DNA of 64,000 nucleotides from Sorghum bicolor (Eukaryota > Streptophyta > Magnoliopsida > Poales > Poaceae): positions 44,842,561 to 44,906,560 of the forward strand of contig NC_012873.2 in NCBI RefSeq assembly GCF_000003195.3, written 5' to 3'. A program made the translations under genes and the position numbers. The notes under the pieces are model-generated. The model saw only the letters and a list, made by a program, of their open reading frames with translations, ran no database searches and was not told where the DNA came from. Below, one piece after another: positions 1-64,000 of this stretch; the stretch's first letter is position 1; every line of letters begins with the position of its first letter.

Positions 1-299
1 GTGTTGGAAGGATGTCGGGAAGGGTTTTTAGAAACTAATAAAAAAACAAATTACATAGCTCGTCAGGAAACTGCAAGACAAATTTATTAAGCATAATTAA
101 TCTGTCATTAGCATATGTGGGTTACTGTAGCACTTAAGGTTAATCATGGAGTAACTAGGCTTAAAAGATTCGTCTCGCGATTCTTAACTAAACTGTGTAA
201 TTAGTTTATTTTTTTATCTACATTTAATGTTTCATGTATGTGTCTAAAGATTCGATGGGATGGATGAAAAAATTTTGGGTAGGAAACTAAACAGGGCCT
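1..299. mobile_element. Tourist/Harbinger-like MITE, cut by window start
   Basis: AT-rich non-coding element without ORF, lying in an intron of the phosphatase gene. Its right end reads AACTAAACAGGGCCT, and the body carries AAAGATTCGTCTCGCGATTC and GCTACTGTAGCACTT-like blocks, both hallmarks of a very common grass MITE with GGCCTTGTTTAG-type termini. The left terminus is outside or at the window edge, so the terminal inverted repeat cannot be fully checked. A TAA/TTA duplication is plausible at the right end. It ends about 130 bp upstream of the splice acceptor of the first visible exon. Confidence 0.7.
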
Positions 300-431
300 A
301 AATTATTAGTCACTGTACTGGATTGATTACACTAGCATAACCTAAATTGCAATAATTTTTTTTAATTTTTTAGTGATATCCTGAAGCACTTATTATAGTG
401 ATCTTATCTAGTTAACTTTTATTTGTCTTAG

Positions 432-2010
432 GTTATGATAGTAGTGAGAAAAGGCGCATTCCAGCCTGGTGCGACAGAATTCTATATCGAGACAGCCGAA
501 CCAGTTCACAGACTGAGTGTTCTTTGGAATGTCCTGTAGTTTGTTCGATATCACTGTAAGTAGTTTGTTGTTTGCTTAATATAATATAATATAATATAAT
601 ATAATATAATATAATATAATATAATATAATATAATATAATATAATATAATATAATATAATATAATATAATATAATATAATATAATATAATATAATATAAT
701 ATAATATAATATAATATAATATAATATAATATAATATAATATAATATAATATAATATAATATAATATAATATAATATAATATAATATAATATAATATAAT
801 ATAATATAATATAATATAATATAATATAATATAATATAATATAATATAATATAATATAATATAATATAATATAATATAATATAATATAATATAATATAAT
901 ATAATATAATATAATATAATATATGATAATATATGATATAATATAATATAATATAATATAATATAATATAATATAATATAATATAATATAATATAATATA
1001 ATATATGATATGATATGATATGATATGATGTTGTTAATTAATTTGCAATGCCTGGTATTCATTTTTTTTAGGTACGACTCTTGTATGGAAGCAACGGACA
1101 GTGATCACAAGCCTGTAAAATGTGTGTTCAATTTGGATATTGCTCGTGTTGACAAACAAACAATGAGGCAGAAATATGGAGAACTAATGACTTCAAATAA
1201 GGAAGTGCTGGACTCACTTCAGGGCTTGGAGCCTTTTCCTGAAGTAAATATCAGCACTAATAACATCATTCTGCAAGATCAAAACCCTTCTGTTGTGAAG
1301 CTACATAACAGAAGTACAAAAGAGTTGGCTTGTTTTGAGATCATTGGTCAGACATCAAACTCATCTGGCACATCAGGTTTCCCTTCTTGGCTGAAGGTAG
1401 GTTACTGCTCTGTCTTCTCTCCTTGTCCTATGCTAAGGTACTCCATTTGAACATAGTTTAGCTATAGCCTTGGGACATGAACTATACACAGATGACTGCC
1501 GTTTATGTAGGCACATATCAGAAAGTGTTGTTAGCTATGCTCAACCAAGATGGTGGAAAGATAAAGTTTACTGAATGTGAATCTGCAAGTCTCATTCTGT
1601 TGAGTTTTCAATTACATATATCTAGCATATCACTGAAATGATAATAGATACTCTAATACTATAAGATTGTTTTGCTAATTAAGATTTGTTCGATACCATG
1701 ACCTTAATTGTTTGAGAACTGAAAGAGTACGCGGTAACCACAGGTTTCTCCGGCAGTCGGTATAATCTCTCCTGGACAATCAGTAGAAGTGGCATTGCAA
1801 CATGGACAAATACGAAGTCAAGATTATCTTACTGGGACTTCAGGGAATAGTTCTGGGGACGAGCAAGAAAAGGTTACAACGCTGTTGGTGACAATAACCG
1901 GAGTGGACTCGACAGCTGGGAGATATTACAAGATACAAGTACAGCACCGGAGCCGCAGGGAGACATTTCCATCAAGAGGTTATAACTTTGCGGATCGATT
2001 CTTTGGTTGA
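432..2010 (+). CDS. FRA3-like: Inositol polyphosphate 5-phosphatase (WD40/FRA3-type), C-terminal exons
   Basis: Three exons can be read: 432-555, 1072-1396 and 1744-2010 (stop TGA 2008-2010), with GT...AG introns 556-1071 and 1397-1743; phases join cleanly (the codon at the first junction is CT|G). Exon 1 carries the catalytic motif [14 protein letters not shown]. Exon 2 begins [17 protein letters not shown], containing the second signature SDHKPV. These two motifs define the Mg-dependent 5-phosphatase domain that removes the 5-phosphate from inositol phosphates and phosphoinositides. The tail ([17 protein letters not shown], then [10 protein letters not shown]) resembles the C-terminal extension of plant WD40-containing 5PTases such as FRA3. 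The N-terminal WD40 part, start codon and promoter lie upstream of the window. No frame break is seen, so the gene may be functional. Orthology to FRA3 rather than a paralogue is not proven. Confidence 0.85.
577..1030. repeat. Pentanucleotide microsatellite (TATAA)n in an intron
   Basis: About 345 bp (577-921) is a perfect run of the 5-mer ATAAT, about 69 units. It is followed by ATATG-type interruptions, a second pure run to about 1003, and a terminal ATATG run to about 1029. It occupies most of the 516-bp intron 556-1071 and ends about 40 bp before the acceptor AG at 1070-1071. The long Tyr/Ile-rich reverse-strand ORF here is only this repeat translated. Confidence 0.97.
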
Positions 2011-2330
2011 GCACTTTTGTGAAGCTGGTTTGGTTTGTGAACCAGAGAATTCAGAAGTACTGGGCGAATGATGTTGATGTAACATAGACGATTTTTCTTT
2101 TCAGTTAAATGTGCATAGAGATTTGCATGTTGTAGAACAAAAATTCTATCGTGTGAGTGACGAAAAAAACATGGATTTGAGGAATTGGAATTTATTAATA
2201 TTGTCGGAAAGAGCAAAATATACAGTGCACGAGTACAGCGATCTAGACTGCAGTCTGCAAAGCTGATATTTTCCAAAGGACTCGCTCGATCAGAAATAAA
2301 CATAGTTGGCATGGAACACTGAGCCGCAGG
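2011..2330 (+). other. Probable 3' UTR and gene end
   Basis: Non-repetitive sequence directly after the phosphatase stop codon. AT-rich stretches around 2090-2220 could hold the polyadenylation region, but no canonical AATAAA is obvious. The only ORF here is a reverse-strand shadow with no recognisable domain. Confidence 0.45.
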
Positions 2331-2842
2331 ATCAGGAAAATGCTCCGACGATCGTTATGGCCACATTCAATCCTGCAGCGGATGCATGGCAGCAGCCTCA
2401 CAAGATAGGCTTGAAAATGGTCCTAGTTAATAGATAAACAGGGGCTTATCCACAGGATCAGTGATCTAATTACATGAACACCAACTACTTTAATGTTGAT
2501 CAATGGAGACTAACCGTAATCATGAGTCGGGTCGTCACCCATGGGTAGTGGAAGCAGAGATCGTTAAGACCGACTGTAAGCGCTTCATGTGCACTCACCT
2601 AGCGCAAGGCAGTTGTCGACGCCGCCTCCTGAACGCCGATGAAGGAGCAGAGACGGCACAACGGCGTCGGTGGTGGTCTTCAGGCTGATCCGGCATCCTA
2701 AGGATCGGTGAGTTAGTTTGGAAATGAGTGGACACTGGACACTCTTGTGCATGCATTGGCCCGCACAAGTAACAGTCCCCTTTTATATCTAGTGACGCTT
2801 ACACGGGGCCTATAACCTTGGGTTGTTAGGGGCACTGTTGGA
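2331..2842. other. Intergenic, nothing recognised
   Basis: Low-copy-looking sequence with a moderately GC-rich patch at about 2560-2700. No ORF with a recognisable domain, no terminal repeats and no splice-consistent exon were found. The 61-codon plus-strand ORF at 2503-2688 has no support. Confidence 0.4.
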
Positions 2843-2960
2843 GCATGTTCGCTGGTCTAAAAAGTCATGGTTAAAAATACTCCTTTGCTGATTTATTATG
2901 AAAAAAAAACATTATTGGTTGGCAGAAAAAATATGACTTATAAGACAAGCGGACAGGGGC
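2843..2960. mobile_element. Short hAT-type grass MITE
   Basis: About 118 bp with inverted termini: left GCATGTTCGCTGGTCT, right AGACAAGCGGACAGGGGC. The interior holds TTTGCTGATTTATTATG and GGTTGGCAGAAAAAATATG. This matches the widespread grass MITE with GTTCGCTTG-type ends and internal 'GCTGATTTGTTG / GTTGGCTGAAAAA' blocks. No clear 8-bp target duplication is seen, so the ends may be eroded. Confidence 0.6.
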
Positions 2961-3463
2961 AACGTGCTCCCCTTAGACTCGGCATGCAAGGATCTGGGCA
3001 TTGGCCCGTCTCCTCCAAAGTCAGAGATCACTTTTCCAACATTAGTGTCAAAGATCATAAACCATAGAGTAACCTTTTCCCCTAAATGTGTTGAATGTGT
3101 AGGAGATTTGTACTTAAATTTTAAGGTCAAATACCACTAAAAGGTGATGTACCAATTAAAATTTGACACATTTTGAAGGTGGTCATCGGGAGCGTAGTTG
3201 GACTTTGGCATAAAAAGAATACCAATTGAATACCATATGTCATGATCCTAAACTAATAAATCATGTAGGTTGCTCATGGATAAGAGTGATCATAAGGAAA
3301 CCTATCATATATGATTTACGTAGTGCATGCACAACAAGAATTCTAAACTCGCTCATACAAATCTAGACAAGAATATGAACGAGACGCTAATTGAAATTCA
3401 TGAAACATGGGTGGAGAATTGGGGTCCATTGTCTGTACTAAACCCTCTTGACAATTATTTGAT
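2961..3463. other. Intergenic, nothing recognised
   Basis: AT-rich unique-looking DNA. Short ORFs on both strands have no domain-like content. It separates the MITE from a tandem duplication and the copia remnant. Confidence 0.35.
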
Positions 3464-3603
3464 CCAATATGGTGTACACCATGGCATACGTCTCAGCTTT
3501 GTCAAGTCTTCAAATTCCCTGAAGTCTAGTTGGCCAATATGGTGTACACCATGACATACGTCTCAGCTTTGTCAAGTCTTCAAATTCCCTCAAGTCTAGT
3601 TGG
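3464..3603. repeat. 70-bp tandem duplication (two copies)
   Basis: Units 3464-3533 and 3534-3603 both start CCAATATGGTGTACACCATG and end AAGTCTAGTTGG. They differ at two positions by eye (ggc/gac and ctg/ctc). The unit reads on from the copia gag remnant at its right, so it is probably a local duplication within that remnant. Confidence 0.93.
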
Positions 3604-5679
3604 ACTTCTACTTCTCCTTTGGGAACCAAACCTTTTTTGTGCTTGTTTGAAAGGATTCCCTTTGGCACCCAAATTGGTTTGGCTCATCCATTGTTGTCTT
3701 GTTTGTTGATCTTAAGAGCCACCACCTTTTGATCCTTCCGCTTCAGCAAATATGTGTGGTGGACTTTCTTGTCAACCTTGGTGTAGGTGTTGGAGAGCTT
3801 CTTTTGTTTTTTCTCTTTCTTCTTTTCTCCCCATTTCACATTGCACCTTGCCCTTCCTTGTAGCACAAGTAGCAAACTTTGCTCCCTCATCAAGCTTCTT
3901 CATGTCTTCTTGCCTCTTTCAATGCAACCAAGGCCTTGGTGTGGCGGTCCATTTCTTGCTTGAGGAGCTCATTCTCCATCGCAACTTCGTCAGTCCATGA
4001 ATCTACAATAAATTTGTCAACACAAGACTTGTTGCCCATGGGTGAGTCTAAATCAATGCAAGAAGTAGAGGCAACTATTTTTTAGTTATCTCAAAAGGTG
4101 ATCTTTTAGGTGTTTTAGGGGTAATTGAATTAGCTTCAAGTTTTTCAAGTTAATTATAGCTCAACATTATAATCTACAAATGTATCAAGTTTGTTTGCAA
4201 ACTCATCATAGCTTTTAATTGAGCTAGCTAACTTTTGCTTAAGTTCTTTGATTTAGATGGTTGCTTTGTACAAGTTTCTTGTAATTGTTCCACCATATGG
4301 ATCATTGCTCTCGCTTTCTCTTTTAGCTTTACCTTTTGCCATGAGGCTATGCAAAAAGCTCGATGAAGATTTGTATCTACGCCTTTGTGATAGGCCTTTC
4401 TTCACTTGAAGAATCATCCAATGTCTTGATGGTTATGAGGACTTTCCTTTTCCTCTCCTTCCCTTCTTTTTTTAAACTAAAATTGTGGGGAAAGAAACCT
4501 CTGAGCAGATTTGATTAAATAATGCACCCAAGCAACACCAAAGGAAAACAAATACCAACCATTAAGAAGATGGCCACACCCCAACACACATAAGGGAAAA
4601 AAGAAACAAGAGAGAAAGGAAAAAAAACTAAACTAGACCAAACTTAGCTAAAAACAAAACAAAGTAGAACTAAACTAAAGAGAGGATTACATGTTATTTA
4701 ACCATAAAAGGATGGAGTCCTTCTCTTCTTATTTTCCATTAGCTTGGGCTTGTTTGGACATTCTTCCACAAAATACCCAATCTCACCATAATTAAAGCAA
4801 CCCTCCTTTCTTTTGTTGTCTTCTTTGTTTGGTGAACATGATATCTTCAATAGTGATGGGCCCTCCCTTGGATGCATCTTGCAACACCTTCTTCACTCCT
4901 CTAATTAATTCCATGACTTCTTCATTTTCGTAGGATAAAGAGGTGGAAGCTTGCTCTTGATTATCTTTGTCATCTCTTCCTCGTCTTCTTCTTCTTCACT
5001 TGAGCTTGACTTAACTTACTCACCCTTCTTCATCTTCTTGTGCTCATCACATGAGAGAGCAATGCATTGCTTGCTTGATGAAGAGGCTTCTTGACCCATC
5101 TTGTGTGACATTTCAAATGTCACAATCTTGCCAATGAAAAGCACGGGGGTCATGGTGGTCAAGTTCTCCAAGTTGCAGAGGATGGTGATGCTGGAGGCAT
5201 AATTGTCATGTGGTTGCAACAAGATGATCTTCCTCACCACATTTGCATCAGGCACCATGGTTAGACCAATTGCATTGAACTCATTTGCAATTTGATTCAA
5301 ACATGAATACATATCTTTGATGAGCTTATTTGCCAACATTGAAAAAGAATTGTTAGTTTGTTTAACCAAGCAATACTTTTGTTCATGAACATTGCTAGAC
5401 CTGTGAAGCTCTTGTAATTTTATTCATATTTCATTAGCCTTGGTGAGCATGAAAACTTGGCTAGACACATCAATGATTTTTGATCAAAGAGATGCATTTT
5501 AGCATGAGTGTTGAAGTGGATCTCTTTCTTATCATTAGATGCTTCACTCGATGATTCCTTCATCTTCACTCCTTCAAGCCACTTGATGTCTTCTTGTATC
5601 ATCAACTCTTGGCTCGATCTTCACATGTGACGTGGATAACTTGTAGCTTCACATGGCTTTCATAGTCCATCAACCTTAG
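3604..5679 (-). pseudogene. Decayed Ty1/copia gag (UBN2 type)
   Basis: Reading the minus strand from about 5650 to 3604, fragments of one UBN2-type copia Gag appear in order. First is an N-terminal HFNTHA block near 5490-5520. Next comes the core helix segment (YSCLNQIANEFNAIGL..VVRKIILLQPHDNYAS; minus 5016-5369). Then a degenerate CCHC knuckle lies at about 4740-4800, where CFNYGEIGYFVEEC has lost the second Cys to Tyr. Further on are a lysine-rich stretch and a VDKFIVDS/ENELLKQE coiled-coil-like segment (about 3900-4030). Frameshifts and stops break every part and no pol is found downstream. In active elements this protein forms the virus-like particle. The region is interrupted on its right by copia solo LTR I. 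Confidence 0.75.
5675..5679. repeat. TSD CTTAG, left, of copia solo LTR I
   Basis: CTTAG directly before TGAAGGGTCG; the identical pentamer follows the other LTR end at 45123-45127, 39 kb away. Confidence 0.85.
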
Positions 5680-7412
5680 TGAAGGGTCGAGATGATAGAC
5701 TAGAGGGGGTGAATAGTCCTTCCTAAAAACTTAATTGCATTGACTAACTGAAACAAGCGTGGAATTAAAACTATCGGTCTACCCAAGACTACACCCTTCT
5801 AACTAAGTTCATAAGGATCCTAAACAAGAAACTAAGGTGCCGAGCTAGCAAGAGCTCTCCTAACCAATTCTAGCTTACAAGGTCACACAACCTATGCAAC
5901 TAGTACTTTAAGCAAACCGAGGAGTACCTGCACAATCTAGTGATGCATAGCGCATACAGCCTAAGCTCACTAGCAATGCTCAATAACAAGGCTACACAAG
6001 CCAAATTAGATAGTGCAAATAACTTAGGTACACAAACTAAGTAATGTGACTAACAAGATTACACAAACCAAATTTGTCATACAAGGGAGCTACTTCTAGC
6101 TACACAAGTAAGAAGGTAACTATCAAGCTACACAAGCTAAACTAGTTACAAGAGCAACTACACAAGAACTATATATAGAATGTAAATACAAGCTTGTGTA
6201 TGGCGAATGCAAACCACCAAGAAGAGTAGACAATGTTGACATAGTGATTTTTACTGAGGTTCACTTGGTTGTCACCAAGCTAATTCCTCGTTGAGACAAG
6301 CTCCAAGGTTATCGCCAGTCCTCAGGCTAGTGGTGATCCCAAGTCACACTCTCCCACATGGAGTGCTTACCATAAGCTCTAGCACTTGACCTGGCCAGAC
6401 CACTTGTCGCTCTTCGTGTCTCGCTATACTAGAGTTGCTCTTCGTGATCCCCATGGGGTGAGCACAGTCCCCCTAACAAGTCTTCTCTAAAACCACGAAC
6501 AATCTTTTTGCGTGCTTCGACGAAGTCACAAGTCACCAAGCCATCTAGGAGGTGGCAAACTCCAAGAGTAACAAGCACCACTAGCTTGCAACACGACCAC
6601 CTAGTGCCACTCGAAGCAATCTCTCAATGCAATTGCACTAGAATCACTTACTCGCTATTGATATGCAATCTAGCAAGCACAAGTGAGTTAGAGGGCTCCT
6701 AAGTACTCTCAAGCAAGGACACAAAGTCCCCCAAGGTGCTCCACCTCAGTCTTGCCTAAGACACCCTTCTATTTATAGCCCCAAGGGCTAAATTAGCTGT
6801 TGCCCCTTCACTAGGCAAAATGTGTGTGCACCAGACGCTCTGGTGCAATGCACCTGACGCTGCAGCCAGTGTTCGGTGCTCACAAAGTTGTCATGTGTCA
6901 CTAGCCATTTGAATTTAGCCATTGCCACCGATGGCCAACTCGCACACGCGCTTGACATGGTCACACCGAACACTTCGGTGCCACACACCGGACACTGGGC
7001 CTTGAGTGTTTGATGCAACTTAGAGAGGTTCCAAACAGAAAAAATTGTCACTAGACACACCGGTGGGGTACCACCTAACACAACCAGCTTTCAGTGCCAA
7101 CGACACCTCCTCCATGCGCTTGCAAACTTTGCTAAAGTCACTAAGCACCTAACGCTGGACAGTGCATGGCCAGTGCTTGGTGCAAAACCATCGGATGTGC
7201 TGGTGCACCAAACTTTGTGCTAAAATGCCCAATAGGCACCTGACACTAGCCCAGCGTCCGGTGCTATTCTGGCTAGCGTCTGGTGTGTGTTTCTCAGTGA
7301 GAATCACTCCCGTGACTTCATCAAATCCTACTGAGCAAGCTCAGTAGGAGGAAGATGGAGTCTCCACACATCTCTACCTCTCAAACTTCACCTCCTTTGT
7401 AAATGTGCCAAC

Positions 7413-7417
7413 ACCAC
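7413..7417. repeat. TSD ACCAC, left, of gypsy-type solo LTR
   Basis: ACCAC before TATTGATGG; matched by ACCAC at 44446-44450 directly after the ...GCCAACA end. Confidence 0.8.
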
Positions 7418-7825
7418 TATTGATGGTAGTTAAAAAATATTATAAACCATCAACCTTTCTCACTTAAATAATGAATATGATATTTTAGGAGGTTATTACT
7501 AACAATTTCCACGAGTTTTGGTGAATTTATATTTTTCTCAGGGATATTTTAGAAAGAATACCAAGGAGAATCAAAACATTAAAAATGATTAAACTTAATC
7601 ATGATGAAAAGTACATTAGAATACTCTATAAGACCCTAGAAGACACCACATCAAAGCGAAGGCTGAGAATGTGACATGTGGGGCCGATTAGCCCCACACT
7701 CATGCCGATCGGCCATCTATCTAGGGTTTTGGTGATGCCCTTGTGGAGTATTCTTTCACCACCTTCTATGATGCATCTCAATCATATTTTAAAGTTGGTT
7801 TGATCCAAGGGCTCACATTGATTCC

Positions 7826-7830
7826 CTAGG
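7826..7830. repeat. TSD CTAGG, left, of copia solo LTR II
   Basis: CTAGG before TGAAGGGCCG; matched by CTAGG at 36016-36020 after ...GACCTTTCA. Confidence 0.85.
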
Positions 7831-9073
7831 TGAAGGGCCGAGATGGCGGACTAGAGAGGGGTGAATAGTCATTTCTAAAACTTATCACACTGGCTAACCA
7901 AAATAAGTGCAGAATTAAAACTATGGGTCTAGCCAAGACTACACCCCTCTATCTAAGTTCTCTAGCACCTTGTAAAAGATCCTAAACAAGCAAACAAGGT
8001 GCTGCCTTAGCAAGAGCTCACCTAACTAATTCTAGAAGCAAGGTCACACAAACTTATGCCACTAGTACTTTGCAAACCAGGGAGCTCCTACACAACTAGT
8101 AAGCAAAAGCACAAAACTTCTAAGCTCACTAGCAATGCTCAATAACAAGTCAACCAATGCCAAATTAGAGAGCGCAAATTACTTAGATACACAGACTAAG
8201 CAATGTGACTAACAAGGTTACACGAACCAAATTAGTCACGCAAGGGGACCTACTTCTAGCTACACAAGCAAGAAGGTAACTAGTAAGCTACACAAGCAAA
8301 ACTAGTTACAAGAGCAATTACACAAGCACAAGTATATGAATGTAAAAACAAGCTTGTGTTAGGGACTTGCAAACCAACGGGAAGAACAAAGTTGACATGA
8401 TGATTTTCTCCCAAGGTTCACTTGGTTGCCACCAAGCTACGTCCCCGTTGTGTTGACCAACACTTGATGGTTCGGCGGCTAAGAGGTGTATGATGAACCT
8501 CGTCCTCACTAGGACACCGCAAGAACCTACCCACAAGTGAGGTAGCTCAATGACACACATGATCCAATAGAGTTGCTCTTTGCGATCCCCGCGGGGTGAG
8601 CACCGTACCCCTCACAATCTCTTCTCCGGAGCACCACACAATCTCCTTGCATGCTTCAACGGAGTCACAAGCCACCAAGCTATCTAGGAGGTGGCAACCT
8701 CCAAGAGTAACAAGCACCACCGGCTTGCAACACGAGCATCTAGTGCCACTCGATGCAATCTCTCAATGCAACGCACTAGAATCGCTCACTCACACAATCG
8801 GATGATCACTATCAAGCATATGTGAGTTAGAGGCTTTACTAGTACTCCCCAAGCATGGACACTAAGTACCAAGGGTGCTCAGCACCAGCCAAGGCTGGCC
8901 ACCACTTCTATTTAGAGCCCTAAGGGCTAAACTAGCCGTTGTCCCTTCACTGGGCAAAAGTCGGGGGCATCGGACTCACTGTAGGGAGCCACCGGACGCT
9001 GGAATAGTGCATCCGGTGCTCTAGAAATAGCCACGTGTCACTAGCCGTTTGAACTTGACCGTTGCCACCAATG

Positions 9074-9078
9074 GCTAA
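9074..9078. repeat. TSD GCTAA, left, of gypsy element 9079-13215
   Basis: GCTAA before TGTTGACATT and again at 13216-13220 after CCGTCAACA. The uninterrupted copia LTR I has continuous related sequence at about 6920-6945. Confidence 0.9.
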
Positions 9079-10558
9079 TGTTGACATTTGTTAAGTGCAA
9101 TAAGAATAAGAAAAATTCCGCAAGCGCACAGAACATCATCGTAGCATTTTACCGGGAGTATTCCAGGTATCGTTATTTATATTTTACTACTGGGAAGCTA
9201 AGGTCAAAGAATCTGATAACTTACTATCATGCTCTACTAATTTAATAAACCAACTAGACTAAAGTAGGGGTAAATGATATATGATAGGTAATAATATAAA
9301 AGTGAGAATTCTATGATAAATGCGTAGATAGCCATAGCGGGAGGACAACGGGAGAGACCTGGGTTCCTGTATACTTCTCTATTACTTCAGTTCTATGATA
9401 ACAAAGAATGAATAGATATAGCAATCACATATTAGCACTTTGGGACATCAGAACACCAACCACAGAAAGAGAACTGGAAGGGGGCTGGGAAGCTCTGACT
9501 ACGGTCCTACAAACACCGATCCGAACGAGGTGGAATACGTCGACCGTTAGGGCTGTCACTACCCTAGGGCTACCATAACAATCTGCAGGACTGGGTGCAA
9601 CCTCAGGTAACCTCTAGTATAGACACCACGTCTACACTAACGATTACTACTCTAATTACCATGAATAACTAGAGCACTCGATGCGAACGGAGATCCTATA
9701 ACAAAATATAACAACTACACTACTCGATAATAATAAAGGCATAAAAGTAAATAGAGAAGATAAATATATTAAAGCATAAGTCTTACAATAAATATAAAGA
9801 CATACCAAAACTCTGAAGACTTCTCCAGAACCGAAGCGCAGCTCCGCTCTCCCTAACTTCCTACTAGAACTAATCTACTACATTGGAATGTCTAGCCCTA
9901 ATTCTCTATAGAGGAAAGGTTATCCTTCGAGGGCACCTCTCAACTCTATAATGATGTGTTCTCCTCCAGGGGCCAGGGGCCTTGCTTATATAGCCTCCTC
10001 CTTTGTGCCTTTTTGGTTCAGCAGGCGATGTGGTACTAAACTTTCCACCATATCTCATTAAAATGCACATAGGCCTTAATGGACCAAAATCTGATTTGAG
10101 CCCAATTAATCCCGCACCTCTTTTATGTGGAGTCCTTCTTTTATTAATATCTCATGATTCAGAACTCCAAATATAGCAAATAATATGTGCATTTCGATCA
10201 GCTCGACGAGATCTTTTTAATGGTGTACTCCATTCTGTGATTGGTGCTTATACCAGGGTGGGCGCCTAGGATCAAGGGTAGGCGCCCTGGCCCCGGGCCC
10301 GTCTCGGCTCCACTTCGGTCGAGTTGCTTCTAGAGTCTTCCTGATTATGGAAAAATTACCTCACACATTAATATCTCTATGTAAACCCGACGTGTGGGCC
10401 TTTCCTTCGTATTTCATGATAACCCCCTGCAGAAATAGACAAACACCAAAACTCGTGAAAATCTATCAGATGAAACCCTAAGTCTAGGTGTCGGTTGCAT
10501 TTGGATCCTTTTTCATGATTAGTTGACGGTTAAATGTGAGCATTAAGGACCGTCAACA
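9079..10558 (-). repeat. LTR (3' LTR) of the 9079-13215 element
   Basis: 1480 bp from TGTTGACATT to GACCGTCAACA, followed directly by the reverse-complement polypurine tract AGCTCCCCCAAGCTT (10559-10573). It contains the GC-rich pair GGGCGCC / GGCGCCC at about 10259-10290 that recurs in all LTRs of this group. Confidence 0.85.
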
Positions 10559-12784
10559 AGCTCCCCCAAGCTTAACCTTTGCTCGTCCCTGAGCAAAGAT
10601 GGACTCAAGAGTTTCTACAGTGGTTTCATGCCTTAAAGGTACACATGCGTTCAAACAAGATCTCATCTTTGGGTTAGGGTAAACTGTTAAGATTTAAACT
10701 TACTCATTTTACCTTCCACTATGGGTCTTGCAACCGTCACTTATATTTTGAGCAGTTAAAAGATAGAACGGTCTAGTCAAGCGCCATGTCTCTTGTTCTT
10801 CGATTAACTATAGCTCTAGAGTTTTTGCAGATTTTCAAATAAAACTCAGAGATTCCTTGTATGACTCTCTCTAGTCTCTCTTTTGTGGTATTTCCGGATC
10901 CTTACCAAGGCAGTAATGGTGTATGCCTTCTCTCAAAGTATGTGGTATTTTTGGTATGAGGCATAGTGGTATTGCCTTCTTTCTCACCCTACTCTAATAA
11001 GGTTTTGATATCTGGAGCTCATAGGTGGGAGACAACTAATACATGATTACAAGAAACTTATTGCATAGTCAAACCATGGATCCAGAAGAACAAGTCAATA
11101 AGTCAAATCAAGATGTGCATGTGTGGCAAATGAATGGTGTATGGTGATGATGGTGCTAATGGTGAAAGTCTAATTCTACTTGTTGCTCTTTTGAGGGGAT
11201 ACATACCTTCCTTGCTCTTTTGAAACTTTTTGAGGAGAATGAGATGCTCTATATTTTATTTTTCTTTTCTCTTAGGTGGGTATCTTGTACCCCTAATTCT
11301 ATTGTCGGACACTTGTCCATTTTTACCTCTCGTCTCACCTTTTCTTTTCTTCGAGGTTCCGGGCACTTGCCCATTTTTATTTCCTCGCATTCACTTTTTT
11401 TCAGAGCACTCACCCTCTTGGAATAATGTAGCAAGTGGTAGTAATCAAAATATCTCGAGCATTTATTTCACGGGGAATAACAGGGATAGGATAATATTTT
11501 TGGCTATTCTCTCCCGGATAGGAGTAGAATAATTTTGGGTGAATCTAGCGATGGAAATGAGTGGATGTATGTGGATGCGTACTTCCAGAGTAGATGCAGC
11601 ATGTATGAGTGAACGTGCAAGTGAATCTTAATTTTAACCGCATGACAAGCTCCTAAGGGTCTACGTAGCTTGACCACACTCAATGCTCATAAGCAGTAAA
11701 AAGTAAATGTATGGTTCATAGTCTAATAAGCTTGTATATATGGCTGTGGTAGGATTTTAAACTTTCATCATACAGGAACTCATCATGCAACATTTTAAAG
11801 ATTTTCAAAGATAAAATTCTCTAGAATTCTAGCATCTCTAGGAACAGATAAACAACAGCTCAACCTTCTCATATCATATCTGTTAACGACTTAGACTTTA
11901 GATCAAGTACGCTTCCCACAAGTTCAGGTTTAGAGCAAATCTTAATTAATAACAGTCATGCCTAAACTTGAGAGAGATTTTAATTTTGAGAACTAGTCAT
12001 GGCAGAGCAACTATTCATCATTTCCATGTGAGAGCTTATCATGAGGGTTCATAGCAAACTTTATTTATTTATTTATTTAGCAAACTAAGCAAAGATATAT
12101 ATATATATATATAAGCATAAAATCTTTATTTGGGTTTTTATGATTATGCATCTTTTTATTATTTGAGTAAAGTATAAACGTGAGTAGAACACTTAGCTAG
12201 ATAAATGGGGGTGCTCTCCCCCAAGCTGGATCTTGACGTAATTTTTTCTGATATAGCTAGCAGGTGGCGTAGGTGTATTTGAATGTTGGCAGCACCCTGA
12301 TAGCGATTAGGATATCCTCCGGCTGCTAATCTTCCTTGATCCTTGAATTCTGTGGAGCTCAAATAGACAATAAAGTTTTGTGGAACTGGTTAAGTGTTAG
12401 CATAAAATCTCTTAGCCTTTATCATGTTGTGCTTTCTCTAATAAATATTACTCTCTTTAGTAGGATTATAAAGTTATTTTTATATTTTCATTTTTATAAG
12501 ACAAGCATATATTTATTTTATTTTTACGCCACCATAGCGAATGGGTTTTATGCCACGAGCATACTCACATGGGGCTTAGTGTTTTTAATATTTTTATTTT
12601 CTTTTCAAGATAGCATGATTAACTAACAAGCTATTTAAGGAAAGTAAATAATTTAAGAAAAAAGGGAATGCAGAAAGGATAAATATGGATAACTACCGAT
12701 TTTACCTTTCGATGAGGGTTCAATGTTTTAAGTCTTCTGAACAAGACTTCTCATCGTGTTCATTCTTTAGGTGCGTCATTTGAG

Positions 12785-12865
12785 TTAGGTGTGGACCTTG
12801 ACATCTGCACTTGTTGATACGGTGTCACCCATGTTTTTCGTTAGGTGTGGACCTTGACATCTGCA
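12785..12865. repeat. Duplicated 25-mer at a deletion joint
   Basis: A stretch beginning TTAGGTGTGGACCTTGACAT occurs at about 12785-12809 and again at about 12841-12865, directly before the partial LTR. The sequence between them has no match in the related elements. It looks like filler DNA from repair of the break that removed the 5' half of this element. Confidence 0.7.
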
Positions 12866-13215
12866 TGCATTTCGATCAGCTCGACGAGATCTTTGTAATG
12901 GTGTACTCCATTCTGTGATTGGTGCTTGTACCAGGGCGGGCGCCCTGGCCCTGGGCCCGTCTCGACTCCACTTCGGTCGAGTTGCTTCTAGAGTCTTCCT
13001 GATTATGGAAAATTACCGCACACATTAATATCTCTATGTAAACCTGACGTGTGGGCCTTTCCTTCGTATTTCCTGATAACCCCCTGCAGAAATAGACAAA
13101 CACCAAAACTCGTAGAAATCTATCAGATGAAACCCTAAGTCTAGGTGTCGGTTGCATTTGGATCCTTTTTCATGATTAGTTGACGGTTAAATGTGAGCAT
13201 TAAGGACCGTCAACA
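12866..13215 (-). repeat. Partial second LTR of the 9079-13215 element
   Basis: Collinear with 10194-10558 of the complete LTR from TGCATTTCGATCAGC onward; about 15 bp shorter at the GC-rich block. It keeps only the LTR's outer (U3-start) 350 bp. Confidence 0.88.
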
Positions 13216-13894
13216 GCTAACACACGCTCGTGCCTGACACAGCACCACCGGACGCTCTAATGGTCCACACCGGACGCGTTCGGTGCACATGAGACTCGTG
13301 CGCAGAGAGCACCGCAAACTTGCAAGGTCACTGGACGCACACAAGCAGCCACACCGAACGCTGAGCCCAGCGTCCGATGCCTAGCAGTTAGAAACCCCTT
13401 ACGTGCACTTGCTGACGTCACGCATCACCGGACGCGTGAACAGTGTCCTGCCCACGTCCAGTGCCAGCGTCCACTGTACTCGGCTCACACACGCCGAGTC
13501 AGACACCTCACTGGACGCGCAGGGGCAGCGTCCGGTGCTACCAACACCTGCGTCCGGTGAGTGTTTCCCAGTGAGAAACAATCCTACAACTTCTCCAAAC
13601 ATCCCACTAGTGTAATAGAAAATATACACTTAATTTACTCAAAAGCGCATAACCCAAACCCCTCTCTACCCTAGGAACTCCACCTCCTTTGCAAAGTGTG
13701 CCAATATGTGTGTTAGCTTTTCACAAACATTTTCTCAAAGAAGTTAGCCTCTCAACTTGCCACGCCACTCGATCCTAATACATATGCAAAGTTAGATCAC
13801 TCAAGTGGCACTAGATGACCGATATGCAAACAAGTTTGCCCCTCTTGATAGTACGTCCATCTATCCTAAATCTAGTCATAAACTTCTCTACACA

Positions 13895-13899
13895 CCTAT
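13895..13899. repeat. TSD CCTAT, left, of the 21.65-kb gypsy element
   Basis: CCTAT before TGTTGACGG; repeated at 35550-35554 after ACCCAACA. The matching empty site in copia LTR I reads CTACACACTTATGATTGG at about 44655. Confidence 0.93.
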
Positions 13900-15548
13900 T
13901 GTTGACGGTCTTTAAGTATCAAATTTAATTATTAAATAAACAAAGAAAAGGATCCAAATGAAATCAACATCCAGACTTAGGGTTTTATCTGACAGAATTC
14001 CACAAGTTTTGGTGTTTGTCTATTTCTACAGGGGGTTATCAGAAAATACGGAAGAAAGGCCCACACGTCGGGATTACCTAGAGATATTAACGTGCCGCGT
14101 AATTATCTTACATCTAGAAGACTCCAGAAGCCACGAGACCGAAGCGGAGGCGAAACGGGGCCAGAGGCAGGGCGCCCGCCCTCCTGCCCTGGGTGCCCGC
14201 CCAATCTGAGAGTCCAGTCAAGACTCTGCTTCGTGGGAGATCTCCACCGACCTAACGGATCAAGGATAACCGTTCAATCTAAGTTGGTTTGATCCAACGG
14301 CCCATATTCACTTGAAGGGACTATAAAACCAGACCCCCTGGCCCCTGGAGGAGAGAGCCTCTCAACCCTAATTCATTATTCTCAAGGGAGAAGAAGCTTC
14401 TGATCAAGATTAGAGCCACCACATCAATTAGATATTTAGATTAGCATAGCTACATAGGATTAGAACTAGAAGGAGTCAATCTTCGATTGGTTTCCGGATC
14501 TGTTAAGAGGATTCTTGGTAATTCTCTAATTGTTCTTCTAATTATCTTTCTTCTTCAATATTATGAATATGACTTTGTTCTACTTCAATATATTGCTTAT
14601 GACTTTACTCTACTTGTTTATATTTAAGATTATATTGTTCTTAGTTTATCATAGTTATGTACTTGGCTTAGTTAGATTGGATCTATATACATGCTTAGGA
14701 TCGTATAGCGTTTATCCATCGGATCCATGGGTAAATGATAGATATTGTGTAGGCGTGGTGCTTATACCTTATTTATCTGCGATTGTACCCAATATGCCAG
14801 ATCGTGGGGTAGTTCGTGACAGTGACAGCTTCATTGATTCTTATATAGTCCCCCTCTCGTGTATTAGGCTGGCAGAGCAAAATTATTACAGGGGAGTGAT
14901 TGCTATGTTTCTCATTTACCTTGCTAATATCACTATGCATGGGCGTAGTCTTGTCTCACAATGATTGCTAAGTATGCTTGCACTAACTATGATAATGCTA
15001 GACTATATAGTTGAGAATAACTTAGAGAATATTCTTGTAGTTCGTTCTAATATCATGCTAATGACTTTCTAGAGTATCTAATTGAGGTGCTTATCATATT
15101 TAATATGTGGCTAAGTTATGATCAGAATAATTATCTTTGTCACTATTCATTATTTCATATATCTTTTATGTGACACTTATCCCTGTATGAAAGAGTTAGA
15201 TAAATGTTCTCAATTATACATGCAATGATAGATACTCAATCTCATATTCTATTCTGTAATCAATATTGATGATTGCTAATCCCTTCCCAGTGGTAAAAAT
15301 ATAAATAATGATACCTGGAATACTTCCCGGTTAAAATGCTACATCGGTATTAATCTGTGCGCTTGCAGATCCCATTCATTATTTATTTAGAAGAGCAATT
15401 GCATATTTCAATACCGCGTCTCTCATATCATGCTGGGGATGTCAACTTGGCTTAAGTGGTATGAGGGATAGGTTTGGCATTTTTGGCACCGTTACTAGAT
15501 TTAGAGAACTTTGTCTACTTTTGGTAATGATGTTAAGAATACCCAACA
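13900..15548 (+). repeat. 5' LTR of the 21.65-kb element
   Basis: 1649 bp, TGTTGACGGTC...AATACCCAACA. It contains a TATA box at 14322-14328, a GC-rich GGGCGCCCGCCC / GGGTGCCCGCCC pair at about 14168-14202, and an (A/T)-rich 3' half. Its length nearly equals that of the 3' LTR (1648 bp). Confidence 0.94.
14322..14328 (+). promoter_or_regulatory. LTR TATA box (TATAAAA)
   Basis: TATAAAA within GGGACTATAAAACCAGACC. The same motif at the same place occurs in every LTR and LTR fragment of this family, and a comparable TATATAA sits in the third LTR subfamily. The likely transcription start is 25-35 bp downstream. Confidence 0.7.
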
Positions 15549-15556
15549 AGCATTTT

Positions 15557-15573
15557 TGGCGCCGTTGCCGGGG
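15557..15573 (+). other. Primer-binding site, tRNA-Asp type
   Basis: TGGCGCCGTTGCCGGGG, 8 nt after the 5' LTR end. It is complementary to the 3' end (with CCA) of plant tRNA-Asp(GTC), the primer used by many Tat/Athila-type gypsy elements. No mismatch to that consensus is visible. Confidence 0.88.
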
Positions 15574-15762
15574 AAGGTTGATTACTAATCAGGAATGGAA
15601 TAAAGGAGTTTGAGTTATCATTCGCATCACTAATCTGATTGAGCTTATCTATTCTCTTATACAGTTTTACCCCGATATTTTCTATTTTATCTTATGCAGG
15701 GGAATGTATGAATAGAAGACATCTTCCCGGAAATTTTGTTGACAATCCCAAAGCGTTATTCA

Positions 15763-15885
15763 GAAGAACTAGAGCCAAGCTAAAGAAGAGATCATCAACA
15801 CTTCAGCAAGAAGCTTCATCCAATCAAGAAGAACTAGAGCCAAGCTAAAGAAGAGATCATCAACACTTCAGCAAGAAGCTTCACC
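15763..15885 (+). repeat. 65-bp-period tandem duplication in the gag leader
   Basis: Copies begin at 15763 and 15828, both reading GAAGAACTAGAGCCAAGC. The second diverges after about 57 bp. The period is not a multiple of three, so the duplication shifts frame between the upstream leader ORF (from 15639) and the gag frame. Confidence 0.88.
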
Positions 15886-15890
15886 GGAAC

Positions 15891-17048
15891 TTGTCTTCAG
15901 AGTTCGAAGCCATGGCGAACAAATCAATCCGCGAGTTCTCAGCTCCCACTATGGACAACATCCGCACTGGACCTGCTGCAGAGATCGATGACAACTTTGA
16001 GCTCAAGCCTGGACTTATCAACATGGTGCAATCCAACCAGTTCTGTGGGAAGGCACATGAAGATGCTAGTGCTCATCTACAACACTTCCTAGAGATTTGC
16101 AACACATTTACCATATCAGGAGTTTCCAAAGATGTTATACTACTTCACCTCTTCCCATTCTCACTGTTAGGGAGAGCGAAGCAGTGGTTCTACGCTACAA
16201 AGGAGAAGAATACTACGTGGGCACTCTGCTCAAGAAACTTCCTGGCTAAGTTCTTTCCCATGGGCAAGACCAATGCTCTCCGTGGGAAGATTACAAGTTT
16301 TCAGCAACAAAATGATGAATCTATTCCAGAAGCATGAGAGCGCTTTCAAGACTACATCCTAGAATGTCCCCATCATGGAATGGAGAGTTGGCTATTGATG
16401 CAGTCGTTTTATCATGGGCTCGGCAACAGTGCCCGAGAGACCATGGATGCTGCAGCTGGAGGAGCATTCTTATCACTTACTATACCACAAGCCACAGATC
16501 TTGTGGAGAAGATGGCGTCCAATCAAGGCTGGAATGAAGAGAGGACCCAGACACGCAAGAGAGGTGGAGGTATGCATCAGCTGAAGGAGGTAGACATGCT
16601 ATCTGCAAAGCTAGACCTGCTCATGAAGAAGCTCGCTGATAGAGCTGGAGATAAGAAAGAAGTTATGCACATCTACGACTCTCACATGACTTGTGAGGAG
16701 TGTGGAGATACTGGACACTCAGGCAATCACTGCCCTGAGATGCTTGAGGATGTGAACTACATCAACAATAACAACAACAACTACTACAACCGTCCTCAAC
16801 AAAATGAAGGTTGGAATCAACAGAGGCCTAACTACTCAGGTAATTATCAAGGTAATAATTCTTACAACAATACTAATAATTTTCCACCTTTGAGAGAGTT
16901 AGTGTCTAATCAAGGAAAGCTAATGGATAACCTATCTAAGAAATTGGCATCTAATGATAAAATGCTAGAAAATATAAATAATAGAATGGATAATTTTTCT
17001 ACTGCCATCAAGAATCAAATTAGCTTTAATAAAATGATTGAATCTTAG
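15891..17048 (+). pseudogene. Gypsy Gag (capsid and nucleocapsid), with in-frame stop
   Basis: One reading frame runs from 15891 to the TAG at 17046-17048, broken by a TGA at 16335-16337. The first part (MANKSIREFSAPT near 15912, FELKPGLINMVQ, HLQHFLEICNTF, LFPFSLLGRAKQWFY, FLAKFFPMGKTNALRGKI) is the capsid-like retrotransposon gag domain of the Athila-type lineage. The second part carries a CCHC zinc knuckle, C-x2-C-x4-H-x4-C, at 16692-16733 (CEECGDTGHSGNHC), followed by an Asn-rich linker. The TGA falls where related Gags have a Trp, consistent with G-to-A decay. Gag assembles the cytoplasmic particle and packages RNA. As it stands full-length Gag cannot be made without readthrough. Confidence 0.85.
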
Positions 17049-18347
17049 TTAAATCAAATAGTTGCTGCTGTTCCTGCTACTAACCCCGGTATACCATCAC
17101 AACCGGAAGGATTAGAATCTGCAAATCTTGTAGACATGTTTGATGCAGGTAATAATTGGAGTAACCCCGTCACTGAATTCAATACTGACCTTCTGCCGGT
17201 CAAGAGAGGTGATCGAGGACGCCCCGTCATCCCGATCTCCATCGGCATGGTGGACGTCCCAGAAGCACTCTGTGACTTTGGCTCCAGTGTCAACATTATA
17301 CCCAGGGTACTCTATGAAAAATTCTTTACATATCCTTTATTAGAAACAACGATGTGTTTGCAGTTTGCAGATCAGACGATAAGTTTTCCAAAAGGAATAT
17401 TGAGAAATCTTTGTGTCCGAGTTGGTACCTTATATGCCCCAGCAGACTTCGTAGTAGTAGAGATCGGAAATGATGAGAGGGCACCCATCAACTTAGGGAG
17501 GCCATTCTTGAACACCACGGGAGCTATCATCTACGCTAGCGCTGCCAAGATCAGTTTCTACATCAAAGGGAGGAAGGAGACGTTTTTCTTCAAGAACAAG
17601 ACTAAACAAATCCCAGATCAATCCAGACATGAATCAAGGAAGAGGACCAACAGGAGGAACAGGAACAAGCAAGTATGGACCGAGTCAGCTAAGATGGTCA
17701 CTGTAGTTCATAGAGGCCAAGATAACCAACTTAAGTCACCGTTTTTGACCAAGAAGGACGACCCAGGAATGCCAAGCATCTACTGCTCCATAAATGGATA
17801 CAGCTTTTACAAGACATTTTGCGACACCGGATCGGGCGTCAACATAATGGCCGCAGTCACCTATCGGCTCTTGTTCAGAACCATGCCCCTAAGACCAACA
17901 TACATTCAGCTCCAGATGGCAGATCAGACATTTCGAGAAGTTAAAGGAACAGTAACTGATGTCCCAGTCAAAATAGACGATCATTTTGTCTACACAGACT
18001 TTCAAGTTATTGACATGGGAGAAGATGAGTACGACCCACCCATCATCCTTGGAAGACCGTTCCTCAGCACCGTTAAAGCAATCATCTACATTGGAACCGG
18101 AGAAGTCCATATGCACTTCCCCTGAGAGAAGGTACGCCATTATTTTACTGACCCTAACTATATCGTTGAAGAATCTAAGCAGGTGAGGAAACGACGCAAC
18201 CGCAACCAGATGGGGCAAATCATCAAGGACGGATGGGCAGACTATGAAGGAGAAGTTGTAAGGTCAGAAGACGTAGAGTTTAAAGAGAACTATCCAGAGG
18301 AGACTGAAGCACCGAGTCAGGTATGGAAAGAGAAGATAATTACATAA
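17049..18347 (+). pseudogene. Two tandem retropepsin-like protease domains
   Basis: This is in the same frame as gag, separated from it only by the TAG at 17046. Domain 1 has the active-site-like CDFGSSVNIIP (Asp codon 17274-17276) and ends NLGRPFLNTTGAIIYASAAK. A basic linker follows (about 17600-17690). Domain 2 has CDTGSGVNIMAAVTY (Asp codon 17823-17825, canonical DTG) and ends ILGRPFLSTVKAIIY. Retropepsins normally work as homodimers of one such domain; here two are fused in one chain. A TGA at 18123-18125 stops the frame; beyond it the same frame stays open to TAA 18345-18347 with residues also seen in the related element near 40200. No RT follows. Confidence 0.8.
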
Positions 18348-20561
18348 AGAGGAGGCGCTGCCGGAAGTACCGACTCCGCCACCCAACGAACCTCAGGACA
18401 ATTGAGAAAATGGAGAGTCCCATTCGGAGGACTTAAAAACACCGAACGCCTTGCCAAGACGTAAACTTGGTAGTTATCCTTTCCCTTTCAATTATTTAAA
18501 ATAGTTTGCTTAGTTACTTATGTTCATGCTATCCTAAAAAGAAAATAAAAATGTGAAAAACAGTAAGCCCCATGTGAGTAGACGAGTGGCATAAAACCCA
18601 TAAGTACATTCACTGTGGTGGCATAAAAATAAAATAAATATTTCATTTCTGCTTTATAAAATGAAAATATAAAAACAGGGAGTAATATTTATTGAGGAGT
18701 CTCAACATGATAAAGGCTAGATATTTATGCTAACACTTAATCAGTTCCACAAGCTTTGTTGTCTATTTGAGCTCCACAGAATTCAAGAATCAAGAAGACT
18801 AGCAGACGAAGGACATTCTAATCGCTGTCAGAATGCTGCTGACTTTCAAATACACCTCTGCCACCTGCTAGCTACATCAAGAGAAATTATGTCAAAATTC
18901 AGCTTGGGGGAGAGCACCCCCATTTATACCGATAAGTATTTCTATCTATCTATCTTTATACTTATACTATATTAAAATATAAATATACATAAACTAGGAA
19001 AAACCAAATAAATATTTTGTGCTTATATATATCTTTTGCTTAGTATGTTTAATAAATAAATAAAGTGGCTATGCTAATCTGTATCTAAATAAAACTCAAG
19101 CATGGATATGATGAATAGTTGCTCTGCCTAATTTGCAAATTTTAAGTTCTCTCTCAAGTTTAGACATAATTGTTATAATTTAAAGCTTGCTCTAGACCTA
19201 AACTTGTGGGATGAAAACTTGATCTGAAGTCTAAGTTGTTAACGGATATGATATGGGAAGGTTGAGCTGTTGTTTATCTGTTCCTAGAGATGCTAGAATT
19301 CTGGAGAATTTTATCTTTGAAAATCTTTAAAATGTTGCATGATGAGTTCCTGTATGATGAGAGTTTAAATTCCTACCACAGCCATATATACATGCTTGCT
19401 AGACTTTGAGCCACACATTTACTATTTACTGCTTATGAGCATTGAGTGTGGTCAAGCTGTGTAGACCCTTAGGAGTTTGTCATGTGGTTAAATCAAGATT
19501 TCACTTGCACGTTCACTCATATATGCTACTTCTACTCCGGAAGTATCATTCACATATATCCACCCATTTCCATCTCCAGAACCACCCAAAAATATTCTAC
19601 TCCTAACCCGGGAGAGAATAGACAAAAATATTTCTGTTTTTCCTTTATGAAATAAATGCTCAAGTTATCTTGTTACTACCGCTTGCTATATTATCTCAAG
19701 AGATGAGTGCTCTAAAAAAAAGATACGAGGAAATAAAAAGGAGCAAGTGCTCGGAACCTCGAAAGAAACGAAAAAAGTGAGACGAGAGGTAAAAATGGAC
19801 AAGTGTCCGACAGTAGAATTAGGGGTACAAGATACCCACGTGAGAGAAAAGAAAAAGAAGAGCATCTCATTCTCCTCATAAAAATTCAAAAAGCAAGGAA
19901 GGTATGTATCCCCTCAAAAGAGCAAAGTAGAATTAGACTTTCACCATTGTTATCACCATCATCACCATACACCATTCAATCGCCACACATGCACATCTTG
20001 ATTAAACTTATTGACTTGTTTCTTTGGATCCATGGTTTGACTATACAATAAATGTCTTGTAAGTATGTATACTTTATCTCCCACCTATGAGCTCTAGATA
20101 TTAAAGCCTTATTAGAGTAGGGTGAGAGAGAAGGCAATGTCACTATGCTTTATACCACAAATACTACATATCTTGAGAGAAGGCATATACCATCACTGCC
20201 TTGGTAAGGATCCAGAAATACCACAAAAGAGAGATATGAGAGAATCATACAAGGAATCTCTGAGTTTTATTTGAAAATCTACAAAAACTCTAGAGCTATA
20301 GCTGATCAAGAATAAGAGACATGGCACTTGGCTAGACTGTTCTATCTTTTAACTACTCAAGACAGAAGTGACGGTTACAAGTCCCATGGTGAAGGTAAAG
20401 TAAGTAAGTTTTAAGTCTTGACAGTTTACTCTAACTCAGAGATGAGATCTTATTTTAAAAGCATGTGTACTGTCAATTTTTAAAGATATTGCAACAACTT
20501 CTAATCCATTGCTGAGTCTGTCCTTGCTCAGGGACGAGCAAGAGGTAAGCTTGGGGGAGTT

Positions 20562-21440
20562 TGTTGACGGTCCTTAAGTATTAAATTTAATTATTAAATA
20601 AACAAAGAAAAGGATCCAAATGAAATCAACATCCAGACTTAGGGTTTTATGTGACATAATTCCACAAGTTTTGGTGTTTGTCTATTTCTGCAGGGGGTTA
20701 TCAGGAAATACGGAAGAAAGGCCCACACGTCGGGATTACATAGAGATATTAACGTGCCGCGTAATTATCTTACATCTAGAAGACTCCAGAAGCCATGAGA
20801 CCGAAGCGGAGGCGAAACGGGGCCAGAGGCGGGGCGCCCGCCCTCCTGCCCTGGGCGCCCACCCCCTCAGAGAGTCCAATCAGGACTCTGCTTCGTGGGA
20901 GATCTCCACCGACCTAAAGGATCAAGGATAACCGTTCAATCTAAGTCGGTTTGATCCAACGGCCCATATTCACTTGAAGGGACTATAAAACCAGACCCCC
21001 TGGCCCCTGGAGGAGAGAGCCTCTCAACCCTAATTCATTATTCTCAAGGGAGAAGAAGCTTCTGATCAAGATTAGAGCCACCACATCAATTAGATATCTA
21101 GATTAGCATAGCTACATAGGATTAGAACTAGAAGGAGTCAATCTTTGATTGGTTTCCGGATCTGTCAAGAGGATTCTTGGTAATTCTCTAATTGTTCTTC
21201 TAATTATCTTTGTTCTTCAATATTATGAATATGACTTTGTTCTACTTCAATATATTGCTTATGACTTTGCTCTACTTGTTTATATTCAAGATTATATTGT
21301 TCTTAGTTTATCATAGTTATGTACTTGGCTTAGTTAGATTGGATCTATATACATGCTTTGGATCGTATAGCGTTTATCCATCAGATCCATGGGTAAATGA
21401 TAGATATTGTGTAGGCGTGGTGCTTATACCGTATTTATCT
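20562..21440 (+). repeat. Truncated LTR copy, array unit 1
   Basis: First 879 bp of the family LTR, from TGTTGACGG to ...GTATTTATCT, with TATAAAA at 20984-20990 and the polypurine tract GGGGGAG just before it (20553-20559). It lacks the LTR's 3' 770 bp and is fused directly to the start of unit 2 with no shared bases at the joint. Confidence 0.93.
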
Positions 21441-23896
21441 TCCATATGCACTTCCCCTGAGAGAAGGTACGCCATTATTTTACTGACCCTAACTATATCG
21501 TTGAAGAATCTAAGCAGGTGAGGAAACGACGCAACCGCAACCAGATGAGGCAAATCATCAAGGACGGATGGGCAGACTATGAAGGAGAAGTTGTAAGGTC
21601 AGAAGACGTAGAGTTTAAAGAGAACTATCCAGAGGAGACTGAAGCACCGAGTCAGGTATGGAAAGAGAAGATAATTACATAAAGAGGAGGCGCTGCCGGA
21701 AGTACCGACTCCGCCACCCAACGAACCTCAGGACAATTGAGAAAATGGAGAGTCCCATTCGGAGGACTTAAAAACACCGAACGCCTTGCCAAGACGTAAA
21801 CTTGGTAGTTATCCTTTCCCTTTCAATTATTTAAAATAGTTTGCTTAGTTACTTATGTTCATGCTATCCTAAAAAGAAAATAAAAATGTGAAAAACAGTA
21901 AGCCCCATGTGAGTAGACGAGTGGCATAAAACCCATAAGTACATTCACTGTGGTGGCATAAAAATAAAATAAATATTTCATTTCTGCTTTATAAAATGAA
22001 AATATAAAAACAGGGAGTAATATTTATTGAGGAGTCTCAACATGATAAAGGCTAGATATTTATGCTAACACTTAATCAGTTCCACAAGCTTTGTTGTCTA
22101 TTTGAGCTCCACAGAATTCAAGAATCAAGAAGACTAGCAGACGAAGGACATTCTAATCGCTGTCAGAATGCTGCTGACTTTCAAATACACCTCTGCCACC
22201 TGCTAGCTACATCAAGAGAAATTATGTCAAAATTCAGCTTGGGGGAGAGCACCCCCATTTATACCGATAAGTATTTCTATCTATCTATCTTTATACTTAT
22301 ACTATATTAAAATATAAATATACATAAACTAGGAAAAACCAAATAAATATTTTGTGCTTATATATATCTTTTGCTTAGTATGTTTAATAAATAAATAAAG
22401 TGGCTATGCTAATCTGTATCTAAATAAAACTCAAGCATGGATATGATGAATAGTTGCTCTGCCTAATTTGCAAATTTTAAGTTCTCTCTCAAGTTTAGAC
22501 ATAATTGTTATAATTTAAAGCTTGCTCTAGACCTAAACTTGTGGGATGAAAACTTGATCTGAAGTCTAAGTTGTTAACGGATATGATATGGGAAGGTTGA
22601 GCTGTTGTTTATCTGTTCCTAGAGATGCTAGAATTCTAGAGAATTTTATCTTTGAAAATCTTTAAAATGTTGCATGATGAGTTCCTGTATGATGAGAGTT
22701 TAAATTCCTACCACAGCCATATATACATGCTTGCTAGACTTTGAGCCACACATTTACTATTTACTGCTTATGAGCATTGAGTGTGGTCAAGCTGTGTAGA
22801 CCCTTAGGAGTTTGTCATGTGGTTAAATCAAGATTTCACTTGCACGTTCACTCATATATGCTACTTCTACTCCGGAAGTATCATTCACATATATCCACCC
22901 ATTTCCATCTCCAGAACCACCCAAAAATATTCTACTCCTAACCCGGGAGAGAATAGACAAAAATATTTCTGTTTTTCCTTTATGAAATAAATGCTCAAGT
23001 TATCTTGTTACTACCGCTTGCTATATTATCTCAAGAGATGAGTGCTCTAAAAAAAAGATACGAGGAAATAAAAAGGAGCAAGTGCTCGGAACCTCGAAAG
23101 AAACGAAAAAAGTGAGACGAGAGGTAAAAATGGACAAGTGTCCGACAGTAGAATTAGGGGTACAAGATACCCACGTGAGAGAAAAGAAAAAGAAGAGCAT
23201 CTCATTCTCCTCATAAAAATTCAAAAAGCAAGGAAGGTATGTATCCCCTCAAAAGAGCAAAGTAGAATTAGACTTTCACCATTGTTATCACCATCATCAC
23301 CATACACCATTCAATCGCCACACATGCACATCTTGATTAAACTTATTGACTTGTTTCTTTGGATCCATGGTTTGACTATACAATAAATGTCTTGTAAGTA
23401 TGTATACTTTATCTCCCACCTATGAGCTCTAGATATTAAAGCCTTATTAGAGTAGGGTGAGAGAGAAGGCAATGTCACTATGCTTTATACCACAAATACT
23501 ACATATCTTGAGAGAAGGCATATACCATCACTGCCTTGGTAAGGATCCAGAAATACCACAAAAGAGAGATATGAGAGAATCATACAAGGAATCTCTGAGT
23601 TTTATTTGAAAATCTACAAAAACTCTAGAGCTATAGCTGATCAAGAATAAGAGACATGGCACTTGGCTAGACTGTTCTATCTTTTAACTACTCAAGACAG
23701 AAGTGACGGTTACAAGTCCCATGGTGAAGGTAAAGTAAGTAAGTTTTAAGTCTTGACAGTTTACTCTAACTCAGAGATGAGATCTTATTTTAAAAGCATG
23801 TGTACTGTCAATTTTTAAAGATATTGCAACAACTTCTAATCCATTGCTGAGTCTGTCCTTGCTCAGGGACGAGCAAGAGGTAAGCTTGGGGGAGTT

Positions 23897-24775
23897 TGTT
23901 GACGGTCCTTAAGTATTAAATTTAATTATTAAATAAACAAAGAAAAGGATCCAAATGAAATCAACATCCAGACTTAGGGTTTTATGTGACATAATTCCAC
24001 AAGTTTTGGTGTTTGTCTATTTCTGCAGGGGGTTATCAGGAAATACGGAAGAAAGGCCCACACGTCGGGATTACATAGAGATATTAACGTGCCGCGTAAT
24101 TATCTTACATCTAGAAGACTCCAGAAGCCATGAGACCGAAGCGGAGGCGAAACGGGGCCAGAGGCGGGGCGCCCGCCCTCCTGCCCTGGGCGCCCACCCC
24201 CTCAGAGAGTCCAATCAGGACTCTGCTTCGTGGGAGATCTCCACCGACCTAAAGGATCAAGGATAACCGTTCAATCTAAGTCGGTTTGATCCAACGGCCC
24301 ATATTCACTTGAAGGGACTATAAAACCAGACCCCCTGGCCCCTGGAGGAGAGAGCCTCTCAACCCTAATTCATTATTCTCAAGGGAGAAGAAGCTTCTGA
24401 TCAAGATTAGAGCCACCACATCAATTAGATATCTAGATTAGCATAGCTACATAGGATTAGAACTAGAAGGAGTCAATCTTTGATTGGTTTCCGGATCTGT
24501 CAAGAGGATTCTTGGTAATTCTCTAATTGTTCTTCTAATTATCTTTGTTCTTCAATATTATGAATATGACTTTGTTCTACTTCAATATATTGCTTATGAC
24601 TTTGCTCTACTTGTTTATATTCAAGATTATATTGTTCTTAGTTTATCATAGTTATGTACTTGGCTTAGTTAGATTGGATCTATATACATGCTTTGGATCG
24701 TATAGCGTTTATCCATCAGATCCATGGGTAAATGATAGATATTGTGTAGGCGTGGTGCTTATACCGTATTTATCT
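23897..24775 (+). repeat. Truncated LTR copy, array unit 2
   Basis: Same 879-bp LTR segment; TATAAAA at 24319-24325. It shares with unit 1 a T in GACATAATTCC, where units 3-5 and the 5' LTR have G. Confidence 0.93.
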
Positions 24776-27231
24776 TCCATATGCACTTCCCCTGAGAGAA
24801 GGTACGCCATTATTTTACTGACCCTAACTATATCGTTGAAGAATCTAAGCAGGTGAGGAAACGACGCAACCGCAACCAGATGAGGCAAATCATCAAGGAC
24901 GGATGGGCAGACTATGAAGGAGAAGTTGTAAGGTCAGAAGACGTAGAGTTTAAAGAGAACTATCCAGAGGAGACTGAAGCACCGAGTCAGGTATGGAAAG
25001 AGAAGATAATTACATAAAGAGGAGGCGCTGCCGGAAGTACCGACTCCGCCACCCAACGAACCTCAGGACAATTGAGAAAATGGAGAGTCCCATTCGGAGG
25101 ACTTAAAAACACCGAACGCCTTGCCAAGACGTAAACTTGGTAGTTATCCTTTCCCTTTCAATTATTTAAAATAGTTTGCTTAGTTACTTATGTTCATGCT
25201 ATCCTAAAAAGAAAATAAAAATGTGAAAAACAGTAAGCCCCATGTGAGTAGACGAGTGGCATAAAACCCATAAGTACATTCACTGTGGTGGCATAAAAAT
25301 AAAATAAATATTTCATTTCTGCTTTATAAAATGAAAATATAAAAACAGGGAGTAATATTTATTGAGGAGTCTCAACATGATAAAGGCTAGATATTTATGC
25401 TAACACTTAATCAGTTCCACAAGCTTTGTTGTCTATTTGAGCTCCACAGAATTCAAGAATCAAGAAGACTAGCAGACGAAGGACATTCTAATCGCTGTCA
25501 GAATGCTGCTGACTTTCAAATACACCTCTGCCACCTGCTAGCTACATCAAGAGAAATTATGTCAAAATTCAGCTTGGGGGAGAGCACCCCCATTTATACC
25601 GATAAGTATTTCTATCTATCTATCTTTATACTTATACTATATTAAAATATAAATATACATAAACTAGGAAAAACCAAATAAATATTTTGTGCTTATATAT
25701 ATCTTTTGCTTAGTATGTTTAATAAATAAATAAAGTGGCTATGCTAATCTGTATCTAAATAAAACTCAAGCATGGATATGATGAATAGTTGCTCTGCCTA
25801 ATTTGCAAATTTTAAGTTCTCTCTCAAGTTTAGACATAATTGTTATAATTTAAAGCTTGCTCTAGACCTAAACTTGTGGGATGAAAACTTGATCTGAAGT
25901 CTAAGTTGTTAACGGATATGATATGGGAAGGTTGAGCTGTTGTTTATCTGTTCCTAGAGATGCTAGAATTCTGGAGAATTTTATCTTTGAAAATCTTTAA
26001 AATGTTGCATGATGAGTTCCTGTATGATGAGAGTTTAAATTCCTACCACAGCCATATATACATGCTTGCTAGACTTTGAGCCACACATTTACTATTTACT
26101 GCTTATGAGCATTGAGTGTGGTCAAGCTGTGTAGACCCTTAGGAGTTTGTCATGTGGTTAAATCAAGATTTCACTTGCACGTTCACTCATATATGCTACT
26201 TCTACTCCGGAAGTATCATTCACATATATCCACCCATTTCCATCTCCAGAACCACCCAAAAATATTCTACTCCTAACCCGGGAGAGAATAGACAAAAATA
26301 TTTCTGTTTTTCCTTTATGAAATAAATGCTCAAGTTATCTTGTTACTACCGCTTGCTATATTATCTCAAGAGATGAGTGCTCTAAAAAAAAGATACGAGG
26401 AAATAAAAAGGAGCAAGTGCTCGGAACCTCGAAAGAAACGAAAAAAGTGAGACGAGAGGTAAAAATGGACAAGTGTCCGACAGTAGAATTAGGGGTACAA
26501 GATACCCACGTGAGAGAAAAGAAAAAGAAGAGCATCTCATTCTCCTCATAAAAATTCAAAAAGCAAGGAAGGTATGTATCCCCTCAAAAGAGCAAAGTAG
26601 AATTAGACTTTCACCATTGTTATCACCATCATCACCATACACCATTCAATCGCCACACATGCACATCTTGATTAAACTTATTGACTTGTTTCTTTGGATC
26701 CATGGTTTGACTATACAATAAATGTCTTGTAAGTATGTATACTTTATCTCCCACCTATGAGCTCTAGATATTAAAGCCTTATTAGAGTAGGGTGAGAGAG
26801 AAGGCAATGTCACTATGCTTTATACCACAAATACTACATATCTTGAGAGAAGGCATATACCATCACTGCCTTGGTAAGGATCCAGAAATACCACAAAAGA
26901 GAGATATGAGAGAATCATACAAGGAATCTCTGAGTTTTATTTGAAAATCTACAAAAACTCTAGAGCTATAGCTGATCAAGAATAAGAGACATGGCACTTG
27001 GCTAGACTGTTCTATCTTTTAACTACTCAAGACAGAAGTGACGGTTACAAGTCCCATGGTGAAGGTAAAGTAAGTAAGTTTTAAGTCTTGACAGTTTACT
27101 CTAACTCAGAGATGAGATCTTATTTTAAAAGCATGTGTACTGTCAATTTTTAAAGATATTGCAACAACTTCTAATCCATTGCTGAGTCTGTCCTTGCTCA
27201 GGGACGAGCAAGAGGTAAGCTTGGGGGAGTT

Positions 27232-28110
27232 TGTTGACGGTCCTTAAGTATTAAATTTAATTATTAAATAAACAAAGAAAAGGATCCAAATGAAATCAAC
27301 ATCCAGACTTAGGGTTTTATGTGACAGAATTCCACAAGTTTTGGTGTTTGTCTATTTCTGCAGGGGGTTATCAGGAAATACGGAAGAAAGGCCCACACGT
27401 CGGGATTACATAGAGATATTAACGTGCCGCGTAATTATCTTACATCTAGAAGACTCCAGAAGCCATGAGACCGAAGCGGAGGCGAAACGGGGCCAGAGGC
27501 GGGGCGCCCGCCCTCCTGCCCTGGGCGCCCACCCCCTCAGAGAGTCCAATCAGGACTCTGCTTCGTGGGAGATCTCCACCGACCTAAAGGATCAAGGATA
27601 ACCGTTCAATCTAAGTCGGTTTGATCCAACGGCCCATATTCACTTGAAGGGACTATAAAACCAGACCCCCTGGCCCCTGGAGGAGAGAGCCTCTCAACCC
27701 TAATTCATTATTCTCAAGGGAGAAGAAGCTTCTGATCAAGATTAGAGCCACCACATCAATTAGATATCTAGATTAGCATAGCTACATAGGATTAGAACTA
27801 GAAGGAGTCAATCTTTGATTGGTTTCCGGATCTGTCAAGAGGATTCTTGGTAATTCTCTAATTGTTCTTCTAATTATCTTTGTTCTTCAATATTATGAAT
27901 ATGACTTTGTTCTACTTCAATATATTGCTTATGACTTTGCTCTACTTGTTTATATTCAAGATTATATTGTTCTTAGTTTATCATAGTTATGTACTTGGCT
28001 TAGTTAGATTGGATCTATATACATGCTTTGGATCGTATAGCGTTTATCCATCAGATCCATGGGTAAATGATAGATATTGTGTAGGCGTGGTGCTTATACC
28101 GTATTTATCT
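27232..28110 (+). repeat. Truncated LTR copy, array unit 3
   Basis: Same 879-bp LTR segment; TATAAAA at 27654-27660. It has the ancestral-looking GACAGAATTCC and GGTAATTCTC states. Confidence 0.93.
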
Positions 28111-30566
28111 TCCATATGCACTTCCCCTGAGAGAAGGTACGCCATTATTTTACTGACCCTAACTATATCGTTGAAGAATCTAAGCAGGTGAGGAAACGAC
28201 GCAACCGCAACCAGATGAGGCAAATCATCAAGGACGGATGGGCAGACTATGAAGGAGAAGTTGTAAGGTCAGAAGACGTAGAGTTTAAAGAGAACTATCC
28301 AGAGGAGACTGAAGCACCGAGTCAGGTATGGAAAGAGAAGATAATTACATAAAGAGGAGGCGCTGCCGGAAGTACCGACTCCGCCACCCAACGAACCTCA
28401 GGACAATTGAGAAAATGGAGAGTCCCATTCGGAGTACTTAAAAACACCGAACGCCTTGCCAAGACGTAAACTTGGTAGTTATCCTTTCCCTTTCAATTAT
28501 TTAAAATAGTTTGCTTAGTTACTTATGTTCATGCTATCCTAAAAAGAAAATAAAAATGTGAAAAACAGTAAGCCCCATGTGAGTAGACGAGTGGCATAAA
28601 ACCCATAAGTACATTCACTGTGGTGGCATAAAAATAAAATAAATATTTCATTTCTGCTTTATAAAATGAAAATATAAAAACAGGGAGTAATATTTATTGA
28701 GGAGTCTCAACATGATAAAGGCTAGATATTTATGCTAACACTTAATCAGTTCCACAAGCTTTGTTGTCTATTTGAGCTCCACAGAATTCAAGAATCAAGA
28801 AGACTAGCAGACGAAGGACATTCTAATCGCTGTCAGAATGCTGCTGACTTTCAAATACACCTCTGCCACCTGCTAGCTACATCAAGAGAAATTATGTCAA
28901 AATTCAGCTTGGGGGAGAGCACCCCCATTTATTCCGATAAGTATTTCTATCTATCTATCTTTATACTTATACTATATTAAAATATAAATATACATAAACT
29001 AGGAAAAACCAAATAAATATTTTGTGCTTATATATATCTTTTGCTTAGTATGTTTAATAAATAAATAAAGTGGCTATGCTAATCTGTATCTAAATAAAAC
29101 TCAAGCATGGATATGATGAATAGTTGCTCTGCCTAATTTGCAAATTTTAAGTTCTCTCTCAAGTTTAGACATAATTGTTATAATTTAAAGCTTGCTCTAG
29201 ACCTAAACTTGTGGGATGAAAACTTGATCTGAAGTCTAAGTTGTTAACGGATATGATATGGGAAGGTTGAGCTGTTGTTTATCTGTTCCTAGAGATGCTA
29301 GAATTCTGGAGAATTTTATCTTTGAAAATCTTTAAAATGTTGCATGATGAGTTCCTGTATGATGAGAGTTTAAATTCCTACCACAGCCATATATACATGC
29401 TTGCTAGACTTTGAGCCACACATTTACTATTTACTGCTTATGAGCATTGAGTGTGGTCAAGCTGTGTAGACCCTTAGGAGTTTGTCATGTGGTTAAATCA
29501 AGATTTCACTTGCACGTTCACTCATATATGCTACTTCTACTCCGGAAGTATCATTCACATATATCCACCCATTTCCATCTCCAGAACCACCCAAAAATAT
29601 TCTACTCCTAACCCGGGAGAGAATAGACAAAAATATTTCTGTTTTTCCTTTATGAAATAAATGCTCAAGTTATCTTGTTACTACCGCTTGCTATATTATC
29701 TCAAGAGATGAGTGCTCTAAAAAAAAGATACGAGGAAATAAAAAGGAGCAAGTGCTCGGAACCTCGAAAGAAACGAAAAAAGTGAGACGAGAGGTAAAAA
29801 TGGACAAGTGTCCGACAGTAGAATTAGGGGTACAAGATACCCACGTGAGAGAAAAGAAAAAGAAGAGCATCTCATTCTCCTCATAAAAATTCAAAAAGCA
29901 AGGAAGGTATGTATCCCCTCAAAAGAGCAAAGTAGAATTAGACTTTCACCATTGTTATCACCATCATCACCATACACCATTCAATCGCCACACATGCACA
30001 TCTTGATTAAACTTATTGACTTGTTTCTTTGGATCCATGGTTTGACTATACAATAAATGTCTTGTAAGTATGTATACTTTATCTCCCACCTATGAGCTCT
30101 AGATATTAAAGCCTTATTAGAGTAGGGTGAGAGAGAAGGCAATGTCACTATGCTTTATACCACAAATACTACATATCTTGAGAGAAGGCATATACCATCA
30201 CTGCCTTGGTAAGGATCCAGAAATACCACAAAAGAGAGATATGAGAGAATCATACAAGGAATCTCTGAGTTTTATTTGAAAATCTACAAAAACTCTAGAG
30301 CTATAGCTGATCAAGAATAAGAGACATGGCACTTGGCTAGACTGTTCTATCTTTTAACTACTCAAGACAGAAGTGACGGTTACAAGTCCCATGGTGAAGG
30401 TAAAGTAAGTAAGTTTTAAGTCTTGACAGTTTACTCTAACTCAGAGATGAGATCTTATTTTAAAAGCATGTGTACTGTCAATTTTTAAAGATATTGCAAC
30501 AACTTCTAATCCATTGCTGAGTCTGTCCTTGCTCAGGGACGAGCAAGAGGTAAGCTTGGGGGAGTT

Positions 30567-31445
30567 TGTTGACGGTCCTTAAGTATTAAATTTAATTATT
30601 AAATAAACAAAGAAAAGGATCCAAATGAAATCAACATCCAGACTTAGGGTTTTATGTGACAGAATTCCACAAGTTTTGGTGTTTGTCTATTTCTGCAGGG
30701 GGTTATCAGGAAATACGGAAGAAAGGCCCACACGTCGGGATTACATAGAGATATTAACGTGCCGCGTAATTATCTTACATCTAGAAGACTCCAGAAGCCA
30801 TGAGACCGAAGCGGAGGCGATACGGGGCCAGAGGCGGGGTGCCCGCCCTCCTGCCCTGGGCGCCCACCCCCTCAGAGAGTCCAATCAGGACTCTGCTTCG
30901 TGGGAGATCTCCACCGACCTAAAGGATCAAGGATAACCGTTCAATCTAAGTCGGTTTGATCCAACGGCCCATATTCACTTGAAGGGACTATAAAACCAGA
31001 CCCCCTGGCCCCTGGAGGAGAGAGCCTCTCAACCCTAATTCATTATTCTCAAGGGAGAAGAAGCTTCTGATCAAGATTAGAGCCACCACATCAATTAGAT
31101 ATCTAGATTAGCATAGCTACATAGGATTAGAACTAGAAGGAGTCAATCTTTGATTGGTTTCCGGATCTGTCAAGAGGATTCTTGGTAGTTCTCTAATTGT
31201 TCTTCTAATTATCTTTGTTCTTCAATATTATGAATATGACTTTGTTCTACTTCAATATATTGCTTATGACTTTGCTCTACTTGTTTATATTCAAGATTAT
31301 ATTGTTCTTAGTTTATCGTAGTTATGTACTTGGCTTAGTTAGATTGGATCTATATACATGCTTTGGATCGTATAGCGTTTATCCATCAGATCCATGGGTA
31401 AATGATAGATATTGTGTAGGCGTGGTGCTTATACCGTATTTATCT
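30567..31445 (+). repeat. Truncated LTR copy, array unit 4
   Basis: Same 879-bp segment; TATAAAA at 30989-30995. It shares GGTAGTTCTC with the full 3' LTR (units 1-3 and the 5' LTR have GGTAATTCTC). Private changes include GCGATACGG and GGGGTGCCCG. Confidence 0.93.
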
Positions 31446-33892
31446 TCCATATGCACTTCCCCTGAGAGAAGGTACGCCATTATTTTACTGACCCTAACTA
31501 TATCGTTGAAGAATCTAAGCAGGTGAGGAAACGACGCAACCGCAACCAGATGAGGCAAATCATCAAGGACGGATGGGCAGACTATGAAGGAGAAGTTGTA
31601 AGGTCAGAAGACGTAGAGTTTAAAGAGAACTATCCAGAGGAGACTGAAGCACCGAGTCAGGTATGGAAAGAGAAGATAATTACATAAAGAGGAGGCGCTG
31701 CCGGAAGTACCGACTCCGCCACCCAACGAACCTCAGGACAATTGAGAAAATGGAGAGTCCCATTCGGAGGACTTAAAAACACCGAACGCCTTGCCAAGAC
31801 GTAAACTTGGTAGTTATCCTTTCCCTTTCAATTATTTAAAATAGTTTGCTTAGTTACTTATGTTCATGCTATCCTAAAAAGAAAATAAAAATGTAAAAAA
31901 CAGTAAGCCCCATGTGAGTAGACGAGTGGCATAAAACCCATAAGTACATTCACTGTGGTGGCATAAAAATAAAATAAATATTTCATTTCTGCTTTATAAA
32001 ATGAAAATATAAAAACAGGGAGTAATATTTATTGAGGAGTCTCAACATGATAAAGGCTAGATATTTATGCTAACACTTAATCAGTTCCACAAGCTTTGTT
32101 GTCTATTTGAGCTCCACAGAATTCAAGAATCAAGAAGACTAGCAGACGAAGGACATTCTAATCGCTGTCAGAATGCTGCTGACTTTCAAATACACCTCTG
32201 CCACCTGCTAGCTACATCAAGAGAAATTATGTCAAAATTCAGCTTCGGGGAGAGCACCCCCATTTATACCGATAAGTATTTCTATCTATCTATCTTTATA
32301 CTTATACTATATTAAAATATAAATATACATAAACTAGGAAAAACCAAATAAATATTTTGTGCTTATATATATCTTTTGCTTAGTATGTTTAATAAATAAA
32401 TAAAGTGGCTATGCTAATCTGTATCTAAATAAAACTCAAGCATGGATATGATGAATAGTTGCTCTGCCTAATTTGCAAATTTTAAGTTCTCTCTCAAGTT
32501 TAGACATAATTGTTATAATTTAAAGCTTGCTCTAGACCTAAACTTGTGGGATGAAAACTTGATCTGAAGTCTAAGTTGTTAACGGATATGATATGGGAAG
32601 GTTGAGCTGTTGTTTATCTGTTCCTAGAGATGCTAGAATTCTGGAGAATTTTATCTTTGAAAATCTTTAAAATGTTGCATGATGAGTTCCTGTATGATGA
32701 GAGTTTAAATTCCTACCACAGCCATATATACATGCTTGCTAGATTTTGAGCCACACATTTACTATTTACTGCTTATGAGCATTGAGTGTGGTCAAGCTGT
32801 GTAGACCCTTAGGAGTTTGTCATGTGGTTAAATCAAGATTTCACTTGCACGTTCACTCATATATGCTACTTCTACTCCGGAAGTATCATTCACATATATC
32901 CACCCATTTCCATCTCCAGAACCACCCAAAAATATTCTACTCCTAACCCGGGAGAGAATAGACAAAAATATTTCTGTTTTTCCTTTATGAAATAAATGCT
33001 CAAGTTATCTTGTTACTACCGCTTGCTATATTATCTCAAGAGATGAGTGCTCTAAAAAAAAGATACGAGGAAATAAAAAGGAGCAAGTGCTCGGAACCTC
33101 GAAAGAAACGAAAAAAGTGAGACGAGAGGTAAAAATGGACAAGTGTCCGACAGTAGAATTAGGGGTACAAGATACCCACGTGAGAGAAAAGAAAAAGAAG
33201 AGCATCTCATTCTCCTCATAAAAATTCAAAAAGCAAGGAAGGTATGTATCCCCTCAAAAGAGCAAAGTAGAATTAGACTTTCACCATTGTTATCACCATC
33301 ATCACCATACACCATTCAATCGCCACACATGCACATCTTGATTAAACTTATTGACTTGTTTCTTTGGATCCATGGTTTGACTATACAATAAATGTCTTGT
33401 AAGTATGTATACTTTATCTCCCACCTATGAGCTCTAGATATTAAAGCCTTATTAGAGTAGGGTGAGAGAGAAGGCAATGTCACTATGCTTTATACCACAA
33501 ATACTACATATCTTGAGAGAAGGCATATACCATCACTGCCTTGGTAAGGATCCAGAAATACCACAAAAGAGAGATATGAGAGAATCATACAAGGAATCTC
33601 TGAGTTTTATTTGAAAATCTACAAAAACTCTAGAGCTATAGCTGATCAAGAATAAGAGACATGGCACTTGGCTAGACTGTTCTATCTTTTAACTACTCAA
33701 GACAGAAGTGACGGTTACAAGTCCCATGGTGAAGGTAAAGTAAGTAAGTTTTAAGTCTTGACAGTTTACTCTAACTCAGAGATGAGATCTTATTTTAAAA
33801 GCATGTGTACTGTCAATTTTTAAAGATATTGCAACAACTTCTAATCCATTGCTGAGTCTGTCCTTGCTCAGGGACGAGCAAGAGGTAAGCTT

Positions 33893-33899
33893 GGGGGAG
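33893..33899 (+). other. Polypurine tract of the 21.65-kb element
   Basis: GGGGGAG in AAGCTTGGGGGAGTT, 2 nt before the 3' LTR; primer for plus-strand DNA synthesis. The same tract precedes every truncated LTR in the array. Confidence 0.8.
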
Positions 33900-33901
33900 T
33901 T

Positions 33902-35549
33902 TGTTGACGGTCCTTAAGTATTAAATTTAATTATTAAATAAACAAAGAAAAGGATCCAAATGAAATCAACATCCAGACTTAGGGTTTTATGTGACAGAAT
34001 TCCACAAGTTTTGGTGTTTGTCTATTTCTGCAGGGGGTTATCAGGAAATACGGAAGAAAGGCCCACACGTCGGGATTACATAGAGATATTAACGTGCCGC
34101 ATAATTATCTTACATCTAGAAGACTCCAGAAGCCATGAGACCGAAGCGGAGGCGAAACGGGGCCAGAGGCGGGGCGCCCGCCCTCCTGCCCTGGGCGCCC
34201 ACCCCCTCAGAGAGTCCAATCAGGACTCTGCTTCGTGGGAGATCTCCACCGACCTAAAGGATCAAGGATAACCGTTCAATCTAAGTCGGTTTGATCCAAC
34301 GGCCCATATTCACTTGAAGGGACTATAAAACCAGACCCCCTGGCCCCTGGAGGAGAGAGCCTCTCAACCCTAATTCATTATTCTCAAGGGAGAAGAAGCT
34401 TCTGATCAAGATTAGAGCCACCACATCAATTAGATATCTAGATTAGCATAGCTACATAGGATTAGAACTAGAAGGAGTCAATCTTTGATTGGTTTCCGGA
34501 TCTGTCAAGAGGATTCTTGGTAGTTCTCTAATTGTTCTTCTAATTATCTTTGTTCTTCAATATTATGAATATGACTTTGTTCTACTTCAATATATTGCTT
34601 ATGACTTTGCTCTACTTGTTTATATTCAAGATTATATTGTTCTTAGTTTATCATGTTATGTACTTGGCTTAGTTAGATTGGATCTATATACATGCTTTGG
34701 ATCGTATAGCGTTTATCCATCAGATCCATGGGTAAATGATAGATATTGTGTAGGCGTGGTGCTTATACCGTATTTATCTGCGATTGTACCCAATATGCCA
34801 GATCGTGGGGTAGTTCGTGATAGTGACAGCTTCATTGATTCTTATATAGTCCCCCTCTCGTGTATTGGGCTGGCAGAGCAACATTATTACAGGGGAGTGA
34901 TTGCTATGTTTCTCATTTACCTTGCTAATATCACTATACATGGGCGTAGTCTTGTCTCACAATGATTGCTAAGTATGCTTGCACTAACTATGATAATGCT
35001 AGACTATATAGTTGAGAATAACTTAGGGAATATTCTTGTAGTTCGTTCTAATACCATGCTAATGACTTTCTAGAGTATCTAATTGAGGTGCTTATCATAT
35101 TTAATATGTGGCTAAGTTATGATCAGAATAATTATCTTTGTCACTATTCATTATTTCATATATCTTTTATGTGACACTTATCCCTATATGAAAGAGTTAG
35201 ATAAATGTTCTCAATTATACATGCAATGATAGATACTCAATCTCATATTCTATTCTGTAATCAATATTGATGATTGCTAATCCCTTCCCAGTGGTAAAAA
35301 TATAAATAACGATACCTGGAATACTTCCCGGTTAAAATGCTACATCGGTATTAATCTGTGCGCTTGCAGATCCCATTCATTATTTATTTAGAAGAGCAAT
35401 TGCATATTTCAATACCGCGTCTCTCATATCATGCTGGGGATGACAACTTGGCTTAAGTGGTATGAGGGATAGGTTTGGCATTTTTTGCACCGTTACAAGA
35501 TTTAGAGAACTTAGTCTACTTTTGGTAATGATGTTAAGAATACCCAACA
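33902..35549 (+). repeat. 3' LTR of the 21.65-kb element
   Basis: 1648 bp, TGTTGACGGTCC...AATACCCAACA, followed by the CCTAT duplication. Its first 878 bp also form the end of array unit 5 (TATA box 34324-34330). Confidence 0.94.
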
Positions 35550-36419
35550 CCTATGACCGGTGAAATGGAAATACCCTAGGATATACCTTTGCCTTGCACA
35601 TTCTATTCCATCTCCTCCGATGTTGATCCAACACATGCACCAACCAATCACCAAATGATATGAACCACTTCATATCATCACATGACCGTATTGGTTCATC
35701 GATCTTGACCTCACTTGCTCTTCACTGTTGCCTCGGTCCATCGGCACCAAGTCTTGCTCAAGATTCACTATCACACGCGGTCCCTCGCTTCAAAGCCTCT
35801 GACTTGCCCTTCACTCTTGCAACCGGTCCATCGAGCCAAGCCTCATCTTGATCTTCTCCACCTTGGTCACATGACTCCATGTCATGTCTCATATGCAATG
35901 AGCTCCTCCATCATCACATAATCACATGTGGACTAATCTCCTGTGTATCTCACATAAACACTATTAGTCTACCTAATTTGTCACTCAATTACCAAAACCA
36001 AACAAGGACCTTTCACTAGGGCTATATAATCAAGCCTGCACCCCCTTGAAGCCAAGTCAGATTCTAAGAGCTGAAGAGCTAGAAACCCTAATTCATATCT
36101 CCACCAAGATCTAAGCCAGTAATCAAGAAGGTTAGTGCTCCATAAGATCTAGTCTTATAATTAGAGATAGAGAGATAGAGTGAGAGAGTAGAGTTCTAGA
36201 GGAGTTTTAGCCTAATCGTTCTTCAAGTTTTCAACTCTACTTTGAGTGGTTTGATCTTGGTAGCTCTTTGCTTGAAGTGGTATTTTGTAGTGTAAGCGTG
36301 GCGCTTAGACTAAGTTTACTTGCATTTTCCCTATTTTCTGGATATGGTGGTAGTTCATGAAGGTGACTTTATAGCTTTGTTGATTCCTATGTAGTCCACC
36401 TCACATTAATAGGTTTTGG

Positions 36420-36424
36420 TAGAC
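36420..36424. repeat. TSD TAGAC, left, of gypsy element 36425-44136
   Basis: TAGAC before TGTTGGGTATT; repeated at 44137-44141 after GACCGTCAACA. Confidence 0.93.
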
Positions 36425-37704
36425 TGTTGGGTATTTTAAACGCAAACAGAAAAAATCCGCAAGCGCACGGATACCGATGTAGCCTTCACCCGGGAGTATT
36501 CCAGAGTATCAATTTTCCACAGAGAACGTGAGTGTACTAATTAAGATCCAAGATCGCCCAAGGATAACTATATAATTATTTTTGGTGGGAAGAGTGGGAG
36601 TTTCCTGAGAGTTCTCTAGTTGATCTAAGAATCAAGAATTACTTCAAGATTATCTATTTTGGGACATCAGAGCACTAACCACAGAAAGAGATGAGAAGGG
36701 GGCTAGGAAGGTCTGACTACGGTCCTACAAACACCGATCCGAACGTGGTGGAATACGTCGACCGTTAGGGCTGTCACTACCCTAAGGCTACCACAACAAT
36801 CCGCAGGATTTGGTGCAATTCCAGGTAATGGCAAGACTAAACACCACATCTAATCTATTAATTACTACTCTAGCGTTATAAAGACTAGAGCACTTGATGC
36901 AAGCAGGAATCCAATAAATAACTTGAATGTAAATAAAAGTAATTAAAGAACTCAGGAATTATGAATTGAAGAACCTAGAGAACGATGAAGAACGAACCAG
37001 TTGCTGCAAAAGTACAATGTTGAGGAAGATCCGACAGATCCGGCTCCTCCTCCGCTCTCCTCTTCTCTCTCCCTATTTTCTAGATTACAACTAGAACTAA
37101 CTAGAACTAGAACTAGAGGAACTAGAACTAGAACTAGATGAGCTAGAACTAGAACTAGATGAACTAGAGGTAGAACTAGAAGAACTAGAGGGATCCTCTC
37201 TACTTGGATGAAGAATTGAAACCCTAGCTTTGATTCTGTAGAAGAGGTATGATCTCCAGGGGCCAGGGGGTCTGGTTTTATAGTCCCTTCAAGTGAATCT
37301 GGGCCGTCAGATCAAACCGACATTAATCGCACGGTTTTCCTTGATCCTTTAGGTCGGTGGATCATAATCCGCGAAACGTGTCCTGATTGGGCACTGTAGC
37401 TGGGCGGGCGCCCAGGAGAGTTGGGCGGGCGCCCTGCCTCCGAGCCCGATTTCCTTCCCGTTCGTTCCTGTGGCTTCTGGAGTCTTCTAGATGATAGAAA
37501 ATTACGCGACACGTTAATATCTCTATGTAAACCCGACATGTGGGCCTTTCTTCCTTATTTCCTGATAACCCCCTACAGAAATAGACAAACACCAAAACTC
37601 GTGGAATTCTATCAGATAAAACCCTAAGTCTAGGTGTTGGTTGCATTTGGATCCTTTTCTATGATTAGTTGATGGTTAAATGTGAGCATTAAGGACCGTC
37701 AACA
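36425..37704 (-). repeat. 3' LTR of the 36425-44136 element
   Basis: 1280 bp, TGTTGGGTATT...GACCGTCAACA on the plus strand. It contains an ACTAGA-rich minisatellite (about 37084-37192), an inverted TATA box (TTTTATA 37276-37282) and the double GGGCGGGCGCCC at about 37402-37434. Confidence 0.93.
37084..37192. repeat. AGAACTAG minisatellite in LTR
   Basis: About 105 bp of irregular AACTAGAACTAGA repeats with GAGG and GATG spacers. The partner LTR has the same array at about 43516-43624. In the other subfamilies this site holds only a single AGAACTAGAAGG. Confidence 0.85.
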
Positions 37705-37706
37705 AG

Positions 37707-37713
37707 CTCCCCC
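37707..37713 (-). other. Polypurine tract of the 36425-44136 element
   Basis: CTCCCCC on the plus strand (GGGGGAG on the element's strand), adjacent to the inner edge of the 3' LTR. Confidence 0.8.
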
Positions 37714-39939
37714 AAGCTTAACCTTTGCTCGTCCCTGAGCAAAGATGAACTCAAGAGTTTCTGCAGTGGTTTCATACCTTAAAGATACACATGGGTTCAA
37801 ACAAGATCTCATCTCTGGGTTAGGATAAACTGTTAAGATTTAAACTTACCCATTGTACCTTCCATCATGGGACTTGTAACCATCACTTGTGTCTTGAGCA
37901 GTTAAAAGAAAGAACGGTCTAGTCAAGCACCATGTCTCTTGTTCTTCGATTAACTATAGCTCTGGAGTTTTTGCAGATTTTCAAATACAACTCAGAGATT
38001 CCTTGTATGACTCTCTCTAATCTCTCATTTGTGGTATTTCTGGATCCTTACCAAGGCATTAATGGTGTATGCCTTCTCTCATAGTATGTGGTATTTTTGG
38101 CATGAGGCATAGTGACATTGCCTTCTCTCTCACCCTACTCTAATAAGGCATAGGTGGGAGACAACTAATACATACTTACAAGACATTTATTGCATAGTCA
38201 AACCATGGATCCAGAAGAACAAGTCAATAAGTCAAATCAAGATGTGCATGTGTGGCGAATGAATGATGTATGGTGATGATGGTGATAACAATGGTGAAAG
38301 TCTAATTCTACTTGTGCTCTTTTGAGGGGATACATACCTTTCTTGCTCTTTTGAAACTTTTTGAGGAGAATGAGATGCTCTATATTTTCTTTTTCTTTCT
38401 CTTTTTTTTTCTTTTTTTTCTTTTCTCTCAGGTGGGTATCTTGTACCCCTAATTCTACTGTCGGACACTTGTCCATTTTTACCTCTCGTCTCACTTTTTT
38501 TCTTTTCTTTCGAGGTTCCGGGCACTTGCCCCTTTTTATTTCCTCGTATCTTTTTTTTTCTTTCTTTTTTTAGAGCACTCATCTCTTGAAATAATGTAGC
38601 AAGTGGTAGTAACCAAGATAACTAGAGCATTTTTTTCACATGGAAAAACAGAAATAGGAAATGTTTTTGGCTATTCTCTCCCGGATTAGGAGTAGAATAT
38701 TTTTGGGTGGTTCTGGAGATGGAAATGGGTGGATATATGTGGATGGTACTTCTGGAGTAGAAGTAGCATGTGTGAGTGAACGTGCAAGTGAATCTTGATT
38801 TAACCACATGACAAGCTCCTAAGGGTCTACACAGCTTGACCACACTCAATGCTCATAAGCAGTAAAAAGTAAATGTGTGGCTCAAAGTCTAGCAAGCATG
38901 TATATATGGCTGTGGTAGGAATTTAAACTCTCATCATACAGGAACTCATCATGCAACATTTTAAAGATTTTTAAAGATAAAATTCTCCAGAATTCTAGCA
39001 TCTCTAGGAACAGATAAACAGCAGCTCAACTTTCCCATATCATATCCGTTAACGACTTAGACTTTAGATCAAGTACTCTTCCCACAAGTTCAGGTTTAGA
39101 GCAAATCTTAATTCATAACAGTTATACCTAAACTTGAGAGAGATTTCGATTTTAGGAACTAGTCATGGCAGAGCAACTATTCATCTTTCCATGTGAGAGC
39201 TTATCATAAGGGTTCATAGCAAATTTTATTTATTTATTTATTTAGCAAGCTAAGCAAAGATATATATATATATAAGCACAAAATCTTTATTTGGGTTTTT
39301 ATGATCATGCATCTTTTTATTATTTGAGTAAAGTATAAACGTGAGTAAAATACTTAGCTGGATAAATGGGGTTGCTCTCCCCCAAGCTGGGTTTTGACGT
39401 AATTCCTTCTGATGTAGCTAGCAGGTGGCGGAGGTGTATTTGAATGTGGCAGCACCCTGACAGCGATTAGGATGTCCTCCGTCTGCTAGTCTTCTTTGAT
39501 CCTTGTATTCTGTGGAGCTCAAATAGACAACAAAGCTTTGTGGAACTAGTTAAGTGTTAGCATAAATATCTAGCCTTTATCATGTTGAGCCTCCTCAATA
39601 AATATTACTTTCTTTGGTAGGATCATAAATTTATTTTTATATTTTCATTTTTATAGGAGAGGAATATATTTATTTTATTTTTTTATGCCACCATAGTGAA
39701 TGTACTTATGGGTTTTATGCCATGAGCATACTCACATGGGGCTTACTATTTTTAACATTTTTATTTTCTTTTCAAGATGATATGAACCTGATTAAGTAAG
39801 CAAACTATTTTAAATAACTGAAAGAATAAAGATAACTACCAAGTTTACCTCTTGGCAAGGCGTTCGGTGTTTTTAAGTCCTCCGAACGGGACTCTCTGTT
39901 TCCTGAATCATCCTGGGATTTGCTGGATGGCGTAGTCGG
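37714..39939 (-). other. Non-coding 3' internal region of the 36425-44136 element
   Basis: Collinear, in reverse, with 18350-20552 of the 13900-35549 element and with 10574-12770 of the deleted element. It contains CT/T-rich tracts (38395-38440), a TTTA run and a short TA run (about 39230-39275). No supported ORF. Conservation across three copies suggests a cis function such as packaging or 3' processing, but none is shown. Confidence 0.75.
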
Positions 39940-41028
39940 TTGTTCCTACGGCGCCTGCTCTTCATGTATAACTATCTTCTCTCTACACACCTGACTCGGT
40001 GCTACGGTCTCCTCAGGACAGTTTTGTTCAAGTTGTATGTCTTCAGACCTTACAACTTCTCCTTCATAGTCTACCCATCCGTTCTTGATGATTTGCCTCC
40101 TCTGGTTGCAGTTGCGTCGTCTTCTTCTTGTCCTGACCTGCTTAGAATCTTCAACTATATAGTTAAGGTCAGTAAAATAGCGGCGTACCTTCTCAGAGGG
40201 GAAGTGCATGTGGACTTCTCCCGTTCCAATGTAGATGATTGCTTTGATGGTGCTCAGAAATGGTCTTCTAATGATGACGGGTGGATCGTACTTGTCTTCT
40301 CCCATGTCAATAACCTTCAACCTTTCAGAATGTCTGATCTGCCATCTAGAGCTGAATGTATGTCGGTTTTAGGGGCATGGTTCCATGCAGGAGCTGATAA
40401 GTGACTGCGGCCATTATGTTGACGCTTGACCTAGTGTCACAAAGCGTCTTCTGGAAGTTGTATCTATTAATGGAGCACTGGATGCTTGGGATACCAGAGT
40501 CATCCTTTTTGGTCAGGGACGGTGATTTAAGTCGACGATCTTGACCTCCTTGAACTGCAGTGACCATCTTAGCTGACTCGGTCCACACTTGCTTGTTCCT
40601 GTTCCTCCTGTTGGTCCTCTTCCTTGATTCATGTCGGGAATGCTCTGAGATTGTGTAGTCTTGTTCTTGAAGGAAAATGTCTCATTTCTCCCTTTGATGT
40701 AGAAACTGATCTTGGCAGCACTAGCGTAGATGACAGCTCCCGAGGTGTTCAGGAATGGCCTCCCTAAGATGGGTGCCCTCTCATCTGTACCAGTCTCTAT
40801 CACCACGAAGTTTGCTGGGGCGTACAAGGTACCAACTCGAACGCAGAGGTTCTTCAATATTCCCTTTGGGAAACTTAGTGTCTGATCTGCAGGCTTGGGC
40901 ATAATGTTGACGCTGGAGCCAAAGTCGCAGAGTGCTTCTAGGAAGTCCACCATGCCGATGGAGATCGGGATGACGGGGCGTCCTGGGTTGTCTCTCTTGA
41001 CCGGCAGAAGGTCAGTAATTACTTCCAC
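39940..41028 (-). pseudogene. Broken tandem protease domains of the 36425-44136 element
   Basis: Minus-strand pieces in order: domain 1 (CDFGSSVNIMP then an internal deletion, RAPILGRPFLNTSGA), domain 2 (CDTRSSVNIMAAVTYQLL, where the DTG glycine is Arg, and IIRRPFLSTIKAIIY), then the C-terminal tail to about 39946. At least two frameshifts separate the pieces. In the tail SEKVRRYF reads through the position where the 13900-35549 copy has its TGA. The same two-domain order in both elements shows that the duplication is a family trait. Confidence 0.8.
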
Positions 41029-41060
41029 TACGGGGTTACTCCAGTAGTTACGTCCTCAAG

Positions 41061-41099
41061 CATCTCAGGGCAGTGATTGCCTAAGTGTCTAGTATCTCC
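41061..41099 (-). pseudogene. Gag zinc-knuckle remnant
   Basis: The reverse complement matches the CCHC end of the related Gag (GGAGATAC.AGACACT.AGGCAATC.CTGCCCTGAG, parallel to 16702-16741). It is joined almost directly to protease domain 1, so the Asn-rich linker is deleted; the capsid part is missing on the other side. Confidence 0.75.
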
Positions 41100-41102
41100 T
41101 GT

Positions 41103-42832
41103 GTGTTTGTGCTCCTAGATCTAGGTTCTTCACTTGGTGGAGTCTGGGAGTTGTAAAACTCCTTCATATTTTGTTCAAAGTGTACCTGCTCAAAGAGACA
41201 AGGCAGAGATCAAGTGCATGGGCCCTGTTGGTGGCAAACACCAACAGAACCAAAAGTGTATTTGTTCTTCTCTAACCTTAAGCATAGTGAGCAAGACAAA
41301 GTTGAAGGATAATAAGATCATGAGTGTAGCATTTAAAGCATTTGTCAGATCAAATCGCTCAACCTAATGGAAAGATAATCTATCTATATTTATGTTGTTT
41401 TGTTTTTTTTATAAAATATATCTTCCAAAGATTGAGTGTGCAACATTTTAGCTCATATGATTAGGAGTGTGGGATCACAAAGGTGAAAGGACTAAACATA
41501 TTGAATCGATTGGGTTGGTTAATCTAGAATTGTAAATCATACATGTTTGTCTCTTTTATTCATGTGAATGCCAGAACCAAGGAAAAGCTTATAGAAGTGA
41601 TAGTCAAGTACCTTAAGATGTTACCTTACTTGAAGAGTGATGGTACAATATTACCTTGTGGAAGCTTTCCTTTCTTAGTGGTTGTGCATCGTGTTTGTGG
41701 CACCCTCCATGGATCATCTCTTGTGAGCTATGCCTTCCTTGTGTAGATTGTTAAACTTCATGTGTCTCTCTCTTTGTCTCCAATGTGAGTTTGTCTCAGG
41801 ACTTCCCAGGTCGATATTGAAAGTTTCCCTGCAGGGGTTAGTCCAACAAAATATCCAATATCTACTATAGCATACTATCGGCTCAAAAATCAACCTAGAC
41901 ACCATGTCTAATTTGATTTAGGAGGGCATTTTAACCTAAGCACCATGCTTAATTTAAAACCCCTTGGAAGTAAGAGCATCATTCCTAAACTAAGCACCAT
42001 GCTTAATTAAGAGATAAATGAAACTACTCCAAACCTAGACATATACTAAAGCAAATAAAGGTCGCATGAGAGCATTTATAGAGATCTACACAAGTGGAGA
42101 TGAAGTAGTGTGATTAGTATTTAACAAATTGAGCATGTCTCAAAGGTAGGGACAACCAACATAGCAACATGGCAAAGGATGTTTTTATGTAAAGTACTCC
42201 CCCAAGCTTGAATTTTGCAAAATTCAAGTTTGGATGAATTTAATTCAATGTTGTATGATGATTGGTTGGACATACCTTGTGCTTGTCATTCATCCGATCT
42301 TCTTGCTCCAATCCTGGAAAGGTTAGTGACAAGAATACCCGAAGAAATTTTTTTTACAATTATCCTTATATGCTCAACACACAAGGTAATGTTGCAAATA
42401 ATTAAAAGCTCATGTTACGATCTGATCTGTGCTTACTTTAGGACACTAAGCTTGTCCTTGGGAAACCATCAATTTATGTCAGTGAAGTGGTTTCCCCTCC
42501 AACGCTGACTTATATCAAGATCAACTCAACGAGATCTGCAATATTTAATATAGACATATGCATCGACAACCGCCCTTTTAAAGTTTTTATGAATAGAAAG
42601 GAAGAGGGGGTTGGAGATCTCAAATGTGGTGATGTTGGAGAGACCAATGGATTGTGAAGATGTTGCATATGAGCATGGAGTAAATGAAGTGGCTATGAAA
42701 TAAATTCCATGCTCATTAATGCTTAGAGTGAAATCCATGTGGTGTGGTGAAAATGGTAAGGTGAGTGTGGTATAAAAGGAAAAGAAAAAGGATACACGGA
42801 CGACTTGGTTCGAAACTAGCACAGCTACCGTT
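41103..42832 (-). other. Unrelated 1.7-kb segment replacing gag and leader
   Basis: No similarity by eye to gag or leader of the sister element. On the minus strand it holds a polypurine-like CAAGCTTGGGGGAGTACTTT (42191-42212) and repeated 'AAGCATGGTGCTTAG' phrases (about 41935-42005), features of gypsy 3' non-coding regions. It may come from another subfamily. The 98-codon minus-strand ORF at 42526-42822 shows no domain. Confidence 0.55.
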
Positions 42833-42849
42833 CCCCGGCAACGGCGCCA
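42833..42849 (-). other. Primer-binding site, tRNA-Asp type
   Basis: CCCCGGCAACGGCGCCA on the plus strand, the exact reverse complement of the site at 15557-15573, 7 nt from the LTR. Confidence 0.88.
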
Positions 42850-42856
42850 GAAAGCT

Positions 42857-44136
42857 TGTTGGGTATTTTAAACGCAAACAGAAAAAATCCGTAAGCGCAC
42901 GGATACCGATGTAGCCTTCACCCGGGAGTATTCCAGAGTATCAATTTTCCACAGAGAACGTGAGTGTACTAATTAAGATCCAAGATCGCCCAAGGATAAC
43001 TATATAATTATTTTTGGTGGGAAGAGAGGGAGTTTCCTAAGAGTTCTCTAGTTGATCTAAGAATCAAGAATTACTTCAAGATTATCTATTTCGGGACATC
43101 AGAGCACTAACCACAGAAAGAGATGAGAAGGGGGCTAGGAAGGTCTGACTACGGTCCTACAAACACCGATCCGAACGTGGTGGAATACGTCGACCGTTAG
43201 GGCTGTCACTACCCTAAGGCTACCACAACAATCCGCAGGATTGGGTGCAATTCCAGGTAATTGCAAGACTAAACACCACGTCTAATCTATTAATTACTAC
43301 TCTAGCGTTATAAAGACTAGAGCACTTGATGCAAGCGGGAATCCAATAAATAACTTGAATGTAAATAAAAGTAATTAAAGAACTCAGGAATTATGAATTG
43401 AAGAACCTGGAGAACGATGAAGAACGAACCAGTTGCCGCAAAAGTACAATGTTGAGGAAGATCCGACAGATCCGGCTCCTCCTCCGCTCTCCTCTTCTCT
43501 CTCCCTATTTTCTAGATTACAACTAGAACTAACTAGAACTAGAACTAGAGGAACTAGAACTAGAACTAGATGAACTAGAACTAGAACTAGATGAACTAGA
43601 GATAGAACTAGAAGAACTAGAGGGATCCTCTCTACTTGGATGAAGAATTGAAACCCTAGCTTTGATTCTGTAGAAGAGGTATGATCTCCAGGGGCCAGGG
43701 AGTCTGGTTTTATAGTCCCTTCAAGTGAATCTGGGCCGTCGGATCAAACCGACATTAATCGCACGGTTTTCCTTGATCCTGTAGGTCGGTGGATCATAAT
43801 CCGCGAAACGTGTCCTGATTGGGCACTGTAGCTGGGCGGGCGCCCAGGAGAGTTGGGCGGGCGCCCTGCCTCCGAGCCTGATTTCCTTTCCGTTCGTTCC
43901 CGTGGCTTCTGGAGTCTTCTAGATGATAGAAAATTACGCGACACGTTAATATCTCTATGTAAACCCGACGTGTGGGCCTTTCTTCCTTATTTCCTGATAA
44001 CCCCCTACAGAAATAGACAAACACCAAAACTCGTGGAATTCTATCAGATAAAACCCTAAGTCTAGGTGTTGGTTGCATTTGGATCCTTTTCTATGATTAG
44101 TTGATGGTTAAATGTGAGCATTAAGGACCGTCAACA
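42857..44136 (-). repeat. 5' LTR of the 36425-44136 element
   Basis: 1280 bp, the same length as its partner, with inverted TATA box 43708-43714 and the same minisatellite at about 43516-43624. Differences from the partner are single-base, mostly transitions. Confidence 0.93.
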
Positions 44137-45127
44137 TAGACTTTTGGTGCTTATATAGAAGAAACTCTGATTTTGTTCTTTATAAGACATCACCCCACGA
44201 TGGAACGATAGAAGGCAAGCTTACAGAGATTGGAACTAGACAGTCCTTAGTAGTCTCCTTTATTCCCATATTTTTCTAATCTAGGTTGTGAAGTTGGGTT
44301 AAGTTATAGAACTTGAAATCGTCTCATTGTTCCTTTAGCTTCGATATTAAAACTTGGTTAATCTTGGTGAAGTGCTACAATGGTGTAATATTTGTGTGCT
44401 TGTGGATATCTGTATTTACTTGTGTGCATTTAATTTATGCCAACAACCACCAAGTGTACACCACCACATGCATGTGTGTTAGCAATTTCGCAACCATTTT
44501 TCCAAAAGAATTAGCCACTAAACTTGCCATGCCACTCGATCTTATATGTATGCAAAGTTAGATCACTCAAGTGGCACTAGATGACCGATATGCAACCAAG
44601 ATTGCCTCTCTTGACAGTATGACCATCTATCCTAAACCCAATCATAAACTTCTCTACACACTTATGATTGGTGAAATGAAATGCCCTATGTTATACCTTG
44701 GCCTTGCGCGTTCCATTCCATCTCCTCCAATGTTGATGCAACACATGCACCAACCTATCACCAAATAATATGATCCACTTCATATCATCACATGACTGTA
44801 TTGGTTCATCGATCTTGACCTCTCTTGCTCTTCACCGTTGCATTGGTCTATCTGCGCCAAGTCTTGCTCAAGCTTCACCATCACATGTGGTCCCTCATTT
44901 CAAAGCTACTGAATAGCCCTTCACACTTGCAACCGGTCCATCGAGCCAAGACTCATCTTGATCTTCTCCACCTTAGTCACATGACTCCATGTCATGTCTC
45001 ATATGCAATGAGCTCCTTCATCTTATATTCACCTATAGAATAATCTCCTATGTATCTCACATAAACACTATTAGTCCACCCAAGTTGTCACTTAATTACC
45101 AAAACCAAACAAAGACCTTTCACTTAG

Positions 45128-45480
45128 CCTTACCCCCTCTTTAACCGTTGCCTTGGTCCATCTGTGCCAAGCCCTCACTCACACTTCACTATCTCGACAA
45201 TCCATCATTTCCTAAGCCGTTGCCTTCCCTTCACCCTTTCATAACCCATATAGCCAAGCCTTATGTTATTCTTCACCATCTTGTCATTTGAGACTACTTG
45301 TATCCCACATACTGAATATGTCCATCACTTGGATTGTCAACTCCATCAACTCATTGCTAGTTGAGCACTTCTCACATGCACATGTCAAGTCCCCTCCATG
45401 GCTTTCATGTCTTGCTCAACTTAGCTTGTGCACTAATCACATGTTCATCTCACTAATGTTGTCACACTAATGTTGCTAGA
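45128..45480 (-). repeat. Diverged copia LTR fragment flanking solo LTR I
   Basis: Phrases such as TTGCCTTGGTCCATCTGTGCCAAG and CACACTTCACTATC parallel the copia LTR at 44835-44890 and 35725-35780 but are much more diverged. Probably part of the old host element whose gag lies at 3604-5679. Confidence 0.5.
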
Positions 45481-46400
45481 ATAAATAAGTTATTGAAACA
45501 TTGGATAATAGTTACCAAAGTAAATAAAAATAGTTAATTCAAAAGTGCAAGCATTACCATGATACTCACAAGTAATCTATAATCTTGTTGCAACATTGTA
45601 CATTTATAGAAATGATAAGGCAAAAAAGCTCATGTAGCATATAAAATATTGTCAAAACAAGTTTTAAAAACATTTGCAACAAGTCTACCATAATATATGA
45701 TGCCCTACACTTTCTACTATTTTCTTTCACGTGTGATCACCGTCCCCACTCATTACTGCAAGGTAGAGCTCTACTAGATGATGGCACCCCCTCTATTAGA
45801 TCTAAAAAAGTTACAAAAAGTTCAAGCTCTTCCATAGGAGGGATGGCTCATGCAGCCACAATATCTAAGAATTGCCATTGCAACATCACAAAAAACACAT
45901 GTTGCAACATCTGAAAAAGACCTTGTAAGACCCTATTTGCAAAATTAAGAGGATTTAATCTCAACAATGTAAGCAAAAATTTAGAACATCAAAAAATGAT
46001 TAGTTTCTGCCTCATCACAACATGTTTCGATAAAATAAAGTTTCATGAAACAAGTCAAGACATCACCACAACATCCATGGATTTCTATTACGACATCACA
46101 TAAGCACAAGTTGCAACATCAAAAGAAAGGATCGAATGGAAGTCTAATATATTTTTGCTGCAACATCTGAAATTTTTTGTGAAACCATCAATTCCAATAT
46201 CCAAAACTTATTTATTGAAACAATATCTTGAGAAACAAATAACAACATCATAAAAATAGTTACTGCAACATTGTCACCGGCATAATTGTCGGTGTTCGCC
46301 CATGTGTCAAGCTTGTGAGTGTCGATAAACTTATCATCAATGATGCTAGCGGCAAGGGTGGGTGATGATGGAAAAGTAAGATAACAGGATAAGATAGGAG
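45481..46400. mobile_element. CACTA-like DNA with GCAACATC subterminal-type repeats
   Basis: About ten variants of TTGCAACATC / ACAACATC occur at irregular 30-100 bp spacing between about 45585 and 46275 (for example near 45588, 45873, 45901, 46062, 46112, 46158, 46263). Dispersed short motifs of this kind are typical of subterminal regions of En/Spm (CACTA) transposons in grasses. No CACTA terminus, transposase or target duplication was found, so the call is tentative. Confidence 0.4.
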
Positions 46401-46613
46401 AGAACTAGGGCTTCTTTGGTTGAGCTTTGGCAGCTCCAGCTCCTGCCACTATAGGAGCATTTGCGGTGGAGCCATCAAACCCTCTCAAGTGTGGCTCTTT
46501 TGGCTCTCTCTCATAACTGAAAGAAATGGAGCACCTACAAAGATAGTATAGCACAACTTCGTATAGAAGATGAAGATCCTATTAGACATGCATTCGTTCA
46601 CTATATTTAGACA
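46401..46613. other. Flank of copia element, possible MITE fragment
   Basis: GGGCTTCTTTGGTTGAGCTT and GCAGCTCCAGCTCCTGCC (about 46409-46445) resemble the end of a common grass MITE, but no partner terminus was found. Confidence 0.3.
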
Positions 46614-46772
46614 TGTTGTACGGTGGCATCTGCATCCCTGGTGTGATGTAGGTGTGTGTGGCTGCATGTGTGTCTCTATAAACAGTCCGAGGAGTGGCTG
46701 TAATGCCTCTTGGGTTTATATATATGCAAGATCATCCCCTAACATGGTGTGCGGTGTTTCTCATTTTCTACA
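46614..46772 (+). repeat. Probable short copia LTR
   Basis: TGTTGTACGG...TTTTCTACA, 159 bp, placed directly before a copia-type primer site. It includes TATATATATG (about 46718). No second LTR is in the window, so the left end is uncertain. Confidence 0.5.
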
Positions 46773-46784
46773 TGGTATCAGACA
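46773..46784 (+). other. Copia primer-binding site, tRNA-iMet type
   Basis: TGGTATCAGACA, matching 10 of 12 bases of the TGGTATCAGAGC site complementary to initiator tRNA-Met used by most plant copia elements. Confidence 0.65.
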
Positions 46785-47035
46785 GGATCTGATCCTACCC
46801 TTCCGCGTTCACTCCCCTTCCATTTCTTTTGTTTGCGCAACTACCATGAATCCTTCCCATGCATGTGCAGCCTTCATGCCCGCACACCCACCCCATCGGC
46901 GATATCCCTTCCCAGTGGTTTCCTCCCGATGGCCACCCCTCCTTCCCTCAACGTCAGCACCAAGCCAGCCACCGGTGATGCCTCAATCCTAGTCCTCGGC
47001 GCGAGCACCTTGTCGACCACCGACAGCCGCCAATC

Positions 47036-47052
47036 ATGGCTCATCCATACGT
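47036..47052 (+). pseudogene. Copia gag, part 1 (split by gypsy insertion)
   Basis: Short gag segment encoding MAHPY in the frame that continues at 61224. It is cut by the gypsy element 47053-61223. About 260 bp downstream of the primer site, as expected for a copia gag start; the true start may be upstream in another frame. Confidence 0.55.
47048..47052. repeat. TSD TACGT, left, of gypsy element 47053-61223
   Basis: TACGT here and TACGC at 61224-61228: four of five bases match. The C/T difference fits decay since insertion. Confidence 0.7.
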
Positions 47053-47107
47053 TGTTGATATTAGTTACGCACACGAAAGAATCAAAGAGAAATAATCCGC
47101 AAGCGCA

Positions 47108-47112
47108 CAGAT
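47108..47112. repeat. TSD CAGAT, left, of solo LTR 47113-48765
   Basis: CAGAT also follows at 48766-48770. The uninterrupted LTR reads GCGCACGGATATCAGTGAGC at about 60049. Confidence 0.93.
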
Positions 47113-48765
47113 TGTTGACGGTCCTTAAGTATCAAATTTAATTATCAAATAAACAAAGAAAAGGATCCAAATGAAATCAACATCTAGATTTAGGGTTTTA
47201 TCTGACAGAATTCCACGAGTTTTCGTGTTTGTCTATTTCTGCAGGGGGTTATCAGGGAATACGGAAGAAAGGCCCACACGTCGGGATTACATAGAGATAT
47301 CAACGTGCCGCGCAATTATCTTACATCTAGAAGACTCCAGAAGCCACGGGAAGGAAGCGGAGGCCGAACGAGGCCAGGCACTGGGCGCCCACCCAGTTGA
47401 CCTGGGCGCCCGCCCCCTCTCTAAGTTGGATCAGGACTCACTTTCGGGACTAATCTCCACCGACCTAAAGGATCAAGGATAACCGTTCAATCAATGTCGG
47501 TTTGATCCAACGGCCCATAGTCACTTGAAGGGACTATAAAACCAGACCCCCTGGCCCCTGGAGGAGAGAGCCTCTCAACCCTAATTCATTATTCCTCAAG
47601 GGAGAAGAAGCCTCTGATCAAGATTAGAGCCACCACATCAATTAGACATCTAGATTAGCATAGCTACATAGGATTAGAACTAGAAGGAGTCAATCTTTGA
47701 TTGGTTTCCGGATCTGTCAAGAGGATTCTTGGTAATGCTCTAATTGTTCTTCTAATTATCTTTGTTCTTCAATATTGTGAATATGACTTTGTTCTACTTC
47801 GATATATTGCTTATGACTTTGCTCTACTTGTTTATATTCAAGATTATATTGTTCTTAGTTTATCATAGTTATGTACTTGGCTTAGTTAGATTGGATCTAT
47901 ATACATGCTTTGGATCGTATAGCGTTTATCAATCAGATCCATGGGTAAATGATAGATATTGTGTAGGCGTGGTGCTTATACCCTATTTATCTGCGATTGT
48001 ACCCAATATGCCAGATCGTGGGGTAGTTCGTGATAGTGACAGCTTCATTGATTCTTATATAGTCCCCCTCTCGTGTATTGGGCTGGCAGAGCAATATTAT
48101 TACAGGGGAGTGATTGCTATGTTTCTCATTTACCTTGCTAATATCACTATGCATGGGCGTAGTCTTGTCTCGCAATGAATGCTAAGTATACTTGCACTAA
48201 CTATGATAATGCTAGACTATATAGTTGAGAATAACTTAGGAAATATTCTTGTAGTTTGTTCTAATACCATGCTAATGACTTTCTAGAGTATCTAATTGAG
48301 GTGCTTATCATATTTATTATGTGGCTAAGTTATGCTGATCAGACTAATTATCTTTGTCACTATTCATTACTTCATATATCCTTTATGTGACACTTATCCC
48401 TGTATGAAAGAGTTAGATAAATGTTTTCAATTATACCTGCAATGATAGATACTCAATCTCATATTCTATTCTGTAATCAACATTGATGATTGCTAATCCC
48501 TTCCCAGTGGTAAAAATATAAATAACGATACCTGTAATACTTCCCGGTTAAAATGCTACATCAATATTAATCTGTGCGCTTGCAGATTCCATTCATTATT
48601 TATTTAGAAGAGCAATTGCATATTTCAATACCGCGTCTCTCATGTCATGCTAGGGATGACAACTTGGCTTAAGTGGTATGAGAGATAGGTTTGGCATTTT
48701 TGGCACCGTTATCAGAATTAGAAAACTAAGTCTACTTTTGGTAATGATGTTAAGAATACCCAACA
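47113..48765 (+). mobile_element. Gypsy solo LTR (same family as the 21.65-kb element)
   Basis: 1653 bp, TGTTGACGGTCC...AATACCCAACA, CAGAT on both sides. It is nearly the same as the LTRs of 13900-35549, including TATAAAA at 47535-47541. It inserted in the 3' LTR of the Athila-type element and then lost the internal region and one LTR by LTR-LTR recombination. Confidence 0.94.
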
Positions 48766-48978
48766 CAGATATCGGTGAGCACTTCACCCAGGAGATAAGT
48801 CCAGAGTATCATATTTATTTTTTTACCACTAGGAGAAAGCATGCAAAAGACTACCTTTTATCCTACCTACTACCCACAGGTTGCAAGACAAGATAGTGAG
48901 AATTAAGCGATATGGAGAAAACTCTTTCTTCAGTCTTCTTCTAACCTATGGTAAGCTGTGTAGATATTGTTCTAAGGG

Positions 48979-48983
48979 AGTAA
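48979..48983. repeat. TSD AGTAA, left, of Tekay-like solo LTR
   Basis: AGTAA before TGTAATACCC; matched at 51936-51940. The uninterrupted LTR reads AAGGGGAGTAACTAGAG at about 60262. Confidence 0.92.
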
Positions 48984-51935
48984 TGTAATACCCGATTTTA
49001 AGGACAAAACCAGATATGCACCATATGTGAGTTTTAGAAGTCAAATCTCACATATAGCTACAAATAAAGGGTAATATCATAAGACAATGCGTAAATATAT
49101 AACGTACTTAGTATAAAAGAGATAACCTTTAGTATCAAATAGCGGATATACAACTCCAAACATCGGGTATTAACTCCTCTCCACAGGATCAAACTGACTG
49201 GTTGATCACAAGCCCAAAACATCTCCTGAGGTGTGGGGGAAATTGCAAGAGTGAGCACATATCATACTCAACAAGTATAACCAGGGGTTCATGAGGCTCA
49301 AATAGCTGACACTGGTTTGACTGCATGTAGCTTTTATATGTAGATAGCATATTTATATTTAGATAGCAATTGTCAAGGTAGCATAATGAAATCCCCTAAC
49401 CACATGATCAATGTATACAAGAATTAAGAATAACACATATAAACAACATAATAAACCATCATTTATCATCATTAATCATGTTCAACAGTGTCCATCTATT
49501 CCGTCAGTTTTCCGGGCTGCCCGTATCCGTAGGCACGGCTAGTATACCAGATTTAACACTCTGCAGAGGTTGTACATCTTTACCCATGAGTCGTGATTTA
49601 CCCTTTCGCCCGAGGTCATGAGTCTCTTAACCCCCTTCCTAGGGAGGTCGGCAGGGATCACTATGAAGCCTTTCAAAGGTTTCGTCTAACAAGTTAGGGC
49701 CATTAGATTCACTCGGCAGGCAGATATAGAGCCCCCCCTTCCATGGCACATAACTCGCAGCCTATACACATGGACAGAGGCCACACTATACCCAACGTGT
49801 CTAGCCATTCTTATGCCATTTAAGGTAACCGCTAACAAGCTAGACAAAGGTCCTCATACTGAGCTAAAACCAGAGCCATGTAGCCCTCATGGTTGTACGA
49901 GTTGTCCCAGCTTTTGCCAAGGGATAAGTCCTTATGGAGGGTCAAGATCAATCCAGCAAAAGTCAGAGTTCTTTCCACCCTTTATGTTCAAGTTGCTAGA
50001 AAGCTTATTTTATTGTTTATTGTATATCCAAACATTCATGTTACAAGATCATGGATTATTAATCAAGCACTAGCAAGAACTACCCAAATGCATATCCAAA
50101 ATAGGTAACAAGGAATTCAGGATAACAATCATCTATGATTTTGCTAAGGTCATCAAGGTGGACACATGAATATGATAAATATTGTATTAATTGTGTATAG
50201 GAAACAAGGATGATCCCCAGTTATACTTGCCTTGATCAAAGCTCTCCTGAGCCTGCTGCTGGTCTTCAAAGGCTTGATCTTGCTCACCAACGTATCGCTC
50301 AACGTCTATTCCCAAACATCAATCAACAACACGCAATCCAATGTAGACAATCATACACAAAGCAATCAAACTATAATTAGAACATTACACCAAACAGTAG
50401 TAAAACAAAGATAAAAGTTTATCAAAATGCTCTACACAGCGCTACGATCACATAAACTTAAAGTTCACGAAAATCGGAATTAAAACGTAGAAGTTATGAT
50501 TTTTTTTCTAAGATTTCTTATAGATAATTAATTAATTAAATGCTACTGCAAAATTAAAAAGTTTCAAAACAGAGAATAAATACTTCTAACATGTAGATAT
50601 TTCAAAGATGAATCTAACGCACTTTGAACGGGTCAAAACGGAGTTAAAATGAATATTTTATAGCCTAAAGAATCTCAGTGGCAATTTTGTAATTATAAAA
50701 AACGTATTTTGCAATAAACCGGCAGGCTTTACGTTTTCAGAAAGAGAAAGCGTATTTCACAAACGCGCTTTGGACTGCGGGTTCGAAAATTGAAAAGCTC
50801 AGGGACCCTTTAGAGAAAGTTACCCCGAAGGGGTATCTTCTAATCTCAGCCGTAGGCCTGAGATCTGACGGTGGATGACGATCCAGGGTGCTGGGTGGTG
50901 GCCGGTGGCGATCTCCACGGTGGAGCGCCATGGCCGGAGGGGGAGGAGCTCGCCGGAGTTCGTCACTTATGCGATTCTGGGCACGATTTGAAAAACCGAT
51001 TGCACGGGAAGCAAGAGGAGAGTAACGCGAACTCACCCAGGGCACCATTCGAAGATGGGAAGGGCTAGGAGGTGGTCGGCCACGTGCGACTGCAGGCGGC
51101 GGCTCCCTGCACGAGTTCGGCGAACAAAAACTCATCACAGAGACGAAAGAAAAGAGGGTGATAGGCGCGGAGAGACTCAAGACCTCCAAGAGAGGCTCGG
51201 CGTCCGGTTTGAAATGGCTTCGGGCACTCCGAGAAAGAAACAACGACGGTGGTGGCGATGCGCTCGTCGGCGAGATCCATTCTAGGGTACTTCGGGGCGA
51301 GGGTGGCTTCCACGAGCACGTAGATTGGAAAGGAGAGTCTGGAAGGAGATCATGGGGCTTAAAAGGGCTCGGCTTTGGCGAATTTGGCAGAAAATCCCGT
51401 GCGAATCGGGATTTGGCTCCCTGTCGGGAGTCATGCACGCTTACGGCGCGAGGTTGAAGAAGGACAGGCGACTGACGAGTGGGCCCGAGGCGTCAGCATC
51501 TCAGGGTGCGGGGTCCACACGTCGGAGAAAGAAGGAGAGGGGAGGGCGCGCCTGATCTGCTGCTTGACTTGGGCCGCAGGGGAGGGAAACGCTGCTGCTG
51601 CTGGCCGTTGGGCTGGGGAGGGGAGTGGGCCGAGGGCCAGGATAGGGAGAGGAGAAGTTTTGTTTTCTTTTTTTTTCTATTTCTGTTTCTTTTATTCCAA
51701 GTCCATTTTCAAATCTATTTTTAAAATCACTTTGAAATATTTTTGACCTTTAGTCAAACCACTCAAGTCAACAAAATTTAATGCAAAAGCATGAATGCAC
51801 AACAAGTTGCTAGGTCCCATGATAAATTTTAATTCAATGAAAAATATTATTTTCCTATGTTTCATGAACACAAAAATTCATAAATAAATCATTTTAGCTC
51901 TATTTTCCAAGGAAACAATTTTTTTGGGTGTTACA
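48984..51935 (-). mobile_element. Tekay/Del-like gypsy solo LTR
   Basis: 2952 bp with inverted-looking ends TGTAATACCC...GGGTGTTACA and a perfect AGTAA duplication. On the minus strand the first part (AATGATTTATTT...TTTTTGTGTTCATGAAAC...TTGTTGACTTGAGTGGTTTG) matches the start of chromovirus LTRs common in grasses, hence the orientation. A GC-rich block (about 50830-51650) gives long ORFs on both strands without any domain. No second LTR or internal region. Confidence 0.85.
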
Positions 51936-52888
51936 AGTAACTAGAGAAAAAAGACACCTCAGAGAGTGCATAACCCTAGTACCTTATACCCTACCTTACC
52001 TCCTGATGGGACGTGGATTACTGAGACCCAAGAGGATTGTCACTTCCCCCAAAAGGCTACCACAAATCTAGCCAAGCAGGGAGTATCTACGAGTATTTCT
52101 AGCCCAAGCACCATGCTTACGCTACGAATAATTACTCTATTCCCTACGCGAAGCAAATAAAGTAAACTCGTAAACCAAAGAATAATAAGAACAATAACTT
52201 ACTAGTATCAGAAGTTGAATTGCCGAACAATTCTAGAACCAAGCCTCGGGTGAGGAGACTTAATCCTGAAGATACAAAAAAGAAGGCACCGACAGGCCGG
52301 GCTTCTTCAACTCCTATCTTCACCCTATACTCTCTCAATCTCTCTTGTTGCTATCACCCTAAAGAGACAGATCCATTCGAGGAAACCATCTCTGTCTAAC
52401 TCTCTATGGAAAATATGAATTATGATTTCAGAGTTACATCTCAGGGGCAGCCCCTTTATTTATAGCCTCCTAGGAATCACCACAGCCATTGGATCAAACC
52501 AACTTAAACGTGTGCTTAAGATTAATCTACAAAGTCGGTGGAGGCAGGATCCGTGAGAATGAATCTGATTGGTCTCTGCCCTTGGGCAGCCACCCCTGTC
52601 AAGGTGGGGCACCCACCTCTACCCTCTGACAGATGGGTCCCACCTTTTAGGTGGTGGCTCCCGGAGTCTTCTAGAGTCTTCATGAGTTGACGTTTCGGTC
52701 GTCTCTCTATGTAAATCTGACATGTGGACCTTCTTTTGTTATTATTCTGGTAACCCCTGTGGAAATAGACAATTACCAAAACTCGTGGAATTCTATCAGT
52801 GATAACTCTATTTCTACTGAGTGCTTGCAAATAGGTCCTTTTTCAGGTTAAGTTGACGGTTAAAATTAGGAGTTATCTACCATCAACA

Positions 52889-54600
52889 AGCTCCCCGCAC
52901 TTATCTTTTACTCGTCCTCGAGGAAAAAGGATAGATAAACTATTTAAATCATAACCTCAAACCAAGACATCACCAGATTTATTCCAAGTCATACCTGTAC
53001 TGCGGGATTCAAAGTATCTACCATAAAATTTTGGGACGTTGAGGATGGAACAGTACAAAATAGAGTTCTTTTCCTTCAGCCCTATCACTTGGAGTTTTAT
53101 AATATTTTTGCAAAGAAAAACTTAGCTTACCATTCTCCATCATGTAGCACATTCAGATCACTCATTATATGTGGTATTTTTGGAACTCACCAAAGCATGA
53201 ATGATATATGTATCATATGTATCCTACTCTATATAGGCTTATATGGAGTTAAAGGTAGTTCAAGGAAATAGCACACTTACCTTGCATATCTTGCTAAGTC
53301 AAAACTCAGATCCATGGAGGGGAATAACATACTCTTAGATCAAGAAGTGCATGTGTGTGGAATATATAGAGGCTAATCCTAATTCTACATTGCTCTTTTC
53401 AAAAATGACTTTCTTTCTCTGAATCACTGATGGTCTTTGTAAAGGATGGTATGGGCTATCTTTTATTCTTCTTTCTTTCTAGGACACTTGTCCTTTTTCT
53501 CTTTCTCTTTTTTTTTCTTTTTCAATACTTTTATTTTGCATAGCCTTATACCTCCTTCTATAACCATAAAATATTGAGAAAGACTTTTTAAAGAACCTAG
53601 AGCAATTATTCCTACCAAGACTCTTTTGTGTTTTCTCCTACTGTAGGAGTAAAACATTTTTGTGGATGAAAAGGCATGTTTGTGCACTTTCCCAGTGTAG
53701 GAATGGCAGATATATGTGGGTGTACGTGATCTTGATCTTAGGAGCATGGTAATCCTCTCGACATAGGTCAATAAGGTTTGACAAAACTTAATACAAAGCA
53801 AGTAGCCTATGAGCTAGTTTATATCTATCATGCATGGCTCTAGTAGGACATTAATTCTTGCTACAGAGGAGAAGTATAGCTAATCATTTTAAGATTTTGA
53901 AAAGTAAAATTCTCCAAATGACTAGGCTTTAGAAATCAAGTTTTCATATTCATACTATCTCTCTTTCCACAACAACTTAAGTAATATGGGGTCCCTATAT
54001 TGAAGTTCCCAACAACAACAGAAATTTCTAGGAATTATCATGGTATAAGTCTATCTTGTGGTCATGAATAAAACATCTTTTAAATGTTTATGCATAGGGT
54101 GATTTAACTAAAGATATTTTATTCTGAATCGAAACAGACGCAAAAATAACAAATTATAACTTAGAGAAATCATACCTGACCATGGTTCAAAGCGGAGATC
54201 AGGGGGCTTCTCCCCCTGGGCGGGCACCCAAGGATGATAGGTCCTTTGGGGTTAGCTTTGTCGAGCATGGTCTTCGTGTCATGCCCTCTCTATTTTTGTT
54301 AACTTTTCGTGAGAGTTTGTTCGTTTCGATCATCGGGTGTCTCCCTCACACTAGTTTTCTTGTTATCCTTCATTCACAACATGGTGGAGACAAAAGAGAG
54401 ACAAGACATATAAAAATATTTATTTAAATCATCTTCACGTAGGGCTTAATATTATAGTAGCAAGCTTTGAAAAAAATAAACACAATGAGAATGAAACTAA
54501 ACACTCGCCCTATCGGATGATAAGATAAATAGTCCCTACTTCTCAAGGTTCTCTAAAGCCCTCACTTTCTCTTTAAGAGCGGTGGAATCACGCTCTAGCG
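52889..54600 (-). other. 3' non-coding region of the Athila-type element, with polypurine tract
   Basis: Starts with AGCTCCCCGCACTT beside the LTR (polypurine tract on the minus strand). The layout parallels the other family's 3' region: a 'GAGGAAAAAGG'-type start, a CT-rich tract with GGACACTTGTCC (about 53480) and a leftover GGGCGGGCACCC near 54218. No supported ORF. Confidence 0.65.
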
Positions 54601-55142
54601 TCACCATTCTAGTTTAACCATAAGTGATGGCTCTACTTTGAACACATTGACAGGCTTCAAGAGAAGCTATAATGGTGTGTTGCTCAGCTAGTTCCTTCTC
54701 CAAGTCAGCCATCGTCTTGTGGTGCTTCTACGGAGTCTCAGCTGTGGCCATGGCAGACTTCAAAGCTTCCTTTGGGGGATGAACTTGACCTTCGACGGAT
54801 GAGCATGAACCCCCTCAAAGTAGGTACGTTCACCAGTGGTGTATTTGGCGTAGATGACCTCCCCCTACTTGTTGTTTTTCACTCCCAACAGCTTCTCGTT
54901 GCGCTTTGGTGGCAGGAGAGCAACGATGGGGCCCTTCAATGAAGCTCCTTCTAAGAGGAGATGGTGCGAATGGGCTGAGCAAAATAAGATTGTCCATAGC
55001 AGCGCGGTTGTGGTGGTATGATGGCTAGCGGGATAGGCTCCTCTATGGGAATGATAGCTTTGCTCTTAGGCTCTTCTCTAGGGATGGTGTTGAGATCAAT
55101 CCCAAAGGGGATCATTCTCCTCTCTAATTTCTTCTTAGCCAT
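54600..55142 (-). pseudogene. Decayed accessory ORF downstream of integrase
   Basis: The minus strand opens with MAKKKLERRMIPFGIDLN at 55142, followed by proline-rich text ending FAQPIRTISS before a stop at 54951. In a shifted frame SLKGPIVALLPPKRNEKLLG and then VIYAKYTTGERTYFEGVHAH follow, and further down is a broken stretch rich in Leu/Glu/Lys. It is placed where Tat/Athila elements carry an extra or env-like ORF. I do not recognise a domain. Several stops and frame changes make it non-functional. Confidence 0.5.
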
Positions 55143-55518
55143 TGCTGAGTAAAAATGCTTTGCTAGCTCTTAAGCAAGAGTAGAGAAGAGCTATGATGGG
55201 ATGAGATGAGACCAGGGGCATGGGTTGCTTATATAGGGGTTTGCAAAAGTATTTTTTTGAAGTAAAATGACAAAAGACAGGAAGAAAATCGAAAGATTTA
55301 CTTTTTATCAATAAGGAAGGTCTCAGGATGTAAATGGAGAAAGGCGGCGGCGAATGGCCTCGGGGGAGGGGCGGGCGCCCCTAGGGTTTTGGGCGGCCAC
55401 CCGATCTTCGAGCCCGCTCCGCCTCAACTTTTTCGTAAACTTTAATAATTATATTCTTATTCAGAAAAAGTTGATTTTATCCGTTAATTCAAAAATAAAA
55501 AGGTTCAGACTAAATATT

Positions 55519-56769
55519 TTAATTGAGAAAGAAAGTAATTACGTCCACTTCCTCTAATTCATTGTTGGGCTCTAAAAATAATTTAAGGCATTGACCATTT
55601 ACCATGAATAACGTACCTTCGTTGTTGCGAAATGTGATGGCTCCATGCGACGATGAGCTCACCACCTCGAACAGTTCTTCCCGTTTGCTTTGAAGTTTTT
55701 CATGCCCGAAGAGCTTCACCCTAGAATTAAAAAGTAATATATCACCTAGGGTGAACTCCTTCTTCTTGATCCTTTTGTCATGCCATCTTTTTACTCTATC
55801 TTTATAAATCTTGGTATTGTGATATGCTTTTTCTCTCCACTCTTCTAGCCCAGAGAGCTACATCTTCCTCTTGTCTCCAGCTGCTTCCAAGTCCATGTTC
55901 CATCTTTTGATAGTCGAGTGAGCTTTGAATTCTAGCTCTACTAGTAAGTGACAAGTTTTTCCATAGACAAGTTGATAGGGTGACATCCCGATGGGTGTCT
56001 TGTATGTTGTCCGGTATGCCCAGAGTGCATCATGGAGCTTGTCCTTCCAAGCTGTCCCCATCTCATTTACTATCTTCTGTAAAATATTCTTGATTTGCTT
56101 GTTTGATGTCTCAGCCTGACCACTTGTCTGAGGACGGTAAGGAGTAGCGACATTGTGACGTATCCCATGCTTCGACAGGTACTGCTCAAACCGCTTGTCG
56201 ATGAAGTGAGAACCTCCGACACTTATCACTATCCTTGGAACTCCAAATCCTAGAAATATTATTTCTTCGAACATCTTCTTTGAATGCATACTCTCAGCAT
56301 TCCTGCATGGCATGGCTTCGACCCATTTGGAGACATAATCCACTGCCACCAGGATATACTCATATTTCTTTAATGGCGGGAATGGCCCCATGTAATCAAT
56401 TCCCCACACATCAAAGAGCTCTATCTGGAGATTGCTAATGAATGGAATGGCATCCCTTGAATTGATATTACCATGTCTTTGACACGGGCCACATCTCCAA
56501 ATGAATTCTTTTGTGTCTTCATACATTGTTGGCCAGAAAAATCCACACTGCCATATCTTGGCGTGTGTTCGAAACACCCCATAATGACCTCCATATGGTG
56601 ATGAATGACATCTTTCAATGATTTTGATTCCTTCTACAGCTGGCACACATCTTCTAAGTAAGCCATCGGAGCATACTCGGAAGAGGTATAGTTCATCCCA
56701 TATGTGAGAACGGCTCTCTTGGATTAGCTTCCTTTTGTTGCCTCCTTGTGGTACATAACCTGTAACCAT
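55519..56769 (-). pseudogene. Gypsy integrase, catalytic site damaged
   Basis: A 303-codon ORF (56769-55858), then a C-terminal part in the same frame (55719-55519). It has an HHCC zinc domain (H55-x6-H62, C93-x2-C96) and a DDE core: D125 (WGIDYMGPF), position 184 where the second Asp should be but Val is read (VISVGGSHF), and E220 ([10 protein letters not shown]), with the 35-residue DD35E spacing kept. The C-terminal segment (KLFGHEKLQSKREELFEV, HGAITFRNNEGTLF) resembles the GPY/F-type module. Integrase inserts the cDNA in the nucleus. Loss of a catalytic Asp should abolish strand transfer. Confidence 0.85.
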
Positions 56770-56879
56770 AAAATTAACAATATCTGCATACTAGGGGTCA
56801 GATCTATTGATTCTGTAGAGCATATCGTCCTGGAGTGAGTCATTGATGGTAGTTCCTATGGATTCTCAAATTGCATTCT

Positions 56880-57174
56880 AGACTAATGATCGGCAACAGA
56901 ATTTTCTACTCCCTTTTTATCTTTTATTTCTATGTCAAATTCTTGGAGTAATAAAATCCATCTTATCAAATGGGGTTTAGCATCTTTCTTAGTGAGCAAG
57001 TATGTTAAAGCTGCATAATCAGAATAAATAATTACTTTAGCTCCCACTAAGTAAGATCTAAACTAATCAATAGCAAAAACAACAGTTAGGAGCTCTTTTT
57101 CAGTAGTAGCATAATTAAGTTGAGGTCCTGTCAGAGTTTTGCTAGCATAAGCTATTGCATGATGTTTTTTATCT
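56880..57174 (-). pseudogene. Gypsy RNase H, frame-broken
   Basis: Minus strand carries YASKTLTGPQLNYATTEKEL, then after a stop [20 protein letters not shown] and [19 protein letters not shown], the usual RNase H series of gypsy elements. The Asp of FEIMCDASD is at the end of the RT frame. A small deletion just after it removes part of the first strand and changes frame. Confidence 0.75.
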
Positions 57175-58565
57175 TTAGTTTGTATCACTAGCATCACACA
57201 TAATTTCAAAAGGTAAAGACCAATCAAGGGGTTGAATGATTGGTGTTGAGATGAGTACTTTCTTAAGAATTTCAAAAGCTTGTAAACATGCATCATCAAA
57301 TTCAAAAGGAACATCCTTAGCCAATAAGCGAGTAATAGGTCTAGCAATAAATGAAAAATCTTTAATAAACCTATGATAAAAACCAGCATGGCCAAGGAAA
57401 CTCCTAATTCCTTTTATACTAACAAGCAGAGGTAAACGTTCAATTACTTCCATTTTAGCTTTATCTACCTCAATGCCTCTTTCAGACACTAAGTGTCCTA
57501 GCACTATTCCTTCTCTAACCATAAAATGGCATTTTTCCCAATTAAGGACTAAGTGCTTTTCTTCACACCTTTGCAAAACCTTATCTAAGTTTTCTAGACA
57601 ATCATCAAATGTTTTTCCATAAATAGAAAAATCATCCATGAAAACTTCCATAATCTTTTTAATCATATCAGAAAATATAGACATCATACATCTTTGAAAA
57701 GAAGCAGGTGCATTACATAACCCAAAAGATATTCTACGATAGGCATAGGTTCCATAGGGACATGTAAAGGTGGTTTTGCTTTGGTCATCACGATGGATAG
57801 GGATCTGGTGATACCCTGAATATCCATCTAAGAAACAAAAGAAGGAATGATTGGCTAATCACTCTAGCATCTCATCAATGAAAGGCAATGGAAAGTGATC
57901 TTTCTTAGTTGCCTTATTAAGCTTTCTATAGTCTATGCACATCCACCATCATGTGATGGTGCGTTGAGGGATTAGCTCATTCTTCTCATTTTGGACAACA
58001 GTCATACCTCCCTTTTTAGGTACAACTTGAACAGGGCTTACCCACTCACTATGAGGCACATCATAAATGATGTCTGCATGCAATACTATTAAAACTTCCT
58101 TCTTTACAACCTCTCTCATCGCATTGTTGAGTCTACGTTGGGGTTCTCGAGATGGTGGAATATTAGGATCTATAGGAATGCGATGGGTGCAAAGAGCGGG
58201 ACTAATTCCCTTAAGGTCCTAGAGTGAGTAGCCAAAGGCTGAGTGATGTTTTCTAGGACTGCCATTAGACGAAGAGTTTGCTCCTGAGTTAGTTTATCAC
58301 TTATAATGATAGGAGACTCTGGATCATCACCTAGAAAAGCGTATCTAAGACTGGTTCGTAAAGGTTTAAGCTCAATAGGAGGTTTAGGTGGTACTACAAA
58401 CTCATCTAAAGGTTCTTCCTTAGAAGGCTCAGCTTCTTCTTCTATGAAGAATCTAGCTTCATCTTCTAATCCTGGTTTGGTTAAAAAGTCTAAGGATGCA
58501 GCTCTAAATTCCTCCAGTGGGTCTTCTTGTGGATAATGTTCGGTCCTAGAGTTTACAGAGTGCAA
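57175..58565 (-). pseudogene. Gypsy reverse transcriptase, frame-broken
   Basis: The linker before RT (LRYAFLGDDPESPIIISDKL, minus 58565-58170) and the RT proper follow in order: WVSPVQVVPKKGGMTVV, a stop, CIDYRKLNKATKKDHFPLPF, DGYSGYHQIPIHRDDQ, FTCPYGTYAYRR, FGLCNAPASFQRC, and the catalytic FMDD at 57631-57642. The order and wording fit the Athila/Tat clade. At least two in-frame stops and one frame change disrupt it. RT copies the element RNA to DNA in the particle. Confidence 0.82.
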
Positions 58566-58860
58566 AATGGACAGTGGGAATTGAAGTTCCCAGACTGTCC
58601 TTCATAGACAAGTCGCCTAAAAGGTTGCCCTATCAATAGGTCAAAGTCCCTTGTGTCAAAGATATAAAAACTTAAATGCACTAGGGTTCCTTCTACCTGG
58701 ATGGCTAGAATGTGTAGGATTCCTAAACTGGGGATAATATGTCTTGAGAGACTTATCATGAATTATATTGTCGGGATTAGTACCATGTCTTGTATTAAAT
58801 GTTCTGCAAAGGACATACACATGATATTTACCCCTACAACTGGATTATAGAGAGCTTTTA
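58553..58860 (-). pseudogene. Protease-domain remnant
   Basis: Minus strand shows NPVVGVNIMC near 58830, then a stop, then FDLLIGQPFRRLV before the RT linker. These match the start and the ILG-P end of a single Athila-type protease domain. No canonical D-[ST]-G remains. Unlike the Gag/PR-only family, only one domain is present. Confidence 0.55.
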
Positions 58861-59035
58861 TTTGATCCATATTGATTATGCAATGAATTGGAATAGAAGA
58901 TGAATCTAAACAAATTATTTCAGTGGAAAGCTCTGATTCTTCTAACCATTAATTACTTATAACAGATACTAATTCTCCTGAGGTTCTCTCAGGGGAAATA
59001 TCCTCAGGGTGATTAAAAGACTCTCTAGAGTTTCT

Positions 59036-59755
59036 CTATGGCCTCTTCATAGAGTGATAATTCAAAACATTTCCAAATTCGAAAAAGAGATCAGATTCTA
59101 TGTCTAGCATAAAATCTGGAAACATAATTTCTTCTTTTTCTTGCTCTAGACATGTGTTAGCTGAAGTAGATGGTGTGTCTAGCGAAGGGTTGGTTTCACC
59201 TAACTGGGGTTGAGGCTCTACTTCTAGGAGGTAATCTAATTCAGTGGATAGGATTTGATCTAGGATTGATCTTGCTTTCTCAGAAGAGACATGCAAGAAA
59301 GATCCTCCTGAAGTAGTGTCGAGCAACTTTCTACTTTCTCTACATAGACCTTTATAAAAATGTTGTAAAAGAATAGGGTCTGGTAGACTAAGGTCCAGGT
59401 CGGATGCTAATAGTGTAGTAAATCGATTCCAGGCTGAAGCCAAGGATTCTTTAGATTCTTGCTTTATAGTGAGAACCTTGACTCTAAGGTCGATGATTTG
59501 GGAGATGGGATAAAAATCTAGGCAAAAGTTGGAACATAAAGATCGCCAATCTCCTTGTTGCTTACCTATGGCTCTATTATACCATTGTCTAGCTTTTCCC
59601 TTTAATGAAAAAGGAAATATCTTCCAGTAGAGAGTTTCATTAGATATGCCTTCAATGCGAAGACAGTCACATGTTTTCTCAAAGTCTCTAATGTGTAGGT
59701 AAGGATTTTCATCTCCTTCTCCTAAAAAGGATAGGTTTTGGACCAACGCAATCAA
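59036..59755 (-). pseudogene. Gypsy Gag (capsid part)
   Basis: A 239-codon open stretch with the retrotransposon gag domain: LHIRDFEKTCDCLRIEGI, KIFPFSLKGKARQWYNRA, DFYPISQIIDLRVKVLTI, LASAWNRFTTLL, LLQHFYKGLCRESRKLLD. Its wording differs from the Gag at 15891-17048, so the two families are separate. No zinc knuckle is evident in this stretch. The upstream leader (59756-59973) contains stops. Confidence 0.78.
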
Positions 59756-59973
59756 CCGCAGACTTAGCCTATAGCTACATGTTTCGATAGGGTGTGATGA
59801 TTCATGTGGTACTAGGCTGGTTTTCGTGGGTGCAGAGAACGGAAGGATAGGAATGGAATTTAAGGTATCTATACAAGAAAACGTAAGATGTAAGAAAATG
59901 TGAGATAACAGAAAAGATAAAAGTGTGATACAAGGTAGAGTAAGACAAGATTATCTAAGCAGACCGTCTTTCT

Positions 59974-59990
59974 CCCTGGCAATGGTGCCA
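59974..59990 (-). other. Decayed tRNA-Asp primer-binding site
   Basis: CCCTGGCAATGGTGCCA, three C-to-T changes from the intact site at 42833-42849, each at a CpG. 8 nt from the LTR. Confidence 0.8.
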
Positions 59991-59998
59991 AAAATGCT

Positions 59999-61223
59999 TG
60001 TTGATATTAGTTACACACACGAAAGAATCAAAGAGAAATAATCCGCAAGCGCACGGATATCAGTGAGCACTTCACCTGGGAGATAAGTCCTGAGTATCAT
60101 ATTTATTTTTTTACCACTAGGAGAAAGCGTGTAAAAGACTAACCATTTATCCTACCTACTACCCACAGGTTGCAAGACAAGATAGTGACAATTAAGCGAT
60201 ATAGAGAGAACTCTTTCTTTAGTCTTCTTCTAACTATGGTAAGCTATGTACATATTGTTCTAAGGGGAGTAACTAGAGAAAAGAGACACCTCAGAGTATG
60301 CTTAACCCTAGTACCATATACCCTACCTTACCTCCTGACAGGACATGGATTACTGAGACCCAAGAGGATTGTAACATCCCCCAAAAGGCTACCACAAATC
60401 CGGCCAAGTAGGGAGTATCTATGAGTATTCCTATCCCAAGCACGACGCTTATGCTACAAATAATTACTCTATTCCCTACGTGAATCAAATAAAGTAAACT
60501 CGTAAACCAAAGAACAATAAGAACAATAACTTACTAGTATCAGAAGTTGAATTGCCGAATGATTCTAGAACCAAGCCTCGGGTTAGGAGACTTAATACGG
60601 AAGATATGAAGAAGAAGGCACTGACACGCCAGGCTTCCTCAACTCCTATCTTCAACCTATACTCTCTCAATCTCTCTTGTTGCTATCACCCTAAAGAGAT
60701 AGATCCATTCGAGGGACCCCTCTCTATCTAACTCTCTCTGGAAAATATGAATTAGGGTTTCAGAGTTACATCTCAAGGGGGCAGCCCCTTTATTTATAGC
60801 CTCCTAGGAATCACCACAGCTATCGGATCAAACCAACTTAAATGTGCGCTTAAGATTAATCCCCAAAGTCGGTGGAGGCAGGATCCGTGAGAATGAATTT
60901 GATTGGTCTCTGCCCTAGGGCGGCCGCCCCTATCAGGGTGGGGCGCCCGCCCCTGCCCTCTGACATATGGGTCCCACCTTTCAGGTGGTGGCTCCTGGAG
61001 TCTTATAGAGTCTTTCTGAGTTGACGTTTCGGTTATCTCTCTATGTAAATCTGACATGTGGACCTTCTTTTGTTATTATTCTGGTAACCCCCTGCAGAAA
61101 TAGACAATCACCAAAACTTGTGGAATTCTGTTAGTGATAACCCTATTTCTACTGAGTGCTTGCAAATAGGTCCTTTTTCATGTCAAGTTAACGGTAAAAA
61201 TTAGGAGTTATCTACCATCAACA
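59999..61223 (-). repeat. 5' LTR of the Athila-type element
   Basis: 1225 bp, TGTTGATATTAG...CTACCATCAACA. It contains the GC-rich pair GGGCGGCCGCCCC / GGGGCGCCCGCCCC at about 60918-60954 and the shared CAGAAATAGACAATCACCAA block (about 61093). It serves as the uninterrupted reference for the split 3' LTR. Confidence 0.9.
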
Positions 61224-61525
61224 TACGCCACAATCAACATCAAGTCCCATGTGCCAATCATGTTGGAGTTGAACTCCAGCTACTCAACGTAGGCGTTCTT
61301 CTTCAAGTCACTATGTAGCAAATTCAGTGTACGCTCGCACATCGACGGCACCGCTCCTCCCCAACCTAATGACCCCCAGTGGGACGTCGTAGAGTGTTGT
61401 GTTTGTGGATGGCTCTCTAGCACCATCGATGACTCTGTCCTCAACCTCACCGTGGATGAAACTGATCCAACCACCCATGATTTGTGGGTGGCCATAAAAG
61501 GGATCTTCCGTGCCAACAGGGAGTC
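61224..61525 (+). pseudogene. Copia gag, part 2
   Basis: Continues the frame broken at 47052: YATINIKSHVPIMLELNSS, then a TAG where a Trp is usual, then FKSLCSKFSVRSHIDGT, QWDVVECCVCGWLSSTID and HDLWVAIKGIFRANRES. This is the N-terminal gag domain of a plant Ty1/copia element. It ends abruptly at the TGAAAGATCC of the next LTR, so the rest of the element is lost or displaced beyond the window. Confidence 0.75.
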
Positions 61526-64000
61526 TGAAAGATCCATATTTGGTTTTGGATAATTAATGACAACCTAGGACTAACCTTTGTGCTAAGTGGTTGAATTAGA
61601 CAAGGTGGTCCCATCCAAGTGATGGAGCTAGTAATGCATCATGGTGGATGGAGATGGTCCAAAAGATTGATCAAGTGCTGATGCTTGGAAAAGAAGAAAG
61701 AGAATAACAAAAAATTGCTCAAGGCAAAGGTATAATTTGTAGGGCCATTTTTGGTTTGCACTCAAGACACCATGGAGGGTGTGAGTGATTTAGGATAGAT
61801 AATCATACTATAAAGAGGGGAAATCTTTAATTGCAATGGTTATCTAGTGTCACTAAGTGTGAGTTTCTTTTGCATTTTTTTCTAATGCGCTTAGTGACAC
61901 AATGAGATGCATGAGAAAGCCCTTGAAAATTTATTTATGTAAATGCTAACTTAAGTGTTTAATTTGTTGTGTATTGTTTTTTGAAAAATATAGCACTTAA
62001 GAAGGTTATATGAAAAAAAATGAAAAAGAGAGTAGCTGGCAGAATTGTCGGTTAACTCAGAAAAATTTCTGGGCCAAGTGTCTCTGGAGCAGTCGTGTCG
62101 GGTACCATAAACCAGGGTACCCTAATCAAAGGGGTAAAAACGGCAAAGTCCAAAAAGAGCCTCACAAGACATTATCAGGTTGGACCAAAACCGTTCTTCC
62201 TCGGCCCAACAATAGGCCTAGCAAAGCAAAATCTACGACCCGCTCGAGCCCTAGCCTCGAGCGAATTCTATGACTCGCCCGAGCCCTGGCCTCAAGCGGA
62301 ATCCATAACTCGCCCGAGCCCAGGCCTCGACTCAGGACATCCACTCCTAGGTTTTCTACGCATGACAGCTACACCGCGGATGGGATGCAAGCCATGTCGT
62401 CTCCCATGCCCTAGCAGGGGATGATGCCCACTGTGTTACCGACTCCCTACCATGTTACGCCTTACCATTGTTACTGTGTGTACGGCTGGACAGGGGGAGG
62501 ATGGGGAACGGCGAATCACGGCACTGTCGCGATAATAAAGTACCGCCATCTCACGACACGAGTCAAGACAGGAGGCCTCGGAAGAGATGGCCACACCCTT
62601 AAACAGGGACCGGCGAGGGGGACACAGGACCAGGCGTCAGATCCACAGTGTCGAGGATAGCTTCACGTGATCGGCAGGAGCAGCCACGACCTTAACCACC
62701 ACTCCAAGGATGGGACGACCTATACTACCGTCACCGCTTTCCCTCTAGACACTAGGCATAACAACAGTATTCACATATGTAAAAGCATACCTCCCCTTGA
62801 GACTATAAAAGGGGAGGCAGGGCACCATTCAGGGACAAGTTAAACACAACAGCCAATGTCCAAACACCACTCATCTGAGCTCTCATGCTAGCGCTCACCC
62901 ACCAACAAGGCTGAGACCTAGGACTACTTCCCTCTCTCGTAGCCTACTTGTAACCTCTACTATAAGCACCTCAGGTGCAAGATAATACAAGACCTAATCC
63001 CCACTAGACGTAGGGTAGCATTGGCCCGAACCAGTATAAACCTCTTGTGTCCTTCTTGCATCACCATCTGGGCTAGGGCACACAGACTCACACACTTGTT
63101 TGTGTCTAGATCACGGGTCCAGAGCCGACAAGCCAGGTCCTTTACGCCTTCTAACAGAGAGGTATCTATTGGAATTTCTTGCAGCCTCAACCAGATTTTT
63201 GGTTTGAGCGAGCCTGGTTGGTGTGCTGTAATAGAGTTGGCGTGCTCGGCAATTCTGTTGGCCCAAGCCAGAATTTCTGATGTCTGAGCAGTAGGTGCTG
63301 AATGTTGCATGTTTGCTCCTGTCCACTTGTTCCTTGTGATAATGTTTGAAACTTTGAACTAGTTGCATGCATGCTCGTGCCAGAAATAGGAGAAGTCCAT
63401 GAACGCTTGTGTGGCTCGTCTGAATTAAAATAGAGAGAGGCCGCGTGGGACCGGCAGACATGCAAAAGAGCGTTGTCGACCTCTCATTACCCAGGTGCAT
63501 GGTATTCCTGCCATGCGTCGTTTGTTGGCCTCAGCAGGAAGCTTCCTTGAAGCAGCGCTAGGAGCTGTTTGCCCAGTACTGACTGTTGCCATTGGCCGAA
63601 GCCATGACCATCAGTGGACAAAGGCATTGGGAGATGCTGGTGGGGTGTGTACACCAGGCCAGGCTGTGCGTAAGTGGCCGGCTGAGTAAAAGGCAGTGGC
63701 CACCCCTCCCCTTCTCTCTGATCTCTCTTACTCACACTTCTTTGCTCATACTCTCAAGAACACACTCAAAAGAAGAAAGAAAGCTCTCATCCTCTCCTCT
63801 CTCAATCTCTTTGATTTGTGCTTCAATCAAGTGAGGGAGCAAGTTCTAGATATCGATTTGAGAGCTCCAAGAGGATCTCCTCCCTCTCCTCTCCATTCCC
63901 ATGGTTAGTTCTCTTTGGTGAGAGGAGTTGAGGAAACCCTAGTGTTCATGCATTTGTAATTCATATTTGTGGCACTAGGTTGTGATTGCAATCGTTGATT
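61526..64000 (+). mobile_element. SIRE/Maximus-like copia LTR, interrupted, runs off the window
   Basis: Starts TGAAAGATCCATATTTGG with GGATAATTAATGACAACCTA, typical of long copia LTRs in grasses. Host parts are 61526-62095 and 63131-64000. The second part ends with a CT-rich leader and GAAACCCTAGTGTTCATGCA ... TTGTGATTGCAATC, typical of the 3' end of these LTRs. No coding evidence: the antisense ORFs at 62960-63735 show no domain. The right end and TSD are outside the window. Confidence 0.65.
62096..63130 (+). mobile_element. Tat/RIRE2-like gypsy solo LTR
   Basis: 1035 bp, TGTCGGGTACCATAA...CAGAGCCGACA, with CTCGCCCGAGCC-type repeats (about 62239-62335), CTATAAAAGGGG (about 62804) and a conserved GGTGCAAGATAATACAAG tail region. 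All are typical of grass Tat LTRs. Flanks are AGTCG and AGCCA, matching at 3 of 5 with two transitions, so the duplication is decayed or lost. Confidence 0.75.

Follow-up and report, generated by a model that had tools for sequence, protein, structure and literature searches.

The birth of satellites from retroelements has already been documented in maize, potato and legumes, and the locus analysed here adds one more case. In maize, the excerpted text of Sharma et al. 2013 (PMC3648361) describes CRM1TR and CRM4TR, pericentromeric arrays of Ty3/gypsy parentage whose tandem units combine an LTR portion with untranslated sequence. The authors found no short direct repeats from which a single simple deletion could have produced the joint; they propose that illegitimate recombination founded the arrays and that gene conversion enlarged them, unequal exchange being still possible. 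Transcription is also reported there for CRM4TR. The same excerpts mention sobo of wild potato and the potato centromere repeats, whose kilobase monomers are related to LTR retrotransposons, as here. In Lathyrus sativus, Ogre-derived satellites originate within LTR retrotransposons, close to the 3′ end, and expand at times, chiefly in primary constrictions (Vondrak et al. 2019, PMC7004042, as excerpted). Finally, the tandem LTR retrotransposons treated in the available part of Morales-Diaz et al. 2025 (PMC11899658) share internal LTRs, and their unit number is reported to be highly polymorphic in rice; like the present element, they are single insertions with a target-site duplication (TSD) and more than one LTR copy.

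Here, we describe an array in a window of 64,000 nucleotides of Sorghum bicolor (NC_012873.2, positions 44,842,561 to 44,906,560) that is a very young new example of the known LTR/UTR-derived arrays, still lying within its parent. As in CRM1TR and CRM4TR, the monomer consists entirely of LTR and adjoining non-coding sequence, except for 20 bp of coding frame, and the joint between monomers is illegitimate and always the same. However, the maize units comprise the LTR and the adjoining UTR and measure about 0.7-1.4 kb, whereas here 3.3 kb link the internal 3′ end to the LTR start. The maize arrays date back at least about 4 and 1 My and hold 187 and 39 full-length monomers, against five here, and the excerpted text mentions no parent element around them, whereas the sorghum parent retains both LTRs and its TSD. 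The Ogre-derived satellites are short 3′UTR tandem repeats of dispersed element families (PMC7004042, as excerpted), in contrast to a large unit running into the LTR, present in one copy of the element among those examined. The sobo monomer of 4.7 kb extends over about 360 kb, according to the excerpts of PMC3648361, and satellites in general form long arrays of many monomers, which five units and 16.7 kb do not amount to. Tandem LTR retrotransposons, for their part, repeat LTR-internal modules (PMC11899658, available part), whereas the units of the present array are cut down and illegitimately joined: the internal LTR copies end at position 879 and the gag-pro region occurs once.

Results

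The array (18106-34779) sits within a single LTR element of the gag-pro type (13900-35549, ends TG...CA), which has two LTRs with these ends, a polypurine tract and a TSD (Table 1). Its gag-pro region is one frame (15849-18125) with two in-frame stop codons inside. A Pfam scan found a gag domain (PF03732) in 15849-16334 and a weak match to a protease (PF09668, E=0.0084) in 17049-18122, which at 16.7 bits lies below the family cut-off of 26; the protease frame of the initial annotation thus has weak support. The four scanned ORFs of the element (at least 150 aa) contain no Pfam pol domain, and RT was not found in the element. Of the autonomous coding set (gag, protease, RT, RNase H and integrase), it thus has only gag and a sub-threshold protease, in a stop-broken frame. 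The Athila lineage, assigned by RT phylogeny, is a candidate, and the primer site is putatively tRNA-Asp-like. A homologue search with the protease-like frame returned 364 proteins, and the 120 listed were mostly unnamed and indicated no lineage.

That the array lies inside one retrotransposon, as initially annotated, is borne out by the matching TSDs (CCTAT) and by a paralogous empty site within the window: self-BLAST aligns 13706-13899 with 44472-44665 and 35547-36017 with 44658-45124. A single insertion event is therefore supported.

Table 1. Positions, within the window, of the element, its array and related sequences
Feature	Coordinates	Strand	Basis or remarks
TSD CCTAT, 5′ copy	13895..13899	.	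sequence read; same as 35550-35554
5′ LTR, 1649 bp, TGTTG...CAACA	13900..15548	+	TATAAA at LTR position 423
Leader and gag-pro region	15549..18125	+	ORF list (at least 150 aa) and Pfam scan
Unit 1, 3335 bp	18106..21440	+	polypurine tract region 20547-20561; LTR part 20562-21440
Unit 2, 3335 bp	21441..24775	+	joint spacing, self-BLAST, alignment
Unit 3, 3335 bp	24776..28110	+	alignment; comparison with upstream relative
Unit 4, 3335 bp	28111..31445	+	joint spacing, self-BLAST, alignment
Unit 5, 3334 bp, one 1-bp deletion	31446..34779	+	continues natively into remaining 3′ LTR
3′ LTR, 1648 bp	33902..35549	+	bp 1-878 form the LTR portion of unit 5
TSD CCTAT, 3′ copy	35550..35554	.	sequence read
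Paralogous empty site, host sequence without insertion	44472..45124	+	self-BLAST
Related LTR copy, probably a solo LTR; outgroup	47113..48765	+	no family internal sequence matched beside it

Five head-to-tail units of 3335 bp had been annotated, and this is what we find, the fifth being one base shorter. Each unit opens with the final 20 bp of the protease-like frame, continues through the 3′ non-coding region and the polypurine tract, and closes with LTR positions 1-879. The joint, GTATTTATCTTCCATATGC, recurs with its first base at 21431, 24766, 28101 and 31436, at a constant spacing of 3335 bp. It is identical at 4/4 internal boundaries and, as had been claimed, free of microhomology, since by eye the bases flanking it each differ from the other source sequence. 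Self-BLAST of 18106-31445 against 21441-34779 gave 99.85% identity over 13,340 columns, and a 13 kb match at 99.8% identity rules out chance. The genome search for the junction proposed in the initial annotation returned the exact joint four times in 709 Mb, always within this array. DNA folding at the two breakpoints revealed no special structure (z-scores 0.04 and 0.89), and no AATAAA, which might have linked the breakpoint to a poly(A) site, was found near LTR position 879.

A complete, unrearranged relative about 134 kb upstream has native sequence across both breakpoints. Likewise, 20/20 tested relatives, the first 20 of 34 near-full-length matches from a search with the unit, run on natively at both breakpoint sides. 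Because the window's own array was missing from this search, in which 39 of 12,855 candidates were scored, its result alone does not speak against arrays elsewhere. Taken together, the unrearranged relative, the native flanks and the absence of the exact joint from the rest of the genome indicate that the array belongs to this element copy. Over 284 kb (2500 N included), no other many-copy period of 400-12,000 bp was found besides 3335 at 18106-34633. The spacing of the other 11 entries in this list suggests LTR pairs or separate copies.

One relative (C1:61522734-61525683) carries a deletion joint, in which LTR 1-587 is followed by 3′ region 1611-2457 and then by LTR. Its breakpoints differ from those of the array joint, and it represents an independent event, of a kind that can found such an array. 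The founding event proposed below does therefore occur in the family of the element.

Alignment of the five units revealed 14 variable columns. Pairs of units differ by 0.06-0.27%, with a mean somewhat higher than the 0.1% first estimated by eye, whereas the 5′ and 3′ LTRs differ by 2.43%, in agreement with the initial figure of about 2.4%. If units and LTRs were of equal age, the Poisson probability of at most 9 differences over 3334 bp would be 3e-24 at 2.43% and 2e-13 at 1.56%, which supports the earlier proposal that the array is later than the insertion, or homogenised. Using a substitution rate that we assume, the u4-u5 pair is estimated at about 0.05-0.2 My and the insertion at about 0.95 My. 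Unit similarity alone fits both a recent birth and the homogenisation of an older array.

Of the 14 variable columns, only column 823 separates unit 3 from the upstream relative; the other 13 agree. Variants common to just two units pair neighbours (units 1 and 2, units 4 and 5), at two sites only, for which our own arithmetic gives a chance probability of about 0.16. Units 4 and 5 hold 10 of the 12 private changes, five each, one of them the deletion; growth was therefore not clock-even, or some of these changes are sequencing errors.

Against five outgroup LTRs, the 3′ LTR has 12 derived changes and the 5′ LTR 23, with five ambiguous; in the array part, one outgroup gives 7 versus 19 (p=0.029). 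This skew need not stem from the array, because the LTR part outside it is also skewed (5′:3′ of 8:4 with five outgroups and 7:3 with one). We also considered a foreign conversion of the 3′ half, which is not supported, as the 5′ and 3′ LTRs are sisters in a tree of seven LTRs (support 96/94). Between these two LTRs, positions 1-879 diverge by 3.2% and the remainder by 1.6%. This accompanies a first part that is generally faster: the 5′ LTR differs from the LTR at 47113, for instance, by 7.5% there and by 4.2% in the rest. Some pairs show less contrast, such as 5.7% versus 5.0% when the 5′ LTR is set against the upstream relative.

Discussion

From these comparisons, the array most likely formed in this copy, and late. 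We consider it probable that it arose in place, through one joint followed by homologous growth. A gag-pro-type LTR element inserted once, and the array would have formed much later, when a single homology-free joint brought together, within that element, LTR position 879 and the gag-pro frame end, through a repair pathway that we infer. This joint would leave the 3′ region and the LTR start directly repeated, and homologous but out-of-register exchange or conversion involving sister chromatids or homologues may then have raised the number to five units.

Two orders of events had been envisaged initially, an end-joining duplication or a deletion within a tandem sharing internal LTRs, and to these we add a variant in which a deletion allele recombines with an intact allele via the LTR. 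In this deletion-first order, which we favour at somewhat below an even chance, one allele would first have lost, by an ordinary illegitimate deletion, the sequence between a point inside the 5′ LTR and the 3′ region; its unequal recombination with the intact allele through the LTR would then have given an intact 5′ half followed by two units, and more unequal exchange the remaining ones. An identical sequence would be expected had end-joining of sister chromatids duplicated the segment directly. We saw no allele of this element that carries the deletion or has only one to three units.

An earlier origin, at or soon after insertion, seems unlikely; the array could then have come, for instance, from template switching between co-packaged RNAs, with gene conversion and unequal exchange homogenising it ever since. 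Such a history would accommodate the similarity of the units, which cannot separate it from a recent birth, and the lower number of derived changes on the 3′ LTR; but the skew extends beyond the array part, the joint lies about 430 bp past the transcription start presumed from the TATA box, which is not an expected strand-transfer point, and no other genomic copy has the exact joint, which is also missing from all 20 tested relatives.

The main doubt concerns copy number, because the assembly, which we take to be BTx623 v3, seems to be Sanger-based. The excerpted text of PMC6242865 describes the BTx623 reference as Sanger-made and v3.0.1 as incomplete in pericentromeric regions, probably with large assembly errors, and 2500 N begin directly after our window. 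Nevertheless, the window itself is without N, near-identical repeats in such assemblies collapse more often than they multiply, the joint alone requires at least two units, and the units are not mere copies of one consensus, since fourteen columns tell them apart; that the real locus has a different unit number, possibly one or two, is in our opinion improbable. Growth through a re-inserted extrachromosomal circle or a rolling-circle product rather than chromatid exchange, named as a possible contributor for the CRM arrays in the excerpts of PMC3648361, is very improbable here, as nothing requires it, the units keep one register in one place, and the exact joint is found nowhere else.

In conclusion, the array looks like an early stage of satellite birth. 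The initial annotation's term satellite seed describes the locus fairly, but there is no sign of spread or of growth past five copies. We suggest, as a possibility still rather doubtful, that the locus may be a satellite within about 0.1 My of its birth in a parent that remains recognisable and datable, and that together with the single-step deletion derivative on C1 and the unrearranged siblings it may lay out the whole path, from deletion joint through LTR-mediated exchange with an intact allele to growth. What is known of how satellites begin comes mostly by inference from arrays that are already old and large. At this locus the parent, its TSD, the unrearranged siblings and the first units are still legible, so that a comparison of accessions can test both the founding joint and the order in which the units were copied.

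Structure of the array and its parent element

The window covers C4:44842561-44906560. Five units stand head to tail in the array; the first four measure 3335 bp each and the fifth 3334 bp. A unit opens with the final 20 bp of the gag-pro frame (whose stop ends at 18125 in the first), then runs through the 3' non-coding region and the polypurine tract region (20547-20561 in unit 1) to LTR position 879. It thereby includes U3, whose TATA box is at LTR 423, and presumably part of R; the LTR end and the primer site lie outside. Native gag-pro stands directly before the first unit, and the last continues natively into the remainder of the 3' LTR. As the initial annotation had described, the joint between units is the same each time (4/4 internal joints) and has no bases common to both sources.

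The parent element has LTRs of 1649 and 1648 bp and would measure about 8.3 kb without its four extra units. Pfam places a gag domain (PF03732) in it, together with a protease match under the cut-off; the gag-pro frame is interrupted by two stops, and no pol domain was found among the scanned ORFs. A second, small tandem duplication at 15762-15883 (65 bp, 1.9 copies, 100% alike) covers a stretch across which the leader of an upstream relative is about 50 bp shorter. Antisense to gag, Rfam snoR71 (RF00097) matches at 16275-16381 (-) with 66.8 bits (cut-off 40) and likewise in the upstream relative (L015:3509-3615 (-), 64.5 bits); this family may contain retrotransposon gag sequence and not a true snoRNA.

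Features of the array element and its surroundings (window positions)
Feature	Position	Strand	Remarks
TAATA array	577-1026		~89 copies
Array-bearing LTR element	13900-35549		TGTTG...CAACA ends; CCTAT target-site duplication
Unit array	18106-34779		
LTRs of neighbouring element	36425-37704 and 42857-44136		98.5% alike
LTR similarity, array element vs neighbour	13900-14350 vs 37254-37704 and 43686-44136	neighbour copies (-)	
Paralogous unoccupied target of the insertion	44472-45124		
Separate element	51936-61223	-	RT, integrase, gag domains

Similarity between the neighbouring element and the array element (about 84%) covers the 3' region and the LTR from position 1 to 451, ending about 25 bp beyond the TATA box; no match between the two was found in the rest of the LTR. 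Modular exchange has perhaps occurred at the U3/R boundary. The ends of the separate element (51936-52888 and 60268-61223) are about 91% alike, and short parts of them resemble U3 of the array element's family (~70-82%); it could therefore be a distant autonomous relative of that family.

Age of the array

The LTRs of the element differ at 40 of 1648 sites, or 2.43% (Poisson 95% interval 1.73-3.31%), close to the initial estimate of 2.4%. Between any two units there are 2 to 9 substitutions (0.06-0.27%), so that the low divergence first noted stands and the single figure of about 0.1% becomes a range. With a substitution rate of 1.3e-8 per site per year, the insertion dates to about 0.95 My (0.61 or 1.26 My when its two LTR parts are dated separately) and the most different pair, units 4 and 5, to about 0.10 My (0.05-0.20). 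For units diverging ever since insertion, at most 9 differences would have a probability of 3e-24; calibration on the slower LTR part gives 2e-13. As originally proposed, then, the array is either young or homogenised.

Private changes, polarised by the upstream relative, number 1, 1, 0, 5 and 5 in units 1 to 5, one of those in unit 5 being a one-base deletion. Derived changes are absent from unit 3, with a possible exception at alignment column 823, where the upstream relative agrees with unit 4. One change is common to units 1 and 2 and another to units 4 and 5, a pattern that fits copying of neighbours on two informative sites only.

The BTx623 reference is described in PMC6242865 as Sanger-made, incomplete in pericentromeric regions and probably affected by large assembly errors on some chromosomes, with 6 and 7 named there. 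A run of 2500 N (C4:44906561-44909060), an assembly gap or withheld stretch, immediately follows the window. The copy number of five is as assembled and unproven, but the 14 columns distinguishing the units speak against a purely computed expansion.

We saw no sign that the 3' half of the element was imported from elsewhere: in a tree that includes five further LTRs, its own two group as sisters (support 96/94). In this seven-LTR comparison 23 of the 40 differences are derived on the 5' LTR and 12 on the 3' LTR, 5 being ambiguous. The skew is mild and alike inside (15:8) and outside (8:4) the part included in the units; with a single outgroup it is 19:7 (p=0.029) and 7:3, respectively.

Uniqueness and possible origin of the joint

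The genome search suggested in the initial annotation found the exact 19-base joint four times in the whole 709-Mb genome, all within the array (reversed control, 0 matches). Within the 210 kb examined upstream, a complete relative with the same modules lies at window coordinates -128822 to -120537. It has no array: its gag-pro/3' region is contiguous over the breakpoint and its LTR over position 879. A genome search with the unit, in which 39 of 12,855 candidates were scored, listed 41 matches, 34 of them almost unit-length and 92-96% identical to it. Any two of these 34 are more than 20 kb apart; since the window's own array is not among the matches listed, this spacing does not prove that there are no other arrays. 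For this reason we read 120 bases directly at each end of the first 20 listed; the native continuation was present in 20/20 downstream and 20/20 upstream.

One of the 34, on C1, is about 5 kb away from the partial matches of another relative (C1:61522734-61525683). Within the stretch examined there (C1:61521001-61527000), LTR 1-587 of this relative is joined to positions 1611-2457 of the 3' region, with an LTR after them. This independent deletion derivative resembles the LTR-UTR~LTR founder proposed by Sharma et al. for maize CRM1TR and CRM4TR, as presented in PMC3648361. Had such a deletion allele of the present element recombined with the intact one by way of the LTR stretch that both share, the 5' half would have stayed intact, with two units after it. 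Sister chromatids undergoing an end-joining duplication would give the same sequence, as would a deletion within a tandem LTR-internal-LTR-internal-LTR arrangement, which PMC11899658 reports as common and polymorphic in rice.

It is established (PMC3648361; PMC7004042) that an LTR and the untranslated sequence next to it can give rise to tandem repeats; the former also cites cases in potato. The sorghum satellites named in passages of PMC8407070 bear unit numbers from 123 to 2192, none being of about 3.3 kb. Among the papers listed by literature searches on retroelement-derived arrays, directed at the kind rather than the locus, we recognised no report of the present array. It is a new case of an already known process, notable for its youth and for its place still inside its parent.
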